Virus record (IMG/VR): IMGVR_UViG_3300032268_001435
Span: 1-54,644 of that record
From: a virus
Length of the DNA stretch: 54,644 bases
Reading direction: 5' to 3' (one strand)
Positions 1-54,644 of the stretch are shown here, piece after piece. A model generated the notes under the pieces. The model saw only the letters and a program-made list of their open reading frames with translations. It made no database searches and had not been told where the DNA came from. The stretch's first letter is position 1. The number at the start of each line of letters is the position of its first letter. The position numbers and the translations under genes were made by a program.

Positions 1-15
1 AGTCGAGGTGCTGCT

Positions 16-267
16 ATGAAGAAAAAGAAGAATGTTCCAGCTCCTGTCATTTCCTCTTCTGATGAAGCGTCTGCTGCTATTCAGAGTTGGTATTTGAGTT
101 CTCCGGAGTATGATCCGTATGATTGTCCGGAGATTTCAGAAAATCATATGGAGCGTCTACAGGCTCTTGTTCGTAAGATTTGGGAGGATGCATATCAGAC
201 TGGAAGGTCTGATGCACGATCCGATGCTGCTGTTGAAGTCGCAGAGGCAGAATGGTTCCACAGCTGA
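16..267 (+). CDS. Hypothetical protein, 83 aa
   Basis: Not recognised. The start is supported by GAGGTG five bases upstream. The protein opens with a lysine run (MKKKKN), then a Ser/Ala-rich stretch and an acidic C-terminal half likely to be helical (HMERLQALVRKIWEDAY). It has no signal peptide or membrane segment. It is the first of six tightly packed plus-strand small genes, several overlapping, which suggests an operon entering from the left edge. Confidence 0.7.
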   Translation: MKKKKNVPAPVISSSDEASAAIQSWYLSSPEYDPYDCPEISENHMERLQALVRKIWEDAYQTGRSDARSDAAVEVAEAEWFHS

Positions 268-273
268 CTGTGC

Positions 274-531
274 ATGATTATGAAGTGCTACACTCTCAAG
301 TATGATGTGCCTGCCAAGCACATGTACAAGAATCCCTACGGCATATGGGTGCCTCAGCTCGTGCAGCACAAGTTATCACCTGCAGGAATGGGATCTGCCG
401 TGTACACTCCCCTTCATGTGGGAGCAGTTGCACTGCTGATCGATACGAAGAACATGCCGGGCAAGTGCATATACCTCTCAGGCGGTTTCACCGTGGAGCT
501 GCATGATTCAGATTTGGAGCCACTATCATGA
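274..531 (+). CDS. Small SH3-like phage protein, 85 aa
   Basis: Function unknown. Beta-rich, with alternating hydrophobic strands and a closing pattern (GGFTVELHDSDLEPL) that resembles the short barrel proteins repeated across the window: a value-like loop, a V/W strand and a C-terminal L-x-x-L. ATG 274 and ATG 280 are both possible starts, and no good ribosome site separates them. The stop overlaps the next ATG (ATGA), so coupling is likely. Confidence 0.65.
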   Translation: MIMKCYTLKYDVPAKHMYKNPYGIWVPQLVQHKLSPAGMGSAVYTPLHVGAVALLIDTKNMPGKCIYLSGGFTVELHDSDLEPLS

Positions 532-860
532 ACAAGAAAGATCCTGTGGATCTGGAGACAGGCGATCTCGCATGGATCTGGTCCACAACGGGCCCACTCT
601 CTGCGCTGGTTATTGATACTGATCCTAGTAGGGAGGCACAAACCTACTACCTGCTTTCCTGCCCAGATCGGGAGCCTGAGTGGATTCCGGAATCGTTGGT
701 GTTCTCCTCACCGGAAGCCGTAACCCACCCATGGCAGGCCCGGCAGGTATACCCATCCCTGATCGCCAATGAGATCGTATCCGTGCAGCCAATGCCCCAG
801 GGCTGCCTACAATTCTACCTCGATGAGGTCGAGTCCAGAGTGAAAAGAGAAGGAGAATGA
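528..860 (+). CDS. Small SH3-like phage protein, 110 aa
   Basis: Function unknown. The N-terminus carries the recurring 'ETGDLAWIWS...SALVIDTD' signature (G-D-L-x-W, then a hydrophobic strand), followed by a tyrosine-rich strand (TYYLLSC) and an acidic tail. It starts inside the stop of the upstream gene (ATGA overlap). Assignment to the window's SH3/KOW-like family is by pattern only. Confidence 0.7.
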   Translation: MNKKDPVDLETGDLAWIWSTTGPLSALVIDTDPSREAQTYYLLSCPDREPEWIPESLVFSSPEAVTHPWQARQVYPSLIANEIVSVQPMPQGCLQFYLDEVESRVKREGE

Positions 861-863
861 GCC

Positions 864-1097
864 CTGAGCAGCGATATCTATATTCTTGAAACGTCGGATG
901 GTGGGATTGAGTTGGAGATTGGTGTTCGTTCTGTAGGTATTCGTGTATCGGATCCAGACGAGAATGCCATTGTTTTCTTTGATATGACAAATGCGGATCA
1001 TCGTGAACGTATGAGGGTAATGGTTCAGGCTTTGCAGCACCAACTTGATATTCACTCTGAGAGCGGTGAACAATGCTTAATCCGGGAGACCTGGTGA
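864..1097 (+). CDS. Hypothetical protein with unclear start (CTG 864, or frame error), 77 aa
   Basis: The frame reads as real protein from just after the upstream stop (SSDIYILETSDGGIELEIGV...), yet it has no ATG or GTG. The ribosome site GGAG (852-855) is followed by an ATG at 857 in the wrong frame, giving a 10-residue dead end. CTG 864 is in frame, eight bases after GGAG. Removing one C from CCC at 862-864 would put ATG 857 in frame. So this is either a CTG start or a one-base error or mutation. TTG 912 is a further, less likely start. Confidence 0.5.
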   Translation: MSSDIYILETSDGGIELEIGVRSVGIRVSDPDENAIVFFDMTNADHRERMRVMVQALQHQLDIHSESGEQCLIRETW

Positions 1098-1297
1098 AAA
1101 TCTCTCCTCGTCCTGCGATGTTCGAGACTGTGCACGCAAGAAATCTCTCCACGACACACGTGGTGGAACTGCTGAAGGGAACGCTGGGAATTCTAGTAAG
1201 CCTCCACGGCGAAGTCCACAGGCGAGCCCATGTCCTCATCGGGGGTCAGCTGTACGAGACATACTATGACAACATCGAGCAGCACCGTGACACCTGA
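1073..1297 (+). CDS. Small SH3/KOW-like phage protein, 74 aa
   Basis: Matches the recurring pattern: LNPGDLVKISP at the start, GTLGILVSLHG in the middle and a strand-like end. This looks like a small beta-barrel of KOW or tudor type, whose role is unknown. It overlaps the end of the preceding gene by 25 bases and the start of the next by 32, so the cluster is probably translated as one unit. Confidence 0.7.
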   Translation: MLNPGDLVKISPRPAMFETVHARNLSTTHVVELLKGTLGILVSLHGEVHRRAHVLIGGQLYETYYDNIEQHRDT

Positions 1298-1532
1298 AGT
1301 TCCTGATCCCGGATCGCTGATGCGGCTCGTCCAAGGCCTGAACTGGTGCAACGGGCACGTTGTTGACAGCAACGACAACATCGTGGCGGAGATGCACTTC
1401 ACGAAGGAGGATGTCGCGCTGTTCATCTCAGTGAGGCCCAATGCGTGGGATCCGGTGAGGGGGAGAAAGTATCGATGCCTAGTGGGCGATAAGATCGTCC
1501 TTTTCAACCCGGACTACCTGCGCAAGGTGTGA
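1266..1532 (+). CDS. Small hypothetical protein, 88 aa
   Basis: Start taken at ATG 1266, which overlaps the preceding gene. An ATG at 1230 in the same frame is possible but lies deeper in the neighbour. The N-terminus is Ser/Thr-rich. The rest is beta-like (YRCLVGDKIVLFNPDYLRKV), again ending in a strand plus L-R-K-V. Its last 54 bases overlap, tail to tail, the minus-strand oxygenase gene. Function unknown. Confidence 0.6.
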   Translation: MTTSSSTVTPEVPDPGSLMRLVQGLNWCNGHVVDSNDNIVAEMHFTKEDVALFISVRPNAWDPVRGRKYRCLVGDKIVLFNPDYLRKV

Positions 1533-1985
1533 GTTAAAGACAAGACAGATCCTGTCTTCTAATGACTCGTTCTTCCCTACCCTGTGGTAGAGATCCGAGG
1601 GAAATGTGATAAGAAGTCCTGGTGTGGGTGAGATTGAAAACGTCTGCGGAGTCTCCCGAGTCACGACATCAAATTGAATATCCCCAGACCCACTGCATGC
1701 CTGCAGGTATAGAACACCCGAAGAAGTGAATCCGGTGTGCGTGTGCCACTCGTTGCACGATCCCGGAGGATTGATGTTGAACCAAAAACTATCGGCTCTC
1801 ACATCGCGAAGAAAGCGCTCGAGGTCGGGAAACTGCTCAGTCTTCGGGCCGCTTGTCGTTGATGACCAACCGCCACGTGTGCTTCTGCGACGGGACTTCG
1901 GATCGAGCGCCCTGAGCCGCATCACCTCCTCGATTAGACCGACGGGCAGTGTGACCGAGGAGGTGAAAACGAGGTCCTGAATCAT
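1479..1985 (-). CDS. 2OG-Fe(II) oxygenase-like protein (phage hydroxylase type), 168 aa
   Basis: Probably an iron and 2-oxoglutarate dependent hydroxylase of the family common in T4-like phages. Visible signs: WHTHTG at residues 80-85 in the position of the HxD/HxH iron pair, a distal histidine in FPSDLYHRV (about 134), and EDRICLVFN with an arginine (about 147) suited to binding 2-oxoglutarate. The double-stranded beta-helix strands lie between. The ATG overlaps the stop of the upstream structural-like gene (ATGA), suggesting joint translation and possibly a structural or virion-associated substrate. Substrate unknown. Confidence 0.75.
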   Translation of the reverse strand: MIQDLVFTSSVTLPVGLIEEVMRLRALDPKSRRRSTRGGWSSTTSGPKTEQFPDLERFLRDVRADSFWFNINPPGSCNEWHTHTGFTSSGVLYLQACSGSGDIQFDVVTRETPQTFSISPTPGLLITFPSDLYHRVGKNESLEDRICLVFNSHLAQVVRVEKDDLIAH

Positions 1986-2650
1986 GCCACGAATGTGTAT
2001 CCAGCTGGAACTGACCCGCCAGGCGTGCCTAGAATTGTCCAGACACCCGGAATGCTGCCAACGCTTGGATTGCAGTTTGGAGTGACGGCCGGATATATGA
2101 TCCCAGGAGTAGCAGTCGTTGTTAGAAAGAATCCTTGGCTGTCTGTGACAGGATCACCGCCAGTGTAACCAAAGACGCTGCTCCACCCGCCTCCGTTCAC
2201 GCGGTACCACCACTTTCCTCCGTCGGCAGGCGAGCACGCGAGGTCGACCACATCGTTGACGTTAGTGAATGTGGGACCTGACTCTGTCTGAACAGAACCA
2301 TCGCTGTTGTACACAGTTCCATCGCTTCGAGCTCCGACAGAGTTGAATCCGATGAGCGGCCCCGAGTAACTGAAGATGACATTGGCAAATCCTGCAAACA
2401 TGTACTGTGTTGCACCCAGCACCTTCACAGTGAACATCTTTCGCTCAGACCCAATTGAGACCGCTGGATTTCCGAGTGAGGAACCGTTGTATACACCCTC
2501 TCCGAATGTAAGGTCTGTCACCGTGCGTCCACCGTCTGATATCACGAGGTCCGCTTCTGTTCTTCCTGCATCCCAAATCCAACCACTAGGAGCAGGTGAT
2601 CCAATCCTCACTGATCCCTGAACCACTAGACGATTCACATTTAGTGACAT
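1982..2650 (-). CDS. Putative virion or tail-associated structural protein, 222 aa
   Basis: Gly/Ser/Thr-rich and beta-rich, with many aromatic turns (WIWDAG, MFAGFANVIFSYSG, KWWYRVNGGGWSSVFGYTGG) and almost no charged helices. This is a style seen in phage fibre, decoration or SPRY-like beta-sandwich proteins. A strong ribosome site (AAGGGGAGA) precedes the ATG. It overlaps the downstream oxygenase gene. No family is certain; the structural role is inferred from composition. Confidence 0.6.
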   Translation of the reverse strand: MSLNVNRLVVQGSVRIGSPAPSGWIWDAGRTEADLVISDGGRTVTDLTFGEGVYNGSSLGNPAVSIGSERKMFTVKVLGATQYMFAGFANVIFSYSGPLIGFNSVGARSDGTVYNSDGSVQTESGPTFTNVNDVVDLACSPADGGKWWYRVNGGGWSSVFGYTGGDPVTDSQGFFLTTTATPGIIYPAVTPNCNPSVGSIPGVWTILGTPGGSVPAGYTFVA

Positions 2651-2707
2651 TTTATCTCCCCTTAAAGAGACTAAGTATGTGTCAGGAAGATGAAGAGCAC
2701 AAGGATT

Positions 2708-3364
2708 TCACTCCACTCGGACAGACTTTGCCCCGAACGTGCTGCGGGCGACACCGATGATTTTATCGATCGTGAGATCGTCGGGCTTGTGAACCACCAT
2801 GGAGACGCAGATTCCCGGACCTTCCGCCACCGAGACGGAGGTGGAGACGACACGCACCCCCATCCCCTCCACAGAGGCACGCAGGTCCCTCACGACGCCA
2901 GGGCGGTCAAAGAGGTTGAACTCGATCGTGTGGATGTGGTGGGTGGAGAGGAATCGGTGCTCGAGATTTCCCACGATCCAGAGCGTCCCGAGCGTCATCA
3001 CAGCAGCGACTGCCGCCAGAGGGCCGAACCCACTCCCGCACGCGATGCCGATGATGGCGGTGGTCCACAGGGATGCCGCAGTCGTGAGACCCTTCACTGA
3101 TGATCCATACCGCACAATGGCGCCAGCACCCAGGAATCCCAGGCCGTTCACCACCTGCGCGACGATGCGCCCCGGATCTCCTCCGGTACTGAGCGCTGTT
3201 GCGTAGAGGATCGACACCTCGGCGGCGAGGGCGGATCCGACGGCGAGCACCATGTGTGTGCGGAGGCCTGCTGACTGACCGTGGACGTCCCTCTCGAGCC
3301 CAATCACACCCCCGAGGAGTGCAGCGAGACCGAGACCGACGACGTGTGAGACTGTGACTTCCAT
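2708..3364 (-). CDS. mgtC: MgtC/SapB-like membrane protein, 218 aa
   Basis: Recognised as MgtC family: GGVIGLERD near the N-terminus (the family GxxIGxER motif), 'GLRTHMVLAVGSALA', 'GLGFLGAGAIV' and 'VKGLTTAASLWTTAIIGIACG' across four or five membrane helices, then a soluble C-terminal ACT-like region. Bacterial MgtC acts at the inner membrane and in Salmonella restrains the F-type ATP synthase; carriage by a phage is unusual. ATG 3364 fits the family N-terminus, and a TATACT box lies seven bases ahead of it on the minus strand. A longer start at 3415 is less likely. Confidence 0.85.
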   Translation of the reverse strand: MEVTVSHVVGLGLAALLGGVIGLERDVHGQSAGLRTHMVLAVGSALAAEVSILYATALSTGGDPGRIVAQVVNGLGFLGAGAIVRYGSSVKGLTTAASLWTTAIIGIACGSGFGPLAAVAAVMTLGTLWIVGNLEHRFLSTHHIHTIEFNLFDRPGVVRDLRASVEGMGVRVVSTSVSVAEGPGICVSMVVHKPDDLTIDKIIGVARSTFGAKSVRVE

Positions 3365-3403
3365 AGTATTAAGTATAGCAAGGCGGTGGGCAGGATTATA
3401 TTT

Positions 3404-4198
3404 ATGGGCATGCAAAAAACAAATCTACTCCGCGAGGCAATAAGGGCGATACTCCGCGAGGAGGCGGGACCCGACAAGTCGAGCGCGCTCGCGGACAGGA
3501 TCATAGAGACGAACAAGGGAATGAGGGAGGTGGGACTCCCGTTCCAGATCGTCATCGAGATCTCGGGCGGGGCAGACTTCGAGGCGCAGATCATGCTGAA
3601 GAGGACTGACGCGGGCGGAGGAGACGAGGAGCTCACGCGAATCATGCCCGGATCGACGATCGTCTCGGACTGGATAGAGGAGAACATGATGTCACCGAAG
3701 CGGGAGGCGGCGCTGGAGATCTCAAAGCGTCTTCCCTACGGAAGCATCCTCACAGCACCCCCGTCCCGCAGCGACGGCAAGTGCCTAAGCTCACAGGTGG
3801 TGCAGCTCACGAGGGAGACGCGCCCGGGCTGGGGACCGCTACTATACGACATCGCGCTTGAGGCGGCGACGGAGAGCAGGGGAGGACTCACACCCGACAG
3901 GCTCACGGTCACACCCGAGGCGCAGAGGATCTGGAGGGCGTACGACACGGCGAGGCCCGACGTCTCGAAGCGGCAGCTGGACATCGACCCTCTCGCGATG
4001 GCACTGAGCGACAAGACCTACAGCGGCATCAAGCCAGAGCGCCTCACACCCGACGACCCAACAGACGACTGCGGGCAGGTGTCATCCTGGGAGGCGACAG
4101 ACGGGAACTGGAGCAGCTCACCACTATCACGCACCTACAGCAAGGCGCCCGGGGTGATCCCAAAGCTCGAGGCTGCCGGCGCGATCGTGAGGCGCTGA
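3404..4198 (+). CDS. Phage protein with capsid-targeting-like N-terminus, 264 aa
   Basis: The N-terminus NLLREAIRAILREEAG is a short amphipathic helix ending in L-R-E|E, matching the T4 gp21 prohead protease consensus [LI]-x-E. The C-terminal half (RPGWGPLLYDIALEAAT, DPTDDCGQVSSWE, SSSPLSRTYSK) resembles a family I have seen in marine T4-like phages, function unknown. A predicted site after the helix would release a mature internal protein. Starts at 3404 or 3410 (both ATG) are close; neither has a strong ribosome site, but an AT-rich TTATATTTATG stands just before. It is divergent from the MgtC gene. Confidence 0.75.
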   Translation: MGMQKTNLLREAIRAILREEAGPDKSSALADRIIETNKGMREVGLPFQIVIEISGGADFEAQIMLKRTDAGGGDEELTRIMPGSTIVSDWIEENMMSPKREAALEISKRLPYGSILTAPPSRSDGKCLSSQVVQLTRETRPGWGPLLYDIALEAATESRGGLTPDRLTVTPEAQRIWRAYDTARPDVSKRQLDIDPLAMALSDKTYSGIKPERLTPDDPTDDCGQVSSWEATDGNWSSSPLSRTYSKAPGVIPKLEAAGAIVRR

Positions 4199-4749
4199 TC
4201 CCAAAGTGGGCGTCGACTCGGGCTCGGGCGCGGCTTAAACGAAGAAATACTAGGGGGAGAAGAGCCCCTAAGGGGACACAAGCACTCAAGGGAGCTCTCG
4301 CTACAGGGACGACTAGAGGGGAGCTATAAAGGGGAGACCCAATGCACTCCCAGGCGCCCAGGCGCCCGAGCACGAGCCCAGCACAGTCGGGCGCAGGACC
4401 CAGACCCCTAGCCCCCACCCACTCCTCCCAGTCACACGTGGGCAGTGGCCGATCAGCCACGTCACCCGCTGCTGCGCAGGGGGCACCTCGGGGCGACGCC
4501 CATCAGCGCTGCGCAGTCCCTGCTCGAAAAAGGTGGGGTGGCGGAGGGTGACAAAGAGTGCCAAAAAGTGACAAACATATTACACAAGCTCCGACAAGCT
4601 CCGGCATAGGGGGACAGAGATACTCAGTGGCTGTCGGACTTAGTACCCACGCACTCCCCTCACTGCACGCACTCCCCCGCCACTGCTCTCCCCTGCACCC
4701 TCACTGCGCACCTCGTCTCCCCCTCTCCCCCCGCGCGGCCTCATTTTGT
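4199..4749. other. 550-bp intergenic region, no convincing gene
   Basis: No open frame here looks like protein. An ATG at 4342 with GGGGAG ahead would give only a low-complexity Pro/Ser/Arg peptide. Contents: small hairpins such as GCCCC TAA GGGG (4264-4275), a run of related words GTGACAAA, GTGCCAAA and GTGACAAA near 4549-4575, a tandem ACAAGCTCCG pair near 4587, and a long C-rich, pyrimidine-dominated stretch (about 4655-4745). It separates the late-like left block from the early-gene zone, so a replication or boundary role is possible but unproven. Confidence 0.4.
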
Positions 4750-4779
4750 GTGCAAACCGCTCCCCCTCTGTGGTACTGT
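4750..4779 (+). promoter_or_regulatory. GTGCAA-type promoter, leaderless gene 4786
   Basis: GTGCAA (4750-4755), 18-bp spacer, TACTGT (4774-4779), then six bases to ATG 4786. First copy of the repeated early promoter; one of two with an 18-bp spacer. Confidence 0.7.
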
Positions 4780-4785
4780 TATCAC

Positions 4786-5013
4786 ATGTCCTTTTGCCAT
4801 CACTCGCTCTCCACCTCGCTCCCCCCTCTCGGCTCCCTCGTCCGTGTCCACTGGTACACTGGGCCTCCCGAGCACGTGGCGGTCATGTCGGGGATCGTCA
4901 TGACCCTGGAACCCCAATACGGGACAGTCGAGGTGCTGGTCACATGTGCAGGTAGCAGGGAGACGTGGATTCGTCGGTGCCCCCTTCGAGAGCTCGAGGT
5001 GGTGGAGCAGTGA
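4786..5013 (+). CDS. Small SH3/KOW-like early protein, 75 aa
   Basis: Start chosen because the ATG lies six bases after a promoter -10 box, which predicts a leaderless mRNA. The frame is open further upstream, but that part is transcriptionally excluded by this promoter. Core pattern: LGSLVRVHWYTG, then VAVMSGIVMTLEP, then a strand VEVLVTCAG and a C-terminal LRELEVV, matching the window's family of small barrels. Function unknown. The next gene starts in its stop codon (GTGA). Confidence 0.7.
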   Translation: MSFCHHSLSTSLPPLGSLVRVHWYTGPPEHVAVMSGIVMTLEPQYGTVEVLVTCAGSRETWIRRCPLRELEVVEQ

Positions 5014-5249
5014 CTCCTCTCCCCCCGGGCGCTCTATTCATCGTCTCGCCCGCGCCGGGGGACGACAGATTTCACACCCCCATGGAGTGGATGGCGCACA
5101 AGTGGGCTGGGTGTGTGGGCGTGGTGGTGGACGTCTATGTGTCTGCTGAATGCCACCCCGCGGGGATCAGAGTGCCGCTACTTGTTGGTGGAGCTGTCCG
5201 CCCCTTCGATCGGCGGCACCTCCTGCCCGTCGTTGAGAGCGATGAATAG
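5010..5249 (+). CDS. Small SH3/KOW-like early protein, 79 aa
   Basis: GTG start overlapping the previous stop. The N-terminus has PPGALFIVSPAPGDD, the middle KWAGCVGVVVDVYV, and the end VRPFDRRHLLPVVE, the same strand order as its neighbours. Its stop codon falls inside the first unit of the 12-bp repeat array. Co-transcribed with 4786-5013. Function unknown. Confidence 0.65.
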   Translation: MTPLPPGALFIVSPAPGDDRFHTPMEWMAHKWAGCVGVVVDVYVSAECHPAGIRVPLLVGGAVRPFDRRHLLPVVESDE

Positions 5250-5412
5250 CGTGATCGTTAGCGTGACGAGCAGCGTGAGAAAAAGCGTCTTCTCCCTTCC
5301 CCCGATTAGCGTGATCATTAGCGTGACGGGTAGTGTGAGAAATAGTGTGGTGAGCAGCGCGAGAAATAGTGTCACGAATAGCGTGAGAAATAGTGTGAGA
5401 AAAAATGTAAAG
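5245..5412 (+). repeat. 12-bp tandem repeat array A
   Basis: About thirteen degenerate units of AATAGYGTGAGA (variants GTGATC, GTGACG, GTGTCA), interrupted once by a C/T-rich stretch at 5293-5304. It ends seven bases before a GTGTAA promoter. An ORF 5242-5424 runs through it (NSVRNSVTNSVRNSVR), because 12 is a multiple of three; I do not treat that as a gene. Two related arrays lie at 21855 and 26128, also directly upstream of promoters. Confidence 0.85.
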
Positions 5413-5418
5413 GACCTC

Positions 5419-5447
5419 GTGTAAATCCCCGCCCCCTGGGTTATGAT
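5419..5447 (+). promoter_or_regulatory. GTGTAA-type promoter after repeat array A
   Basis: GTGTAA (5419-5424), 17-bp spacer, TATGAT (5442-5447). An ATG follows six bases later (5454), opening a 55-codon frame that ends at 5621. The better gene starts at 5512, which would then have a leader of about 58 bases. Confidence 0.75.
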
Positions 5448-5511
5448 TCTAACATGATGAAGCGGTGGGAGTGGTTCCCCCGCACGGATAACAGAAACAG
5501 GAGAGACACGA

Positions 5512-5802
5512 ATGAGCAGAAACAGCAACAACGGTCGCAGCAGCAACAACACTGGTCGCACGGAGCTCGTCTCCCGGGAGCGCTTCCTGCGAGCTGTCGA
5601 GGACATCTACCGCGAGCGTGAGCGCAACGCTGAGCTACAGGCCGCCCTCCAGCGTGCCTACACGGACGGCGCTGCTGCGGTCCTCAACTCGGACGTCTTC
5701 ACGGCGTACGTCCCCACCCGTGAGCGTCGAGGCCTCCGGGCTTGGAACTTCGGCCGCAGCGCCCGTCGGGCTGCTGCTCGTCGGGGCAGCACCGAGGGCT
5801 GA
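5512..5802 (+). CDS. Small early protein with central helix, 96 aa
   Basis: Asn/Ser/Arg-rich N-terminus, then a helical, highly charged segment (RERFLRAVEDIYRERERNAELQAALQRAY) and a basic C-terminus. The composition suits nucleic-acid binding, but no family is recognised. Ribosome site AGGAG lies nine bases before the ATG. A leaderless alternative frame (5454-5621) overlaps the first third in another frame; codon content favours this one. Confidence 0.65.
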   Translation: MSRNSNNGRSSNNTGRTELVSRERFLRAVEDIYRERERNAELQAALQRAYTDGAAAVLNSDVFTAYVPTRERRGLRAWNFGRSARRAAARRGSTEG

Positions 5803-5806
5803 GGGA

Positions 5807-5823
5807 TCTCCCCCAGGGGGAGA
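5807..5823 (+). terminator. Hairpin after gene 5512
   Basis: Stem TCTCCC/GGGAGA with a five-base loop directly after the stop. No T-run follows, so it may be an mRNA-end or attenuating hairpin rather than a full terminator. Confidence 0.35.
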
Positions 5824-5855
5824 AGAGTGAGTGGATCTAACTGAGGAGGCTAGAC

Positions 5856-6050
5856 ATGGCGAAGTGCAGCGAGTGTAAGGGCAAGGGGATCGTGGTCCGG
5901 GATCGTGTTGCCGCAGGAGGCCACATCGAGGGTAGCATCACCACCCAGTACTTCTCAGTGGAGCCGTGCGACTGTGGCTGCTCCCCCAGGCGTCGAAGGT
6001 CCACCCCCTCAGACGAGGCGCTCATCTCCCCCGAGGGCATCGAGATCTGA
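5856..6050 (+). CDS. DnaJ-type zinc-ribbon protein, 64 aa
   Basis: MAKCSECKGKGIV matches the CxxCxGxG repeat of DnaJ-type zinc fingers, with a second pair CDCGC near residue 40, so it can bind one zinc. A basic patch (RRRR) follows. It probably binds protein or RNA; partner unknown. GAGGAG lies seven bases before the ATG. The next gene starts inside its stop (TGATG). Confidence 0.7.
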   Translation: MAKCSECKGKGIVVRDRVAAGGHIEGSITTQYFSVEPCDCGCSPRRRRSTPSDEALISPEGIEI

Positions 6051-6283
6051 TGCCTCCCACCTACGTCCCCTGGTTCCGAGAGCCCAAGAGGCAAGGATGC
6101 CTAGTGAAGTGGACTCGGAACCAGGGGGAGGGGAGTGGGATCTTTCTTGGTACACGTGAGATCATGCGTCCGGCGCAGCCTGAGCGGCGGGCAGAGATCA
6201 CACTTGAGATCTTGGACTCCGAGTCGGGAAGGGTTCTCAACATTGAGACCTGGAGGGTGAGGCCGATCGGGGAGACTTTGTGA
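6050..6283 (+). CDS. Small hypothetical protein, 77 aa
   Basis: Overlaps the preceding stop (TGATG). Contains QGCLVKWTRNQGEGSGIFLGTRE and a final strand ETWRVRPIGETL, in line with the SH3-like pattern of a G-[I/F]-[F/V]-L-G turn between strands. Function unknown. Translation is probably coupled to the zinc-ribbon gene. Confidence 0.6.
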   Translation: MPPTYVPWFREPKRQGCLVKWTRNQGEGSGIFLGTREIMRPAQPERRAEITLEILDSESGRVLNIETWRVRPIGETL

Positions 6284-6291
6284 GAGTGCCC

Positions 6292-6320
6292 GTGCAAATT
6301 TGCAGCTGCTAGGGTACAGT
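6292..6320 (+). promoter_or_regulatory. GTGCAA-type promoter
   Basis: GTGCAA (6292-6297), 17-bp spacer, TACAGT (6315-6320). No ATG follows closely; the leader of about 90 bases leads to a 21-codon frame at 6418. Confidence 0.65.
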
Positions 6321-6417
6321 TATACAGTGGGAGGGAGAGGGCGCTCGGCACGGTCGGCCCTCCGGATTCCCTCGACAGGCCCCTGCGCGTTCCCAGCGCG
6401 CGCTCCACGGAGGTGCG

Positions 6418-6483
6418 ATGTCTCCCGTGGGAAACAGAGGGGCAATCGACCGTGTCTGGTCGGGTCCGGCGGTGCTTGCGTAG
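6418..6483 (+). CDS. Possible 21-aa peptide
   Basis: ATG preceded by CGGAGG with a short spacer, encoding MSPVGNRGAIDRVWSGPAVLA. The only frame between the 6292 promoter and the hairpin at 6499. It may be a real small gene, or the transcript may be non-coding. Confidence 0.3.
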   Translation: MSPVGNRGAIDRVWSGPAVLA

Positions 6484-6498
6484 GATGATGATGAGCCT

Positions 6499-6511
6499 CC
6501 CCCTTCGGGGG
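6499..6511 (+). terminator. C5-TTC-G5 hairpin
   Basis: CCCCC TTC GGGGG followed on the template side by AAAAAG. It ends the short 6292 transcript just before the next promoter; the orientation of the A-run makes it weak as a plus-strand terminator. Confidence 0.35.
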
Positions 6512-6529
6512 AAAAAGTGCTCCCCTCCC

Positions 6530-6558
6530 GTGCAAGGCCACCCGCGCTGTGGTATCCT
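6530..6558 (+). promoter_or_regulatory. GTGCAA-type promoter with ATC at the leaderless position
   Basis: CCCGTGCAA (-35 hexamer 6530-6535), 17-bp spacer, TATCCT (6553-6558), AGGACC, then ATC at 6565 where other copies have ATG. ATC 6565 is in frame with the downstream gene. Confidence 0.75.
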
Positions 6559-6576
6559 AGGACCATCGAGGAAGCA

Positions 6577-7326
6577 ATGAGCGCCAACACCACCAAGACC
6601 CAAATCATCAATGACCTCTGCGAGAAGTACCCGACCGGACCCCGTGGGCGGATTCGGAAGGACCACTACGTCCAGCAGGAACAGTGGGTGTCCGAGTACA
6701 CTCGGTACAAGCAGGTCCACGTCCTCGCGGCTCCGCTTCCCTTCCATGGGGTCGAGCTCAACCCGTTCTTCGGTTACAACCCGGTCGACCTCTACAAGCT
6801 GGAGGTTCGGACCCTCGACGCGGCGAAGGACGCGGTCAGGGGGCGTCGCCCCGGTGAATCACAGCAAGCGCTGACCCGGCGCGCACGGCTCCTCTGGTCG
6901 CGTTTGCGTCCGGCGATCGAGCATGTCAAGAAGACCGGCACGACCGGTGCCTGGTGCATCTCTTTCAAGGCGTTCGACTGGGGACACCCCCTTCGGTGCG
7001 GTCTCTACTTCCACGCGGACACCGCTGCAGGTGCTGAGGCGCAGGCCCGCTTCATCGCACCCATGCTGGGTGCTTCACCTGAGATGCAGATCGACATCAA
7101 CTTCCACGACATCATCACCCCCGACGAGGCAGGCCGCCTCAATGGTGCAGCGGTCAACAGGACACTCAATGAAAAGCTGCGTGAGATCGCGGGGCTCGAG
7201 GCTCGACTGAAGCGCGCTCTAGCGGATGCTGAGAAGCTCCGTGAGACTGCAGGCAAGATGATGGGGGCAGTGATGCTGCTCAACACAGAAGAAGAGCCCG
7301 ACGCGGGCGAGAAGGAGGCTGAGTGA
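6577..7326 (+). CDS. Hypothetical early protein with C-terminal coiled coil, 249 aa
   Basis: ATG 6577 has GAGGAAG in good position. A conserved-looking alpha/beta body (residues about 35-175; WCISFKAFDWGHPLRCGLYFHAD, EMQIDINFHDII) is followed by a coiled coil (LREIAGLEARLKRALADAEKLRE) and an acidic tail. No family recognised. It is one of the larger genes of the early zone. The in-frame ATC at 6565, exactly where leaderless starts sit, suggests an ancestral or rare start 12 bases upstream. Confidence 0.75.
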   Translation: MSANTTKTQIINDLCEKYPTGPRGRIRKDHYVQQEQWVSEYTRYKQVHVLAAPLPFHGVELNPFFGYNPVDLYKLEVRTLDAAKDAVRGRRPGESQQALTRRARLLWSRLRPAIEHVKKTGTTGAWCISFKAFDWGHPLRCGLYFHADTAAGAEAQARFIAPMLGASPEMQIDINFHDIITPDEAGRLNGAAVNRTLNEKLREIAGLEARLKRALADAEKLRETAGKMMGAVMLLNTEEEPDAGEKEAE

Positions 7327-7631
7327 TGGATGAGACGATCGAGGGTCTGACCCTCCACGTGGGTGCGGACCGCGGACTGTTCGAAGTGCGGGTGAGCATC
7401 ATGGATGAGCCGTCGGGCCGACCCCTCCACATCTACCCGACGCACGACGGTCTCGTGGCACTCGCCCAGACTATCGAGGCGCTCCCCCGGGTCGAGGTCA
7501 TGATGGAGGAGGTCCTGGACGATCCCCGAATCACAGGCCTTCCCATCGACTTCGACGCTGTGGGGTTCGTGCAGGCAGCGCTCACACTGGGCAGGAGCGG
7601 ATGGAAGAGCAGCGTGGGCGGCAGCTGCTAA
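7326..7631 (+). CDS. Hypothetical early protein, 101 aa
   Basis: Overlaps the preceding stop (GTGATG; GTG 7323 is an alternative). A strand-rich first half (LTLHVGADRGLFEVRVSIMD) is followed by helices (GLVALAQTIEALPRVEVMMEEVL). No family recognised. Shares the 6530 promoter with its upstream neighbour. Confidence 0.65.
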   Translation: MDETIEGLTLHVGADRGLFEVRVSIMDEPSGRPLHIYPTHDGLVALAQTIEALPRVEVMMEEVLDDPRITGLPIDFDAVGFVQAALTLGRSGWKSSVGGSC

Positions 7632-7647
7632 AAAAGACGATGTCCCA

Positions 7648-7676
7648 GTGTAAATCTCTCCTGGGTGTACTACACT
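7648..7676 (+). promoter_or_regulatory. GTGTAA-type promoter with long structured leader
   Basis: GTGTAA (7648-7653), 17-bp spacer, TACACT (7671-7676). Transcription would begin near 7683, giving a leader of about 160 bases to gene 7844. A six-codon mini-frame (ATG 7681 to TAG 7701) overlaps a TCCCC/GGGGA hairpin at the very start. Confidence 0.7.
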
Positions 7677-7699
7677 TAGGATGTCCCCGATGAGGGGAT

Positions 7700-7825
7700 A
7701 GTTACTCTACATAATAGCTCTTTGGGTAAATTAAGGGTCGGCTCCGGCAAACCCCTCGGGGATGCCTGGCTCATATATATTATTGCTGAGGTGAACGTCG
7801 GTGCGGAGCCCACCGGCAAGTAACT
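7700..7825 (+). ncRNA. Structured leader RNA with possible pseudoknot
   Basis: Closing helix AGTTAC (7700-7705) with GTAACT (7820-7825). A 3' hairpin GTCGGTG/CACCGGC (7797-7803/7811-7817) has a seven-base loop CGGAGCC (7804-7810). All seven loop bases are complementary to GGCTCCG at 7740-7746. A small nested hairpin GGC..CCCC/GGGG..GCC lies at about 7745-7766. This is far more pairing than chance in an otherwise gene-free leader. No known riboswitch class is recognised. It precedes the ribosome site (GAGG 7835-7838) of gene 7844. Confidence 0.55.
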
Positions 7826-7843
7826 CACCTCCCAGAGGCACCC

Positions 7844-8311
7844 ATGCGAAGCAAGAGCTCGAAGCTGTGGGCAGTCAAGCAGCAGGCGCGGCAGTCCCAG
7901 CGTGAGGAGGGCACGACCCTTCCCGCAGTCAATACCCTCAGGGAAGCGAAGCGCACTGCACGCACCCAGAAGGTTGCACAGGGCAAGCCCGCCCACGGCA
8001 AGGACATGGACCTGATGGGCTCCTCCCGTCGGGAGCTCAGAGCTGCGAAGCCCAAGACCACTTTCGACATCTCTCCCGGTGCGCTCGTGCGGGTCTCCCG
8101 TGAGCACACGCTCGTCTTCAAGAACGTCGTCTCGGCGGGGTGCGTCCACGTGCCTACCCACTTCAAGGCTGCAGTGGGCACGCTGGGCACTGTCATTAGT
8201 ATAGAGCCCACGGCTGGCGGCTACATCAGCGTCGTATTCCCTGAGCTGGGACTCGTCGACGTGCACCCCCGGTCCCTCCGCGATGTGGGAGACACTGACG
8301 ACGAAGAGTGA
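7844..8311 (+). CDS. Basic protein with C-terminal KOW/SH3-like domain, 155 aa
   Basis: The first ~75 residues are basic and probably disordered (SKLWAVKQQARQSQREE, REAKRTARTQKVAQGK). The C-terminal ~80 residues carry the barrel pattern: SPGALVRVSREH, AAVGTLGTVISIEP, YISVVFPELG, HPRSLRDVGD. A KOW-like domain with a basic tail suits RNA binding. With the folded leader RNA ahead of it, autoregulation is an attractive guess. GAGG is five bases before the ATG. Confidence 0.7.
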   Translation: MRSKSSKLWAVKQQARQSQREEGTTLPAVNTLREAKRTARTQKVAQGKPAHGKDMDLMGSSRRELRAAKPKTTFDISPGALVRVSREHTLVFKNVVSAGCVHVPTHFKAAVGTLGTVISIEPTAGGYISVVFPELGLVDVHPRSLRDVGDTDDEE

Positions 8312-8330
8312 AAAAAAGTTCTGGGTCCCG

Positions 8331-8359
8331 GTGCAAGGGGCCGCGCGATGTGGTAGGTT
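8331..8359 (+). promoter_or_regulatory. GTGCAA-type promoter of the AAA+ gene
   Basis: A-tract AAAAAAAGTTC, CCGGTGCAA (-35 hexamer 8331-8336), 17-bp spacer, TAGGTT (8354-8359). Leader of about 55 bases ending in AGGAAACACC before ATG 8420, with partial likeness (CCAACCAACGGAC) to the leaders at 20365 and 21985. Confidence 0.7.
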
Positions 8360-8419
8360 ATCTAAGTAGACAGGGACACACCAACCAACGGACTCTGATA
8401 CAGGACAACAGGAAACACC

Positions 8420-9502
8420 ATGGACATCAAGACCTTCGAGAACATCGCCCCTAAGCTTCCCCCCGAGATCGCCGTCCTCATGCGCGGCCCCACCGGCGTC
8501 GGCAAGAGCCAGCTCGCGCGCTCGGTCGCCGAGAAGCTCCACCTCCCCTTCATCGACGTCCGCGGCAGCACGATGTCCGAGGGCGATGTGGGCGGCTACC
8601 CCGACGTCGAGGGCATGAAGAAGAACGGCATCATGACCTTCTGCATGCCGAGCTGGTTCATCCGCGCCTGCCGCGAGGCCTGCGTCGTCATGCTCGACGA
8701 GCTCAACCGCTCGCTCCCCGGCGTCCAGCAGAGCTTCTTCCAGCTGGTCCTCGACCGTGAGCTGGGCAACGACGAGGACGGCGTCCCCTACAAGCTCCAC
8801 CCCGGCAGCCGCGTCTTCGCTGCGGTGAACCATGGCTCGGAGTACGACGTCAACGACATGGACCCTGCGCTCCTCCGCCGCTTCTGGGTGGTCGACCTCG
8901 CGCCCACGCACGAGGACTTCATCACCTGGGCGAAGGAGACGGGACTGGACGCGCTCCTCATCGACTTCATCCGCCAGAACCCGGCCCACCTGCGCGTCGA
9001 CCCGGGCTCGGTGGAAGCGGGCACGGTCTGCCCGAACCCGGCCTCGTGGCACCGCCTCGACACGACGCTGGCCCACATGGAGCTCGCACCCACGAAGATC
9101 GCGGGCAACAAGCACCCCCTCGTCTACTCGATCGCGCAGGGGTTCGTGGGCACGGAGGCAGCCATCGCATTCTCGGAGTTCATCTCCAAGTACGAGATGG
9201 TGCTGAGCGCTGAGGACGTCCTGGACCGCTTCGATGCAGTGCAGGACCGTGTGAAGGCGAGCACGGCCTCGGGCCTCGCGTCGGTGATCGAGAAGGTGGC
9301 CGACCACTGCAAGTCCAACACGTGGACCGTTGACCAGGTGTCCGGCCTCGCGAGCTTCACGAGCGTCATCACCGGTGAGCTGCTGGTCCAGCTGTGGAAC
9401 GCGGTCTCGGCGACTGGAAACCTTCCCAACATCCAGAAGCTCCACAAGAAGATCGGGAAGCGGGTGGTCGAGGCTGTCAAGGCCGGCCGCGAGGTGGCGT
9501 GA
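8420..9502 (+). CDS. MoxR-type AAA+ ATPase, 360 aa
   Basis: AAA+ ATPase: Walker A GPTGVGKS (residues 23-30), Walker B CVVMLDELNR (about 90-100), a sensor-1 region FAAVNHGSEYDVNDMD with the arginine finger/sensor LLRRF after it, then a helical C-terminal lid. MoxR-type ATPases usually partner von Willebrand A proteins as chaperones that insert cofactors or remodel complexes. A metallopeptidase-VWA protein gene lies at 13125, making a likely pair. Highly GC-rich, with strong C/G third positions, so well adapted to a GC-rich host. Confidence 0.9.
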   Translation: MDIKTFENIAPKLPPEIAVLMRGPTGVGKSQLARSVAEKLHLPFIDVRGSTMSEGDVGGYPDVEGMKKNGIMTFCMPSWFIRACREACVVMLDELNRSLPGVQQSFFQLVLDRELGNDEDGVPYKLHPGSRVFAAVNHGSEYDVNDMDPALLRRFWVVDLAPTHEDFITWAKETGLDALLIDFIRQNPAHLRVDPGSVEAGTVCPNPASWHRLDTTLAHMELAPTKIAGNKHPLVYSIAQGFVGTEAAIAFSEFISKYEMVLSAEDVLDRFDAVQDRVKASTASGLASVIEKVADHCKSNTWTVDQVSGLASFTSVITGELLVQLWNAVSATGNLPNIQKLHKKIGKRVVEAVKAGREVA

Positions 9503-9509
9503 CCCTGAC

Positions 9510-9529
9510 GGGGAGGCTTCGGCCTCCCC
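9510..9529 (+). terminator. GGGGAGGC-TTCG-GCCTCCCC hairpin
   Basis: Perfect 8-bp stem with a TTCG tetraloop, eight bases after the AAA+ stop and six bases before tRNA-Ser. No T-run. It may end or protect the AAA+ mRNA, or mark the processing border with the tRNA. Confidence 0.5.
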
Positions 9530-9535
9530 ACTCCC

Positions 9536-9625
9536 GGAGGAGTGGCCGAGTGGTCTAAGGCACCCGCTTGCTAAGCGGACACACGGTGAAAAGCTGTGTC
9601 AAGGGTTCGAATCCCTTCTCCTCCG
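9536..9625 (+). tRNA. tRNA-Ser(GCT)
   Basis: Acceptor GGAGGAG/CTCCTCC, a long variable arm (class II), anticodon GCT at 9570-9572, T-arm AAGGG-TTCGAAT-CCCTT. CCA is not encoded. First of the tRNA cluster; transcribed by read-through from the AAA+ promoter or processed. Confidence 0.92.
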
Positions 9626-9675
9626 TCTCCCTCGTCCTGTTGGTTGATCTGGTTGGTTGGTCCTTGATACGAAGT

Positions 9676-9735
9676 CCGTGGAACTTACCTCGTGTAAATC
9701 TACCCAGTGTGGTCTATACTAGGTAAGTTCCACGG
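9676..9735 (+). repeat. Perfect 15-bp inverted repeat around a tRNA promoter
   Basis: CCGTGGAACTTACCT (9676-9690) and its exact reverse complement AGGTAAGTTCCACGG (9721-9735) enclose, base for base, the promoter 9692-9720. Only the right arm would be transcribed, so it is a DNA-level palindrome such as an operator or recombination site rather than a terminator. Confidence 0.85.
9692..9720 (+). promoter_or_regulatory. GTGTAA-type promoter for tRNA-Arg
   Basis: GTGTAA (9692-9697), 17-bp spacer, TATACT (9715-9720). Transcription starts about 14 bases before tRNA-Arg. Flanked on both sides by the 15-bp inverted repeat. Confidence 0.75.
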
Positions 9736-9740
9736 CAAAT

Positions 9741-9813
9741 GCCCTCGTAGCATAACGGATAATGTCGCTGCCTTCTAAGCAGTCGTATGGGGGTTCGATT
9801 CCCTCCGAGGGTG
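9741..9813 (+). tRNA. tRNA-Arg(TCT)
   Basis: Acceptor GCCCTCG/CGAGGGT (one G-T pair), anticodon loop CTTCTAA with TCT at 9774-9776, T-arm GGGGG-TTCGATT-CCCTC. Reads AGA/AGG, codons rare in the GC-rich half but frequent in the AT-rich half. Confidence 0.9.
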
Positions 9814-9864
9814 CTAACTCTTGCTCTTTGAGCTACATACTTATATTCATGGTGGTTTATCTAC

Positions 9865-10200
9865 ATGAAAAAAGTATGCAAATCTGAAGGTTGTGAAAAC
9901 GTTGTTCCTGGCTCTAGAGGACTCTGGTGCGGTATCTGCAGGAACACACGGCAAAGATACAAGATGACAGGTCCAGAAAGAGCTGCGTTACTTGAAAGTC
10001 AATCTGGTAAGTGCAAGCTCTGCAAACAACAGATTGAGTTCGATGGCACATCACGTCAATATTCAGGGTGTGTCGATCACGATCACAAAACAGGTAGAAT
10101 CAGGGGCATCCTGTGTGGGAACTGCAACACATGGATAGGTTTCCTTGAGAATAGGAAACTCAATTTGCAGGAAGTCCTAGACTATCTCCGAGGGTGCTAA
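9865..10200 (+). CDS. Recombination endonuclease VII-like HNH protein, 111 aa
   Basis: Matches the phage endonuclease VII (T4 gp49-like) family: zinc-binding pairs CKLCK and CGNCN around VDHDHKTGRIRGILCGNCN. It would be a His-Me-finger nuclease cutting branched DNA or acting as a homing enzyme. Clearly more AT-rich than its neighbours and placed between tRNA-Arg and tRNA-Lys, so it looks like a mobile insertion. ACTTATATTCATG stands just before the start, a motif shared with the other HNH genes here. Confidence 0.85.
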   Translation: MKKVCKSEGCENVVPGSRGLWCGICRNTRQRYKMTGPERAALLESQSGKCKLCKQQIEFDGTSRQYSGCVDHDHKTGRIRGILCGNCNTWIGFLENRKLNLQEVLDYLRGC

Positions 10201-10218
10201 AAAAAAGAATTCTTGGTC

Positions 10219-10247
10219 GTGTAAATCAGATGCGGAAGTGTTAGATT
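10219..10247 (+). promoter_or_regulatory. GTGTAA-type promoter for the Lys-Ala-Asn tRNA block
   Basis: A-tract, GTGTAA (10219-10224), 17-bp spacer, TAGATT (10242-10247). Start site about 17 bases before tRNA-Lys. Confidence 0.7.
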
Positions 10248-10270
10248 AGAAGGGTAGAGGACAGGAAAAC

Positions 10271-10343
10271 GGGACGTTAGCTCAGTCGGTAGAGCAGCAG
10301 GCTTTTAACCTGACGGTCGTGGGATCGTTCCCCACACGTCCCA
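10271..10343 (+). tRNA. tRNA-Lys(TTT)
   Basis: Acceptor GGGACGT/ACGTCCC, anticodon loop CTTTTAA. The T-loop reads ATCGTTC rather than the usual TTCGATC, a noticeable deviation. Confidence 0.85.
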
Positions 10344-10358
10344 TTCAGGAGGTTCAGC

Positions 10359-10439
10359 GTGTCAGTGATGATGACAATCTCAGCCCTGATGGTTTTCTCG
10401 GTTGTCGTTGACTTTGTTAGGAGATCGATGGACGTCTGA
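10359..10439 (+). CDS. 26-aa hydrophobic micropeptide
   Basis: GTG start with a perfect AGGAGG six bases ahead. Encodes MSVMMTISALMVFSVVVDFVRRSMDV, a single potential membrane helix followed by a basic end. Sits between two tRNA genes, so it would be translated from the tRNA precursor transcript. Function unknown. Confidence 0.5.
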   Translation: MSVMMTISALMVFSVVVDFVRRSMDV

Positions 10440-10458
10440 TAGATACTTAGTGGAGTTC

Positions 10459-10531
10459 GGGCGTGTAGCTCAGCTGGGAGAGCATCGGCTTTGCAAGCCG
10501 AGGGTCATCGGTTCGATCCCGATCATGTCCA
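10459..10531 (+). tRNA. tRNA-Ala(TGC)
   Basis: Acceptor GGGCGTG/CATGTCC with two G-T pairs, anticodon TGC in loop TTTGCAA, T-arm ATCGG-TTCGATC-CCGAT. Confidence 0.9.
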
Positions 10532-10535
10532 ATAT

Positions 10536-10608
10536 TCCGGGATAGCTCAGTTGGTAGAGCGTTCGGCTGTTAACCGAATGGTCCCTGGTTCGAGTCCAGG
10601 TCCCGGAG
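10536..10608 (+). tRNA. tRNA-Asn(GTT)
   Basis: Acceptor TCCGGGA/TCCCGGA, anticodon GTT in loop CTGTTAA, T-arm CCTGG-TTCGAGT-CCAGG. Four bases after tRNA-Ala, so on the same transcript. Confidence 0.92.
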
Positions 10609-10645
10609 CTTTTTTACTTTGGTCTCAATCTCACGCAGAGGAAGC

Positions 10646-10942
10646 ATGACTGATACCCGATACATGTTCGACACTGTGACTGCGCGGAAGCTGGATAGAT
10701 GGGCCCACGCGCCCATCCAGCCCCTTTCAGACGATGAGCTGAACGTCGTGATGTCGAAGCCCCGACGAATCATCTCCCGGGATGCGAATGTCACCCCCTT
10801 CACCGAGCTCTTCCCCCAAAACGGCACACTGGAGTGGGTGGTGGAGCGGCTCGGAGGTGCGGAGCCCGAGTACTACTACGTGAACAACGAGGGATACAAC
10901 TACTCCCGCTACTGCTTCAGGTTCCTGCCTCGCTCCGTGTGA
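10646..10942 (+). CDS. Hypothetical protein, 98 aa
   Basis: ATG 10646 follows GAGGAAGC. Mixed helix/strand protein ending in an aromatic stretch (EPEYYYVNNEGYNYSRYCFRF). No family recognised. It lies between tRNA-Asn and tRNA-Gln in the tRNA cluster and stays GC-rich, unlike the HNH genes, so it appears native to the early zone. Confidence 0.65.
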   Translation: MTDTRYMFDTVTARKLDRWAHAPIQPLSDDELNVVMSKPRRIISRDANVTPFTELFPQNGTLEWVVERLGGAEPEYYYVNNEGYNYSRYCFRFLPRSV

Positions 10943-10949
10943 GGCAGAC

Positions 10950-11020
10950 TCGGGGATCGTCTAACGGCAGGACGGAGGTTTTTGGTGCCTCCTATGGGGG
11001 TTCGAATCCCTCTCCCTGAA
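10950..11020 (+). tRNA. tRNA-Gln(TTG)
   Basis: Acceptor TCGGGGA/TCCCTGA (one G-T), anticodon TTG in loop TTTTGGT, T-arm GGGGG-TTCGAAT-CCCTC. Confidence 0.85.
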
Positions 11021-11023
11021 TCC

Positions 11024-11106
11024 GGGTGGGCCGCAGAGATGGTGAGCTGCAGCTGATTGTAAATCAGCCGTCCATGACTGAGGGGGTTCAAATCCCTCCC
11101 CACCCA
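11024..11106 (+). tRNA. tRNA-Tyr(GTA)
   Basis: Acceptor GGGTGGG/CCCACCC, class II variable arm, anticodon GTA in loop TTGTAAA, T-loop TTCAAAT. Confidence 0.9.
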
Positions 11107-11112
11107 TTCACT

Positions 11113-11184
11113 GACCCCATCATCTAGAGGTTAGGATCGCGGATTTTCACTCCGTCAACGGGAGTTCGAGTCTCCCTGGGGTCA
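11113..11184 (+). tRNA. tRNA-Glu(TTC)
   Basis: Acceptor GACCCCA/TGGGGTC, anticodon TTC within GCGGA-TTTTCAC-TCCGT, T-arm GGGAG-TTCGAGT-CTCCC. Confidence 0.92.
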
Positions 11185-11222
11185 CTCAGTTTCCAATAAC
11201 ACGCTCACTGGAGAAGAAGACA

Positions 11223-11567
11223 ATGAATCTCGTCGATTATAGCAGCAACCAGATCGTGGATCGTGAAGGTGGTTCCAAGCAGTGGGACAGCGGCAGCTAC
11301 GAGCGTATCCGCTTCAGGAACGGATACGGTGTCTCGATCATCACCGGCGGCTCGGCATACGGGCGTGCCGGCACGCTGGAGATTGCCGTCATCCGATTTC
11401 GGGGCGAGAGCAACGACGACTTCGAGCTGTGCCACGACACCCCCATCACGTCAGACGTCATCGGCCACCTGAGCCACGATCAGGCCCGTGGAATCCTGGA
11501 GCAGATCGCTGCACTGCCCCCGGACGCGAAGGCACTTCCTGGAGCGATGTTAGATTACGAGTCGTGA
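11223..11567 (+). CDS. Hypothetical protein, 114 aa
   Basis: Beta-rich first half (ERIRFRNGYGVSIITGGSAYG, GTLEIAVIRFRG) and a helical C-terminus (HDQARGILEQIAALP). GAGAAGAAG lies ahead of the ATG. No family recognised. It sits between tRNA-Glu and the second HNH gene. Confidence 0.65.
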   Translation: MNLVDYSSNQIVDREGGSKQWDSGSYERIRFRNGYGVSIITGGSAYGRAGTLEIAVIRFRGESNDDFELCHDTPITSDVIGHLSHDQARGILEQIAALPPDAKALPGAMLDYES

Positions 11568-11627
11568 TGCATAGACGGTAAAGCAAAATTAGTATACAAC
11601 TTGCTCTACTAACTTTATATTACATGC

Positions 11628-12110
11628 ATGGAAAACAAATTTGAATGCATGTATTGTGGTCAAAATGAGTGGGTTTCTAAAAAAGGAATGAGATATCATC
11701 AGGCTTTTTGTGACAAGAATCCAAACAAGAGAAAACCTGCACCGAAATCAGAAGCTTTTTATAAAGCAATGAAAGAAAGGAGGGGCATCTCTACAAATCA
11801 ATGGACAGACTTTGATTGGAGTTGTGTTCCATTTGAAAGCCTGGGTGGTCTAAAGCGCAGAGAACTACTTTTTAAAGAGTCTAAATATAGTTGCAGTCGT
11901 TGCGGTTTTAATGAAACAAGAGACTGTGGTGGTGTTATACTAGAAGTTGATCATATTGATGGAGACCACAAGAACAACACACGTGAAAATCTTCGTGTTC
12001 TCTGTCCAAACTGTCACGCATTGACCCCAAACTTTAGAAACTGGGGTCGATCAAGAGAGAAGACTTCAGGAAGAATTAGAAAAGGAAATAAAAACTTTCC
12101 TAGTAAATAG
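11628..12110 (+). CDS. HNH endonuclease, 160 aa
   Basis: N-terminal zinc finger (CMYCGQ...YHQAFC) and a C-terminal HNH domain: CSRCGF, VILEVDHIDGDHKNN, NLRVLCPNCHAL, with the H, N and second H in the family order. Free-standing homing-type nuclease. AT-rich against its neighbours and immediately before tRNA-Thr, as expected for an inserted mobile gene. TTTATATTACATG precedes the start. Confidence 0.85.
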   Translation: MENKFECMYCGQNEWVSKKGMRYHQAFCDKNPNKRKPAPKSEAFYKAMKERRGISTNQWTDFDWSCVPFESLGGLKRRELLFKESKYSCSRCGFNETRDCGGVILEVDHIDGDHKNNTRENLRVLCPNCHALTPNFRNWGRSREKTSGRIRKGNKNFPSK

Positions 12111-12125
12111 TTAGAATTGTCTTAA

Positions 12126-12197
12126 GCCCTTGAAGCATACTGGTCATGCACCTCACTTGTAATGAGGAGAAAGCTGGTTCGATTCCAGTCGGGGGCT
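12126..12197 (+). tRNA. tRNA-Thr(TGT)
   Basis: Acceptor GCCCTTG/CGGGGGC (two G-T), anticodon TGT in CCTCA-CTTGTAA-TGAGG, T-arm GCTGG-TTCGATT-CCAGT. It lies right after the HNH stop. Confidence 0.85.
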
Positions 12198-12218
12198 TCA
12201 CAGATTAGAGGTTTGTCC

Positions 12219-12488
12219 ATGGACGTAATGAAGTGTCTCAGGTGTGGTTCATCTCCCGCTACGGTCACCTACCCATCGATGATCGGGGCTGCTGCCCGCT
12301 GCGAGTGCAGCAATCCAGAGTGCAGGCTGTACAGCCCAGATCGGTACGGACAGGCAGTGGAAAATGTCGAGGAGACACGTGTAATTGACGTCCCCAAGGA
12401 CTATACTGTGAATGTGGACGAGGAAGTGAACACGGCACCTCGGCCGGTGTTCCTCTGGTGCACACACCACCACGACTTCGGAGACTGA
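12219..12488 (+). CDS. Zinc-ribbon protein, 89 aa
   Basis: CLRCGSSP at the start and CECSNPECRLYS further on give four or more cysteines suited to one zinc ribbon; a late CTHHHDF may add ligands. GAGG is seven bases before the ATG. The stop is two bases before the next ATG, so it probably shares an operon with the zincin gene. Function unknown. Confidence 0.65.
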   Translation: MDVMKCLRCGSSPATVTYPSMIGAAARCECSNPECRLYSPDRYGQAVENVEETRVIDVPKDYTVNVDEEVNTAPRPVFLWCTHHHDFGD

Positions 12489-12490
12489 CC

Positions 12491-13069
12491 ATGGCAAGAC
12501 TCCCCAAGGGCATCATGGACGCGGCAGACTTCCTCGGAATCACACCTCGTCGACGCCCGAACGGGAGGAAGATGACCAAGGCAGCCATCCAGCGTGGGTG
12601 GGATGCGGTCGTCGCATGGCTCGACGACAGGACGTACGAGGTGGACTGCTACCCAGGCGCTCAGGACCAGGTGGACTTCAACGACTACTGCGTCCACATC
12701 AACAGCAGCAAGGGCGCTGAGAGCCGCCTCTACACGCTCCTCCACGAGGCGGGGCACGTCATGGTGAGGGATGACTGGGCTAGCTTCTCTCAGTTCTACC
12801 CGAACTACCTCAAGTCACAGTGGGGACTCGATGGGCGAACGACCAAGAGCAAGAGCCACCGCGTCGCTGCGATCGCTGAGGAGTACGAGGCGTGGCGGCG
12901 GGGTCTCGTCCTCGCGTGGCAGCTTGGGATTCCCGTGAACTCCAACAAGTACGATCGAGAGTCCTCGGAAGCTATGCTCACCTACATCCACTGGACCGCT
13001 GTTGTCTCCCAGAAGCACCGCAATGCGGGCCAGAAGGCAGCACAGTCCCGTCGAGCGCGGAAGGTCTAA
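12491..13069 (+). CDS. HExxH zincin-type metallopeptidase-like protein, 192 aa
   Basis: YTLLHEAGHVMVRDDW carries HExxH at residues 85-89, as in ImmA/IrrE-type and related zincins. About 45 residues later come IAEEYEAWRRGL acids that could give the third ligand. The C-terminus is basic. ImmA-like peptidases cleave regulators in mobile elements; the target here is unknown. It sits between a zinc ribbon and the metallopeptidase-VWA gene, which has its own promoter. Confidence 0.7.
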   Translation: MARLPKGIMDAADFLGITPRRRPNGRKMTKAAIQRGWDAVVAWLDDRTYEVDCYPGAQDQVDFNDYCVHINSSKGAESRLYTLLHEAGHVMVRDDWASFSQFYPNYLKSQWGLDGRTTKSKSHRVAAIAEEYEAWRRGLVLAWQLGIPVNSNKYDRESSEAMLTYIHWTAVVSQKHRNAGQKAAQSRRARKV

Positions 13070-13087
13070 AAAAAAGTTTGTCTGTCC

Positions 13088-13116
13088 GTGCAATGTGGCC
13101 CCACATAGGGTAAAGT
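13088..13116 (+). promoter_or_regulatory. GTGCAA-type promoter, gene 13125
   Basis: A-tract AAAAAAAAGTTTG, CCGTGCAA (-35 hexamer 13088-13093), 17-bp spacer containing TGTGG-CC-CCACA, TAAAGT (13111-13116). ATG 13125 is eight bases after the -10 box, so the mRNA is leaderless or has a leader of one or two bases. Confidence 0.8.
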
Positions 13117-13124
13117 GAACACAT

Positions 13125-14531
13125 ATGGCAAAGAACACTTCCACATCGAACGATCTCCCCCAGGCCTCCAAGGAGGTCACCAAGGCGCAGGCTGACGCCT
13201 TCGACATCGATCCCCACCTCATCAACCTCATGTGGGATGAGCCCTTCTTCTCGAAGGTGCTCCGCCCCGTCACGAAGATTCGCTCGGAGGAAATCTCCAC
13301 GGCGGGCGTGCTCGCCAAGGACGGCGACATCAACATGTGGTGGAACCCCTACTTCCTCGCCGGCCTCACGTCCAAGCAGGTGAAGGGCCTCCTCAAGCAC
13401 GAGTGCTTCCACCTCGTTCTCGAGCACACCACCACCCGGCGCATGGAGCCCCACACGCTCCACAACTACGCGACGGACCTCGCCATCAACTCGATGATTC
13501 CGGAGGAGGAGCTCCCCGAGGGTGGTCTCATTCCGGGCAAGGCGTTCAAGCCGCTGGAGCCCGAGATCGCGGCGAAGATTGGTGAGGCTGCTGTCGCCCG
13601 CCACGAGCGAATCAGCCAGAAGATCGCGTCGCTGCCGAAGGGCCTCTCCTCCGAGCAGTACTTCGCGCTCCTCCAGGACGTGGCTGAGGACATCGAGAAG
13701 GCTGCCAAGGGCAAGAGCCTCGCACAGGCGCTGAAGGACGGCGACGTCCGCGTCGACGAAAACGGCAACCTGGTGGACGCAGACGGCAACCCTGTGCGCA
13801 TCGTCCCCGGTGGGATGGACGACCACGAGGGCTGGGATGAGATGGACGACGAGGAGCGGGAGCTCATCAAGGGCAAGGTGAAGCAGGCGCTGGAGCGTGC
13901 GGTCAAGGACTGTGACTCCTCGGGCCAGTGGGGCTCGATCCCCGCGGAGACCCGTCAGAAGCTTCGAGACCTCCTCAGCCGAGAGATCGACTGGAAGTCG
14001 GTCCTCAAGCAGTTCTGCGGTATGACCCGCCGCGCGGACCGCACCACCAACGTGAAGCGGCTCAATCGGAAGTATCCGGCGATCCAGCCTGGCACCCACC
14101 GGAACTACACGTCGTCGATCGCGGTCTACATCGACCAGTCGGGCTCCGTGGACGATGAGTCGCTGGAGCTCCTCTTCGGAAACCTGATGACGCTCGCGAA
14201 GCACACGGAGTTCACGATCTTCAACTTCGACACCGAGGTGGACGAGAAGTCGGAGCGCGTCTGGAAGGGGAACAAGAACCCGGGTCTCGCCCGGACGCGG
14301 TGCGGCGGGACGGACTTCAAGGCGGCCTCGGACCACGCCAACAAGAACAAGCACCGGTTCGATGGGTACATGATTTGCTCCGATGGAGAGTGCACAGATC
14401 CTGGACCTTCTCTTCTCAAGCGCTGTTGGATTATCGTCCCCGATCGAAAGATGCTCTTCAATCCCAGCAAGCGTGATGCTGTTGTCAAGATGAAGCGTAA
14501 CAAGGTGGTCGGCGTCTCAAGTTCTACCTAA
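13125..14531 (+). CDS. Metallopeptidase-VWA domain protein (DUF2201-like), 468 aa
   Basis: N-terminal putative metallopeptidase domain with HECFH (residues 92-96) in LLKHECFHLVLEH. Middle region rich in charge (DEERELIKGKVKQALERA). C-terminal VWA-like domain IAVYIDQSGSVDDE (D-x-S-G-S metal site, about residue 335) followed by FNFDTEV and ICSDGE. This layout matches the family that pairs with MoxR-type ATPases in bacteria. The AAA+ gene at 8420 is the natural partner, split from it here by the tRNA/HNH insertion zone. Probably leaderless. Confidence 0.88.
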   Translation: MAKNTSTSNDLPQASKEVTKAQADAFDIDPHLINLMWDEPFFSKVLRPVTKIRSEEISTAGVLAKDGDINMWWNPYFLAGLTSKQVKGLLKHECFHLVLEHTTTRRMEPHTLHNYATDLAINSMIPEEELPEGGLIPGKAFKPLEPEIAAKIGEAAVARHERISQKIASLPKGLSSEQYFALLQDVAEDIEKAAKGKSLAQALKDGDVRVDENGNLVDADGNPVRIVPGGMDDHEGWDEMDDEERELIKGKVKQALERAVKDCDSSGQWGSIPAETRQKLRDLLSREIDWKSVLKQFCGMTRRADRTTNVKRLNRKYPAIQPGTHRNYTSSIAVYIDQSGSVDDESLELLFGNLMTLAKHTEFTIFNFDTEVDEKSERVWKGNKNPGLARTRCGGTDFKAASDHANKNKHRFDGYMICSDGECTDPGPSLLKRCWIIVPDRKMLFNPSKRDAVVKMKRNKVVGVSSST

Positions 14532-14590
14532 AATGCATAAGCACGTGCATTAGTTAGCCGTCCAATGATATTTATATCTGGAGGCTTCTG

Positions 14591-15211
14591 ATGAGACTGT
14601 GCGAATTCATAGGCTGCAATCAAGAACTTAAGACACATCAAAACAGATTCTGTTCAAAGACATGTGCTAATCTGCATCGATGGGGTGCAAAAGACAAAAA
14701 CGGCAAGCTCATTATCAAGACGTGTATTGCATGTGGTAAAGAATGGGAATCACGTAGAAATGAATCAAAGCGTCAGCGTCTCACTTGCAGTGATGCATGT
14801 GAATATGAAGCTCGAGGACGTGTACATCGTCTTCCGATGTCTGACGACACAAAAGAAAAGCTCTCACGTTCTCACGCAGGAAAAGTTTTAAGCGATGATC
14901 ATCGATATGCAATCGGACGTGGCGTGTCTGGTTCTAGCAACACACACTGGATAGATGGTCGATCCCGCAAGAAAAAGGGCGCAGAAGATTACAATTTTGA
15001 GTTTTCAGATTCCTTAAAGACGACCATAAAGAAAAGAGACAACTTCAGATGTCGTAAGTGTGATGAAGATGGTTCAAAGTTCAGACTTTTTATTCATCAC
15101 ATAGATTTCAATAAGAAGAACAATTCAATTGACAATCTTGTCACAGTCTGTTCTTCATGCCACAGTCGAATTCATGGAAGAACTCTTGACAACACTTTTA
15201 ACATGACATGA
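14591..15211 (+). CDS. HNH endonuclease with NUMOD-like repeats, 206 aa
   Basis: Two N-terminal cysteine clusters (CEFIGCNQ...FCSKTCANLH; CIACGKEW...CSDACEYE), a NUMOD3-like DNA-binding stretch (TKEKLSRSHAGKVLSDDH), then HNH: CRKCDEDG, FIHHIDFNKKNN, LVTVCSSCHSRIHG. Free-standing homing-type endonuclease. GGAGG is six bases before the ATG. Strongly AT-rich compared with both neighbours and inserted straight after the metallopeptidase-VWA gene. Confidence 0.88.
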   Translation: MRLCEFIGCNQELKTHQNRFCSKTCANLHRWGAKDKNGKLIIKTCIACGKEWESRRNESKRQRLTCSDACEYEARGRVHRLPMSDDTKEKLSRSHAGKVLSDDHRYAIGRGVSGSSNTHWIDGRSRKKKGAEDYNFEFSDSLKTTIKKRDNFRCRKCDEDGSKFRLFIHHIDFNKKNNSIDNLVTVCSSCHSRIHGRTLDNTFNMT

Positions 15212-15296
15212 ATGTCCCCTCGGGCAGCTTGATATACAACCGGGTTCCCCGGGTTACACAGAAGACAACGACTCAAGAGGAAGGTAGGATAAAGGG

Positions 15297-15521
15297 ATGA
15301 AGATGAAGGGTGGTCCACTGGGACGCGGTGAGGGTGCTCCGAAGCCCCGCAAGTGGGAGCAGGCTGAGGAGGCGACGAAGTGGTGCAACGTCTGCCGCGA
15401 CTACACGGAGCACGACCGGTTCGGGTGTGTTGAGTGCTACGACCCAGTGCGGGACAAGATCGAGGAGCTCGACGAGGAAGACCCGGATGTAGGGGACGAG
15501 CAGCCCGTCGCGTCCAAGTGA
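15297..15521 (+). CDS. Small zinc-finger protein, 74 aa
   Basis: WCNVCRDYTEHDRFGCVECYDPV has two CxxC pairs for one zinc, preceded by a basic segment and followed by an acidic tail. ATG 15297 and ATG 15303 are both possible. GC-rich again, so native to the early zone. Function unknown. Confidence 0.65.
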   Translation: MKMKGGPLGRGEGAPKPRKWEQAEEATKWCNVCRDYTEHDRFGCVECYDPVRDKIEELDEEDPDVGDEQPVASK

Positions 15522-15526
15522 CACTT

Positions 15527-15541
15527 GCCCCCTGGGGGGCT
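15527..15541 (+). terminator. GCCCCC/GGGGGGC hairpin
   Basis: Tight G/C hairpin three bases after the zinc-finger gene stop, with no T-run. Possible transcript end before the next HNH gene. Confidence 0.35.
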
Positions 15542-15620
15542 CACGGGGCTATGCCGGAACCGGTATACGGACGTGGTGAAAATGTAGACACTCGTGCATA
15601 CTTATGATTTTGGAGGTAGT

Positions 15621-16238
15621 ATGCACGAGTGCAATGGATGTGCCAAGATCTTTGAAAGAGAGAGAAGCCTAAACACACATAAGCGTTTCTGCAAGATGTG
15701 GCAGTCTCTCGGGCTAAAGAAGAATAAAGATCATCTGAACGTTGAAGTCAGAAAGAAGATTTCTACTTCATGTCCCTTGTGTTCAAGAGAGTTTGAAAAC
15801 GTCTACGCAATGTCTGCACACAAGGGACACTGCTCGGGTGCAAATTCAACTCTTCATCTTGAAGAAGCACGTAGGTGGTCGAAAGGTCTAAAGTCCGAGA
15901 CTGACGAAAGAGTTAGACGGCAAGCGCTTAAACAAACGATCCCACTTCAGTATATTATCGATGGAAACCACCCAAAGGCACAATCTTACGGTCTCAAGAG
16001 AAAACTTTTGAAGCACGGTGTGTTCAACAACGCGTGCAGCATTTGCGGTCTTGAAGAGTGGATGGGATCACAGATTCAATGTGAACTTGATCATGTGAAC
16101 GGAAACAGACACGATCATAGATTAGAAAACTTGAGAATGTTGTGTCCTAACTGTCATTCTCAAACAAATACATTCCGAGGAAAGAACAAGGGTTCATATA
16201 ACAAATCACGCCTGGGTGATGGAACAGGTGAGACATAG
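15621..16238 (+). CDS. HNH endonuclease with two zinc fingers, 205 aa
   Basis: Two C2H2-type fingers (CNGCAKIFERERSLNTHKRFC; CPLCSREFENVYAMSAHKGHC) target DNA; the C-terminal HNH reads CSICGLEEW, CELDHVNGNRHDHR, LRMLCPNCHSQT. GGAGG precedes ATG 15621. The last 29 bases, including the stop, lie inside tRNA-Leu, so the gene is inserted exactly at the tRNA. AT-rich relative to its surroundings. Confidence 0.88.
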   Translation: MHECNGCAKIFERERSLNTHKRFCKMWQSLGLKKNKDHLNVEVRKKISTSCPLCSREFENVYAMSAHKGHCSGANSTLHLEEARRWSKGLKSETDERVRRQALKQTIPLQYIIDGNHPKAQSYGLKRKLLKHGVFNNACSICGLEEWMGSQIQCELDHVNGNRHDHRLENLRMLCPNCHSQTNTFRGKNKGSYNKSRLGDGTGET

Positions 16239-16294
16239 CGGACTTAAAATCCGCCGGGGTAATGCCCATGCGGGTTCGACTCCCGCCCCAGGTA
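16210..16294 (+). tRNA. tRNA-Leu(TAA)
   Basis: Acceptor GCCTGGG/CCCAGGT, class II variable arm, anticodon TAA in GCGGA-CTTAAAA-TCCGC, T-arm GCGGG-TTCGACT-CCCGC. Its 5' part overlaps the end of the HNH gene. Confidence 0.9.
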
Positions 16295-16319
16295 CTAAAT
16301 AATCTAGGAGACATGTAGA

Positions 16320-16658
16320 ATGTTCGGTTCGCTCTTCAGGACAATCAAGGAGTCGGTGGTCTCGGTTGGCAATACTGAAGATCCCGATGCGCCCTTCAAG
16401 TGGGCACAGAGGTGCGGGATCAGGAGGGATCCCAAGGTCTTCGCCTGGGTTGACCTACACCCTCTCAGTGTGGGAGGCGGTGAACCGTACGATGGGATGA
16501 ACGGCCCTTACGGATTCACAACTCGTGACGCTGAGCTGATCGACTCCTTCATCAGAGCAGCACGGTCGCAGGGTGAGGACGTTGCGGGGTGGATCGTTGA
16601 GTCCAATGACGGTGACGAGTGGCAGCGATGTGACGGTGCCTGGGACAAGAACTGGTGA
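16320..16658 (+). CDS. Hypothetical protein, 112 aa
   Basis: Begins with an amphipathic helix (MFGSLFRTIKESVVSV), then WVDLHPLS and an Asp/Trp-rich C-terminus (ESNDGDEWQRCDGAWDKNW). No family recognised. Starts 25 bases after tRNA-Leu and leads a run of four closely packed genes. Confidence 0.65.
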   Translation: MFGSLFRTIKESVVSVGNTEDPDAPFKWAQRCGIRRDPKVFAWVDLHPLSVGGGEPYDGMNGPYGFTTRDAELIDSFIRAARSQGEDVAGWIVESNDGDEWQRCDGAWDKNW

Positions 16659-16667
16659 GGTGAAGCA

Positions 16668-16883
16668 ATGTACGCAAACAGGATGATCGTGGGCGTGACG
16701 GTTCGGTGCGGGGAGTGCAACAGGATTGGGACAACCACAGCCCAGCTCACGCCCAATGTCGTTGCAGGCGAGCTCGTGCTGCGTTCCGACAACATGCAGC
16801 CTCCTGCGGACTGGACAACCAAGCAGGTGGACTCCCGAGTCGAGGAGCTCTTCTGCCCAATCTGCTCCCGTGAGGCCCTGTGA
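16668..16883 (+). CDS. Zinc-ribbon protein, 71 aa
   Basis: CGECNRIG near the N-terminus and FCPICSREA at the end give CxxC...CxxC, a zinc-ribbon layout, with beta strands between. Translationally coupled to the next gene (GTGA overlap). Function unknown. Confidence 0.7.
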   Translation: MYANRMIVGVTVRCGECNRIGTTTAQLTPNVVAGELVLRSDNMQPPADWTTKQVDSRVEELFCPICSREAL

Positions 16884-16999
16884 TCATTGAGAACTTCCTA
16901 GTGCTGCTCGTCGCGCTAGGCATCTTTTTTGGCACTCTCTCGCTCGGGCGCGCAAAGGACCACATTGGGTCGACACGATCGAGGAACGGTGACAAGTGA
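16880..16999 (+). CDS. 39-aa single-pass membrane protein
   Basis: GTG start inside the previous stop, GTGA overlap to the next gene. Encodes MIIENFLVLLVALGIFFGT, a clear membrane helix, then a basic soluble tail. Overlap on both sides supports it being real. Function unknown. Confidence 0.6.
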   Translation: MIIENFLVLLVALGIFFGTLSLGRAKDHIGSTRSRNGDK

Positions 17000-17502
17000 G
17001 CCTTCGGAACGACATCACTGGAAACCACCTCGGGTTCAGGGTGGACATGCTGGAGAAGGAGAGCAAGAACCACGATGAGCTCATTGAGTGGCTGATCGAG
17101 CGTGTCGCGCTGCTCGAGTCCCCACACCAGCAATTGTCAGCATCACCTCTCGGTCCGGACTACACTCCTCTGTCAGAAGTTCCAACTGTGCCCCGACAGG
17201 CCGCAGCACTTCCAGGCCTGAGCTACGAGATCGATGCACTTCGACATCGTGCGGAGGCGCAGGAAACACAAATCTCTGAGGACGCACTGTTGATTGAGCG
17301 CCTCAGGACTGAACTGGATGCTGCACGTGAGGAGGCAATCAGCTGCGCGCTCGATCGTGATCGTGAGCGGTCCCAGGCGAACGAGTGGCTCGTGCAGTTG
17401 CACGATGCGAAGAAGGAGCTCGTGCGTGCGACATCCATCCTGGAGGCAATCCGCTCGGTGACCGAGGAGCTTGGGTTCGAGATGCCGGAGGATCTTTTCT
17501 AA
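16996..17502 (+). CDS. Coiled-coil protein, 168 aa
   Basis: Two coiled-coil regions (residues about 17-40, and about 75-150 with LSYEIDALRHRAEAQETQI and LRTELDAAREEAI) separated by a Pro-rich linker. GTG start overlapping the small membrane protein, so the two may act together at the membrane. No family recognised. Confidence 0.7.
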   Translation: MSLRNDITGNHLGFRVDMLEKESKNHDELIEWLIERVALLESPHQQLSASPLGPDYTPLSEVPTVPRQAAALPGLSYEIDALRHRAEAQETQISEDALLIERLRTELDAAREEAISCALDRDRERSQANEWLVQLHDAKKELVRATSILEAIRSVTEELGFEMPEDLF

Positions 17503-17517
17503 AAGTTCACAGTGGAC

Positions 17518-17546
17518 GTGCAATCCCTGGGCGACTGTGGTATTCT
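17518..17546 (+). promoter_or_regulatory. GTGCAA-type promoter with ATC at the leaderless position
   Basis: GTGCAA (17518-17523), 17-bp spacer, TATTCT (17541-17546), TATACC, then ATC (17553) where most copies have ATG. Here the gene instead uses a leader with AAGGAG. Confidence 0.75.
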
Positions 17547-17577
17547 TATACCATCAACGGACACCAAGGAGAAGATG

Positions 17578-17883
17578 ATGACGGAATTCGCTCCCCGCCC
17601 GGTCAACGTGAATGGTATGAGTCTCACTGCGTACGTCGATGGCGTCACCATGGCTTCTGTCGTCGCGCGGTTCGGTGAGGGTCTGATGATCGGGTACGAA
17701 GACGATGAGAAGGGCTATGACGGACGGGAGGTCGGGTTCGTCCACCTTCCCACTGGCCTCGAGTTCTACGTCTACGCACGGTGGGATGCTGTCCGAGTGG
17801 GCTGCCGCCAGGATGAGAGGACGGATGCTGTGAGCCTCTCCGAGGAACTCTCCCGGTACCTCCGACATGCTGCGACTAACTGA
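17578..17883 (+). CDS. Hypothetical early protein, 101 aa
   Basis: ATG 17578 (or 17575) follows AAGGAG. Beta-rich: VNVNGMSLTAYVDGVTMASV, VGFVHLPTGLEFYVYARWDA; helical end. No family recognised. It lies one A-tract ahead of the next promoter, the usual early-zone spacing. Confidence 0.65.
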   Translation: MTEFAPRPVNVNGMSLTAYVDGVTMASVVARFGEGLMIGYEDDEKGYDGREVGFVHLPTGLEFYVYARWDAVRVGCRQDERTDAVSLSEELSRYLRHAATN

Positions 17884-17901
17884 GAAAAAGTTCTCCGTCC
17901 C

Positions 17902-17930
17902 GTGCAACACTTGAGCTGCTGTGGTATCCT
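17902..17930 (+). promoter_or_regulatory. GTGCAA-type promoter, gene 17949
   Basis: A-tract AAAAAGTTC, CCCGTGCAA (-35 hexamer 17902-17907), 17-bp spacer, TATCCT (17925-17930). Twelve-base leader carrying AGGAGG before ATG 17949. Confidence 0.8.
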
Positions 17931-17948
17931 TATCAAGTAGGAGGCAAC

Positions 17949-18713
17949 ATGCGGAAGTCAGCCCAGCAGCGAATCTCGGACACGGAGGCAGCCATCTCCC
18001 AGTGGGAGGCGGCAGGCCTCACCTCGGACCGTCGCCTCCACTTCATGCGCGACGCACTGACCCGCATCCGCACGGCGAAGGGCCTCTCGACCGCCCAGCG
18101 CGAGTGGCTGGACACCCTCTGCGCCGAGGGACCTCCCGCCCCGAAGGGTGACCCGGCCCTCCTCACCCGGATGTCGGCTGCACTGCCCCTCCTGGACGCA
18201 CGCGGCAAGGAGGCACTGGAGAGCTTCCGGGGCACGATCAACCGCGGCTACAAGCTCTCTGAGAAGCAGGAGGCCTTCCTGGTCCGGCTCCTCGAGGGGG
18301 CCGAGCGGATCGCCCAAGAGGGCCACTGGCAGCCGAGCCCTGAACTCCGTGCCAAGGCGGACTTCGCCTGGTCGATCCTGATGGGACGCGGCAGCTCGTG
18401 GAAGGGCACCCACCCTGGCACGATGAAGGCTTGCGAGCGCTACGATGCTTGGCGTAAGGAACCCCAGGTCCACCACATTGACGAGTGGGTGGTCACCAAG
18501 ATGCTCGAGTCCTGCGCTCCTGCGATGCGGGAGTTCGTGGAGCCTAAGTTCGAGGAGGGCGAGATGGTGGTCATCATTACCTACGGAACGCAAATGGGAT
18601 TCGGCGTCGTCTGCTCGCGCCCGGTCGGCCTGGATGGCAAGGTTGCCTATGAGGTCCTCCTGGGCGGCAAGCCGGTCGCCTGTCCGACGGACAACATCAA
18701 GAGGATGAAGTGA
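17949..18713 (+). CDS. Hypothetical early protein with C-terminal KOW-like region, 254 aa
   Basis: Mostly helical to about residue 200, with two similar helical blocks: LTSDRRLHFMRDALTRIRTA...STAQREWLDTL and LDARGKEALESFRGTI...LSEKQEAFLVRLL. It ends in a strand-rich part (EEGEMVVIITYGTQMGFGVVCS, YEVLLGG, NIKRM) like the small barrels here. Strong AGGAGG. It heads a three-gene overlapping operon. Function unknown. Confidence 0.75.
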   Translation: MRKSAQQRISDTEAAISQWEAAGLTSDRRLHFMRDALTRIRTAKGLSTAQREWLDTLCAEGPPAPKGDPALLTRMSAALPLLDARGKEALESFRGTINRGYKLSEKQEAFLVRLLEGAERIAQEGHWQPSPELRAKADFAWSILMGRGSSWKGTHPGTMKACERYDAWRKEPQVHHIDEWVVTKMLESCAPAMREFVEPKFEEGEMVVIITYGTQMGFGVVCSRPVGLDGKVAYEVLLGGKPVACPTDNIKRMK

Positions 18714-19087
18714 TGAGCGGATTCAAGAAGGGTGACCTGCTGAGGGTCGTTATGGGCTGTCAGCCGCCCGCGTCCACGGTGCCCCGGGGTGTCCGTGTCC
18801 TCACGACCGCTGAGCGAGAGCGTCTCGCGGCCGACCCATACTATCAGGGTCTCGGCGAGGACGGTGAGACCCGCCTCATTCCAAGGTATCGGAACGATAG
18901 GATAGAACTTGGTAAGAACGTCATTGTGATCCGCGCGCGTGCGAAGGCGCCGCGTGAGCTCGGCTGGGGCAAGTGGGCGAACGGTCACGTGCTGGTGCTG
19001 GATCCGAGCACAGGCAACGAGCTGTACATCAAGAGAAATTTTCTGGAGGCACTGGATGCGCGAAAGGAAGGGGTGGTGACGAAGTGA
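18713..19087 (+). CDS. SH3-like early protein, 124 aa
   Basis: FKKGDLLRVVMG at the N-terminus matches the recurring G-D-L-[LV]-R-V opening, and GKNVIVIRARA, HVLVLDP and LYIKRNFLEAL supply further strands. Starts in the previous stop (TGATG). Function unknown. Confidence 0.7.
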   Translation: MSGFKKGDLLRVVMGCQPPASTVPRGVRVLTTAERERLAADPYYQGLGEDGETRLIPRYRNDRIELGKNVIVIRARAKAPRELGWGKWANGHVLVLDPSTGNELYIKRNFLEALDARKEGVVTK

Positions 19088-19392
19088 AGGGAATGATCGA
19101 AGGAAAGCATTACAGGGTTCTCAACCCAAAGCGGGCGGACGGCGATCTCCGCATCCCAGGCGTCATGGCGATCGCCTGGACGGACGGCCTCATCGGCAGT
19201 GAGGTGACCTGCGTGCGCACCCGTCCATCCCGAGCTGCACAGCTGGGTGAGGTGGGATTCCGTGAGTTCACTTTTGTCATCAGCTTCGACGGTTACCCGC
19301 ACGCGTTCAGCGTGATGGGCGCGACAGACGATGAGATCGAGCAGCGCCTGCGTGAGCAGTTCGAGGTCCTCGAGGCCGCCGACGGCGCCTGA
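19084..19392 (+). CDS. Hypothetical early protein, 102 aa
   Basis: GTG 19084 overlaps the previous stop; ATG 19093 is equally plausible. IEGKHYRVLNPKRADG opens like the small barrels; the remainder (EFTFVISFDGYPHAFSV, EIEQRLREQFEVLEAADG) adds strands and an acidic helix. Function unknown. Confidence 0.65.
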   Translation: MKGMIEGKHYRVLNPKRADGDLRIPGVMAIAWTDGLIGSEVTCVRTRPSRAAQLGEVGFREFTFVISFDGYPHAFSVMGATDDEIEQRLREQFEVLEAADGA

Positions 19393-19409
19393 GAATATTG
19401 TGACATCCC

Positions 19410-19438
19410 GTGCAACCATGCTAGGCCTGTGGTAATCT
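19410..19438 (+). promoter_or_regulatory. GTGCAA-type promoter, gene 19466
   Basis: CCCGTGCAA (-35 hexamer 19410-19415), 17-bp spacer, TAATCT (19433-19438). Leader of about 21 bases with GGGAAGAAG ahead of ATG 19466. Confidence 0.75.
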
Positions 19439-19465
19439 ATAAGGACGAAGGAGACAGGGAAGAAG

Positions 19466-19837
19466 ATGCGAATGAGCAACAACACTGCAGCGAATCTGGA
19501 CAAGAACGATGTCGTCCATTACCTCATTCAGGACGTGTTCACCGAGGAGTTCCTGGTGGCACACGAGGACGACGAGCTCGGTGGAGACCAGTGGGCACAG
19601 CTCAACGTCGACGCAGAGGACATCGGAAGCGCTTCTTACCTCGAGGAGGAGGTCGACCCCGGCGCTCTGTTCTCGTCTCCCGGTGAGGCACTCGAGGTCG
19701 CCAAGGTCCTCATGGAGGTCCTCAAGGAGCGATTCCCGGGCGAGGAATTCGAACTCCAGATCGTGAAGGCGCGGACTGTGACGACCTCCTCCATCGAGAC
19801 CGAGGAGGTCGACTCCCTCTCGTTCCGACTCCCCTGA
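19466..19837 (+). CDS. Acidic early protein, zero-frame product 123 aa, likely +1 frameshifted
   Basis: Acidic, helix-rich protein (EEFLVAHEDDELGGD, EALEVAKVLMEVLKERFPG) of unknown function. The zero frame stops at TGA 19835-19837 in the context CTC-CCC-TGA-C. The +1 frame continues at once with 52 good codons and no start of its own, so the full product is probably 175 aa. CCC-UGA followed by C is a slip-prone, poor-termination context resembling the release-factor 2 (prfB) site. No Shine-Dalgarno-like stimulator sits at prfB distance; GAGGAGG is about 20 bases upstream. A simple mutation or sequence error cannot be excluded. Confidence 0.7.
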   Translation: MRMSNNTAANLDKNDVVHYLIQDVFTEEFLVAHEDDELGGDQWAQLNVDAEDIGSASYLEEEVDPGALFSSPGEALEVAKVLMEVLKERFPGEEFELQIVKARTVTTSSIETEEVDSLSFRLP

Positions 19838-19994
19838 CGACGATTCGGACGAGGACGAGGACGAGGACGAGTGCTTCAGCGACGTGTGCGACGACTCCTG
19901 CGCGGACGGCAACGCTCTGAACGACGACGAGGTCGACAGCGAGCCCCCGCGACGCGAGCGCTCGAAGAAGCCCTCCTCCAAGAAGCGTCGCTGA
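19836..19994 (+). CDS. +1-frame extension of gene 19466 (52 codons)
   Basis: Begins directly after the skipped T of the TGA stop. Encodes an acidic run DDDSDEDEDEDE, a Cys-containing acidic middle and a basic end (RRERSKKPSSKKRR), then TGA. No ATG, GTG or TTG start with a ribosome site lies in this frame, and upstream it is closed by a stop near 19780. Its strong codon-like composition and clean end point to expression by +1 frameshift from gene 19466. Confidence 0.55.
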   Translation, partial: DDDSDEDEDEDECFSDVCDDSCADGNALNDDEVDSEPPRRERSKKPSSKKRR

Positions 19995-20035
19995 CACGAC
20001 ACTGCCGGGTCCCGTGAAAAAAGATCGCGGGACCC

Positions 20036-20064
20036 GTGCAATACCTCCCGGTCTGTGGTATTCT
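20036..20064 (+). promoter_or_regulatory. GTGCAA-type promoter, leaderless gene 20071
   Basis: GTGCAA (20036-20041), 17-bp spacer, TATTCT (20059-20064), AAGACC, ATG. Just upstream CGGGTCCCG and CGGGACCCG form a 9-bp inverted repeat around an A-tract; its left arm contains a partial second CCCGTG element. Confidence 0.85.
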
Positions 20065-20070
20065 AAGACC

Positions 20071-20316
20071 ATGGAGAACAACGACAAGATGCCTCAAATC
20101 GGTGACCTCGCGCCCCTCTACCTCTGCGGCGACTGGTACGACCACGTCATCATCGAGGTGCACAGCGCGACCCGCATCGTCGTGGCGCAGGGCTCCACGA
20201 TCGACACCGCGTTCGGTCCCAAGGAGATCGTCACGCGTCGCACGAAGTCGGGCCAGTGGGTGGCCCTGGGCAAGACCCGTCAGCAGGCCGGCTACCACTC
20301 GGTCTACGCCCGCTAA
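20071..20316 (+). CDS. SH3-like leaderless early protein, 81 aa
   Basis: The A of ATG falls at the predicted +1 of transcription. Pattern: PQIGDLAPLYLCGDWYDHVIIEVHSATRIVV (about residues 8-40), then GPKEIVTRRTK and SGQWVALGKT. Likely small beta-barrel. Function unknown. Confidence 0.75.
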   Translation: MENNDKMPQIGDLAPLYLCGDWYDHVIIEVHSATRIVVAQGSTIDTAFGPKEIVTRRTKSGQWVALGKTRQQAGYHSVYAR

Positions 20317-20334
20317 AAAAAAGTGAACCACGCT

Positions 20335-20363
20335 GTGCAAGTTCCCGGCGGCCGTGGTATCCT
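20335..20363 (+). promoter_or_regulatory. GTGCAA-type promoter with shared leader, gene 20417
   Basis: A-tract, GTGCAA (20335-20340), 17-bp spacer, TATCCT (20358-20363). The next 25 bases (20365-20389) are identical to 21985-22009 ahead of the RadA-like gene. AAGGGACAAGAC precedes ATG 20417. Confidence 0.8.
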
Positions 20364-20416
20364 AATCAAGTAACGGACAACGAACCAACGATCATCGGAC
20401 TGAAAGGGACAAGACA

Positions 20417-20740
20417 ATGACGAAGCGCAACTCGACCTACACCCTCTCCTCGAAGCCCTGCGACATCGAGTACCGCATGAAGCGTGCGGTCGGCCTCGCC
20501 GAGCGGCTCGAGGCGTGCCTCCGCTCCATCGACCCGGCGGTCTTCCCGGAGGGGACGCTCGCGGCGCTCACGGAGCAGGCGTCGGCCCTCGTGGCAGCAA
20601 CGTCGGGCACTCGGACTGGTGCGCCCACCAAGCGCGTCCACACCCGCCGCAAGGGCGTGGAGGCCCAGCCTGTCGTGGAGACAACCCCGTCGGAGACCCA
20701 GGAGGTCACCTTCGTCGAGGAGGACCTCGCGGCGGAGTGA
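20417..20740 (+). CDS. Early protein, member of a three-gene paralog family, 107 aa
   Basis: The N-terminal ~60 residues (CDIEYRMKRAVGLAERLEACL, SIDPAVFPEGTLAAL) align by eye with genes 24644 (VDITRRAQRARQLI, SIDPAAVS) and 27566 (IDIKRRLDLAIRHL, SLDQTSFPPGYL). The tails are unrelated, acidic or basic. A helical domain with a variable tail. Function unknown. Confidence 0.75.
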   Translation: MTKRNSTYTLSSKPCDIEYRMKRAVGLAERLEACLRSIDPAVFPEGTLAALTEQASALVAATSGTRTGAPTKRVHTRRKGVEAQPVVETTPSETQEVTFVEEDLAAE

Positions 20741-20748
20741 GGTGGACC

Positions 20749-20979
20749 ATGGAAGGAGTCGCACTGGGATCGATCCGAACTTTTGTCAGGGACACCTATC
20801 TCTACAGACAGGACGCCGACGGATCGGTCCCGGTCCGTGTCGCCGACCTTGAGATCCTGGCGAGGAAGGGCGATCCTGTCCTCGTAGTGGGAGATTTCGG
20901 AGTCTACGTCGACTTTCTCTTCAAGGGCGACTTGTTCACCTGCAGGTCAACGGTCCTGCGGAATGCCGAGGAGGCCTGA
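20749..20979 (+). CDS. Hypothetical early protein, 76 aa
   Basis: ATG eight bases after the previous stop, with GAGGTGGACC ahead. Beta-rich: VRVADLEILARKGDPVLVVGDFGVYVDFLFKGDLFTC. Function unknown; same transcript as 20417 and the bL12-like gene that follows after one base. Confidence 0.65.
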   Translation: MEGVALGSIRTFVRDTYLYRQDADGSVPVRVADLEILARKGDPVLVVGDFGVYVDFLFKGDLFTCRSTVLRNAEEA

Positions 20980-20980
20980 G

Positions 20981-21394
20981 ATGGGTTCTAACTACTGGGG
21001 CACCGTCACCCACTTCAGGCTGCCCGTCCAGGCGATCCGGGAGGTGGAGGAGCTCGTCCGCAAGCAGCAACGGATTGCTGCGATCAAGATCATCCGCACC
21101 CACACCGGCTGTGGCCTCGCCGAGGCGAAGGCTGCTGTCGAGCGGATCGATGGCCGTGAGCCCAACGGTCCCAAGCTCCTCCCGTTCCTAGAGCTCAAGT
21201 CCATCGTGATCACCACCGGCGAGGGCGACGTGACCGTGGACCTGGAGGGCCTGCAGCTGATGGGCCTCATGCAGCTCGAGAAGCTGGGCCTGCAGGAGTG
21301 CCGTAGGATCCTGGACCTCGTCGCTGCGATCGAGGCGTGGCGGGACCAGGGACTCACAGCGGACAACAAGGCTTCTAAGTCGTATCAGGAGTAA
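20981..21394 (+). CDS. bL12 C-terminal-like domain protein, 137 aa
   Basis: Residues about 25-60 read RKQQRIAAIKIIRTHTGCGLAEAKAAVERIDG, the signature of the ribosomal protein L7/L12 C-terminal domain (K-x-x-x-I-K-x-[VI]-R-x-x-T-G-x-G-L-x-E-A-K-x-x-V-E), which recruits translation factors to the ribosome. The remainder is strand- and helix-rich without the L12 N-terminal dimer domain. It could dock to host translation GTPases, or simply reuse the fold. GAGG is six bases before the ATG. Confidence 0.7.
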   Translation: MGSNYWGTVTHFRLPVQAIREVEELVRKQQRIAAIKIIRTHTGCGLAEAKAAVERIDGREPNGPKLLPFLELKSIVITTGEGDVTVDLEGLQLMGLMQLEKLGLQECRRILDLVAAIEAWRDQGLTADNKASKSYQE

Positions 21395-21400
21395 TACACC

Positions 21401-21529
21401 GTGGAAATCATCTGGATCATCTTCCTGCTGTGCACGATCGTGGCACTTCTCCCGGCAGCTGGGTTCATCATCGCGATCCTCATCTTCGGCAAGATCGTCG
21501 AGTGGCTCTTCGGTGGCGGAAGCAAGTAA
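21401..21529 (+). CDS. 42-aa membrane protein
   Basis: GTG start six bases after the bL12-like stop. Nearly all hydrophobic: MEIIWIIFLLCTIVALLPA and GFIIAILIFGKIVEWLF, one or two membrane helices, with a GGGSK end. Function unknown. Confidence 0.6.
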   Translation: MEIIWIIFLLCTIVALLPAAGFIIAILIFGKIVEWLFGGGSK

Positions 21530-21545
21530 AAAAGTTGAGGATCCC

Positions 21546-21574
21546 GTGCAACCACCCAGACGTTGTGGTATTCT
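21546..21574 (+). promoter_or_regulatory. GTGCAA-type promoter, leaderless gene 21581
   Basis: A-tract AAAAAAGTTG, CCCGTGCAA (-35 hexamer 21546-21551), 17-bp spacer, TATTCT (21569-21574), AAGACC, ATG. Confidence 0.85.
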
Positions 21575-21580
21575 AAGACC

Positions 21581-21808
21581 ATGGAGATCAACAACGAAAC
21601 GCTGAAGGCGCACTACATCCTCTACATCCCCGCCGCACGGACCTACGACGGCCGGTCGCTGTACGCGGTCTTCGGTGAGACCGGGCGTCGACTCGCTGAG
21701 TACGGTGATCTACCCCGATTCCTCAGGGTCAATGACGTGGGTGAGTGGACGGGCCACAGCACGAAGTACATCGATAACCCAGCCACCTCCCAGGGACGGA
21801 TGGTCTGA
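21581..21808 (+). CDS. Leaderless early protein, 75 aa
   Basis: ATG at predicted +1. Starts MEINNE, similar to other leaderless genes here; LKAHYILYIPAARTYDGRSLYAVFGETGRRLAEYGD suggests a small alpha/beta fold. Function unknown. Confidence 0.7.
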   Translation: MEINNETLKAHYILYIPAARTYDGRSLYAVFGETGRRLAEYGDLPRFLRVNDVGEWTGHSTKYIDNPATSQGRMV

Positions 21809-21813
21809 CTCCC

Positions 21814-21843
21814 GTGCAATGGTCGAGCCTACTGTGGTACAGT
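21814..21843 (+). promoter_or_regulatory. GTGCAA-type promoter firing into repeat array B
   Basis: CCCGTGCAA (-35 hexamer 21814-21819), 18-bp spacer, TACAGT (21838-21843). Transcription would run straight into the 12-bp repeats and on to the RadA-like gene. Confidence 0.6.
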
Positions 21844-21854
21844 GAGGGGCTCCC

Positions 21855-21950
21855 ATTAGCGTGAGAAATAGTGTCACAATTAGTGTGAGAAATAGTGTCA
21901 CAATTAGTGTGAGAAATAGTGTGAGAAATAGTGTGAGAAATAGTGCGACG
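21855..21950 (+). repeat. 12-bp tandem repeat array B (exactly eight units)
   Basis: Eight contiguous units of [AT]ATTAG/AATAG-YGTGAGA or GTCACA, alternating GTGAGA and GTCACA in the first five. Preceded by GGGGCTCCC, also found before array C. Ends four bases before the -35 of the RadA-like gene promoter. Confidence 0.9.
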
Positions 21951-21954
21951 CAAC

Positions 21955-21983
21955 GTGCAACGCACTGGTAGCTGTGGTATCCT
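21955..21983 (+). promoter_or_regulatory. GTGCAA-type promoter with shared leader, RadA-like gene
   Basis: GTGCAA (21955-21960), 17-bp spacer, TATCCT (21978-21983). Leader 21985-22009 identical to that at 20365. GAAGGAAGACC precedes ATG 22030. Confidence 0.8.
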
Positions 21984-22029
21984 TATCAAGTAACGGACAA
22001 CGAACCAACACTCGAAGGAAGACCAACTC

Positions 22030-22779
22030 ATGAAGCTCAACGTCCGCAACGACTCCATCGACTTCGGCACCAACATCCTCACGGTCGAGGTTCCCAAGGC
22101 GCTCCGGAACAAGGTGAAGTCGGGCATCGAGTACGTGGACGGCGCACTCGGCGGCGAGGGGTTCACGCCCAGCCAGGTCGTCCTCTTCACCGGCACGCCC
22201 GGCGCGGGCAAGACCACCATGACCCTCACGATGGCTGACAGGCTCACGAAGGGCGGAGCGGTCGTCGTGTTCAACACCGCCGAGGAAAGCCTCTTCCAGG
22301 TGAAGCTCATCGCGGAGCGCCTCTGCCTCAAGTCCGGCTTCGCGGTCGGCCAGGAGACCCACGTCCCCACGCTCCTCCAGAAGTGCGACGAGCTCCGGGC
22401 GAAGAACCCCGGCAAGCCCTTCTTCCTCATCGTCGACTCGCTCCAGTGCATGGACGACGGTCACTACAACGACGGACAGACGAACTCGCAGTCGCCTGTG
22501 CGCGCGCTCGGACTCATCACCGACTGGTGCAAGTCCAACTACTCCAATGCGGTCGTCATCGGCCAGGTCACGAAGGACGGCAAGATGGCCGGCAGCCAGA
22601 AGCTCAAGCACATGGTCGACGCCATGATGGAGCTGAGCATCGAGGAGAAGGACGAGGACCTCCGAGGCTGCCGGGTCCTCCAGACGGTGAAGAACCGCTT
22701 CGGTGGCTGCGGCCACACCTTCTACCTCGCCATGGAGCCCAAGGGCTTCAAGGTGGTGGCCAAGGTCTCGGCCTCCTGA
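22030..22779 (+). CDS. RadA/Sms-like RecA-fold ATPase, 249 aa
   Basis: Walker A GTPGAGKT (residues 55-62), Walker B PFFLIVDSLQ (about 135), and the RadA-specific KNRFG motif (about 220). It lacks the N-terminal zinc finger and C-terminal Lon-like domain of bacterial RadA, so only the RecA core remains. RadA drives branch migration and helps strand exchange; a phage form may serve recombination-dependent replication. Starts after a 46-base leader shared with gene 20417. Confidence 0.88.
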   Translation: MKLNVRNDSIDFGTNILTVEVPKALRNKVKSGIEYVDGALGGEGFTPSQVVLFTGTPGAGKTTMTLTMADRLTKGGAVVVFNTAEESLFQVKLIAERLCLKSGFAVGQETHVPTLLQKCDELRAKNPGKPFFLIVDSLQCMDDGHYNDGQTNSQSPVRALGLITDWCKSNYSNAVVIGQVTKDGKMAGSQKLKHMVDAMMELSIEEKDEDLRGCRVLQTVKNRFGGCGHTFYLAMEPKGFKVVAKVSAS

Positions 22780-22801
22780 GGCTGCAGCACGGCGCTCCAG
22801 G

Positions 22802-22827
22802 GCGGCCACCCCGTGAGGGGTGGCCGC
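22802..22827 (+). terminator. 11-bp perfect hairpin after the RadA-like gene
   Basis: GCGGCCACCCC-GTGA-GGGGTGGCCGC. Strong stem without T-run; a likely transcript end. Confidence 0.55.
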
Positions 22828-22909
22828 GTCACCGTTCCACCAACACAGGATAGGCACGCACGCGGCGGGCTTGCACGCACGGCGGGCAAAAACTTTTTTT
22901 GTGGTTCCC

Positions 22910-22938
22910 GTGCACCCACCGCGCGCCTGTGGTATTCT
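22910..22938 (+). promoter_or_regulatory. GTGCAC variant promoter, leaderless gene 22945
   Basis: AAAAACTTTTTTT tract, CCCGTGCAC (-35 hexamer 22910-22915), 17-bp spacer, TATTCT (22933-22938), AACACC, ATG. Confidence 0.8.
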
Positions 22939-22944
22939 AACACC

Positions 22945-23190
22945 ATGGACGCCAACACCTACTATACCAAGAAGCACGCCCTCTGCCTCGAGCTCGCCAA
23001 CGCGATCGGGTCCGCCTTCCCCGCCTTCCTCCGCCTTCAGGAGCACGAGCTCAAGTTCCACGGGGTCGAGGACAACCAGGACCCGGATGTCCGGCTCATC
23101 GGCATGGAGCTGCTCAACCTCATCGTGAACGCGGACGGGCTCTCCAACGCCGTCGAGCCGCTCGCCCAGGCAGCAGCCCAGTCTCGGTGA
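22945..23190 (+). CDS. Leaderless early protein, 81 aa
   Basis: Helical throughout (KKHALCLELANAIGSAFPAFL, VRLIGMELLNLIVNADGL). No family recognised. Stop is followed directly by AAAAAGTTT of the next promoter. Confidence 0.7.
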   Translation: MDANTYYTKKHALCLELANAIGSAFPAFLRLQEHELKFHGVEDNQDPDVRLIGMELLNLIVNADGLSNAVEPLAQAAAQSR

Positions 23191-23207
23191 AAAAGTTTGG
23201 GGGACCC

Positions 23208-23236
23208 GTGCAAGCGGGGCGCAGCTGAGGTACAAA
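23208..23236 (+). promoter_or_regulatory. GTGCAA-type promoter, leaderless gene 23243
   Basis: A-tract AAAAAGTTT, CCCGTGCAA (-35 hexamer 23208-23213), 17-bp spacer, TACAAA (23231-23236), GGGACC, ATG. Confidence 0.85.
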
Positions 23237-23242
23237 GGGACC

Positions 23243-23473
23243 ATGAAGAACATCAAGATCGAGTTCAACACCCGCAGCTACGTCTTCTCCCACGGCCGCG
23301 AGCCCCGCGGCTACGGCAGCTGGGCCTTCAACTGGGGCACGGGGACGCAGTTCGCGCCCACGGGGACGTACGCGGAGGCGAAGCGGTGGGCTGCGGAGAC
23401 TGCCCGGGCGAGCTTCGCCCACCTGCCGCTCCACACCTGCCGTCCCGGCGTCGTGATCGAAGTGTGCTCGTGA
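23243..23473 (+). CDS. Leaderless early protein, 76 aa
   Basis: Starts MKNIKIEFNTRSYVFSHG; Gly/Trp-rich centre (YGSWAFNWGTGTQF) and a short helix EAKRWAAETARASF. Function unknown. Confidence 0.7.
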   Translation: MKNIKIEFNTRSYVFSHGREPRGYGSWAFNWGTGTQFAPTGTYAEAKRWAAETARASFAHLPLHTCRPGVVIEVCS

Positions 23474-23475
23474 TC

Positions 23476-23504
23476 GTGCAATTCTGGCGCACCTGAGGTA
23501 AGGT
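23476..23504 (+). promoter_or_regulatory. GTGCAA-type promoter, leaderless gene 23511
   Basis: ATCGTGCAA (-35 hexamer 23476-23481), 17-bp spacer, TAAGGT (23499-23504), AACACC, ATG. Placed directly after the stop of the preceding gene. Confidence 0.8.
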
Positions 23505-23510
23505 AACACC

Positions 23511-23681
23511 ATGAAGACCTTCATCATCCACTGGCACACGGTTTCCCAGGGTCAGAACCTCCGCGGCGGCTATAGCGTCGTCGTCGAGCGGGACAAGCGC
23601 GCGGCACGCCGTGCAATCCGCTCCCAGATGCGCGTCAGCCGGGGCGAGAGCCTCCGCATCGACCGGGTCGATGCCCGCTGA
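23511..23681 (+). CDS. Leaderless early protein, 56 aa
   Basis: Encodes MKTFIIHWHTVSQGQNLRG then VVVERDKRAARRAIRSQM and RIDRVDAR: strand, basic helix, strand. Same promoter architecture as its neighbours supports it. Function unknown; the basic helix could bind nucleic acid. Confidence 0.65.
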   Translation: MKTFIIHWHTVSQGQNLRGGYSVVVERDKRAARRAIRSQMRVSRGESLRIDRVDAR

Positions 23682-23698
23682 AAAAGTTCGCGGGTCCC

Positions 23699-23727
23699 GT
23701 GCAATCCACACCCACCTGAGGTACAAG
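23699..23727 (+). promoter_or_regulatory. GTGCAA-type promoter, leaderless gene 23734
   Basis: A-tract AAAAAGTTC, CCCGTGCAA (-35 hexamer 23699-23704), 17-bp spacer, TACAAG (23722-23727), AAGAAC, ATG. Confidence 0.85.
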
Positions 23728-23733
23728 AAGAAC

Positions 23734-24018
23734 ATGAACAACAACATCGAGATCGTTCGCAGCGCGCTCAACACCGTCTTCGGCAACCGGGTCGGCCGGC
23801 AGCAGATCGAGGATGCCACGTTCACGGGCCGCGAGGACCCGGGCGGCTGGGCCCCGCGAGCGCAGGTCGTCATCCACACCGAGCGCGGCATCCCGGCCCT
23901 CCGGTACGACAGCCAGGCAATCGTGGCGGCCTGGGACCGCGTGAACGACGTCCTCGCGGAGCACGATCTCTTCTGCGAGCCCATCAACGGTGCGATCGTG
24001 GCTGTCTACAACGCCTGA
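23734..24018 (+). CDS. Leaderless early protein, 94 aa
   Basis: Starts MNNNIEIVRSALNTVFGNRVG; later RAQVVIHTERGIPALRYDSQ and a helix AWDRVNDVLAEHDLFCE. Looks like a compact alpha/beta fold. No family recognised. Confidence 0.7.
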   Translation: MNNNIEIVRSALNTVFGNRVGRQQIEDATFTGREDPGGWAPRAQVVIHTERGIPALRYDSQAIVAAWDRVNDVLAEHDLFCEPINGAIVAVYNA

Positions 24019-24035
24019 AAAAAGTTCTGAGTCCC

Positions 24036-24064
24036 GTGCAATCGTCCCGCGGGTGGGGTATAAA
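24036..24064 (+). promoter_or_regulatory. GTGCAA-type promoter, gene 24072
   Basis: A-tract AAAAAAGTTC, CCCGTGCAA (-35 hexamer 24036-24041), 17-bp spacer, TATAAA (24059-24064), seven bases GGAGATC, ATG. Confidence 0.85.
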
Positions 24065-24071
24065 GGAGATC

Positions 24072-24257
24072 ATGGAATACAAGGACATCCGAACCGGTCA
24101 GCGCGTCGTCCTCCCAGGCGGTCTCTCAGGTGAGGTGGTGGAGGTCGATCCCCGCCGCTTGGGGACTGGCGATCCCGTGAGAGTGCGCATTCACCTGCCC
24201 ATCACGGGCACACACGCTCTCTGGGTGGAGCCCAGTCAGCTCACTCCCGGGAGCTGA
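24072..24257 (+). CDS. KOW/SH3-like early protein, 61 aa
   Basis: IRTGQRVVLPGGLSGEVVEVDPR is a clear KOW-type opening (G-x-x-V, G-x-[VI]-V-x-V), followed by VRVRIHLPI and LWVEPSQLTPG. One of the shortest and cleanest members of the barrel family. Function unknown; KOW domains often bind RNA, ribosomes or polymerase. Confidence 0.75.
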   Translation: MEYKDIRTGQRVVLPGGLSGEVVEVDPRRLGTGDPVRVRIHLPITGTHALWVEPSQLTPGS

Positions 24258-24276
24258 GAAAAAAGTTTCGAGTCCC

Positions 24277-24305
24277 GTGCAACCGACCCCCACCTGAGGT
24301 ACAAC
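24277..24305 (+). promoter_or_regulatory. GTGCAA-type promoter, leaderless gene 24312
   Basis: A-tract AAAAAAGTTT, CCCGTGCAA (-35 hexamer 24277-24282), 17-bp spacer, TACAAC (24300-24305), AGAGAC, ATG. Confidence 0.85.
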
Positions 24306-24311
24306 AGAGAC

Positions 24312-24590
24312 ATGGACAACAACATCACGCCCACGACCTTCGTCGCCTACGAGTGGTACGACCTCCTCAGCCTCTTCCCGGAGGGTTTCGAGGACCACGC
24401 CCGCGAGCGCATGAACAACAAGGGACCCTCCTACGGCGACGCGGAGGCAACCCTCATCAAGGGCACGCGCGCCGAGCGCATCCTCTACGACGCCTGGGAC
24501 AGCTGGCGCGGCGCTGAGGAACACAGCCGCCGCGAGGTCTTCGCCCGCCTCCCCTCCCTCATCAACGCCCTCGTCGCCCTCGACGGCTGA
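24312..24590 (+). CDS. Leaderless early protein, 92 aa
   Basis: Starts MDNNITPTTFVAYEWYDLLS; helical body with acidic and basic faces (EDHARERMNNKG, SRREVFARLPSLINALVALD). No family recognised. Confidence 0.7.
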   Translation: MDNNITPTTFVAYEWYDLLSLFPEGFEDHARERMNNKGPSYGDAEATLIKGTRAERILYDAWDSWRGAEEHSRREVFARLPSLINALVALDG

Positions 24591-24608
24591 AAAAGTTTCC
24601 ACCACGTC

Positions 24609-24637
24609 GTGCAACGGACCCACAGCTGAGGTATATT
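24609..24637 (+). promoter_or_regulatory. GTGCAA-type promoter, leaderless gene 24644
   Basis: A-tract AAAAAGTTT, GTCGTGCAA (-35 hexamer 24609-24614), 17-bp spacer, TATATT (24632-24637), AGGACC, ATG. Consensus-like copy. Confidence 0.88.
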
Positions 24638-24643
24638 AGGACC

Positions 24644-24940
24644 ATGAAGAACAACACGCTCCCCCTCGCTACCGCCCCCGTGGACATCACCCGCCGCGCC
24701 CAGCGCGCCCGCCAGCTCATCGCCCAGGCGCAGGAGCTGATGGCCTCGATCGATCCCGCCGCCGTCAGCGCCACCGCAGCCCTCGTCCTCGTCGAGCTGG
24801 GCTCGGTCCTCGAGGTCGCCTCCGTCACCGCCACGGGCTTCATCGACGAGATGCCGCAGAAGCGCTCCTGGAACCGTCGCCCCGCGGCCGAGGCCACCGC
24901 TCAGGCCCAGGGTGAGGAGCCCAGCTTCATCGAGATTTGA
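24644..24940 (+). CDS. Early protein, paralog of genes 20417 and 27566, 98 aa
   Basis: Shares VDITRRAQRARQLIAQAQELMASIDPA with the two other family members; a helical domain then a Pro/Ala/Glu tail ending SFIEI. Leaderless start MKNN. Function unknown. Confidence 0.75.
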   Translation: MKNNTLPLATAPVDITRRAQRARQLIAQAQELMASIDPAAVSATAALVLVELGSVLEVASVTATGFIDEMPQKRSWNRRPAAEATAQAQGEEPSFIEI

Positions 24941-24946
24941 GGCGCG

Positions 24947-24975
24947 GGGAGGGGCTGCCAAAAGTGGCCCCTCCC
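24947..24975 (+). terminator. GGGAGGGGC/GCCCCTCCC hairpin
   Basis: 9-bp stem with an 11-base loop between gene 24644 and the next -35 element (24978). Could end the upstream transcript or modulate the promoter. Confidence 0.45.
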
Positions 24976-24977
24976 AC

Positions 24978-25006
24978 GTGCAATCCGACCGCAGCTGATG
25001 TAGAGT
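24978..25006 (+). promoter_or_regulatory. GTGCAA-type promoter, leaderless gene 25013
   Basis: CACGTGCAA (-35 hexamer 24978-24983), 17-bp spacer, TAGAGT (25001-25006), AGGACC, ATG. Confidence 0.85.
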
Positions 25007-25012
25007 AGGACC

Positions 25013-25192
25013 ATGAAGAACGCCAAGAAGAACGAAGTCACCTACGACGATCCCCTCATCATCGCGGTCCGCCTCGCGGCGAAGTTCCCCCTCGCCCGCT
25101 GCTGGAACGAGGGGCAGCAAATCTACATTCGCTACGCCACTGGGATGAGCGAGTATCTCACCATCCCCCAGGCGATCAAGCTCCTGGGCTGA
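25013..25192 (+). CDS. Leaderless early protein, 59 aa
   Basis: Encodes MKNAKKNEVTYDDPLIIAVRL, then KFPLARCWNEGQQIYIRYATG and SEYLTIPQAIKLLG. Small alpha/beta protein, function unknown. It heads a three-gene run with two membrane proteins. Confidence 0.7.
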   Translation: MKNAKKNEVTYDDPLIIAVRLAAKFPLARCWNEGQQIYIRYATGMSEYLTIPQAIKLLG

Positions 25193-25228
25193 CACGCAAC
25201 ACAAACACAGAAGAGGACACACACAGAA

Positions 25229-25399
25229 ATGCACGACACGTTCATCTGCTACTTGATCTCCTTCGTCACCGGCGCGGTGGTCTTCTGGGTCGTCAGCAGC
25301 CGCATCGATGCTGCACAGCGACGTGAGGCCGACGCAAAGTTGAGCCAGGAGCTCCAGGACGCCCACGATCATATCCGTCGAAGGCGAATGGGAGAATGA
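25229..25399 (+). CDS. Membrane-anchored helical protein, 56 aa
   Basis: One N-terminal membrane helix (FICYLISFVTGAVVFWVVSS) followed by a charged helix (AAQRREADAKLSQELQDAHDHIRRRR). The shape recalls inner-membrane spanins, but it is shorter and no outer-membrane lipoprotein partner is visible. AGAAGAGGA ahead of the ATG. Next gene overlaps (ATGA). Confidence 0.6.
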   Translation: MHDTFICYLISFVTGAVVFWVVSSRIDAAQRREADAKLSQELQDAHDHIRRRRMGE

Positions 25400-25524
25400 C
25401 TGGGCTCTTCGCCTCTCTCATGATGGCAGGCGGATGCTTCACGATCGGCATCCTCATCCCATTGCTCGTCTTCTTTGTGTGGCTCTGGGTGCACCTCTCT
25501 TCTGATGATAAAAACCGACGTTGA
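25396..25524 (+). CDS. 42-aa membrane protein
   Basis: ATGA overlap with the previous gene. Hydrophobic core CFTIGILIPLLVFFVWLWV and a short charged tail SSDDKNRR. No lipobox. Probably acts with the preceding membrane protein. Confidence 0.55.
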   Translation: MTGLFASLMMAGGCFTIGILIPLLVFFVWLWVHLSSDDKNRR

Positions 25525-25527
25525 CCC

Positions 25528-25556
25528 GTGCAATCTGGGCCCACTTGGGGTATATT
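25528..25556 (+). promoter_or_regulatory. GTGCAA-type promoter, leaderless gene 25563
   Basis: CCCGTGCAA (-35 hexamer 25528-25533), 17-bp spacer, TATATT (25551-25556), AGGACC, ATG. Confidence 0.88.
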
Positions 25557-25562
25557 AGGACC

Positions 25563-25847
25563 ATGAAGACGACCTACTTCCTCGGAGTCAAGGCCCACAA
25601 GGCAGCCCCCACCAAGAAGCACGTCCCGGCGGTCTGGGAGTGCATGCTGGGAACTGTCTACGCTCAGAATGCACAGGGCAACACCCAGTACTTCGACTAC
25701 GAGCACGAGGCAGCCCGGGCCTTCGCGGGCGTGGACCTCGAGGGCGCGGATATCCGGCTTGCACGGGCCAAGCGACGAATGACCGACATCCGACCTGGGC
25801 AGCTGGTCCTCTGGATTCGGCGTCCCGTGCAATCGACGGGCGCCTGA
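25563..25847 (+). CDS. Leaderless early protein, 94 aa
   Basis: Starts MKTTYFLGVKAHKAAPT; strand-rich with YFDYEHEAARAFAG and DIRPGQLVLWIRRP near the end. Its last 21 bases hold the next promoter's -35 element, so promoter and coding sequence overlap. Function unknown. Confidence 0.7.
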   Translation: MKTTYFLGVKAHKAAPTKKHVPAVWECMLGTVYAQNAQGNTQYFDYEHEAARAFAGVDLEGADIRLARAKRRMTDIRPGQLVLWIRRPVQSTGA

Positions 25848-25855
25848 GGTATATT
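25827..25855 (+). promoter_or_regulatory. GTGCAA-type promoter inside the end of gene 25563
   Basis: CCCGTGCAA (-35 hexamer 25827-25832), 17-bp spacer, TATATT (25850-25855), AGGACC, ATG 25862. The element also encodes the last residues of the upstream protein. Confidence 0.88.
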
Positions 25856-25861
25856 AGGACC

Positions 25862-26020
25862 ATGAAGAACGACAAGCGCAACCGCCGCCGCACCGAGCGG
25901 CTCCTCAGCACCCGCGACACGGGCGGTGAGTTCCTCACGGAGTTCGCGACCGAGGTGGTGATTCCGTGCGGCGTCGCCGCCGTCGGCGCTGTGCTCGGTC
26001 TGCTCACGTTCTTCCTCTGA
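25862..26020 (+). CDS. Leaderless early membrane protein, 52 aa
   Basis: Basic N-terminus (MKNDKRNRRRTERLLSTRD) and a C-terminal membrane helix (VVIPCGVAAVGAVLGLLTFFL), a tail-anchored layout. Function unknown. Confidence 0.7.
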   Translation: MKNDKRNRRRTERLLSTRDTGGEFLTEFATEVVIPCGVAAVGAVLGLLTFFL

Positions 26021-26127
26021 GCTCCCTGGAGACCCTCCGCGACACTGGGTCTGCGGAATGGGTTTCCACCCGGTCGCAGGGGCCCGAATCGCTCTGTGTG
26101 TCACAGGGAAGCACGGGCGGGGCTCCC

Positions 26128-26212
26128 ATTAGTGTCACGATTAGCGTGAGAAATAGTGTCACAAATAGCTCGAGAAAAAGTGTCACAAATAGCTCGAGAA
26201 TTAGTGAGAGAA
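26128..26212 (+). repeat. 12-bp tandem repeat array C
   Basis: About seven degenerate units (ATTAGTGTCACG, ATTAGCGTGAGA, AATAGTGTCACA, AATAGCTCGAGA...), preceded by GGGGCTCCC as in array B, and ending about 15 bases before the -35 element of gene 26262. Units drift to AGCTCGAGA here. Confidence 0.85.
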
Positions 26213-26226
26213 AGTTCGAGTCACTA

Positions 26227-26255
26227 GTGCAATTCTGGGAGTCTTGGGGTATATT
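26227..26255 (+). promoter_or_regulatory. GTGCAA-type promoter, leaderless gene 26262
   Basis: CTAGTGCAA (-35 hexamer 26227-26232), 17-bp spacer, TATATT (26250-26255), AGGACC, ATG. Directly after repeat array C. Confidence 0.88.
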
Positions 26256-26261
26256 AGGACC

Positions 26262-26579
26262 ATGAAGAACATCATCCAGCACTTCTCCTCCCTCCAGGAC
26301 CTCGACCTCACCATCGAGAATGACTTCGATGGAAATCGGGACTTCTGGGATTTTGCACGGGAAACCCTCAACACCTCCCTGGAAAACCTCAAGTTCATCG
26401 ACTCAGACACCCTGGAGGATATCACCGGAGAGACTGACCTCCCCTTCATCCCCAACACCACCACCCTCAACTTCAACACCTCCCAGGAAAGTGGGACTTA
26501 CCAACTCGGAACCCTCCTGGGAGTTAACTGTCTCATGACCAACACCTTCGGACTCAACACCTACATCATCTCCAACTGA
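26262..26579 (+). CDS. Leaderless early protein, 105 aa
   Basis: Less GC-rich than its neighbours. Alternates short charged helices with Asn/Thr-rich segments (TLNFNTSQESGTYQLGTLLG). Starts MKNIIQHFSSLQDLDL. No family recognised. Confidence 0.7.
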   Translation: MKNIIQHFSSLQDLDLTIENDFDGNRDFWDFARETLNTSLENLKFIDSDTLEDITGETDLPFIPNTTTLNFNTSQESGTYQLGTLLGVNCLMTNTFGLNTYIISN

Positions 26580-26602
26580 AAAACTAAAACCCAAAAAGAA
26601 CG

Positions 26603-26627
26603 GGGCCCCAGTGCAAGCTGGGGCCCT
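26603..26627 (+). repeat. 9-bp inverted repeat with the -35 element in its loop
   Basis: GGGCCCCAG-TGCAAG-CTGGGGCCC: the loop is most of the GTGCAAG element of the promoter. A parallel arrangement occurs at 28019-28038. Confidence 0.75.
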
Positions 26628-26639
26628 GTGGGCTATACT
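26611..26639 (+). promoter_or_regulatory. GTGCAA-type promoter, leaderless gene 26646
   Basis: GTGCAA (26611-26616) in the loop of a palindrome, 17-bp spacer, TATACT (26634-26639), GGGAAC, ATG. Confidence 0.85.
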
Positions 26640-26645
26640 GGGAAC

Positions 26646-26888
26646 ATGAACACCAACAAGACACGCGTGGCACTCCTCTTCAGCGACGCCACCTTCGGAA
26701 CCCACGAGTACGGGTTCATCACCCGGTGGCCGGGCATGGACCCCGACGACGAGGACGTGCTCTACCAGCGGCACCTGCGGAGCCTGGATGTGGTCGCCCG
26801 GGTGGTCGAGGGCACCGTCAAGGTGATGCACGACGACTGCGACAACCGCGGCGGCGCCTGCACGGACTGCCGCACGACCGCCTGGTGA
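26646..26888 (+). CDS. Leaderless early protein, 80 aa
   Basis: Starts MNTNKTRVALLFSDATFGTHEYG; ends with DDCDNRGGACTDCRTTAW, whose three cysteines could bind metal. Function unknown. Confidence 0.7.
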   Translation: MNTNKTRVALLFSDATFGTHEYGFITRWPGMDPDDEDVLYQRHLRSLDVVARVVEGTVKVMHDDCDNRGGACTDCRTTAW

Positions 26889-27164
26889 GTCCTGGGCTCA
26901 GAGCCGGGCAGCTGCTGTGGGGGTGAGCTCAGAGCGCCGCCAGCACTGCCCGGTCGACTGCGCTGTGATAACGCACCCGGGGACGCGTGGGCGGCACGAA
27001 TCAGCCGCGCCGCGGGGACAGCGCAGGGCAGCAGCAGTCGCGGCCGCCTCGGCTCGGATCCGGGATGGCGGTCACGGCCGCCTGCGCGCCCTAGGTTCAC
27101 CAGCGTAACACCAGCCGCCCACGTGTTGCACGGGACAAGCGCACAAAAAAAGTGCAGGGCACGC
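26889..27164. other. 276-bp GC-rich gap, structured, no gene
   Basis: Holds an 8-bp inverted repeat CCGGGCAG/CTGCCCGG (26904-26911/26946-26953) with an inner GCTG/CAGC pairing, and two copies of GCTCAGAGC. The rest is very GC-rich with no convincing frame. On the minus strand CCCGTGCAA occurs at 27126-27134 (reading leftward), but no matching -10 box follows. Confidence 0.4.
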
Positions 27165-27193
27165 GTGCAACCCGGACGCAGTTGGGGTAGATT
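27165..27193 (+). promoter_or_regulatory. GTGCAA-type promoter, leaderless gene 27200
   Basis: A-tract AAAAAAAGTG, CGCGTGCAA (-35 hexamer 27165-27170), 17-bp spacer, TAGATT (27188-27193), AGGACC, ATG. Confidence 0.87.
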
Positions 27194-27199
27194 AGGACC

Positions 27200-27511
27200 A
27201 TGAAGAACACCAAGACCTGGACGCGAAGCGACATCGATGCTCTCCTCGTGAGCAACTCCCGTGCAGTGGAGAGGGCAATGGTCGTCCTCTACGACCTCCA
27301 GACCCAGGACGAGAAGGCCGCCCCCGCCGCTCGGCACCTCAACGGCCGCGGCTTCAGCGCGAACGCAGCCCGGAAGGGCACCTACTACGCCCGCTGGGTC
27401 CTCGGAGGTCGGCACCTCACCGGACACCACCTCGACCGGGCGCAGGCGATCGCCCTTCGGCACAGCCGGCAGCTCGTGGAGGCGGCCAACGCCCGTACCG
27501 CGGAGGCCTGA
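27200..27511 (+). CDS. Conserved phage early protein, 103 aa
   Basis: TWTRSDIDALLVSNSRAVERAMVVLYDLQT, then GRGFSANAARKGTYYARWVL and a closing helix. The order T-x-x-D-[IL]...N-x-x-A-V-x-[RK]-A...G-F-x-A...Y-x-A-R-x-[VI] resembles a small protein I have seen widely in phage genomes without known function. Leaderless start MKNT. Confidence 0.75.
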   Translation: MKNTKTWTRSDIDALLVSNSRAVERAMVVLYDLQTQDEKAAPAARHLNGRGFSANAARKGTYYARWVLGGRHLTGHHLDRAQAIALRHSRQLVEAANARTAEA

Positions 27512-27530
27512 AAAAAAGTTCGCAGGTCAC

Positions 27531-27559
27531 GTGCAAAACACCCACACCTGAGGTAGATT
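27531..27559 (+). promoter_or_regulatory. GTGCAA-type promoter, leaderless gene 27566
   Basis: A-tract AAAAAAAGTTC, CACGTGCAA (-35 hexamer 27531-27536), 17-bp spacer, TAGATT (27554-27559), AGGACC, ATG. Confidence 0.87.
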
Positions 27560-27565
27560 AGGACC

Positions 27566-28009
27566 ATGAAGAACACCAAGCAGCTCAACGTCACGAAGAC
27601 CCCCATCGACATCAAGCGCCGCCTGGACCTCGCGATCCGGCACCTGACCGAGACGGTGGCCCTCCTCGGCTCCCTCGACCAGACGTCCTTCCCGCCCGGC
27701 TACCTCCACGAGGCGGCCTCCCTCTCGGACCTCGCCCTCGCGTCCGTCCTCACGCTGGACACCGTCCGCCCCCGCAAGAAGACCGAGCGCAGCCCGGTCG
27801 TCGAGGCTCCCGTCACCGGGGACGCCCCCGACCTCGCTGGTCCGACGGAAGGGTTCGACACGAGCTTCGACTTCGGTGCAAATGTCGTCGAGGCAGAGGT
27901 CGAGGCCCAGCCCGAGCCGGCCCCCTCGGTCGAGGAGCTCCGCCGGGTCCGCAAGCGCGAGCGTGACCGGGCGTCGGCCGCCCGCCGCCGCGCGGCCGCG
28001 GCCGCCTAA
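27566..28009 (+). CDS. Early protein, paralog of genes 20417 and 24644, 147 aa
   Basis: N-terminal family domain (TPIDIKRRLDLAIRHLTETV, SLDQTSFPPGYLHEAASLSD), acidic middle, and a strongly basic Arg/Ala C-terminus (RKRERDRASAARRRAAAAA) that could bind nucleic acid. Longest of the three paralogs. Leaderless start MKNTK. Confidence 0.75.
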   Translation: MKNTKQLNVTKTPIDIKRRLDLAIRHLTETVALLGSLDQTSFPPGYLHEAASLSDLALASVLTLDTVRPRKKTERSPVVEAPVTGDAPDLAGPTEGFDTSFDFGANVVEAEVEAQPEPAPSVEELRRVRKRERDRASAARRRAAAAA

Positions 28010-28024
28010 AAAGTGCTCCGGGCG

Positions 28025-28053
28025 GTGCAAGCCGCCCGTGCGCGGGGTACATT
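28025..28053 (+). promoter_or_regulatory. GTGCAA-type promoter, gene 28093
   Basis: A-tract AAAAAGTG; GTGCAA (28025-28030) within the inverted repeat CGGGCGG-TGCAAG-CCGCCCG; 17-bp spacer, TACATT (28048-28053). Leader about 33 bases to ATG 28093. Confidence 0.78.
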
Positions 28054-28092
28054 AAGAGGGTAGGCAACAACAGAACAGCGGAGAAAAAAGGG

Positions 28093-28359
28093 ATGAGCAC
28101 GATCAGCACCACCGAGACCGCAGTCCTTCGAACCCTGAGCGACACTTTTGGCTACGTGGGCGTGGGCGGCCTCACAGAGGACAGGCTCCTCTCGTGCTTC
28201 GAGTACATCGACCGGCCTACCCTCCGGGCGACCCTCTACGCGCTCCTGGACAGGGGACTCGTCGAGGCGGCCGACGCCGACTGGGGCGACACCCAGGGGG
28301 TCAAGACGTGGCGGGCCTCGGCCGCCGGGGGTCGGGCCGTGGGCCACAGGCGGTGGTGA
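28093..28359 (+). CDS. Possible winged-helix early protein, 88 aa
   Basis: TETAVLRTLSDTFGYVGVGGLT, EDRLLSCFEYIDRPTLRATLYALLDRGLVEAADAD has the helix-turn-helix-wing rhythm of small DNA-binding winged helices (helix 2, RPTLRATLYALLDRG, as recognition helix). May regulate phage or host promoters. No close family recognised. Confidence 0.55.
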   Translation: MSTISTTETAVLRTLSDTFGYVGVGGLTEDRLLSCFEYIDRPTLRATLYALLDRGLVEAADADWGDTQGVKTWRASAAGGRAVGHRRW

Positions 28360-28905
28360 GGCGGGGCCCCCCTGGGGCCCAGCACAGGGGGCCCTGCCAG
28401 GGGGCTCTCAGAGGGGGCCCAAAAAGGGCGCCCTAGAGGGGGGCCCGCGGGGGCCCCCTGCATACTCAGTCCGGGGGCCTGTCGGGGGTGGCCTTAGTCT
28501 ACTCTCCCCCTCTCTCTTCCGGAGAACTTTTTACTTTTTGTTAACTGTTTACTACGACACGCTATTAACAAAAAAGCTGCACCGAGTAAAAAGGTAAGGG
28601 GCCCAATTTTCCCGTCTCTCTTCTCCGGAAATTTTTGAGGCGGTTAGTCACACTGACCTCCGGAAATTTTTGAGGTGGGAGGATGGGGTGAATTGGGGAG
28701 TGTTGGGGTAGATCGGGATGTTGGATCTTCCTAGACCCAGTAGGATGGGGAGGGGCGGTCGTATGATTGGATACATGGGGAGGCCTGTGGGAGTGTCGCT
28801 GCGTGTCACCCAGGGTCACGGACGGGGCACGACGTGGGTGTCGAGGTGGTCTCAAAGAGCCTAAGGAGAATGTACAGATCAACGCTGGTTTTTATATTTC
28901 TCAAC
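28360..28905. other. 545-bp intergenic region, repeat-rich, no gene
   Basis: First 100 bases: a cluster of GGGGGCCC-type palindromes (28361-28460). Then an AT-rich inverted repeat TTTTTGTTAA/TTAACAAAAA (28535-28544/28565-28574). Then an exact 18-bp direct repeat CTCCGGAAATTTTTGAGG (28623-28640 and 28658-28675), with a weaker third copy near 28517. It separates the early zone from the conserved gene 28906 and looks like a control or origin-type region. No frame in it is convincing. Confidence 0.5.
28623..28675 (+). repeat. Pair of exact 18-bp direct repeats
   Basis: CTCCGGAAATTTTTGAGG twice, start to start 35 bp, in the 28.4-28.9 kb gap. The AT-rich core within a GC-rich context is suited to protein binding or DNA unwinding. 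Confidence 0.8.
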
Positions 28906-29481
28906 ATGGGAAAACACGCAAGCCTTCCTCACCACCTGTATGTTAATGTGAAGAATGAGTTCCTCGGGCCCCGAATGCCGCCTGGAGTCACCTCAGGCCT
29001 GTGGCACGGGGTCTTTGCCCGGATGGGGCAGGTGATCACCTGCCATGTGATCCTCGAGTCCGGGGCCCACTGGTCCGGCTTGCCCCTGCATGCACTGAGC
29101 GTGACTGATGACTTCCACCTCGGGCCCAGGGACCTAATGCCCTGGTTCGCGATGGGCGAGCGCCTCGAGGCCTGGGATGCTGGGTACCTGGAGGGGCTCG
29201 CGGTGTGGGCACGTGCGCCCCTCGACGGGGCGGGCCGACACACCGGGATCGTGCTCGATTGGTCAGACGGCTTCTCTCGCTATCCGCAAGAGCATAAGCC
29301 GCTCTCGCTGCTCGCCCTCGATTCCGGGCAGTTCGCGCTGCTGCCGAACAACCACTTCACTGTCACGGACCCACACTTCACCCGAGATGCTGCCCGTGGG
29401 AACATGCACCTCTACCGGAGGGGAGAGGAAGTTTGGTGGGAGGGGAGTGCGACTCCCTGTGTGACGCCGACCGATGAATGA
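28906..29481 (+). CDS. Conserved T4-like phage protein, 191 aa
   Basis: MGKHASLPHHLYVNVKNEF, PRMPPGVTSGLWHGVFARM, then GRHTGIVLDWSDGFSRYPQE and FALLPNNHF: a combination I recognise as common among T4-like marine phages, function unassigned. Start at ATG 28906 rather than 28834 because the family begins there and TTTATATTTC (late-promoter-like) lies just upstream. Sits alone between two gaps. Confidence 0.75.
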   Translation: MGKHASLPHHLYVNVKNEFLGPRMPPGVTSGLWHGVFARMGQVITCHVILESGAHWSGLPLHALSVTDDFHLGPRDLMPWFAMGERLEAWDAGYLEGLAVWARAPLDGAGRHTGIVLDWSDGFSRYPQEHKPLSLLALDSGQFALLPNNHFTVTDPHFTRDAARGNMHLYRRGEEVWWEGSATPCVTPTDE

Positions 29482-29690
29482 TGGTCACATGGGTCACCCA
29501 GTGACACACCGAGGGACCGGACGGGCCTGTTTGGGTTACCAGGGGTCCCACGATCGCAGTGTCACCTCGTGTCACCCAGAGGCGGCGGCCAGGGTCCCTA
29601 TCATCTGATTCGACGGACGTCGCCGCGGTCTCCGATCTGGGCGTATACCTATCATCATGGGCCCTTTGACAACCGGGCCGAGGAGATCGA

Positions 29691-30068
29691 ATGACACAGC
29701 CAGAAGTGGGCGCACCAGCCCCCGTCCGCAAGTCCACAGTGTTAGGCCCGGCGCCTGTGAAGCCGCGCGTGCTGACGCACGCGCCCCCAGCCCCACGCGG
29801 CAGAAGGGCGAAACTCCGCGACGCAGCCGCGATGTTCTGCATTCAGGTGGTTGCCTACCTCCTCGCCACACTGAACTTTCGGGTCGTGCAGACCGGCAGC
29901 TACGCGGGCGTCGCAGTCACAGACGCGCTCCTCGCGACATTTGGCTTTCTCGTCGTGCGGCGTGTCGCCCGCTCCGAGGAGGCGTGGCACCTGTGGCTCG
30001 GCTACATGCTGGGCGGTGTGGTGGGAGGCGTCCTGGGGCTCGCCCTCTCCCTTTGGATTGGGACCTGA
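29691..30068 (+). CDS. Three-helix membrane protein, 125 aa
   Basis: Proline-rich basic N-terminus (~45 residues), then membrane helices AAAMFCIQVVAYLLATLNFR, VAVTDALLATFGFLVVRR and WLGYMLGGVVGGVLGLALS. GAGGAGATC is before the ATG. Similar small membrane proteins occur in other T4-like phages, role unknown. The preceding 210-bp gap holds repeated GTGTCACCCAG words, also present near 28802. Confidence 0.7.
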   Translation: MTQPEVGAPAPVRKSTVLGPAPVKPRVLTHAPPAPRGRRAKLRDAAAMFCIQVVAYLLATLNFRVVQTGSYAGVAVTDALLATFGFLVVRRVARSEEAWHLWLGYMLGGVVGGVLGLALSLWIGT

Positions 30069-30077
30069 TGCACTGCA

Positions 30078-30329
30078 ATGGAGCCCCGTGACCTCACCGG
30101 GCGCCTCGTGCGCCCCCGAATTGAGTCGAAGCTGAGGCTCCGGGTCGACGACGCGCTGCCCGAGTTCGCCACGTTCTGGGCGGGTCGGTCCCACGAGCCT
30201 ATCGCCGTCCCCTGGGACTCTCTTGGGATTGTGCTGGGACCCTCACCCGACGTCCGCTGCTACTGGCACGTCGCGTTCGGGGACACGATCGCGCTCGCCA
30301 AGCGGTCAGACCTCGAGCCCATTGGGTGA
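30078..30329 (+). CDS. SH3-like early protein, 83 aa
   Basis: DLTGRLVRPRIESK, then EPIAVPWDSLGIVLGPSPD, VRCYWHVAFGD, and a closing RSDLEPIG. Nearly the same skeleton as the next gene (LVRPRRD...VAVPWDSLGIVVG), so the two are tandem paralogs. Function unknown. Confidence 0.75.
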   Translation: MEPRDLTGRLVRPRIESKLRLRVDDALPEFATFWAGRSHEPIAVPWDSLGIVLGPSPDVRCYWHVAFGDTIALAKRSDLEPIG

Positions 30330-30338
30330 GCTTGATCC

Positions 30339-30367
30339 GTGCAAATTCTGCGTTGACAGTGTATAAT
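30339..30367 (+). promoter_or_regulatory. GTGCAA-type promoter, last copy, gene 30375
   Basis: CCGTGCAA (-35 hexamer 30339-30344), 17-bp spacer, perfect TATAAT (30362-30367), seven bases, ATG 30375. Rightmost copy of the motif. Confidence 0.85.
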
Positions 30368-30374
30368 TGATCAT

Positions 30375-30635
30375 ATGGAAGGAAATGACGTGATTGAGAT
30401 CGGCTCCCTCGTGCGTCCTCGTAGGGATCACTACACGAGCATAGGGCAGACGTCTCCCGAGGTCTGCGTGCTGTGGCGGGAGACCCCGCACGAGAGGCCA
30501 TCAGGCCGTGACCTCGTGGCTGTCCCCTGGGACTCCCTCGGGATCGTTGTGGGGATTCGGGGTGGCATTGTGATTGTCAACTTTCCCGTGGGCCTCCTTC
30601 GGGCGACCCGGTCCGGGCTCGAGGTCGCATCGTGA
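30375..30635 (+). CDS. SH3-like early protein, tandem paralog, 86 aa
   Basis: IEIGSLVRPRRDHYT, DLVAVPWDSLGIVVGIRGG, IVIVNFPVG, TRSGLEVAS: the clearest form of the window's barrel signature, sharing VPWDSLGIV with gene 30078. Leaderless or near-leaderless. The next gene starts in its stop (GTGA). Confidence 0.78.
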   Translation: MEGNDVIEIGSLVRPRRDHYTSIGQTSPEVCVLWRETPHERPSGRDLVAVPWDSLGIVVGIRGGIVIVNFPVGLLRATRSGLEVAS

Positions 30636-30910
30636 GCCCCGGTGACCTCCTCGTGGTGGATGCCTCCCGAAAGGGCACGCAGTCCGAAGTCTGGCTCGTG
30701 CTCGACGGGTCGGGCTTTTACACCGTCGCCCGGGAGGGCGATCTGCTCCTCCACACGGGCACTCGGCCCGACGGGTCCGACTTCCTTGCCGGGACGGGGC
30801 TCCGCCTGTGGTGCTTCATGCTCCGAGGCCAGCCGTGTCACCTCGCGGATCGCGAGCTCGAGCACGTGCGGAGGTCTCTTCGAATCCTGTCCCGTGCGGA
30901 GGCCGCCTGA
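30632..30910 (+). CDS. SH3-like early protein, 92 aa
   Basis: GTG start overlapping the previous stop. SPGDLLVVDASRKG, EVWLVLDGSGFYTVAREGD, LWCFMLRG, DRELEHVRR follows the barrel pattern. Third member in a row; coupled to the next by TGATG. Confidence 0.72.
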   Translation: MSPGDLLVVDASRKGTQSEVWLVLDGSGFYTVAREGDLLLHTGTRPDGSDFLAGTGLRLWCFMLRGQPCHLADRELEHVRRSLRILSRAEAA

Positions 30911-31260
30911 TGTCGGGTAAAAAGAAGCGGGGCGGCGCCGTGGGTCCACCGCCCGTGATCGAGCCCCGTCACCCGATCCGTGTGGGTTGTGTCTACGAGA
31001 TCACCCACTTCGGCCCGGGAGCCAGAATTGAGCTCTTCGACCCATCTGTGCCTGGGTGGATGGGCATGGCTGACGGCTCCCGGACTGTGGGCCACCTGGT
31101 GACCGGGGACACGTTCATCGCGGTGGATCGCGTTGAGACGCTCCACGGTGAGACGGACGAGCTCTGGATCGTCCTGTGCCGTGGGATCCTGGGCAAGTGC
31201 CTCCTCGCTGAGTTCGACCTCGCGTCGATCCGGCCCGTGGGCGAGGGGTCCGAGGAGTGA
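30910..31260 (+). CDS. SH3-like early protein with basic N-terminus, 116 aa
   Basis: Basic lead MSGKKKRGGA, then HPIRVGCVYEITHFG, DELWIVLCRGILGKCLLAEFDLASIRPV. Fourth in the series. Start ATG 30910 overlaps the previous stop. Function unknown. Confidence 0.7.
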   Translation: MSGKKKRGGAVGPPPVIEPRHPIRVGCVYEITHFGPGARIELFDPSVPGWMGMADGSRTVGHLVTGDTFIAVDRVETLHGETDELWIVLCRGILGKCLLAEFDLASIRPVGEGSEE

Positions 31261-31265
31261 CCAGG

Positions 31266-31520
31266 ATGTTTCCGCGTGGGACCTGGGTGGTGCACACGCG
31301 CAGTGACCTGTGGCAGGCGATGGAGCTGGGCACTGTGGTGAGGTACTCCAGCGGCGTGAAGGGTGGGAGGTACGTCCACATTCCACCGGAGCTTCCCGGC
31401 ATCTTCCTCGGGCCTCTCATCGATCGACCCGTACGCGGGCGCCGAAAGAACAGCCTCGTCCGCGTGCTCTGGATGGGGTGCGTCTTCCTGTGCAACCTGT
31501 CGGACCTGAGGCGGATGTGA
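31266..31520 (+). CDS. SH3-like early protein, 84 aa
   Basis: FPRGTWVVHTRSDLW, MELGTVVRYSSG, GIFLGPLIDRP, SLVRVLWMGCVFLCNLSDLRRM, again the strand series ending in L-S-D-L-R. ATG 31266 or GTG 31257 (which overlaps the previous stop) as start. Last gene of the operon before a palindrome. Confidence 0.7.
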   Translation: MFPRGTWVVHTRSDLWQAMELGTVVRYSSGVKGGRYVHIPPELPGIFLGPLIDRPVRGRRKNSLVRVLWMGCVFLCNLSDLRRM

Positions 31521-31572
31521 AGGGTCGCCTCGGCCCTTACATGTGTCCCTGTGGTCGAGATCGACGAGGGGT

Positions 31573-31593
31573 CGCAGGGCAATTTGCCCTGCG
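31573..31593 (+). repeat. 21-bp perfect palindrome upstream of the PilY1-like gene
   Basis: CGCAGGGCAA-T-TTGCCCTGCG. A second inverted repeat (CGATGCGAG about 31592-31600 with CTCGCATCG about 31633-31641) overlaps its edge. Could terminate the upstream operon or serve as an operator for the adhesin gene. Confidence 0.6.
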
Positions 31594-31635
31594 ATGCGAG
31601 TCGAAATCTCGCACAGTCTCTCAGAGAATTTTCTC

Positions 31636-31651
31636 GCATCGTGTGTATAAT
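31636..31651 (+). promoter_or_regulatory. Possible extended -10 promoter of the PilY1-like gene
   Basis: TGTGTATAAT around 31641-31650: a TG-type extended -10 with a perfect TATAAT; no clear -35 and no GTGCAA. Leader about 20 bases to TTG 31678. Confidence 0.45.
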
Positions 31652-31677
31652 TGTCATCTGATTACATGGAGGTCTCA

Positions 31678-34600
31678 TTGAAACGTCTTTTGTGCTACCT
31701 TACACTCGTCTCAGCAATTTTCATTCCCAGTCTGGCCCGCTCACAAGCTCCTGACATTCGCAGCATTCGACCCGCTGTGATGCTTCTCATAGACACTTCA
31801 GGATCTATGCAGTATCGATCCGGATCGACGAGCGGCGTGCTGCCGACGTGCACCGGCAGCGGCACGGGCTTGAACGAGCGAAGCCGCTGGGCGACTGTGC
31901 TCGAGGCACTGACGGGCAGCTGGCCCTCTTACACGTGCACATCTAATAATCGCAGGTCCTACTCGGGTGCCCCCGACCAGTACTATCCGCTGCCCCACTT
32001 CGTGGTGCCTCCCACGGGCCAGCAGACCGACGGCATCCTCGACACGTACCTCAGTCGAGTGAAGTTCGGCCTGATGACGTACGACAACGTCTTCGGAGTT
32101 GTTAGAGCCGGTGACCCCGACACGTATCGCTATATGGTGCCACGGACTGTCTTCGAGGCTGCTGGTTTTGATGCCACTTTCAACCGCCTGATTTCAGGGG
32201 ACTTCTCCTACGGGTCCCCCCGCGTGCTTGGATTTCCTGGCTGCGCTGGGCAGTACATTGTAGATGCGGGAGCACGAAACACGAGTGCCCCCGCCGGTGC
32301 ACTTATTGCTTTTTCAAGTGACTCGCCTGTCGCAGGACAGTCAGCAGAGGATATCAACGCGCAGATCCAAGTGCAGCTCCTCAACGCTCGTCCGTATGGT
32401 GCAACACCCACAGCAGCCCTGCTCGACGACCTGAGATACTTTTTACAGAACGACTCGTCGACTCGCTCTGGATCCGGCGGGGACCCACTCGCCGCGTGCC
32501 GCTCCAGGTATTCCATTCTAATAACGGACGGTCAGCCCAGTGATCCCTACCGCGACAGCATGAACTGTGCGTCGGCAGGTCCGACCTGCCCGGCCGGTGG
32601 GTGCTCCTGCCCGTACGAGACACCCTCCACTATTGCTTCTGACCTCTGTCGATTCAGTGCAGCGCTGGGATCTTGCACTGGATCACTGAGGGGTCTTTAT
32701 GTTGTGGGATTTGATGTGGGCGATCCAGCAGCTCAGGCCGCGCTGAACGACCTCGCATCGATGGGAGGGACTGGAAGGGCACTCATTGCATCGGATCGAC
32801 TCGCTCTGATGTCAGCTCTCTCTGTCGCTCTCGATGTTGCGGCTCCTGGCACGACCACCCGGACCAGCCCATCATATGCAACGGGCGCGCAAGCATCCGG
32901 ATCTGGCAGTCAACTTGTTTTTAACTCTGGGTTTCAGATCCCCGCATCGAGCGCTCCCGCTGGGACACCATGGAGCGGTGTCCTCGATAGAACGAGATAT
33001 GTGTGCGATGCCTCTCTTGTTCCACAGCGTCAGGCCCTGGATGCAAGTCAGGACAGCTTTCACACGATCCTGAACAGTCGAAATCTCACCTCCTCACCGC
33101 GCGTTCTTTACACAGTCGCGACCTCAACTCCAGCCCAGATGTCGGGTGTGATCACAGGGCTGTCAGAGGACCTCGCACCCATCGGATCACTTCCGAACGT
33201 GGGACCTCCCATTGGTCCTGGATGTCGATCAGGATCTTCGACAGGAACGACGCCCACAACCGTGTCTCGTCTCTCTCTCACACAATTTAGCACCACAAAT
33301 TCCGCGCTCACACCCGACCACTTTGGCGTTCCCAGCGGAGGAACTACGTCCTCTAGAATCTCACTCAAGAACGACATTATAAATTGGGTCCACGGACAGG
33401 CAGGAACTGCACGTGCCACAAATCGATTTGGTGACATCTACCACTCGAATCCCGTGGTTGTGGGTCCACCCCGATCCGATCTCGCAGATGAGTCCTACAA
33501 CCTCTTTAGGCGTCGTCCTGATGTCTCAAATCGGCCCACTGTTGTGTATGTTGGAACAAATGACGGTGTGCTGCACGCTTTTGCTGCGGAGGCAATCACT
33601 CTTTCTTCAGGTCGATTGATTTCATCCGGTGAGGAAATTTGGGGATTTATCCCACCCGCGGTTGTCCCAAGGATTCGTGCGTCGATGTCAGGACGACAGG
33701 AGCTGCTTGATGGAACCCCTGTTGTTCGGGATGTCTTCTTTCGACGTCTTCCCGGTGATGCACCAACTGCCTCTTCATCAAGCCCAGGATCCTATCACAC
33801 TGTTCTTGTCATGGGATTGAGGGCAGGAGGAAATTCATATTTTGCGCTAGACGTGACGGATCCCATTAATCCTACATTTCTGTGGCAATTCACTAGTAGA
33901 AATATGGGCCAGACGTACGCGAGGCCGGCCCTCGGCCAATTTCTCGTGGATATTGATGGCGCACTACAAGAGCGGGCGTTGGCTCTCCTCCCAGGCGGAA
34001 GGGGTGTGTCTGATGCAGTTCTGGCAGCATCTTCAACATCTTGCGCTCCACAGGGCGCGGGACCCGCGCCTGTGTCTGGAAACACTACGACAAGTAGATC
34101 ATCCCAGCGGTGCTGGAGCTGTGCCGGAAGGGATCTCTACTGGATCGATATTGCAACAGGTAAGATCGTTCAGACACTTGACAATAGAGTGTTTAATGCC
34201 CCACTCATGGGCGGCATCTCACTATTCCCTGGCGACGCGGGGACTGTCACCACGAGGGCTTTCCTGACTGACTCTGATGGCGTCATTTGGCGCGTCGACA
34301 CCTCAAACCCGAGGTACAATTCACTTTCCAATGGCTGGACAGCAGCTCCATTTCACGACATCTTCTGGGATGCCTCTTCCAGAAGCGGTATTGCCGGAAT
34401 GGAGCCTCCTGTCATCTCAACTGACGGAAATGGGCAGGTTGTGGTCCTGCAGGCGACTGGAAATAGTGATGTGTTCGATGATGGCACTGTCCTAAACAGG
34501 GTCGTATCGCTCACAGAAAGGCTTTCTTACGCAACTGTGGGAGGATCTTCCGTGGCGATTCCAACGACAGTTCTCAACTGGGAGGTTCGACTTCGACCTG

Positions 34601-35106
34601 GTGAGATTGTCACTGGACCGATGGATCTTTACTCGGGAAATGCTTATTTTGGTTCGTTCGAGGCAACGTCAGGCACTGATGCCTGTCAGTATGGTCAGAG
34701 TCGCATCTGGGGTGTGAACTACACAGCAGGAAGTGGATCTGTTCCAGTCGGATACTCATCTTACATTATGGATCGTTTTCCAAGGCCTGCGATGGAGTCA
34801 ACTTTAGGTTCTGGTGTCTACGATGCACATTTTATTGGTCCCTACCTGAACCAGATGGTTATGGGTGTGTCGGTGACGCAGCAGGTCACCTGTGTGAGTG
34901 GCACCGATGTTTTTGATCCCTATGTTGGCAGGAGATTCAATGTGTCTGAGACAGGAGGTGGCGCATTTCAGCTCACCGCACAGATTAGCGGTGCTAGCGG
35001 TGCTGGAATTCCTGGGGCTACTACAGTCCAGACAATGACACGAACGCTTCCGTCACCTGTTGCATACACACGCGTATATGCATGGGTTCCTCAAGCTGAC
35101 CTGTGA
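31678..35106 (+). CDS. pilY1: PilY1-like type IV pilus tip adhesin, 1142 aa
   Basis: Signal peptide MKRLLCYLTLVSAIFIPSLARSQA, then a VWA domain opening VMLLIDTSGSM (D-x-S-G-S, residues 39-43), and a C-terminal PilY1-type beta-propeller: TVVYVGTNDGVLHAFAAE, EIWGFIPPAVVPRIR, SYFALDVTDP, LYWIDIATGKIV. In bacteria PilY1 sits at the pilus tip, binding surfaces and calcium and controlling retraction. TTG 31678 is taken as start because GGAGG is five bases ahead and the signal peptide begins there; TTG 31651 and ATG 31666 are in frame. Composition is intermediate between the two halves. Could be a recently acquired host gene or a co-opted adhesion protein. Confidence 0.88.
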   Translation: MKRLLCYLTLVSAIFIPSLARSQAPDIRSIRPAVMLLIDTSGSMQYRSGSTSGVLPTCTGSGTGLNERSRWATVLEALTGSWPSYTCTSNNRRSYSGAPDQYYPLPHFVVPPTGQQTDGILDTYLSRVKFGLMTYDNVFGVVRAGDPDTYRYMVPRTVFEAAGFDATFNRLISGDFSYGSPRVLGFPGCAGQYIVDAGARNTSAPAGALIAFSSDSPVAGQSAEDINAQIQVQLLNARPYGATPTAALLDDLRYFLQNDSSTRSGSGGDPLAACRSRYSILITDGQPSDPYRDSMNCASAGPTCPAGGCSCPYETPSTIASDLCRFSAALGSCTGSLRGLYVVGFDVGDPAAQAALNDLASMGGTGRALIASDRLALMSALSVALDVAAPGTTTRTSPSYATGAQASGSGSQLVFNSGFQIPASSAPAGTPWSGVLDRTRYVCDASLVPQRQALDASQDSFHTILNSRNLTSSPRVLYTVATSTPAQMSGVITGLSEDLAPIGSLPNVGPPIGPGCRSGSSTGTTPTTVSRLSLTQFSTTNSALTPDHFGVPSGGTTSSRISLKNDIINWVHGQAGTARATNRFGDIYHSNPVVVGPPRSDLADESYNLFRRRPDVSNRPTVVYVGTNDGVLHAFAAEAITLSSGRLISSGEEIWGFIPPAVVPRIRASMSGRQELLDGTPVVRDVFFRRLPGDAPTASSSSPGSYHTVLVMGLRAGGNSYFALDVTDPINPTFLWQFTSRNMGQTYARPALGQFLVDIDGALQERALALLPGGRGVSDAVLAASSTSCAPQGAGPAPVSGNTTTSRSSQRCWSCAGRDLYWIDIATGKIVQTLDNRVFNAPLMGGISLFPGDAGTVTTRAFLTDSDGVIWRVDTSNPRYNSLSNGWTAAPFHDIFWDASSRSGIAGMEPPVISTDGNGQVVVLQATGNSDVFDDGTVLNRVVSLTERLSYATVGGSSVAIPTTVLNWEVRLRPGEIVTGPMDLYSGNAYFGSFEATSGTDACQYGQSRIWGVNYTAGSGSVPVGYSSYIMDRFPRPAMESTLGSGVYDAHFIGPYLNQMVMGVSVTQQVTCVSGTDVFDPYVGRRFNVSETGGGAFQLTAQISGASGAGIPGATTVQTMTRTLPSPVAYTRVYAWVPQADL

Positions 35107-35148
35107 TTAAAACAAAGCAGCCCAGAATCGTTCTGGGCTTACTTTCTC
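35107..35148. terminator. Bidirectional terminator between convergent genes
   Basis: AGCCCAGAA-TCG-TTCTGGGCT, a perfect 9-bp stem (35119-35139), with AAAACAA on the left and TTACTTTCT on the right, so it can serve both strands. Confidence 0.8.
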
Positions 35149-35171
35149 TGATTCTTTGTATGTAACGGTGG

Positions 35172-35822
35172 TTACTTCCTGGAGGCCTTCCAGGAATCAC
35201 GGACGATGTCCGTGAGGTGGTCCAGTAGGCCCTCCATGTCCTCCCTGTGGACTCTCGCCTTTATCTCAAATTCATCACCCACCTGAAGCACCTCGAGGTC
35301 GCTCTGAGTGGGTGAACCTATTTTAATTCCGCAGATCTCGTCCTCTGAAATGGGCGACATGTTCCATAGATCCACACAGACATTGATTCGATTTCCATCA
35401 ACAATGGGTCCGCTGTGCTTGTGACCGTGAATCTGTAGATCACAGCCACTTAGCAGCACACTTGGGAGAGGCTTGTGACACAGAAGTGCGCGCCTGCCGT
35501 TCTTTAGGACTATTGTGAGCTTCCTGTGTGCTTCGTCGAATCCGTGATCCAGCATTGTCCTTGGTGACCTGTCGTGGTTTCCGAGGATCAGTATTTTTCT
35601 ACCGTTCATGCGTGCGATGATGGGTTTTGCATCTGCGGGATTGCCAAGGAAAACATCACCCACGACGTAGACGGTGTCATCAGGTGATATCCTGCTGTTC
35701 CAGTTTGAGACGATGAGCTCATTCATCTCATTGATACTGGTGACCTTTCGATCACAGTATTTTATGATATTTTCATGATTTAGGTGTAGGTCTGATGTGA
35801 ACCAGTTCAATTTATACTCCAA
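35172..35822 (-). CDS. Calcineurin-like metallophosphoesterase, 216 aa
   Basis: All family motifs present: FTSDLHLNHENII (D-x-H), VYVVGDVFLG (G-D), ILILGNHDRS (G-N-H-D), LLCHKPL (H) and IHGHKHSG (G-H-x-H). Binds two metal ions and hydrolyses phosphoesters; substrate unknown (nucleotides or nucleic acid are typical for phage members). Its start overlaps the nucleotidyltransferase gene by 11 bases, implying coupled expression and a linked reaction. Confidence 0.88.
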   Translation of the reverse strand: MEYKLNWFTSDLHLNHENIIKYCDRKVTSINEMNELIVSNWNSRISPDDTVYVVGDVFLGNPADAKPIIARMNGRKILILGNHDRSPRTMLDHGFDEAHRKLTIVLKNGRRALLCHKPLPSVLLSGCDLQIHGHKHSGPIVDGNRINVCVDLWNMSPISEDEICGIKIGSPTQSDLEVLQVGDEFEIKARVHREDMEGLLDHLTDIVRDSWKASRK

Positions 35823-36840
35823 GTATTGACTTGACCCTCTTTGCCTGCTGCGTGTTTAGATCCCGAAGCTTTTTCTCCTGCGCAGGAGTGATATCCCGAG
35901 ATACCTTCCTGCCAACGTTGTCCTCCATACCCTCGACAAATGAGTTGTAGACTGTTGAAAGCATGTCGTTTAGATCAATTTCACCGGCTGCTGCAAGAGT
36001 TCTTGCGAGTCCTAAAATACCATAGCACATATCGACCAAATTTACATTATCTGGATCAAGTCCTGGATGACTTTCAAGCAATGAGTCAGGTGTGTACTCA
36101 CCCTTTATGATGTAATCTGCAATGTCTCGAAAGAAAGTCCTGAAGTTTGTCGAGATGGACTTGTATGTTATCCCGGTTCTAAATTTTGATGGAACTCTCT
36201 CACCGTCCTTGAGACGTGCAAGAACTCCTTCCGTTCCGATTGTAATGACCAAGTAATCTCCCAGAGCCTTGTAAAGATTACCTGTGACGTATCCCTTAAT
36301 ACCCCTCTCTGGGCTGTATCTACCCTTCATCCACTCAGTGTAGGGTGGGTGTGTGATGACCGTGTCGACCTGTACAAGTCCCACATTTGGAACTCTGACA
36401 ATGATCATCTGTGGGTTTCCTTTCAGGGTGAGATCAGCGTCAATCTCACTTGGGCGCACTGTGCTTATGTACTCGGAAAGATAGTCTAAGTACTGCTTGA
36501 CAGATGCTGCCTCTTCCTTCCTCATCACACCTGCTTCATCTGATGTGTATTCTACAGGAAATGAAACAAGGTAGTCGATATCGCCATACACTGCATCAGG
36601 TCTATCGATGATGTCCTTCTCAGCATGGACTGATGATCCTGTTGGTCGAACTGGATTTATAGGAGACACACCAAGAGCTTCTAGCCACAGGTTAAACCCC
36701 TTGAGAAAGCTTCTGTATATCTCAGCTGCATCCCTGACAATGACGGGTGTGAGATCTTTTCTCTCCTCGGGTGGAAGCTTTAAGCCTCCCTCGACAATAT
36801 ATGACTCTATGAGTTTTCTAAGGATTCTAATTGTGTTCAT
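35812..36840 (-). CDS. Nucleotidyltransferase-fold protein with capsid-targeting-like N-terminus, 342 aa
   Basis: GSSVHAEKD (residues 68-76) and YGDIDYLVSF (D87-x-D89), then ADLTL and LVQVDTVITH (third Asp about 157) match the Pol-beta-type nucleotidyltransferase core. The first 17 residues, MNTIRILRKLIESYIVEGG, form an amphipathic helix ending I-V-E|G, which fits [LI]-x-E prohead protease cleavage. The protein may be packaged in the virion and injected. It resembles a conserved protein in marine T4-like phages. Substrate unknown: nucleotide transfer to tRNA, protein or a small molecule. Confidence 0.7.
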   Translation of the reverse strand: MNTIRILRKLIESYIVEGGLKLPPEERKDLTPVIVRDAAEIYRSFLKGFNLWLEALGVSPINPVRPTGSSVHAEKDIIDRPDAVYGDIDYLVSFPVEYTSDEAGVMRKEEAASVKQYLDYLSEYISTVRPSEIDADLTLKGNPQMIIVRVPNVGLVQVDTVITHPPYTEWMKGRYSPERGIKGYVTGNLYKALGDYLVITIGTEGVLARLKDGERVPSKFRTGITYKSISTNFRTFFRDIADYIIKGEYTPDSLLESHPGLDPDNVNLVDMCYGILGLARTLAAAGEIDLNDMLSTVYNSFVEGMEDNVGRKVSRDITPAQEKKLRDLNTQQAKRVKSILGV

Positions 36841-36985
36841 TTAATTGTCTCTACTGAAGCAATTTTAAATATGTGTTCTGTACTGCTGTGTACGAATAGT
36901 TACCTAAGAATTGTCCCTGCTAAGAGTAATGTAAATTTAGAATAATTTGACTATAATTTATTGTCATGTCACTCACGGAGGCACC

Positions 36986-37177
36986 TTGAGCACAGAAACT
37001 GTAAATAACATCAAGAAGTCTGTGTGGATCCTGTGGGAGTGGTCTGTGGGTCGCAAAGATCAAAATGTTATTGGAATTTATTCTTCATGGGAATCTGCAC
37101 GTGAAGAAGCAAATCAACGAAGGCAATCTTCTCCTGGCAAAGAACACGATTGGGAGGAGTGGGAGTTACGAGAGTGA
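36986..37177 (+). CDS. Hypothetical protein, 63 aa
   Basis: TTG start with GGAGG four bases ahead; upstream codons 36947-36985 are open but overlap a TATAAT box at 36951. SVWILWEWSVGRKDQNVIGIYSSWESAREEAN forms strand-turn-strand-helix. No family recognised. The next gene overlaps its stop (GTGA). Confidence 0.6.
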   Translation: MSTETVNNIKKSVWILWEWSVGRKDQNVIGIYSSWESAREEANQRRQSSPGKEHDWEEWELRE

Positions 37178-37548
37178 GTGTGAAAAAACATTTACTACCA
37201 GTCCCAGAAGGACGTCTATTAAGAGTTGTCAGGGGTGATAGTAGCTTTGTTTTTTTACACGAAGACTCTGATCTAGAAACCGTTAGAGGTCTTCTATACA
37301 CAACATCTAACACAGTAAAGACAAAACTTGGATGTGTGGATATTCCCTTAGGTTCACTTGTTTTGTGTATGGGTGCTGTAGAAGGACCTTACCCATATTG
37401 GATTGAGGTTGAGGGAGAACCGCCTCGGGATGATATTCCAGGTGCTACATCATATCAAAGATCGACAGAAGCACTTATCATGTGGGATGGAAAACTGGTC
37501 ACACTTCCGTGGAATGCAAAAATTCTTGAGATTATAGATGAACAGTGA
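37174..37548 (+). CDS. SH3-like protein, 124 aa
   Basis: GTG 37174 overlaps the preceding stop; an in-frame TTG at 37150 is possible. LLRVVRGDSSFVFLHEDS, GCVDIPLGSLVLCMGAVEG, EALIMWDGKLVTLPWNAKILEIIDE: the barrel pattern with a '[VI]-M/L-W-D-G' strand also present in the next gene (YVLWDGEIVESR). Function unknown. Confidence 0.7.
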   Translation: MSVKKHLLPVPEGRLLRVVRGDSSFVFLHEDSDLETVRGLLYTTSNTVKTKLGCVDIPLGSLVLCMGAVEGPYPYWIEVEGEPPRDDIPGATSYQRSTEALIMWDGKLVTLPWNAKILEIIDEQ

Positions 37549-37852
37549 TCCGCAAGACTTTTCAATAGGCGACCTTGTCGTTCTCAGCACAGAGAAATCA
37601 TCTGTGAGGCAAAATGTATCTTCAGACAGTCTGTACTATAAAGGATTCTACAAGACAATAATTCCCATGAGCAGCAGACCAAGCAGCGGCTGGAGAAGGT
37701 GGGTGGGCCCAAAAAAGATTAATGTAGCAGGAATCATACTTGGATCCGCATCCGCTAGACAGACAGATAATTTTGAACGCGCCTATGTGCTTTGGGACGG
37801 TGAGATAGTAGAATCCCGCTGCAATCACTTAAAAAAAGTTCAGGGATTATAA
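37538..37852 (+). CDS. SH3-like protein, 104 aa
   Basis: FSIGDLVVLSTEKSS, INVAGIILGSASARQ, AYVLWDGEIVESRCNHLKKVQG: the same skeleton as the GC-rich-zone barrels but encoded in AT-rich sequence. Overlaps both neighbours. Function unknown. Confidence 0.75.
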   Translation: MNSDPQDFSIGDLVVLSTEKSSVRQNVSSDSLYYKGFYKTIIPMSSRPSSGWRRWVGPKKINVAGIILGSASARQTDNFERAYVLWDGEIVESRCNHLKKVQGL

Positions 37853-38178
37853 TGAATAAGAAGCACTTGAAGATAGGAATGATTCTAAAGTGCCGCCCAG
37901 ACACAATCATAGGTTATTTTCCATATAATGAAAACAGGGCAGATCAGTACATTGTTGTAAGACCAAAGTCACTCATTGTTGGAAGTGGAAATTTCTATGA
38001 CAGCAGTGGTGAGGTTTTGGTTTATGTTGGAGAGAAAAAAGAAAAAGTGACATCAAAACAGATGTCACTTTTTGAATCAATCTTAGAAAAGAACTTAGCT
38101 GTACACGAAGTTTTGTGGCGTGGTTCTGTGTTTAGAATTCGTGAAAGTACACTGAAGTACGTTTTTCCTCTGCGATAG
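37852..38178 (+). CDS. SH3-like protein, 108 aa
   Basis: LKIGMILKCRPDTIIGYF, DQYIVVRPKSLIVGSG, EVLVYVGEKKE, HEVLWRGSVFRIRESTLKYVF. Third tandem member in the AT-rich half. Starts on the last base of the previous stop. Function unknown. Confidence 0.72.
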   Translation: MNKKHLKIGMILKCRPDTIIGYFPYNENRADQYIVVRPKSLIVGSGNFYDSSGEVLVYVGEKKEKVTSKQMSLFESILEKNLAVHEVLWRGSVFRIRESTLKYVFPLR

Positions 38179-38276
38179 ATTACAAATAAGTATCGAAAGA
38201 AGTCAATTTCCATTCTTGGTCATTATTTATAGACAAATTAGAGTGCATTGTTTGCACTATTCATGGAGAGGCTCGA

Positions 38277-39119
38277 ATGACCAAGATTTCTCGGGATCAA
38301 TTGCGCAGAATTATTAGAGAGACGAAGGCATCTGTAGATGCTGAATCTTCAAAGAAGTCAACACTTTCAGAATCAACCCTCAAGGACATCAGTACCTTGA
38401 ATGAAGCAAAGAAGGCAGTTGCACTTCACGAAGCTCGTCTTGTGAAGCAGCTTAATGAGTACACTGATCTAAATGCAACAATTAGCGCATCCAGCGAAGT
38501 TGTTGATGTGCTCAATGAAAAGTTCTTCAGCAAGATAGGCCAGGGTCTATCCGCTATGGGTAAGTCTATCGCTAGATCAGCTGTTCCTGGTTACACAGGA
38601 TACGGAGGCGCTACGACAGCTGACATCGCAGCTGAGATTCCTGAGATGAAAGCTCTAGAAAAGGGTCTTAAGGCCGTAAATGTTGCTGCAAAGACAGCAA
38701 AGAGCAAGAAGATCTCTGACACTGATGCAGTTGGCGTTGCTATGATGGATTATGTGAAGTCACTCACAGATCTTTACAGCGAATTTAAGAACGTAGAGAC
38801 TGATGAAAAGGTGAAACGAGCTCTTCCTGATGTGCTTCCAAAGCTTTCTGCTGCATTCAAAGATGCAAGAGAGTTTATTGGTAGAGTTGCAATAGAGGCT
38901 CAAAATGCCTCTGAGGAGCTTTATAAGGCACTTAGAGGTTCAGAGCTTCTCAAGATGAGTGAACCAGAGACAGGTGGCGCAGTTGCTCTTGATGCTGATG
39001 TCTCTAGCGCTAGTGCAAAGAGGGGTGATATTTCTGGTCGTGCAAGAGGCAAGCAGACATCAGGCGGCGCTCTCGCAGGTGCTGGTCCAACAGCAGGTGG
39101 AATCGCAGGTTCTCGCTGA
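38277..39119 (+). CDS. Capsid-targeting-like N-terminus, helical protein, 280 aa
   Basis: MTKISRDQLRRIIRETK is an LRxxIRE helix ending I-R-E|T, the [LI]-x-E cleavage form. The body is helical and Ala/Lys-rich (AKKAVALHEARLVKQLNEY; about residues 95-110 have GYTGYGGATTADIAAEIPEMKALEKGLKAVN) with a Gly/Ala tail. A virion-internal or scaffold-type role is plausible. GGAGAGG precedes the ATG; an AGTGCA/TGCACT hairpin lies upstream. Confidence 0.65.
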   Translation: MTKISRDQLRRIIRETKASVDAESSKKSTLSESTLKDISTLNEAKKAVALHEARLVKQLNEYTDLNATISASSEVVDVLNEKFFSKIGQGLSAMGKSIARSAVPGYTGYGGATTADIAAEIPEMKALEKGLKAVNVAAKTAKSKKISDTDAVGVAMMDYVKSLTDLYSEFKNVETDEKVKRALPDVLPKLSAAFKDAREFIGRVAIEAQNASEELYKALRGSELLKMSEPETGGAVALDADVSSASAKRGDISGRARGKQTSGGALAGAGPTAGGIAGSR

Positions 39120-39124
39120 TCTAA

Positions 39125-39385
39125 TTAGCTACTTGTCAGAGAAGCGGCGGAGACCCATCCGATCTTCTCTCCCCACATCACTTTGACATAAGCACCACAA
39201 GCATCCGCATCCACAACAAGTGCATGCGGATGCTTTTTTTCTTCATAAATTTCACTTGCATAATTCCATCGTGTGAGATCTGGTCCAAACTCATTCTTTT
39301 CACGCCAAAAAATTGCATTCTTGGAGTGAAATCTAACCACAACACCTTCAACATGATGATTTTGTGACCATCTAAAATTGAACAT
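39125..39385 (-). CDS. Small beta-rich protein, 86 aa
   Basis: VEGVVVRFHSKNAIFWREKN, LVVDADACGAYVKVMWGEKIGWVSAASL: an SH3-like pattern on the minus strand, ending VKVMWGEKIGWV. AGGAGACAA precedes its ATG on the minus strand. Function unknown. Confidence 0.65.
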   Translation of the reverse strand: MFNFRWSQNHHVEGVVVRFHSKNAIFWREKNEFGPDLTRWNYASEIYEEKKHPHALVVDADACGAYVKVMWGEKIGWVSAASLTSS

Positions 39386-39519
39386 ATTGTCTCCTTGTTA
39401 ACATCATATAACAACTACAGACATTATGCACAAAAATAATTTTTAGGGGTTTTCGAACTATAAAGAGTGTTTATCGTCCTTTTGTCCGATTCGGACGTCA
39501 AAAATAAGGAGATAATTTA

Positions 39520-39957
39520 ATGACTCGCATTTTTCCAATTCGCTGGTGGTCTGATTTAACAACCAATTCTCTTGATGAGTTTGACAGCATTTTTGACGCG
39601 CTCGTTGGCACAAGAGTTATCTCAAGAGACAGCTCACACACTGTTCCCAGAGCCAACGTTCAGCAACTTGAAGAAGGTTATGTTATTAAATTAGCTGCAC
39701 CTGGATTTTCTAAAAGTGATTTCAAGATACACACAGATGCAGAATGTCTGACAATTTCTGCTAAGTCTGAAACTGCTGAGTCTGATTCTCAATTCTCTTC
39801 TAGAGAATATGCTTATGATGAATTTACCAGATCCTGGAAACTTCCGACTTCTGTGAATGCTGCAGATCTCACTGCCAGGTATGAATCAGGTATTTTAAGT
39901 GTAATGCTTCCCACACACAAAAAAAAATCTGATCGATTTGAAATCAAAGTTGAATGA
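39520..39957 (+). CDS. Hsp20/alpha-crystallin small heat-shock protein, 145 aa
   Basis: Alpha-crystallin domain: PRANVQQLEEGYVIKLAAPGFSKSDFKI, EYAYDEFTRSWKLPTSVNAADLTARYESGILSVMLP (the A-x-x-x-x-G-[IV]-L motif as YESGILSVMLP), then the IxI-like tail FEIKVE. ATP-independent holdase that keeps proteins soluble. Hsp20 genes are common in T4-like cyanophages. AAGGAG precedes the ATG, and GTCCGA-T-TCGGAC (39484-39496) upstream may be an operator. Confidence 0.9.
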   Translation: MTRIFPIRWWSDLTTNSLDEFDSIFDALVGTRVISRDSSHTVPRANVQQLEEGYVIKLAAPGFSKSDFKIHTDAECLTISAKSETAESDSQFSSREYAYDEFTRSWKLPTSVNAADLTARYESGILSVMLPTHKKKSDRFEIKVE

Positions 39958-39978
39958 TTTTAGATATTAGTTCTGTAT

Positions 39979-40010
39979 AATGCGGTGGGTATTATCCACC
40001 GCATTGCTTT
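39979..40010 (+). terminator. Rho-independent-like terminator after hsp20
   Basis: AATGCGGTGG-GTATTAT-CCACCGCATT, a 10-bp stem (39979-40005), followed by GCTTTTAAAGC. Confidence 0.75.
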
Positions 40011-40040
40011 TAAAGCAAAACAGAATGCATAATTACAGGA

Positions 40041-40427
40041 ATGGTTCTCAGAAGAAAATTATATCTCACAAAGACACAGTTATATCTTACATTACTTTCT
40101 GCTTCAATAATAGCAGTTTCTAGTGCGGTCCTTGCCCAGGAAGACTCAAACAAAGAAGATCCTGGACAACTAGATGTGTCTGCTGAGGAATACGATCCAG
40201 TTCATTTTATTCCGTCTGATGAAGACAGAGAAAGATTCTTAAGAATTGAACAGGGTTCATCATGTGAGATAAATGATCTTCTATATGTTCAGGATACGAT
40301 GACATCTAATAATCAAGTGAGAAACTCAGCGATTTTAAATCATTCATCAGATGACATTCTGATGACAATATGGTCAAGAGAAATTTCAGACTCATTTACA
40401 CAATCGTGTGAGGGTTCAAATGAGTGA
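40041..40427 (+). CDS. Secreted or periplasmic protein, 128 aa
   Basis: Clear signal peptide: basic MVLRRKLYLTKTQLY, hydrophobic LTLLSASIIAVSSAVLA, cleavage near AQ|E. The mature part is acidic with two cysteines. No family recognised. Exported phage proteins here (this one, the 40701 protease and the PilY1-like protein) suggest work in the host envelope. Confidence 0.7.
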   Translation: MVLRRKLYLTKTQLYLTLLSASIIAVSSAVLAQEDSNKEDPGQLDVSAEEYDPVHFIPSDEDRERFLRIEQGSSCEINDLLYVQDTMTSNNQVRNSAILNHSSDDILMTIWSREISDSFTQSCEGSNE

Positions 40428-40707
40428 TTTAGAAATTCGTCTTCTACGGAGACTGATTCGTGAAGAGATAGGTCATAATTTCTCAACTCGTAATAATGAT
40501 CCCATACAGTATTATGAAACCGCACCTGTCGATGTTTCAATCTATCCTGTTGATACTGGATTTTACGTGGAAATAAAAGTTCCACAGGATGAGTCTCTTT
40601 CAACTTACACACATAGTTTTAAGACTAAGGATGAGGCAGAGCTCTTCGCCCGAAAATATGTTGACTTTGTAAAGAAGACGCTTGACCAAAAAGATCCCGC
40701 CTATTGA
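40420..40707 (+). CDS. Small protein with capsid-targeting-like N-terminus, 95 aa
   Basis: MSDLEIRLLRRLIREEIGHN carries the LRRLIREE helix with an I-R-E|E site. The body has strands (VDVSIYPVDTGFYVEIKVPQD) and a helix (EAELFARKYVDFVKKTL). Overlaps the previous gene's end; GAGGG precedes ATG 40420. Possible virion-internal protein. Confidence 0.65.
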   Translation: MSDLEIRLLRRLIREEIGHNFSTRNNDPIQYYETAPVDVSIYPVDTGFYVEIKVPQDESLSTYTHSFKTKDEAELFARKYVDFVKKTLDQKDPAY

Positions 40708-41519
40708 CTTTCAATTGTTCTTGAAATTCTTCTAATATCATCCAAAGAAGCTGATATTGCTATATTTTCAAAGTCTGTGAATGCTGAGTGTATCACGCCC
40801 ACAATTTCTCCGCTGTTGTTAAGAATTGCAGATCCTGAACTTCCTGGACCAGTGGGGATTGTATAGTAGCTCCTATTTCCAGAATCTCTGCCTACATATC
40901 GACCCTCAAAAATAGGGACCATTCTTGGTTCAAATATTCCTAATGGAGAGGCTACATTGTAAACAAGATCTCCCACTTCAGGGCCAATCGAAGAGATTGG
41001 AACTGGATTACCCCATATACCTGGAGTCACTACAATGCATATGTCATTGTCATCATCTGACGAGAACACACTTGTTAAATGTGTGTTTCCATAGTAATCA
41101 ACTGATGTCAATACTGATCTTTGCTCAATAGAGATCTCTGCAGCTCCTCGCAGCGTTGTAATTCTCATCGAGTAGTTTCTTCTATCTCGACACACATGTG
41201 CTGCAGTCAAAATAAATGTCATTTCTCTACTGTGCCTTATGATCATTCCAGATCCGTTTCCTGACATCGTGACAGGATTCATCGAATCTGTAAAATCTGT
41301 ACATGATGTATCAGGAGGTAGTGAAATACACCCAGTAGGAACCGACGACATATCAATGTCTAGCTTTACAAAAGATGTGTATCTCCACACTCTTCTATCA
41401 GAAATATGAGGTACAGATGATGGTGTGCATGATTCCATGAACAGAATAGGAATTATTAAAATCAAAGTCAATATAAGAATACTTGATGTCTTTGCTATCT
41501 CGGTAAAGACGTCTTTCAT
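40701..41519 (-). CDS. Membrane-anchored trypsin-like serine protease, 272 aa
   Basis: N-terminal membrane helix (ILILTLILIIPILFMESC), then a chymotrypsin-fold protease: FILTAAHVC (His), DDDNDICIVV (Asp) and TGPGSSGSAIL (Ser). Similar proteases occur in marine T4-like phages, substrates unknown. Convergent with gene 40420, overlapping by seven bases. A Cys after the helix lacks a proper lipobox. Confidence 0.85.
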   Translation of the reverse strand: MKDVFTEIAKTSSILILTLILIIPILFMESCTPSSVPHISDRRVWRYTSFVKLDIDMSSVPTGCISLPPDTSCTDFTDSMNPVTMSGNGSGMIIRHSREMTFILTAAHVCRDRRNYSMRITTLRGAAEISIEQRSVLTSVDYYGNTHLTSVFSSDDDNDICIVVTPGIWGNPVPISSIGPEVGDLVYNVASPLGIFEPRMVPIFEGRYVGRDSGNRSYYTIPTGPGSSGSAILNNSGEIVGVIHSAFTDFENIAISASLDDIRRISRTIESQ

Positions 41520-41582
41520 ATTTCTAAGTATGTTTACTTTTTACACCTTTGATGTGAAGTCGTATTCTATAGACTGAACATT

Positions 41583-42086
41583 ATGCGTGTTGTACTTTCT
41601 GATCTTGGTCCCTGGGAGCTGTTGACATCTCATCTTCTTGAAAATGATGACACAGTTGAGTACACATATACAAAATTTTTTGACACTAGACACGGCGGTG
41701 ACAGAGATCCCATCCTCGATTTTAAGAAGACAGATATTGCATCTGTGATATTAAGTTTTATAAATGATGAGTGTCTAAGCGAGTGTGCACTTTCAAAAAA
41801 GATACTAGATAATTTTCAAAAAACTCCTACTGAGGGAGAGATTCTGGACTATCTTTTAGAATTGATGTATGATAATCAAAGAGATTTAGATGTATTTGAC
41901 CTATCACTCTTTGATGCAGGCTCTGGAATTTGCACAATTGAGTTCGAGTTAAAAGGCAAAACTACTGTTGAGAAAATTAGAAAGTCAAGACCTGAAAATG
42001 TGAATCTTCTTGACATTTTTGTTACAACAAAAGTGTGTTATATACAAGCAATTCCAGAAAACTTGAGTGAGAAAAAACATGAGTGA
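41583..42086 (+). CDS. Hypothetical protein, 167 aa
   Basis: Not recognised. Acidic, mixed fold: VVLSDLGPWELLTSHLL, EILDYLLELMYDNQRDLDVFDLS, SGICTIEFELKGKTTVEK. Its end overlaps the SET-domain gene (ATGAGTGA), suggesting linked functions. Confidence 0.65.
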   Translation: MRVVLSDLGPWELLTSHLLENDDTVEYTYTKFFDTRHGGDRDPILDFKKTDIASVILSFINDECLSECALSKKILDNFQKTPTEGEILDYLLELMYDNQRDLDVFDLSLFDAGSGICTIEFELKGKTTVEKIRKSRPENVNLLDIFVTTKVCYIQAIPENLSEKKHE

Positions 42087-42822
42087 ATCAAAAAAGTTTA
42101 AATTCTTCAGAGAAAAGTCAAATATCAATGTCACAGTTGAGGATGACTCATATTATCCACAGCGTCTTTATGTGGGTCCATACTCTAGAAATTCTAAGAC
42201 ACTTTCAGTAGGAATGGAAGTGGATGTCCCTGAAGGCCTTGAGTCTGATGAGGCAGTTCATTATTACAAGAAGGGAGAGACGCAACTTTTTACTCATGTG
42301 AGAGGAGATCTTCCGCAATTTTTTGTTGATCCAAGAGTTCAAGTAAGAATGACTCCTAGTATGGGTAAGGGGTGTTTTGCTCTTGAAGACATTCCAAAGA
42401 ACACTCTCATAGAGTCAGCACCTGTGCTACTTGTACATAAAGACACATTTTCAAATCTCAATAGCTTTAATGGAGGCACTCATAAATTTTCGGAGTATCC
42501 GTTTGGCTGGGGAAGAGATGGACTTTGTGCATTTTCACTTGGTTACGGAGGCATCTACAACCACAGAGTCAATTGTAATTTATCATGGCGTCCAAATTAT
42601 GATTTTGAATCCATGCAATACACTACAACGCGTGATATAGTGGCTGGAGAAGAGCTTTTTATTAGATATGTTCCGCTCTATAAACTAGGTGATCTTTGGT
42701 TTGAGGATGAGGAATCAGAGAGGTATGCAAAAGCATACGAAAAATCTAATAAGGAAGACCCAGGAACTCTAAAGTCGTGGAAGATGTTTCAGCCCGGTTC
42801 AAAATTACCAAAAATTGATTGA
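42079..42822 (+). CDS. SET-domain protein (lysine methyltransferase type), 247 aa
   Basis: SET signature: SMGKGCFALEDIPKNTLIES, then GGIYNHRVNCNLSWRPN (N-H near-motif), and GEELFIRYVPL (G-E-E-L-x-I-x-Y). This is the AdoMet-binding and catalytic layout of SET methyltransferases, which methylate protein lysines. In a phage the target could be host ribosomal, chromatin-like or virion proteins. About 90 residues precede the SET region. Start ATG 42079 overlaps the previous stop. Confidence 0.8.
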   Translation: MSESKKFKFFREKSNINVTVEDDSYYPQRLYVGPYSRNSKTLSVGMEVDVPEGLESDEAVHYYKKGETQLFTHVRGDLPQFFVDPRVQVRMTPSMGKGCFALEDIPKNTLIESAPVLLVHKDTFSNLNSFNGGTHKFSEYPFGWGRDGLCAFSLGYGGIYNHRVNCNLSWRPNYDFESMQYTTTRDIVAGEELFIRYVPLYKLGDLWFEDEESERYAKAYEKSNKEDPGTLKSWKMFQPGSKLPKID

Positions 42823-42841
42823 AATTCACTATACATTTAAC

Positions 42842-42860
42842 AGATATACACTATAATAAT
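42842..42860 (+). promoter_or_regulatory. Possible tRNA-Gly promoter -10
   Basis: TATAAT at 42852-42857, nine bases before the tRNA; no GTGCAA element. Confidence 0.4.
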
Positions 42861-42865
42861 TTGGC

Positions 42866-42937
42866 GCGGCCATAGCTCAATGGTAGAGTCTCAGTTTTCC
42901 AAACTGATTGTTACGAGTTCGAGTCTCGTTGGCCGCT
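42866..42937 (+). tRNA. tRNA-Gly(TCC)
   Basis: Acceptor GCGGCCA/TGGCCGC, anticodon TCC in TCAGT-TTTCCAA-ACTGA, T-arm ACGAG-TTCGAGT-CTCGT. Isolated in the AT-rich half. Reads GGA, frequent there. Confidence 0.93.
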
Positions 42938-42961
42938 TTACTTTTTAAAAAAAGAGGTCAT

Positions 42962-43639
42962 GTGAGAACACAACGACGTTCTAGGAAGACACGATTCAAT
43001 GCAAATGGCGGAGGAAATTCTGACATGTCACCTGATCAAATGATGCACGTGATGGATGATCCTGATGGCCATCCTATGGGCATCCCTGGTCTGGACAAGG
43101 GTGTTGCTGTTGATGAGAATCGAGTGTACTTCTACGCTCATGTCACTGAGTCTAGTGTTCTTGATCTTAATAAGATCCTCCGTAGTCTAGACACTGAGAT
43201 GCAGTGTCTATCAATTCGATTTGGTCTCAAGAATTCTCCATTTCCAATTAGACTCCACATTCACTCAGGCGGCGGTGACCTATTTTCAGGTCTTGCCGCT
43301 GTTGACACTATTAGATCGCTGAAGACTGATGTTCACACCTACGTCGATGGATCTGCAGCATCAGCGGCGACGCTTATGAGCCTTGCAGGTGACAAGAGAT
43401 TTATTCACAAGAACTCACTTATGCTTATTCATCAGCTTTCAGCTATGATGGTTGAGGGAACTCATGAGCAGTTTAAGGATGAGTTTGAGAATCAGCAGCG
43501 TTTAATGAATCGAATTAAGACCCTGTATCGTGAGAAGGCTCGTATGTCTGATGAGGTTCTTGAGGATCTTCTCAGGCATGATCTCTGGTTGGACGCTGAT
43601 AAGTGTCTGGAATATGGGCTCGTTGACGAAGTGATTTGA
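42962..43639 (+). CDS. clpP: ClpP-like serine protease, 225 aa
   Basis: ClpP fold: LHIHSGGGDLFSGLAAVDTIRSL (oxyanion Gly loop), DGSAASAATLMSL with catalytic Ser about 134, LMLIHQL with catalytic His about 157, and DLWLDADKCLEYGLVDEVI at the end. Works with an unfoldase or on virion proteins. The N-terminal ~40 residues are basic and extra. GTG 42962 has AGAGG five bases ahead; the open frame runs back into tRNA-Gly, so that part is excluded. Confidence 0.88.
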   Translation: MRTQRRSRKTRFNANGGGNSDMSPDQMMHVMDDPDGHPMGIPGLDKGVAVDENRVYFYAHVTESSVLDLNKILRSLDTEMQCLSIRFGLKNSPFPIRLHIHSGGGDLFSGLAAVDTIRSLKTDVHTYVDGSAASAATLMSLAGDKRFIHKNSLMLIHQLSAMMVEGTHEQFKDEFENQQRLMNRIKTLYREKARMSDEVLEDLLRHDLWLDADKCLEYGLVDEVI

Positions 43640-43643
43640 AAGC

Positions 43644-44204
43644 ATGAATATCTTTGTGTTGGACTTGGATCCGCTCAAGGCGGCAGAGTACCATTGCAAT
43701 AAACATGTCGTAAAGATGATTCTGGAGAGTGCGCAGATGTTGTGCACTGCGCACTGGCTCTCCCTTCTTGATAGCAAATCTAAAAAAATTAATGACTTCA
43801 AGCGTGTAAGAGACTGTCAAGACTGGTTAAAGTCTAATACAGGCACTGCTCTACAGCCTCCGTGGAAGATGACACACATCAACCACCCATGCAGTATTTG
43901 GACTCGCGAGAGCCTTGAGAATTATAAGTGGCACTCTAGACTCGGTCTGGCTCTTTGTGATGAGTACACAAAGCGCTATGAAAAGGTGCACAAGTCTCTA
44001 GGAGTTCATCTGTGGCTTTCCGAGAACAAGCCACTGTTACCATCATTCTCTCTAACAGAGCATCCCAGATGCGTCCCAGATGACTGCAAAGCAGCATCAG
44101 AGGACGTAGTCACATCCTACAGACACTACTACAATCGCTACAAAAATCGGTTCGCCAAGTGGGAACCAAAGTCTCAGACTCCTAGCTGGTACACAGGAAA
44201 GTGA
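43644..44204 (+). CDS. Conserved phage protein of the HCxKHVVKM type, 186 aa
   Basis: MNIFVLDLDPLKAAEYHCNKHVVKMILESAQML, INHPCSIWTRES, SYRHYYNRYKNRFAKWEP: a family I recognise from many phages, with unassigned function. Conserved His, Cys and Lys suggest a metal- or nucleotide-binding enzyme. Five bases after the protease stop and GTGA overlap to the helicase gene, so a single unit. Confidence 0.75.
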   Translation: MNIFVLDLDPLKAAEYHCNKHVVKMILESAQMLCTAHWLSLLDSKSKKINDFKRVRDCQDWLKSNTGTALQPPWKMTHINHPCSIWTRESLENYKWHSRLGLALCDEYTKRYEKVHKSLGVHLWLSENKPLLPSFSLTEHPRCVPDDCKAASEDVVTSYRHYYNRYKNRFAKWEPKSQTPSWYTGK

Positions 44205-45841
44205 CACGAATGGAAGACTACAGTAAGTTCTTTCCCTACTCAAACATTAGAGATCAACAGAAGGAAGCAATTGACTTCTGCATCAAGAATCTCAATGAGG
44301 GAAAGCGTTTTATCATCATTGAGGCTGGGACTGGAGTTGGAAAGTCAGCAATTGGTCTGACAATTGCAAAGGCTTTTTGTGCTTTGAATTCTCCGAAGAG
44401 AGACGAAAAGACTGACACGACTTCTGAGGCTGGTGCGTGGTTTGTGACCACTCAGAAGATCCTACAGGATCAGTACACTCGTGACTTTCACAAGATTGGT
44501 CTGAGATCTATCAAGAGCTCGAGCAACTATCAGTGCAAGTTCAAGAAGCATAACACGTGTGCTGACAGCCAGAAGGAGCTGAAGGTCGAGGACAAGGGGT
44601 CCAAGTTTTGGAACTCCTGCATGGGTTACTGCACATACAAGAATGAAAAGCAGGAATTTCTTAAGTCCACGACTTCGGTGACAAATTTTCCCTACCTCCT
44701 TACGGAGTCTAACTACTCGGGAAAGATCACAAAGCGTCAATTGCTTGTAATTGATGAGTCACACAACACTGAAGGTGAACTGAGTAAGTTTATTGAGGTG
44801 ACAGTATCTGAGCGTTTTTGCACGACTGTCCTTAAAATAGACTTTGAGCGACCAAAGACGCAGCATCAGGCACACTTGTGGATTCGTGACATCTACCTTC
44901 CAAAGGTGAAGTCACACGTCGATCACGTTGAGTCTATGCTTGAGAAGTACAGTGGAATCAAGGCAAAGCTCAATGATTTTATTGCTCTCTCAAGACAGAT
45001 TGACCTCCTCAAGGGGCACAAGGAGAAGCTCACAAAGTTTATTGATGTGTACGACTCAGACAACTGGGTGTATGAGTTTGTTGAAGCAGACGGTAAGTCA
45101 ATGTGCAAGCTTTCTTTTAAGCCTATTGATGTCGCTCCTTTTGCGGAGAACATGATTTTTAGACTCGGAGAGCGTGTAATTCTCATGTCGGCAACCATCC
45201 TGAATCGGGATGCATTCTGTCAGTCACTTGGTATCAAGCCAGAAGACTCAGCATTTATCAATCTTCCATCTCCGTTTCCAGTTGAGAATCGCCCTATCTT
45301 CTTTTTTCCTGTGGGCAGTATGACTCAAAATGGAATTGATAATTCACTTCCTAAGCTTGTCGAGGCAATTAAAAGTATTATGACAGAGCATAAGAATGAA
45401 AAGGGCATCATCCATACGCACTCATACAAGATTGCTTCTTATATTAAAAAGCACATCAAGTCAAATCGTCTGCTGGTTCATGATGCGAACAATCGGGACG
45501 AGACATTAGAAAAGCACATGAAGTCTAAGGAGCCAACAATTCTCCTTTCACCATCTATGTCTGAGGGCGTTGATCTCAAGCAGGACATGTCACGATTTCA
45601 GGTCGTGTGCAAGGTTCCGTATCCATACCTCGGAGACAAGCTTGTTAGCAAGCGAATGCACAAGTGGAATTGGTGGTATCCACTGCAGACTGCAAAGACG
45701 ATCGTTCAAGCTGTCGGACGGTCAATTAGAAGCGCAGATGATCATGCTGTCACCTACATTCTAGACTCAAATTGGGAATCTTTCTACAAGAAAAGTCGTG
45801 ATATGTTTCCTCCTGATTTTCATATGTGTCTCAAGAAGTGA
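44201..45841 (+). CDS. DinG/XPD-like superfamily 2 helicase, 546 aa
   Basis: Walker A EAGTGVGKSA; four cysteines in YQCKFKKHNTCA...NSCMGYCTYKN, in place for an iron-sulfur cluster; DEAH-type box VIDESHN; motif V/VI SEGVDLKQDMSRF and QAVGRSIRSADDHAVTY. 5'-3' helicase for repair, R-loop or replication work. GTG 44201 overlaps the previous stop; ATG 44210 is an alternative. Confidence 0.9.
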   Translation: MTRMEDYSKFFPYSNIRDQQKEAIDFCIKNLNEGKRFIIIEAGTGVGKSAIGLTIAKAFCALNSPKRDEKTDTTSEAGAWFVTTQKILQDQYTRDFHKIGLRSIKSSSNYQCKFKKHNTCADSQKELKVEDKGSKFWNSCMGYCTYKNEKQEFLKSTTSVTNFPYLLTESNYSGKITKRQLLVIDESHNTEGELSKFIEVTVSERFCTTVLKIDFERPKTQHQAHLWIRDIYLPKVKSHVDHVESMLEKYSGIKAKLNDFIALSRQIDLLKGHKEKLTKFIDVYDSDNWVYEFVEADGKSMCKLSFKPIDVAPFAENMIFRLGERVILMSATILNRDAFCQSLGIKPEDSAFINLPSPFPVENRPIFFFPVGSMTQNGIDNSLPKLVEAIKSIMTEHKNEKGIIHTHSYKIASYIKKHIKSNRLLVHDANNRDETLEKHMKSKEPTILLSPSMSEGVDLKQDMSRFQVVCKVPYPYLGDKLVSKRMHKWNWWYPLQTAKTIVQAVGRSIRSADDHAVTYILDSNWESFYKKSRDMFPPDFHMCLKK

Positions 45842-45880
45842 TCAATACTTACAGACTGTTCATTTGAAGGATTCACGTAC

Positions 45881-46273
45881 ATGAGTTACAAAGACGGCGC
45901 AGGATTAATTGTTGTTAGAGACTTTTTTGACGGTCAAAAGTTTTTAATTCTTCTCAATTATGATGGAACATGGGACTTGCCAAAGGGTGGCATGGAGCCA
46001 AATGAATCATCTTTTGAATGTGCAATTCGTGAGACATTTGAAGAAGCTTCTATTGATGATCTTTCATTTGATTGGGGTGTTGATCCAATATCATCAGATA
46101 ATCTCTCTTTCTATATTGCAAGATCTCACCAAGATCCAGTAATTAAAATGAATCCTGTCTATGGAAATTATGAGCATATTCAGGGTGTTTGGGTGAGTCC
46201 AATTATTGCGGTTGAATTACTTCCAGATTTTTTAAAAACTTTTGCAGTCTCAGCAATTGATAGATTACAGTAG
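45881..46273 (+). CDS. Nudix hydrolase, 130 aa
   Basis: Nudix box G-G-M-E-P-N-E-S-S-F-E-C-A-I-R-E-T-F-E-E-A-S (G-x5-E-x7-R-E-x2-E-E) follows LPKGG. Hydrolyses nucleoside diphosphates linked to another group; substrate (dNTP, cap, ADP-ribose) unknown. GAAGGA precedes the ATG. Confidence 0.88.
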   Translation: MSYKDGAGLIVVRDFFDGQKFLILLNYDGTWDLPKGGMEPNESSFECAIRETFEEASIDDLSFDWGVDPISSDNLSFYIARSHQDPVIKMNPVYGNYEHIQGVWVSPIIAVELLPDFLKTFAVSAIDRLQ

Positions 46274-46338
46274 ACTATTGTATGATCTTTAGGTGATAAT
46301 AGTTTATCCCTGCAAATTGAGTGCCATATTTATTATGG

Positions 46339-47559
46339 AGTATGTCAATATTCAGGGAACACAAAACAATTGCTGATAGGTCTGCATCAGACCGTAGACG
46401 TCACAAGAAGAAGATTGAGGATGCCATCAAAGAGGGCATTCACAATATCGTCTCTGAAGAGTCTATAATCGGTCAGGACGGCAAGAAGAAGATCAACATC
46501 CCCGTCCGCGGTATCAAAGAGTACCGATTCATCTACGGAGACAATGATCAGAACAAAAGAGCTGGATCAGCTCCCGGCGAAGACCTTCAGAGAGGTCAAA
46601 AAGTAGGTGAAGCTGGATCCAAACAAAAAAGTAAAGGCGGTAAGGGAAGCGATGAAAAGGGAACTGAATTCTACGAAGTAGAAATCACCCTCGAAGAGCT
46701 TGCTAATTACCTCTTTAATGATCTAGAGCTTCCTGAGCTTGCCAAAAAGAGCATTAAAAATATAGTTGGCGAGAAGTGGAAGCGACACGGATATAGAAAT
46801 GACGGTATTCGTCCTCGTCTTGATAAGAAAAAGACGGCGATCAACAGGATCAAGCGAAAAAAGTCTGCCCTTAGAAGGGAAAATCTAGAATCGACTTCTG
46901 TGAATGAAGTTCAGACTTCCTCGGTTGAAGATGAGGAAGAGAGATTTCCATATCACGAAAATGATCTGAAGTATCGTCACATCAAGAAAGACGTGAAGGA
47001 GTCATCCAACGCAGTCATTTTCTTCCTGATGGACATTTCCGGATCAATGTCACAAAATAAGAAGTTTCTTGCAAGAAGCTTCTATTTTCTTCTCTATCAC
47101 TTCATTAATGCTCGGTATGAGAACTGTGAGGTCGTGTTCGTTGCACACGACACGGAAGCATATGAAGTTGATGAAGACAAATTCTTCAAGAGAGGAAATA
47201 GTGGTGGCACTGTAGTTTCTTCAGGTCTTCAAATGGTTCAGGATATCATCAACAAGAGATTCCACCCAAACAGCTGGAACATATATTGCTTTCAGTGCAG
47301 CGATGGAGACAATTGGGAGAGTGATGAGAAGAAGACACTTGATCTCGCTTCCTCAATCAAGAGTGTGAGTCAGCTCTTCGGATACTGTCAAATTGAGCCT
47401 AAGGAAGAAAAACTCTCTTGGGATCCTGATAAGAAGCTAAATCAGGTTTATTTGCCTCTTGTTGACAACAACTTTAAAACCGTTGATATTTCTTCAAAGG
47501 GTGATATTTGGCCCGCCTTTAGAAAGCTGCTCGGAAAGAGAGTGCAGGTAAATAGATGA
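46339..47559 (+). CDS. yeaH: YeaH/YhbH-like DUF444 protein with VWA domain, 406 aa
   Basis: DUF444 family: N-terminal RSASDRRRHKKKIEDAIKEGI, a Gly-rich linker, then VIFFLMDISGSMSQNKKFLARSFYFLL (VWA, D-x-S-G-S), DTEAYEVDEDKFFKRGNSGGTVVSSGL, WNIYCFQCSDGDNW, as in E. coli YeaH and Bacillus YhbH.  First of the three-gene stress cassette. ATG 46339 fits the family start; GTG 46321 is in frame. ATGA overlap with SpoVR. Confidence 0.92.
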   Translation, partial: SMSIFREHKTIADRSASDRRRHKKKIEDAIKEGIHNIVSEESIIGQDGKKKINIPVRGIKEYRFIYGDNDQNKRAGSAPGEDLQRGQKVGEAGSKQKSKGGKGSDEKGTEFYEVEITLEELANYLFNDLELPELAKKSIKNIVGEKWKRHGYRNDGIRPRLDKKKTAINRIKRKKSALRRENLESTSVNEVQTSSVEDEEERFPYHENDLKYRHIKKDVKESSNAVIFFLMDISGSMSQNKKFLARSFYFLLYHFINARYENCEVVFVAHDTEAYEVDEDKFFKRGNSGGTVVSSGLQMVQDIINKRFHPNSWNIYCFQCSDGDNWESDEKKTLDLASSIKSVSQLFGYCQIEPKEEKLSWDPDKKLNQVYLPLVDNNFKTVDISSKGDIWPAFRKLLGKRVQVNR

Positions 47560-48878
47560 CACATTTTGATTCCAGTGATGAATGGTCAACGGATCTCCTC
47601 TCTGAGTATGATGAGAGGATTTGTGAGCTAGCTAAGTCAGAAGGTCTTGACTGGTTTCCTATCCACTATGAAGTTTGCGACTACTACTCCATGATCGGTC
47701 ATATGTCGTATCATGGGATGCCCACACACTACGGTCACTGGAGTTTTGGAAAGAGCTTTGAGAGAACCCACCAGATGTACAATCTTGGAATGGAGGGATT
47801 GCCTTATGAGCTCATTATTAATTCAAATCCATCCATAGCATATCTGATGAAGGAGAACCCTGCGTACCTTCAGATTCTCATTATGTGTCATTGTGTGGGT
47901 CACTCAGACTTCTTCAAGAACAATAGAATGTTTAGGGACACTAGACCCGAGTCTGTTGTACAGAGATTTAGAAATGCAAAAAAGAGAATTCAAGGATACA
48001 CAGAGGATCCTCACATTGGAATTGATGAGGTTGAAAAGGTCCTTGATGCTGCACACGCGATTCAGTTTCAGGCAGATAGATTTCCTATTATTAAGCCTAC
48101 ACACAAGGACTTAAAAGATAAGTACATAAAGCTTATAAACGAGGACACGAAGGGCGATTGGAAGAAATTTGATATTACAAAAATTCCACTTGAGCCACAG
48201 TACGATGTTCTTGGATTTATTTCTGAGTACGGTAAATTTGATGACTGGAAGCGAGACATCATTGATATTGTCAGAGATGAAGCAAACTATTTCATGCCTC
48301 AGATTCATACAAAAATTATGAATGAGGGATGGGCAAGTTTCTGGCACTATCGATTAATGAATAAGTTAGAGCTTCCTCAGAAGTACCACATTCCTTTCCT
48401 CAAAAGTCACAACCAAGTCATACGTCCTCATGTAGGTGGTCTGAATCCCTACCACCTTGGATTTGAGATCTTTAAAAAAATCGAAGAGCGTCACGGAATT
48501 GACGAGTGTTTTATTGCACGTGAAACTGCACATGATATAAGCTTTTTACGTCAATACCTAAAAGAGGAAGATGCTTTTGATCTGGGACTTTTTACATTCT
48601 CACGTCAAAAGGACGATTATAAAATTGATGAGATTTCTGATGAGGATGGATGGAAAGAAGTGAAAAACACTCTTATCAAGAATATTGGGATGAGTGGAAT
48701 TCCATCAATTCATATTTCAGAACTCACAAAAGATGATGTTCTAGTTCTGGAACACGATCATGATGGTCGAGATCTAGAACTAAATAATGCTGATGAGGTC
48801 ATCTCACACGTTCATGAGCTATGGGGTGGCGAGGTAAAAATGTTCACTATTGTCGAGGGAGAATCCTGGGAAATTTAA
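47556..48878 (+). CDS. spoVR: SpoVR/YcgB family protein, 440 aa
   Basis: Family signatures: EVCDYYSMIGHMSYHGMPTHYGHW, YNLGMEGLPYELIINSNPSIAYLM, CHCVGHSDFFKNN, and EGWASFWHYRLMNKL. SpoVR is needed for the spore cortex in Bacillus; YcgB in E. coli is stationary-phase induced; biochemistry unsettled. Together with DUF444 and PrkA it forms a conserved bacterial trio, here complete in a phage context. Overlaps the preceding gene (ATGA). Confidence 0.93.
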   Translation: MTHFDSSDEWSTDLLSEYDERICELAKSEGLDWFPIHYEVCDYYSMIGHMSYHGMPTHYGHWSFGKSFERTHQMYNLGMEGLPYELIINSNPSIAYLMKENPAYLQILIMCHCVGHSDFFKNNRMFRDTRPESVVQRFRNAKKRIQGYTEDPHIGIDEVEKVLDAAHAIQFQADRFPIIKPTHKDLKDKYIKLINEDTKGDWKKFDITKIPLEPQYDVLGFISEYGKFDDWKRDIIDIVRDEANYFMPQIHTKIMNEGWASFWHYRLMNKLELPQKYHIPFLKSHNQVIRPHVGGLNPYHLGFEIFKKIEERHGIDECFIARETAHDISFLRQYLKEEDAFDLGLFTFSRQKDDYKIDEISDEDGWKEVKNTLIKNIGMSGIPSIHISELTKDDVLVLEHDHDGRDLELNNADEVISHVHELWGGEVKMFTIVEGESWEI

Positions 48879-48920
48879 CAGATTCTCTGCTCAGATATCT
48901 TTACAAAACGGCGGTATTAC

Positions 48921-50855
48921 ATGAAGTCATCAAAGAAGAAGTTCCTAGATCTTATTCAGACACAGCGAGACATCAAGAAGACTGAGAAGTTCGAGGGAAC
49001 TCTCATCGACTACATGGAGGTTGTCAAGCAAAATCCAGACATCACAAAGACAGCTCACAAGAGACTTTGTGATTCCATTGAAAGTAAGGGCGTATCAGTA
49101 ATGCCTGATACTGACTCAAGAAAGCATAGAATTTTTGATGGTGAAAATATCAAAATCTATGACTACTTTCAGAAGGATTTCTTTGGCGCTGAAAGAACTG
49201 TTGCCAAGTTAATGAGATTCTTAAAGTCTGCTGCACACAAGGGAGAGGAATCACGTCAGGTTCTCCTCCTTATGGGCCCAGTTGGCGCTGGAAAGTCAGC
49301 TCTAACAGAGCACATCAAGAGGGCAATTGAGCAGCTTCCATATTTCCACCTCGATGGTGACCCACAGCGTGGTGAGCCACTTCAGCTTGTTCCCCGTGCC
49401 CTTCGTCCAGACTTCGAGAAGGAGCTTGGCGTCACAATTGAAGGTGATATCAGCCCAGTTGCACGCCAGAAGCTGCTTGCGGAGTATGATGGAAAGTACG
49501 AGAATTTCAAGGTTGTTGAGACGACATTCTCCCAGCGTGGACGCCGAGGCGTCGCTTCTGTGCCTCCCATGGATGCAAACAGCCAAGATGTTTCAGTCCT
49601 GATTGGCTCTGAGGACATCTCCAAGCTTGATATCTACGCAGAGGACGATCCACGAGTTCTATCACTCAATGGTGCCTTCAACGTGGGTAACCGTGGTATC
49701 GTTGAGCTCGTTGAGGTGTTCAAGAATGAAATTGAGTTCCTCCACACGATCATCACAGCCACCCAGGAGAAGAGGGTTCCCTCACCTGGCAAGCATGATA
49801 TGATCTATTTCGACGGCGTGATCCTCGCCCACTGTAACGAGTCCGAGTGGAACCGTTTCCAGTCCGAGCACACCAACGAGGCAATTCTTGATCGTCTTGT
49901 GAAGATCAATGTTCCCTACGTTCTAGAGCTAGATCAGGAGGTCAAGATCTACGAGAAGATCCTTGGAAAGGCAAACTTCTCAGCTCATATCGCTCCGCAC
50001 ACACTTAAGGTGGCATCCATGTTTTCAGTGATGTCACGCCTAAAGCCAACGAGCAAGTGTGATCTTCTTACAAAGATGAAGATCTACAATGGAGAGGAGG
50101 TGATTGAGAAGGGACGTGTAAAGAAGGTTGACATTAGAGACCTCCGTGAGGAGGCTCAAAATGAGGGCATGAGTGGTATATCCACCAGGTTTATCATGAA
50201 GTCGATTGACAATGCTCTTACAGATGCAGATAAGAATGTTATTACTCCTATCTCAGTCATGGACTCACTTGTCAAGCAGGTTAAGGAACAAATTGTTGAT
50301 CAGGAGTACAAGGACAAGTGCCTTGAACTTATTCAAAAGGTTGTCCGTGAGGAGTACCTCAAGATCCTCGAGACAGAGATTGCCAAGGCATTCATTGCAG
50401 CATATGAGGAGCAGGCACAGTCACTATTCGATGCTTATCTTGATAATGCTGAGGCTCATGCAACTCGTCAGCGTCTTAAGAACAAGATCACGAAGGAGGA
50501 GATGAATCCTGATGAGAACTTTATGAAGTCCATCGAAGAGATGATTGGCATCACAGGATCATCACGTGATGGATTTCGATCAGACGTCACAGCATATATG
50601 TTCGCAAGAATGCGCCGAGGTGAGAAGGTTGACTACACTTCGTACGAGCCTCTCAAGGAAGCAATTGAGAGTTATCTAATCAGGTCTGTCAAGGACATGG
50701 CGAGAATTGTGACCAAGTCCAAGACACGAGATGATGAACAGAAGAAGAAGTACAACGAGATGGTTCAGACTCTCATGAATGACTACGGATACAACGAGGA
50801 TTCAGCAGAGGAGATTTTGAATTATGCCAGCAATCACCTCTGGAGAGATAGTTGA
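48921..50855 (+). CDS. yeaG: PrkA/YeaG family AAA+ protein (serine kinase or protease type), 644 aa
   Basis: LLLMGPVGAGKSALTEHIKRAIE with Walker A (119-126), a long AAA-like domain (YFDGVILAHCNESEW, ISTRFIMKSIDNAL), and a C-terminal kinase-like region, about the length of bacterial YeaG. PrkA was described as a protein kinase and more recently as an AAA+ protease-like protein; in E. coli YeaG aids nutrient-stress survival. Third gene of the cassette, after a 42-base gap with CGGCGG. Less AT-rich than its neighbours. Confidence 0.93.
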   Translation: MKSSKKKFLDLIQTQRDIKKTEKFEGTLIDYMEVVKQNPDITKTAHKRLCDSIESKGVSVMPDTDSRKHRIFDGENIKIYDYFQKDFFGAERTVAKLMRFLKSAAHKGEESRQVLLLMGPVGAGKSALTEHIKRAIEQLPYFHLDGDPQRGEPLQLVPRALRPDFEKELGVTIEGDISPVARQKLLAEYDGKYENFKVVETTFSQRGRRGVASVPPMDANSQDVSVLIGSEDISKLDIYAEDDPRVLSLNGAFNVGNRGIVELVEVFKNEIEFLHTIITATQEKRVPSPGKHDMIYFDGVILAHCNESEWNRFQSEHTNEAILDRLVKINVPYVLELDQEVKIYEKILGKANFSAHIAPHTLKVASMFSVMSRLKPTSKCDLLTKMKIYNGEEVIEKGRVKKVDIRDLREEAQNEGMSGISTRFIMKSIDNALTDADKNVITPISVMDSLVKQVKEQIVDQEYKDKCLELIQKVVREEYLKILETEIAKAFIAAYEEQAQSLFDAYLDNAEAHATRQRLKNKITKEEMNPDENFMKSIEEMIGITGSSRDGFRSDVTAYMFARMRRGEKVDYTSYEPLKEAIESYLIRSVKDMARIVTKSKTRDDEQKKKYNEMVQTLMNDYGYNEDSAEEILNYASNHLWRDS

Positions 50856-51124
50856 TGCAAGTGAAGTTTTCTTCACCTGAGATCATCTTTTTAATTTCTG
50901 GCGCGCTATTTCTATCAGATAAAACCATTCCAGGCATTGTTTTTGCTGTGCTTGGAGTGGTTGGTTCTGTCGCTAGAGTTGCATTAGAGATGCAAGATCG
51001 ACAAGAGAGAATTAAATTAGATCAGGAAGAGATCAAGGTCGTCTATAGCGTCCTTTCATCTGTATCAAAAATATTTAGTAACATTACTGTCCAACACTAC
51101 GGAGATTCAACTGATTATAATTGA
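50855..51124 (+). CDS. Small membrane protein, 89 aa
   Basis: Starts in the PrkA stop (TGATG; GGAG nine bases ahead). Two hydrophobic stretches (IIFLISGALFLS, IPGIVFAVLGVVGSVARVAL) then a charged helix RQERIKLDQEEIKVV. Function unknown; may anchor a cassette product. Confidence 0.65.
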   Translation: MQVKFSSPEIIFLISGALFLSDKTIPGIVFAVLGVVGSVARVALEMQDRQERIKLDQEEIKVVYSVLSSVSKIFSNITVQHYGDSTDYN

Positions 51125-51135
51125 TTTCGTAGAAG

Positions 51136-52521
51136 ATGACTGTAAGAACTATCAAAAAAAAATCAATCGATTTAAATCTCAGACAGCTCACAGAAAATAT
51201 CCAAAAAAAATTGGATGATTTGGTGAGTCAAAGACACCACTTTAGTTTTGGCAACAGAACGTCTCAGGTGCAGCCCATCGATGTAGTTCGATGGGCCTCT
51301 GAAATGACTTCTGTTTCGTCCGAGTCAAAGCACCTAAAGAATATCATTCTAAGCGCTTTGAATGACGCAGAAGGCACCCAGGGAACTTCTGCAGTGGTCT
51401 GCTTGATAGCCCTTAGCCACTTATTGAGGCGTCCAGGCAGTCTATGGTCGACTAAAAATTCTGAAAGCATTGAAAATGAGCTGAAGGTCCTTTTAAAGCG
51501 TCACACACGACGTTGCTCATCTTCTGAGGTTCTTCAAATACTCAGCAATTTTGATCGTGATCCTAGCTCTTTTGGAATAGCAAATCGAGCTATTAGAATG
51601 AGCGGAGCAAATTCTACAATTCAAGTTGCATCTGATGGCTTTAGATCGAGCATCCAAATTGCGAATGGCTATAAGTTTCCTGTTGAATTTCCAGATATTT
51701 TTCTCTCTTCAGGTGGAGTCACTGTATCAGAGAAAAATTTTGAAGAATGCAGAGTTATGGCTATTGATGGAATTATTGAGAGCATGTCAGAGATAAATGG
51801 AATTGTTCATACATCTTATGACAAAAATATTCCAGTCATAATTGCCGCCCGTGGATTTGATAAAGATGTTCTCAACACTCTAGGAATAAATTTTTATCAT
51901 AGTAGACTTCGTGTGATTCCTTTGATTGTTCCTTATGATGCCACTGGTGCCAATATGATAAATGACATCTGTGTGGTTTCTGGATGTGACCTAATAAGCT
52001 CACTTAAGGGAGACCTTATATCAACCAAGAAGTGGGAAGAGCTAGGAACAGTCCAAAGTATCAAAATTACATTTGATAGATCGAATATCGTTCTAATGAA
52101 TGATAGAACTCGAAAGTCTGTTGAACGTCATCGAAAAAATCTTCGAAAAATGAAGATAGAGTCAATGGAACCCCTAAAGAGTGAGATAATAGAGAAACGT
52201 CTTACGACTCTCATGGGATCAGGAACGATTGTCAATCTAGGTGACGATCTAGAAGATCTAAAAGGCCTCTACACTGATAGGGTTAATTGTCATATTAGAA
52301 GTTTTAAGTCAGGTGCAAAATTTGGTATAGTTGATCTTTCTGAGCTATTAGAACAAGTTCAGTCTCCTGATCTCAGGAAGATAATTTTATCACTAAAAAA
52401 TGTATCTCAATTTTTTCTTACAAGTCAATTAATGTCTGGAATAAAGCATGCAACTTCTTGTGAGAAAAATTTAAGAAGCATCGGAGGAATGATTTGTAAT
52501 GACAATTCAAGAAGTCTCTGA
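51136..52521 (+). CDS. Diverged GroEL-like chaperonin, 461 aa
   Basis: The GroEL order is visible though far diverged. Equatorial: DAEGTQGTSAVVCLIAL in place of GDGTTTATVLA. Apical: DGFRSSIQIANGYKFPVE, IFLSSGGVTVSEKNFEEC, IPVIIAARGFDKDVLNTL, RVIPLIVPYDATGANMINDICVVSG, then ELGTVQSIKITFDRSNIVLMND as in ...LGQAKRVVINKDTTTIIDG. C-terminal return: RVNCHIRSFKSGAKFGIVDLSEL. At 461 residues it is shorter than GroEL (~550). Phage-encoded GroEL-like proteins are known in some jumbo phages. ATP site residues are altered, so ATPase activity is uncertain. Confidence 0.7.
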   Translation: MTVRTIKKKSIDLNLRQLTENIQKKLDDLVSQRHHFSFGNRTSQVQPIDVVRWASEMTSVSSESKHLKNIILSALNDAEGTQGTSAVVCLIALSHLLRRPGSLWSTKNSESIENELKVLLKRHTRRCSSSEVLQILSNFDRDPSSFGIANRAIRMSGANSTIQVASDGFRSSIQIANGYKFPVEFPDIFLSSGGVTVSEKNFEECRVMAIDGIIESMSEINGIVHTSYDKNIPVIIAARGFDKDVLNTLGINFYHSRLRVIPLIVPYDATGANMINDICVVSGCDLISSLKGDLISTKKWEELGTVQSIKITFDRSNIVLMNDRTRKSVERHRKNLRKMKIESMEPLKSEIIEKRLTTLMGSGTIVNLGDDLEDLKGLYTDRVNCHIRSFKSGAKFGIVDLSELLEQVQSPDLRKIILSLKNVSQFFLTSQLMSGIKHATSCEKNLRSIGGMICNDNSRSL

Positions 52522-52999
52522 GCTCGTTGAGGATTATACAGAAAGCTGGAATGTGCCGGTTTCTGGAGATCAAGTTGACATCAACTACATTGTTAAAAAA
52601 ATTAAGTCCAACAGCAACTACACAGTTCATGTAGGCACTGATTCACATAGACCAAAAGGTGGTGTCAGCCACAATTTTGCTACTGTGATATGCCTTTATG
52701 AGCAGGGAAAGGGTGCTGATTATTATTTTAGAAGAACCACAAGAAACTTTCATTACAAGAATTTAAAACAGCGAATGATGGAAGAAGTGTCACAGTCCAT
52801 AGACGTCAGCATAGAACTGATGAAATACATTCCAAACAATCGAATTGTTGTTCATGCCGATGTCAATTCAGATGATAGGTTTCCAACCTTTACTGTGCTC
52901 AATCAGATAAGATCGTGGGTTTCTTCTATGGGATTTAATTTTAGATGCAAGCCCGATGCTTGGGCATCATCCGGTGTTGCTGATAAGCACGCAAAGTGA
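52499..52999 (+). CDS. YkuK-like (DUF458) RNase H-fold protein, 166 aa
   Basis: VHVGTDSHRPKGGVSHNFATVI (RNase H-like D-S), RIVVHADVNSDDRF (D), CKPDAWASSGVADKHAK at the end match the YkuK/DUF458 family, a predicted nuclease fold. Its start overlaps the chaperonin end by 23 bases. Substrate unknown. Confidence 0.8.
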   Translation: MTIQEVSELVEDYTESWNVPVSGDQVDINYIVKKIKSNSNYTVHVGTDSHRPKGGVSHNFATVICLYEQGKGADYYFRRTTRNFHYKNLKQRMMEEVSQSIDVSIELMKYIPNNRIVVHADVNSDDRFPTFTVLNQIRSWVSSMGFNFRCKPDAWASSGVADKHAK

Positions 53000-53081
53000 A
53001 TTTGTATTTTACACCACCTAAGACTAGATATAAAAATGCTTAACAGTCGTACACTAAAGACGATTATAAGTAGAGGATTAA

Positions 53082-53291
53082 ATGAGTTTAGAAACAAGAG
53101 TGGGTAGAGCTGTTTTAGATCTTAGCGATATTGTGAAGACAAATGTCGTAAGTGCTGTTGCAAGAGCACGCACTGAGGGTAAGCTTACTCTTTCTGATAA
53201 GGACCTCACTGTTACTGCAAATATCATCACAAGTGCTATTGATGCAACTATGCGTGATGGTGTTGATATGCTCATACGTCTTGTAAAGTGA
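53082..53291 (+). CDS. Small helical protein, 69 aa
   Basis: All-helical: TRVGRAVLDLSDIVKTNVVSAV, LTVTANIITSAIDATMRDGVDML. AGAGGATTA precedes the ATG, with TATAAAAA and TTATAAG upstream (53030-53070) recalling T4 late promoters. Function unknown. Confidence 0.65.
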   Translation: MSLETRVGRAVLDLSDIVKTNVVSAVARARTEGKLTLSDKDLTVTANIITSAIDATMRDGVDMLIRLVK

Positions 53292-53298
53292 TGTCTCA

Positions 53299-53763
53299 AT
53301 GAGGACATGTCAAAAGCACCTAATTCAGTGCCACTGCATGCTTCCTCAATACAGGAAGATGAAGAATCCTGTATTTCATAAGTTTACAGTTTTTTCAATT
53401 CTTGAAAATGACACGGTTGTTCCAAAATATGTACAGTGTAATAACTGTAATGTTATTCATAAGGTTTTCGATCTCTGTCGATCTGAGATCATACCCGGTA
53501 AGGATGAACTTAGGTCAGTTGTAACAACAGATGAATTGAAATTTTTTATCCCTTCTGACTTGAGAAATTTATTAGAGCTTTATAAGTGTGACTTGCCTGT
53601 CTGGGAACACATCAAGTTTACTCTTGATGAGAAACACTGGGGAGCGCAAATAATTTTAACTCGTGAAGTTATTGATGGAGAAATTGTAGGAAAAATTCTT
53701 ACAATTGAAGAAAAAGACAGGTTTGCTCTAGAAAATTACATAAGTAGAGAGGTTTTTGAGTGA
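53299..53763 (+). CDS. Conserved zinc-finger-like phage protein, 154 aa
   Basis: CQKHLIQCHCMLPQYRK, PVFHKFTVFSIL, YVQCNNCNVIHKVFD: three Cys/His clusters suggest one or two zinc sites. The order HLIQCHC...PxFHKF...QCNNC...H matches a family I know from T4-like marine phages, function unknown. Followed by an overlapping gene. Confidence 0.75.
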   Translation: MRTCQKHLIQCHCMLPQYRKMKNPVFHKFTVFSILENDTVVPKYVQCNNCNVIHKVFDLCRSEIIPGKDELRSVVTTDELKFFIPSDLRNLLELYKCDLPVWEHIKFTLDEKHWGAQIILTREVIDGEIVGKILTIEEKDRFALENYISREVFE

Positions 53764-54014
53764 TGGATGAAAAGAAGCTAAAACTATCAAATGAGTTTTC
53801 TGAAAAGAAAATTTCAGATGAGGATGCAGTTAATTTTTTTCTAGCTCGTCAGATTTCACAAGAAATTCAAAAATTTGGTGTGAGTCAGATGACCATGCTT
53901 AAAATTATAGAATTGCTTGCTCTTGAATTAGAAGATAGAAATAAGATGTTATCAATAGTCGGTGCCGTCAAAGGAAGAAATGAGACTTCTACGTCACCAA
54001 TATTGAGTGAGTAA
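53763..54014 (+). CDS. Small helical protein, 83 aa
   Basis: Starts on the previous stop (TGATG). Helical: DAVNFFLARQISQEIQKFGVS, QMTMLKIIELLALELEDRNKML. No family recognised. Confidence 0.65.
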   Translation: MDEKKLKLSNEFSEKKISDEDAVNFFLARQISQEIQKFGVSQMTMLKIIELLALELEDRNKMLSIVGAVKGRNETSTSPILSE

Positions 54015-54031
54015 TAATAAGGAGAAGTAGT

Positions 54032-54229
54032 ATGAGTGCAACAGTACTTGATAAGTGGAAGGAGCTCAAGCTCATTGTCGATAGCATTGATCTTGATGTT
54101 CATAAGAACGCAGGCGGAAATGCTTCAGCAGGAGTTAGAGCAAGAAAGGGGCTTAGAAGCCTTAAGACTGCAGCCGCTGAGCTTGTTAAGCTTACAATTG
54201 ATACTGAGAAGACTGAAAAGCCTGAGTGA
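54032..54229 (+). CDS. Histone H1-like (Hc1 type) protein, 65 aa
   Basis: WKELKLIVDSIDLDVHKNAGGNASAGVRARKGLRSLKTAAAELVKLTI has the Hc1 pattern: two helices around G-N-x-x-A-G-x-R-A-R-K-x-L-x-x-L-K. Hc1-type proteins compact DNA in Chlamydia; small relatives occur in phages. AAGGAGAAG precedes the ATG. Charge is mixed, less basic than true H1. Confidence 0.6.
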   Translation: MSATVLDKWKELKLIVDSIDLDVHKNAGGNASAGVRARKGLRSLKTAAAELVKLTIDTEKTEKPE

Positions 54230-54365
54230 TTCTCGGTATCCACGATATTTTAGACAGAGTAAGAAGACTTTAGATTTAAAATCTCTTACTCTGATCTTGC
54301 ATAAGTGGAATAATATTTTGAAATGGTTGCCCCGATTGTATCGGGTGGATCCTGATTCTGCATAA

Positions 54366-54459
54366 GGATGGTTGGTGAAATTTGCAGATTGGTTGATAGT
54401 TAGAGAAACTATTTAATTGTGAATAATTTCGATCATGGGTTTAATTCCCATCGCATCCA
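54366..54459 (+). tRNA. tRNA-Leu-like (anticodon GAG?), divergent
   Basis: Acceptor GGATG/CATCC (last two pairs mismatched), Leu-like D-arm (TGGTGAAATTTGCAGA), anticodon arm ATAGT-TAGAGAA-ACTAT, a class II variable arm AATT...AATT, and T-arm ATGGG-TTTAATT-CCCAT. The loop would place A rather than U at position 33 and TTTAATT for the T-loop, so function is uncertain. Confidence 0.5.
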
Positions 54460-54470
54460 GGTGTAAAAAT

Positions 54471-54644
54471 ATGGCATCGACACTTAGAGGACAAGCTTCA
54501 AAGAAAAAGCAGCCTGTAGAAAATCAGACGAGACCAAGTGATGAAACACTAGTAACATCAATATCAGAAGCTGTATCTGTAGCTACTAAGAATTCAGATG
54601 CTTCTTTTGCTGTTATTGAGCCAGAGGCTATAATCACAGATGAG
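54471..54644 (+). CDS. Unidentified protein, cut by window end (58 codons seen)
   Basis: ATG 54471 begins MASTLRGQASKKKQPVENQ, basic then Ser/Thr/Glu-rich, with no stop by the window end. Not recognised. It starts 12 bases after the tRNA-like gene. Confidence 0.6.
   Translation, partial: MASTLRGQASKKKQPVENQTRPSDETLVTSISEAVSVATKNSDASFAVIEPEAIITDE

Follow-up and report, generated by a model that had tools for sequence, protein, structure and literature searches.

A complete cassette of DUF444/YeaH, SpoVR/YcgB and PrkA/YeaG genes, which serve bacteria during starvation, is carried by a family of jumbo phages recovered through environmental sequencing, in which the three genes are co-inherited under strong selection. 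The DNA analyzed here (hereafter the window) is a 54,644-base virus record that represents a fragment of one such jumbo-phage genome. We propose that the trio constitutes a single phage-owned protein-remodelling machine, which was acquired once and has been kept under strong selection, and we assign this proposal a probability of about 0.55. As PrkA-DUF444-SpoVR systems are widespread in bacteria and haloarchaea and their biochemical task is unsettled, a phage lineage with all-or-none retention of the trio beside trio-less sisters offers a natural experiment, together with small versions that could be purified for the search for clients.

In the window, as in its relatives, the three genes adjoin on one strand (+). 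The first encodes a DUF444/YeaH protein of 405 aa with a C-terminal VWA (MIDAS) domain (46342-47559; PF04285, 388.9 bits), the second a SpoVR/YcgB protein of 440 aa (47556-48878; PF04293, 399.1 bits, and SpoVR_C PF24755, 38.7 bits), and the third a PrkA/YeaG AAA+ protein of 644 aa (48921-50855), in which AAA_PrkA (PF08298, 456.7 bits, residues 27-380) is followed by the C-terminal domain PF06798 (272.3 bits, residues 383-635), both scoring far over the cut-off. The DUF444 and SpoVR matches to Pfam are near full length, and the three reading frames contain no internal stops or frameshifts, in agreement with a previous sequence-only reading, which had described the trio as intact, full-length or nearly so, and consecutive. 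The same reading had the genes overlapping, which is true of DUF444 and SpoVR (4 nt, 47556-47559) but not of SpoVR and PrkA, which are separated by 42 nt. It had also started the region at 46339, and the DUF444 start is better placed at the ATG at 46342, which is preceded by GGAG at 46337-46340. Chance matches were ruled out by the bit scores, by conservation in 80 relatives and by dN/dS values of ~0.03-0.04.

Alignments revealed that catalytic-type residues are invariant in all three proteins, so that the key motifs are indeed kept, as had been claimed. In PrkA, the P-loop residues G119, P120, G122, K125 and S126 and other AAA+ positions are invariant among 16 sequences, and a solved relative is available (9xip, E 7e-94). 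In DUF444, the MIDAS-type residues D232, S234 and S236 (numbering from 46339), as well as T291 and D322, are invariant among 46 sequences, and the predicted model matches VWA domains, with Rea1-MIDAS (6qtb, E 2.6e-7) as the best match. In SpoVR, H112, H116, E257, H264 and H285 are invariant among 45 sequences, which suggests a metal site (HxxxH ... NEGWxxxxH). The conserved site reads HCVGH (H112, H116), with no Glu after the first His; the predicted model (pLDDT 91) matched no PDB fold at E<=0.001, and a search for a solved sequence relative of SpoVR found none. A zincin or other known metallopeptidase fold was accordingly rejected for lack of HExxH and of a PDB match and, because the zincin Glu is absent and the fold unmatched, any catalysis by SpoVR is a guess. 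In one relative (locus L035), an intein splits SpoVR exactly after NEGWA, inside the conserved motif. Catalytic sites are common intein locations, and this position thus hints that the NEGWA motif is functionally important.

Several lines of evidence place the trio on a genuine phage genome, as the sequence-only reading had claimed. Proteins from both halves of the window have homologues in one virus contig of 288,697 bases (G001, the record behind locus L003), in which the trio, helicase, Nudix, Hsp20, trypsin-like protease, GroEL-like and zinc-ribbon proteins occur in matching order within ~21 kb. The window is colinear with this contig, whose genes include those for a large terminase of the T4 type, a major head protein (phrog_138, E 1e-71) and a protease of head maturation (phrog_207, E 2e-51). 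In addition, a terminase match was found in 11 of 11 long trio-bearing records tested, in 10 of them above the curated cut-off. The terminase of the group is ~41% identical to those of Flavobacterium phage immuto and Microcystis phage Mel-JY01, so that the trio carriers are T4-superfamily jumbo phages without a close isolate. Bacterial contamination was ruled out by the colinearity with G001 and by the terminase in relatives, and the window, whose bacterial origin had been named as the finding that would overturn the claim, proves viral. The GC content of the window shifts from ~60% to ~41% near 35 kb; a chimeric window is not supported by this step, since homologues from both sides of it lie within ~21 kb in one relative, which leaves only a slight chance of a chimera of two related phages.

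A search of other viral contigs, which had been suggested as a check, revealed a whole family of trio carriers. At least 155 viral contigs with a window-like PrkA were found in one scan, and the best 80 of these, whose PrkAs are 68-78% identical to that of the window, were examined further. DUF444 was present in 76 and SpoVR in 79 of the 80, and in the loci without one or the other (L019, L021, L022 and L023) the contig ends right there. The gene order DUF444-SpoVR-PrkA is kept throughout the 80 contigs, wherever the contig is long enough. The distance of the trio from TerL was uninformative as a test of trio frequency, because trio-negative contigs end near the expected distance. To avoid choosing contigs by PrkA, we therefore sampled them via their neighbours, namely the helicase, a phage core-gene marker used for the tree as well as for the searches, and the zinc-ribbon protein. 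Among the 17 long contigs (160-369 kb) found in this way, PrkA and SpoVR were both present in eight and both absent in nine. When 22 long contigs were checked for DUF444, the 15 trio carriers all had it and the 7 trio-less ones all lacked it. The trio is thus all-or-none in 22 of 22 long contigs, a pattern that counts as a whole, absence from a single contig being weak evidence because contigs may be incomplete. Large genomes without the trio reach 369 kb, and the trio is therefore not universal.

On the helicase tree, the trio/no-trio label requires one change among 51 scored rows (44 with and 7 without the trio), which points to one gain or loss in one branch of the family, after which the trio was kept. 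Such a single event followed by retention suggests that these phages need the trio machine for some function. The distances between trio proteins track those between helicases (r 0.61, 0.73 and 0.63; none of 2000 permutations as high) as well as each other (r 0.76-0.83), and the median dN/dS of close pairs is 0.033 for PrkA, 0.040 for SpoVR and 0.039 for DUF444. The other finding named as overturning the claim, absence of the trio from relatives together with its decay, was likewise not borne out: the relatives keep the trio, with low dN/dS and without decay.

Phylogenetic comparison with bacteria, another proposed check, was carried out for PrkA on an unrooted tree of 73 rows. The PrkAs of the window's phages form their own clade (SH-aLRT 100), which rules out recent capture from a host, and this clade is joined (98) to the PrkAs of Clostridia, Deltaproteobacteria and a few others, which are 53-62% identical to that of the window. 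In these bacterial kin, the three adjacent families keep the key residues and are arranged as PrkA-DUF444-SpoVR. The window and the related phages have PrkA at the end instead, so that their order is a permuted one; PrkA is likewise the final gene in some thermophilic Bacillota. As the tree is unrooted, a transfer from bacteria to phages is an inferred direction.

Other phages carry the same families from different sources. The Caudoviricetes phages of Thermus (phiYS40, TMA, MN1 and Lalka) share the order DUF444-SpoVR-PrkA, but their PrkAs are only 29-34% identical to that of the window and group with a Sulfobacillus row (89, long branches), and phiYS40 (YS40_056/057/059) has an extra gene before PrkA; trio genes are annotated in MN1 as well. 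The huge phages LR745206, LR756502, LR756504 and LR756511 possess all three families, in the bacterial order where these are adjacent. The PrkAs of three of them group inside the E. coli type (support 100; 62-65% identical to YeaG), and that of LR756511 groups with the Planctomycete/Myxococcota type (100, long branch). Grouping the window family with the Thermus phages in one clade was rejected (p-AU 0.0006), as was one origin with the E. coli-type huge phages (p-AU 1.5e-146). These two rejections indicate that, by tree tests, phages gained PrkA at least three times, and the number of gains is probably four. In Ralstonia jumbo phage RsoM2USA, which was compared by its description, SpoVR (ORF28) and PrkA (ORF30) lie close together, and the authors put SpoVR in cell-cycle functions (PMC8504454). 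In addition, spoVR has been found in oxygen-minimum-zone viromes (PMC8940887), and PHROGs holds families for all three proteins, without function; the main text of the huge-phage paper does not mention SpoVR. The presence of the trio on phages is therefore not new, and the statement that it has no established role in phages was right. The abundance, single origin, permuted order and all-or-none retention described here look unreported in the open-licence papers searched, which is not proof of novelty.

The genomic context of the trio is also conserved. The usual locus consists of a helicase, a Nudix protein, the trio, a GroEL-like protein, sometimes an RNase H-like protein, and then a zinc-ribbon protein. 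In the window (all on the + strand unless noted), the upstream neighbours are the phage helicase (44201-45841; phrog_2488, 391.7 bits) and a Nudix hydrolase (45881-46273; PF00293, 37.7 bits; 28/80 loci). Downstream lie a short divergent GroEL-like chaperonin (51136-52521; phrog_5725, E 2e-16; 60 kDa chaperonin 5da8, E 3e-12), which occurs in 55 of the 80 loci, mostly downstream of the trio, an RNase H-like protein (52499-52999; PF04308, 100 bits), often downstream of the trio (17/80), and a Cys/His-rich zinc-ribbon-like protein (53299-53763; 54/80). The latter has no Pfam match, and its C11, C13, C47, C50, H54 and C60 are invariant in ten sequences. Further upstream are an Hsp20 small heat-shock protein (39520-39957; phrog_432, E 1e-18), a trypsin-like protease 5' of the block (40701-41519, - strand; PF13365, 48.8 bits; 38/80) and a ClpP-fold protease of the phage head-maturation type (42908-43639; phrog_94, E 2.5e-42; PF00574).

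The window also encodes a separate MoxR-type pair, which comprises a second AAA+ ATPase (MoxR-like, AAA_5; 8420-9502, +; PF07728, 58.4 bits) and its partner, a metallopeptidase and VWA-like DUF2201 protein (13125-14531, +; PF13203, 65.2 bits, and PF09967, 26.4 bits), with homologues in G001 at ~283 kb (61.6% identical) and ~281 kb (61% identical), respectively. Like this jumbo-phage pair, which unites an AAA+ protein, a VWA co-chaperone and a metal-type peptidase part and is present in the window and its relatives, the trio pairs an AAA+ protein with a VWA protein; however, PrkA is not MoxR, the AAA+ clade and families differ, and the metal-type part is fused to the VWA protein in the pair but separate, as SpoVR, in the trio. 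The DUF2201 protein is found in most long trio contigs as well as in some trio-less ones, so that the trio is an addition; substitution of the trio for the MoxR-VWA pair was ruled out, as most long trio contigs have both.

A putative promoter motif, TATTTATTA, lies just 5' of the trio (46327-46335, +). The core TA[CT]TTAT was found within 50 nt 5' of DUF444 in 16 of 69 distinct loci, against 3.6 expected from shuffling, and 5' of SpoVR in none of 70, and TAYTTATNA has three matches in the window (0.7 expected). In G001, TA[CT]TTAT precedes several genes by 25-35 nt, including head-tail adaptor-like and baseplate wedge genes, and it may be a late promoter. This evidence is modest, since most loci lack the motif, which was first spotted in the same upstream regions. 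The T4 late promoter TATAAATA is not enriched 5' of the trio.

In the machine that we propose, PrkA would be the AAA+ motor, and DUF444 would act as a MIDAS (VWA) co-chaperone that hands clients to PrkA, as in the MoxR-VWA and Rea1 systems. SpoVR would be a third, obligate partner, whose metal-type site acts on the client or gates it, and the trio would probably be expressed as an operon. The machine may have been gained once, long ago, from a bacterial lineage with the clostridial/deltaproteobacterial type of PrkA, and set into a chaperone- and protease-rich phage block, where it has been retained under strong selection. The existence of one complex, the MIDAS coupling, the effector role of SpoVR and the operon expression are what we infer from the all-or-none trio, the single gain or loss, the helicase-tracking distances, the low dN/dS and the invariant residues. 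The predicted DUF444 model, whose best match is the MIDAS domain of Rea1, itself an AAA+ machine, is consistent with this proposal, as are the intein at the SpoVR NEGWA motif, the GroEL-like protein that adjoins the trio in most loci and the Hsp20 and ClpP- and trypsin-type proteases nearby in the window. Loss of yeaG, yeaH or both causes the same recovery phenotype in E. coli (PMC4664914), and the three families also stay together in the genomes of haloarchaea (PMC3102087). Against the machine, the motif that supports an operon occurs in a minority of loci only, and PrkA of B. anthracis, which is required for sporulation, showed negligible kinase and protease activity when purified, AAA-driven remodelling not having been demonstrated for the purified protein; kinase or protease activity is disputed even for Bacillus PrkA (PMC13001217). 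The client is about equally likely to be host regulators or complexes in slow growth or phage structural proteins.

Among the other explanations, the strongest is that the trio copies or overrides the host YeaG-YeaH-YcgB system, so that nutrient-limited cells stay productive for the phage or recover well, which we consider plausible yet somewhat improbable. When E. coli is starved of nitrogen, yeaG and yeaH work upstream of rpoS and toxin-antitoxin modules (PMC4664914), and spoVR is the top-abundance sporulation-type viral gene in an oxygen-minimum zone, where it was read as serving host persistence (PMC8940887). The uptake of PrkA from several bacterial lineages would also be expected of a machine that targets a widespread host pathway. 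However, the gene order and sequence differ from those of known bacterial systems, so that host mimicry is not evident, and the promoter-like motif and the neighbours are at least as indicative of phage functions. Trio phages are mostly found in waters whose main hosts are not spore formers, and the common interpretation that viral spoVR is a sporulation gene would therefore fall into doubt.

A role in virion assembly or maturation, with the trio acting late to fold, process or dismantle phage structural proteins like the jumbo-phage MoxR-VWA-metallopeptidase pair, is in our view unlikely, if not markedly so. A virion-assembly role was proposed for that pair by Iyer et al. (PMC7824862), and the window's phage possesses it. 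The trio of Lalka8 has portal/minor head genes on one side and TerL on the other, that of phiYS40 is near TerL, and head-tail adaptor-like and baseplate genes of G001 are preceded by the same motif as DUF444. However, the trio is mostly 62-100 kb from TerL in the window's lineage, it adjoins replication and nucleotide genes in MN1, the motif is confined to 16 of 69 loci, and sister jumbo phages assemble without the trio. The chaperonin, Hsp20 and protease neighbours, the promoter-like motif shared with some structural genes and the packaging or head neighbours in Thermus phages fit a general protein-remodelling or late-phase role at least as well as the starving-host role suggested by the sequence-only reading. 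A tentative extension, which we think doubtful, is that the trio has ceased to be a copy of the host stress system. In a jumbo-phage lineage that is common worldwide, it would now be a core machine specific to the phages and serve a client of its own at some stage of their life cycle (e.g., in late assembly or disassembly, or, when cells grow slowly, in the dismantling of a host complex).

That the trio is a passenger or an artefact, whether through mis-assembly of bacterial DNA into a virus contig or as a transient functionless acquisition, is very improbable and already contradicted: the GC step of the window and the host carry-over in the Enterobacter phage LAU1 record (YeaG 97.7% identical to that of E. 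coli) would favour it, but colinearity with a 289-kb phage extends across the step, the same trio and order recur in the 80 contigs examined, dN/dS is very low, and all long trio contigs have a terminase match.

The trio genes are frequent enough in viral metagenomes to affect counts of auxiliary metabolic genes. As a side observation, a 306-kb trio contig filed under a Methylococcaceae metagenome assembly has a terminase match and is therefore a phage that was binned with bacteria.

Among the records compared with the window, that of Enterobacter phage LAU1 carries YeaG and YeaH genes at its end, with products 98% and 93% identical, respectively, to those of E. coli, and these genes most likely represent host flanking DNA. 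The 306-kb jumbo-phage contig NHDW01000006.1 (L092) was placed within a Methylococcaceae metagenome assembly (TMED69). In terms of base composition, the GC content is approximately 60% across much of positions 1-36000 of the window versus approximately 41% in positions 36000-54644, and the colinear 288,697-base virus contig G001 remains at 34-40% along its whole length. The difference within the window may reflect either a real shift or the joining of two related phages.

The trio comprises DUF444/YeaH, SpoVR/YcgB and PrkA/YeaG. The SpoVR of the viral contig L035 (3261-5801) is interrupted in frame by an intein-like insert (CVTGDTLIDTPEG...FINHN) that immediately follows the conserved NEGWA motif. 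In one contig (L407:12087-13271; L339 belongs to the same contig), DUF444 seems to be divided between two neighbouring frames, possibly a case of decay or a sequencing error.

A conserved Cys/His-rich, zinc-ribbon-like protein without a Pfam match (53299-53763 in the window) adjoins the trio or the phage helicase (44201-45841 in the window, + strand) in more than 100 viral contigs. The relatives (G001-G041) encode a full-length GroEL of approximately 540 aa, and many of them have a second, short and divergent GroEL-like protein close to the trio or the helicase (51136-52521 in the window).

Elsewhere in the window, the protein at 13125-14531 was assigned by Pfam as a DUF2201 metallopeptidase and VWA-like protein, and given this match, the name of its PHROG family, HNH endonuclease, looks wrong. 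A SET-domain protein (PF00856, 44.7 bits) is encoded at 42067-42822 in this phage genome. The 1151-aa protein at 31651-35106, which shows weak similarity, under the Pfam cut-off, to the PilY1 beta-propeller, is possibly an adhesin. Ten tRNA genes are located at 9535-16295, and an eleventh at 42866-42937.
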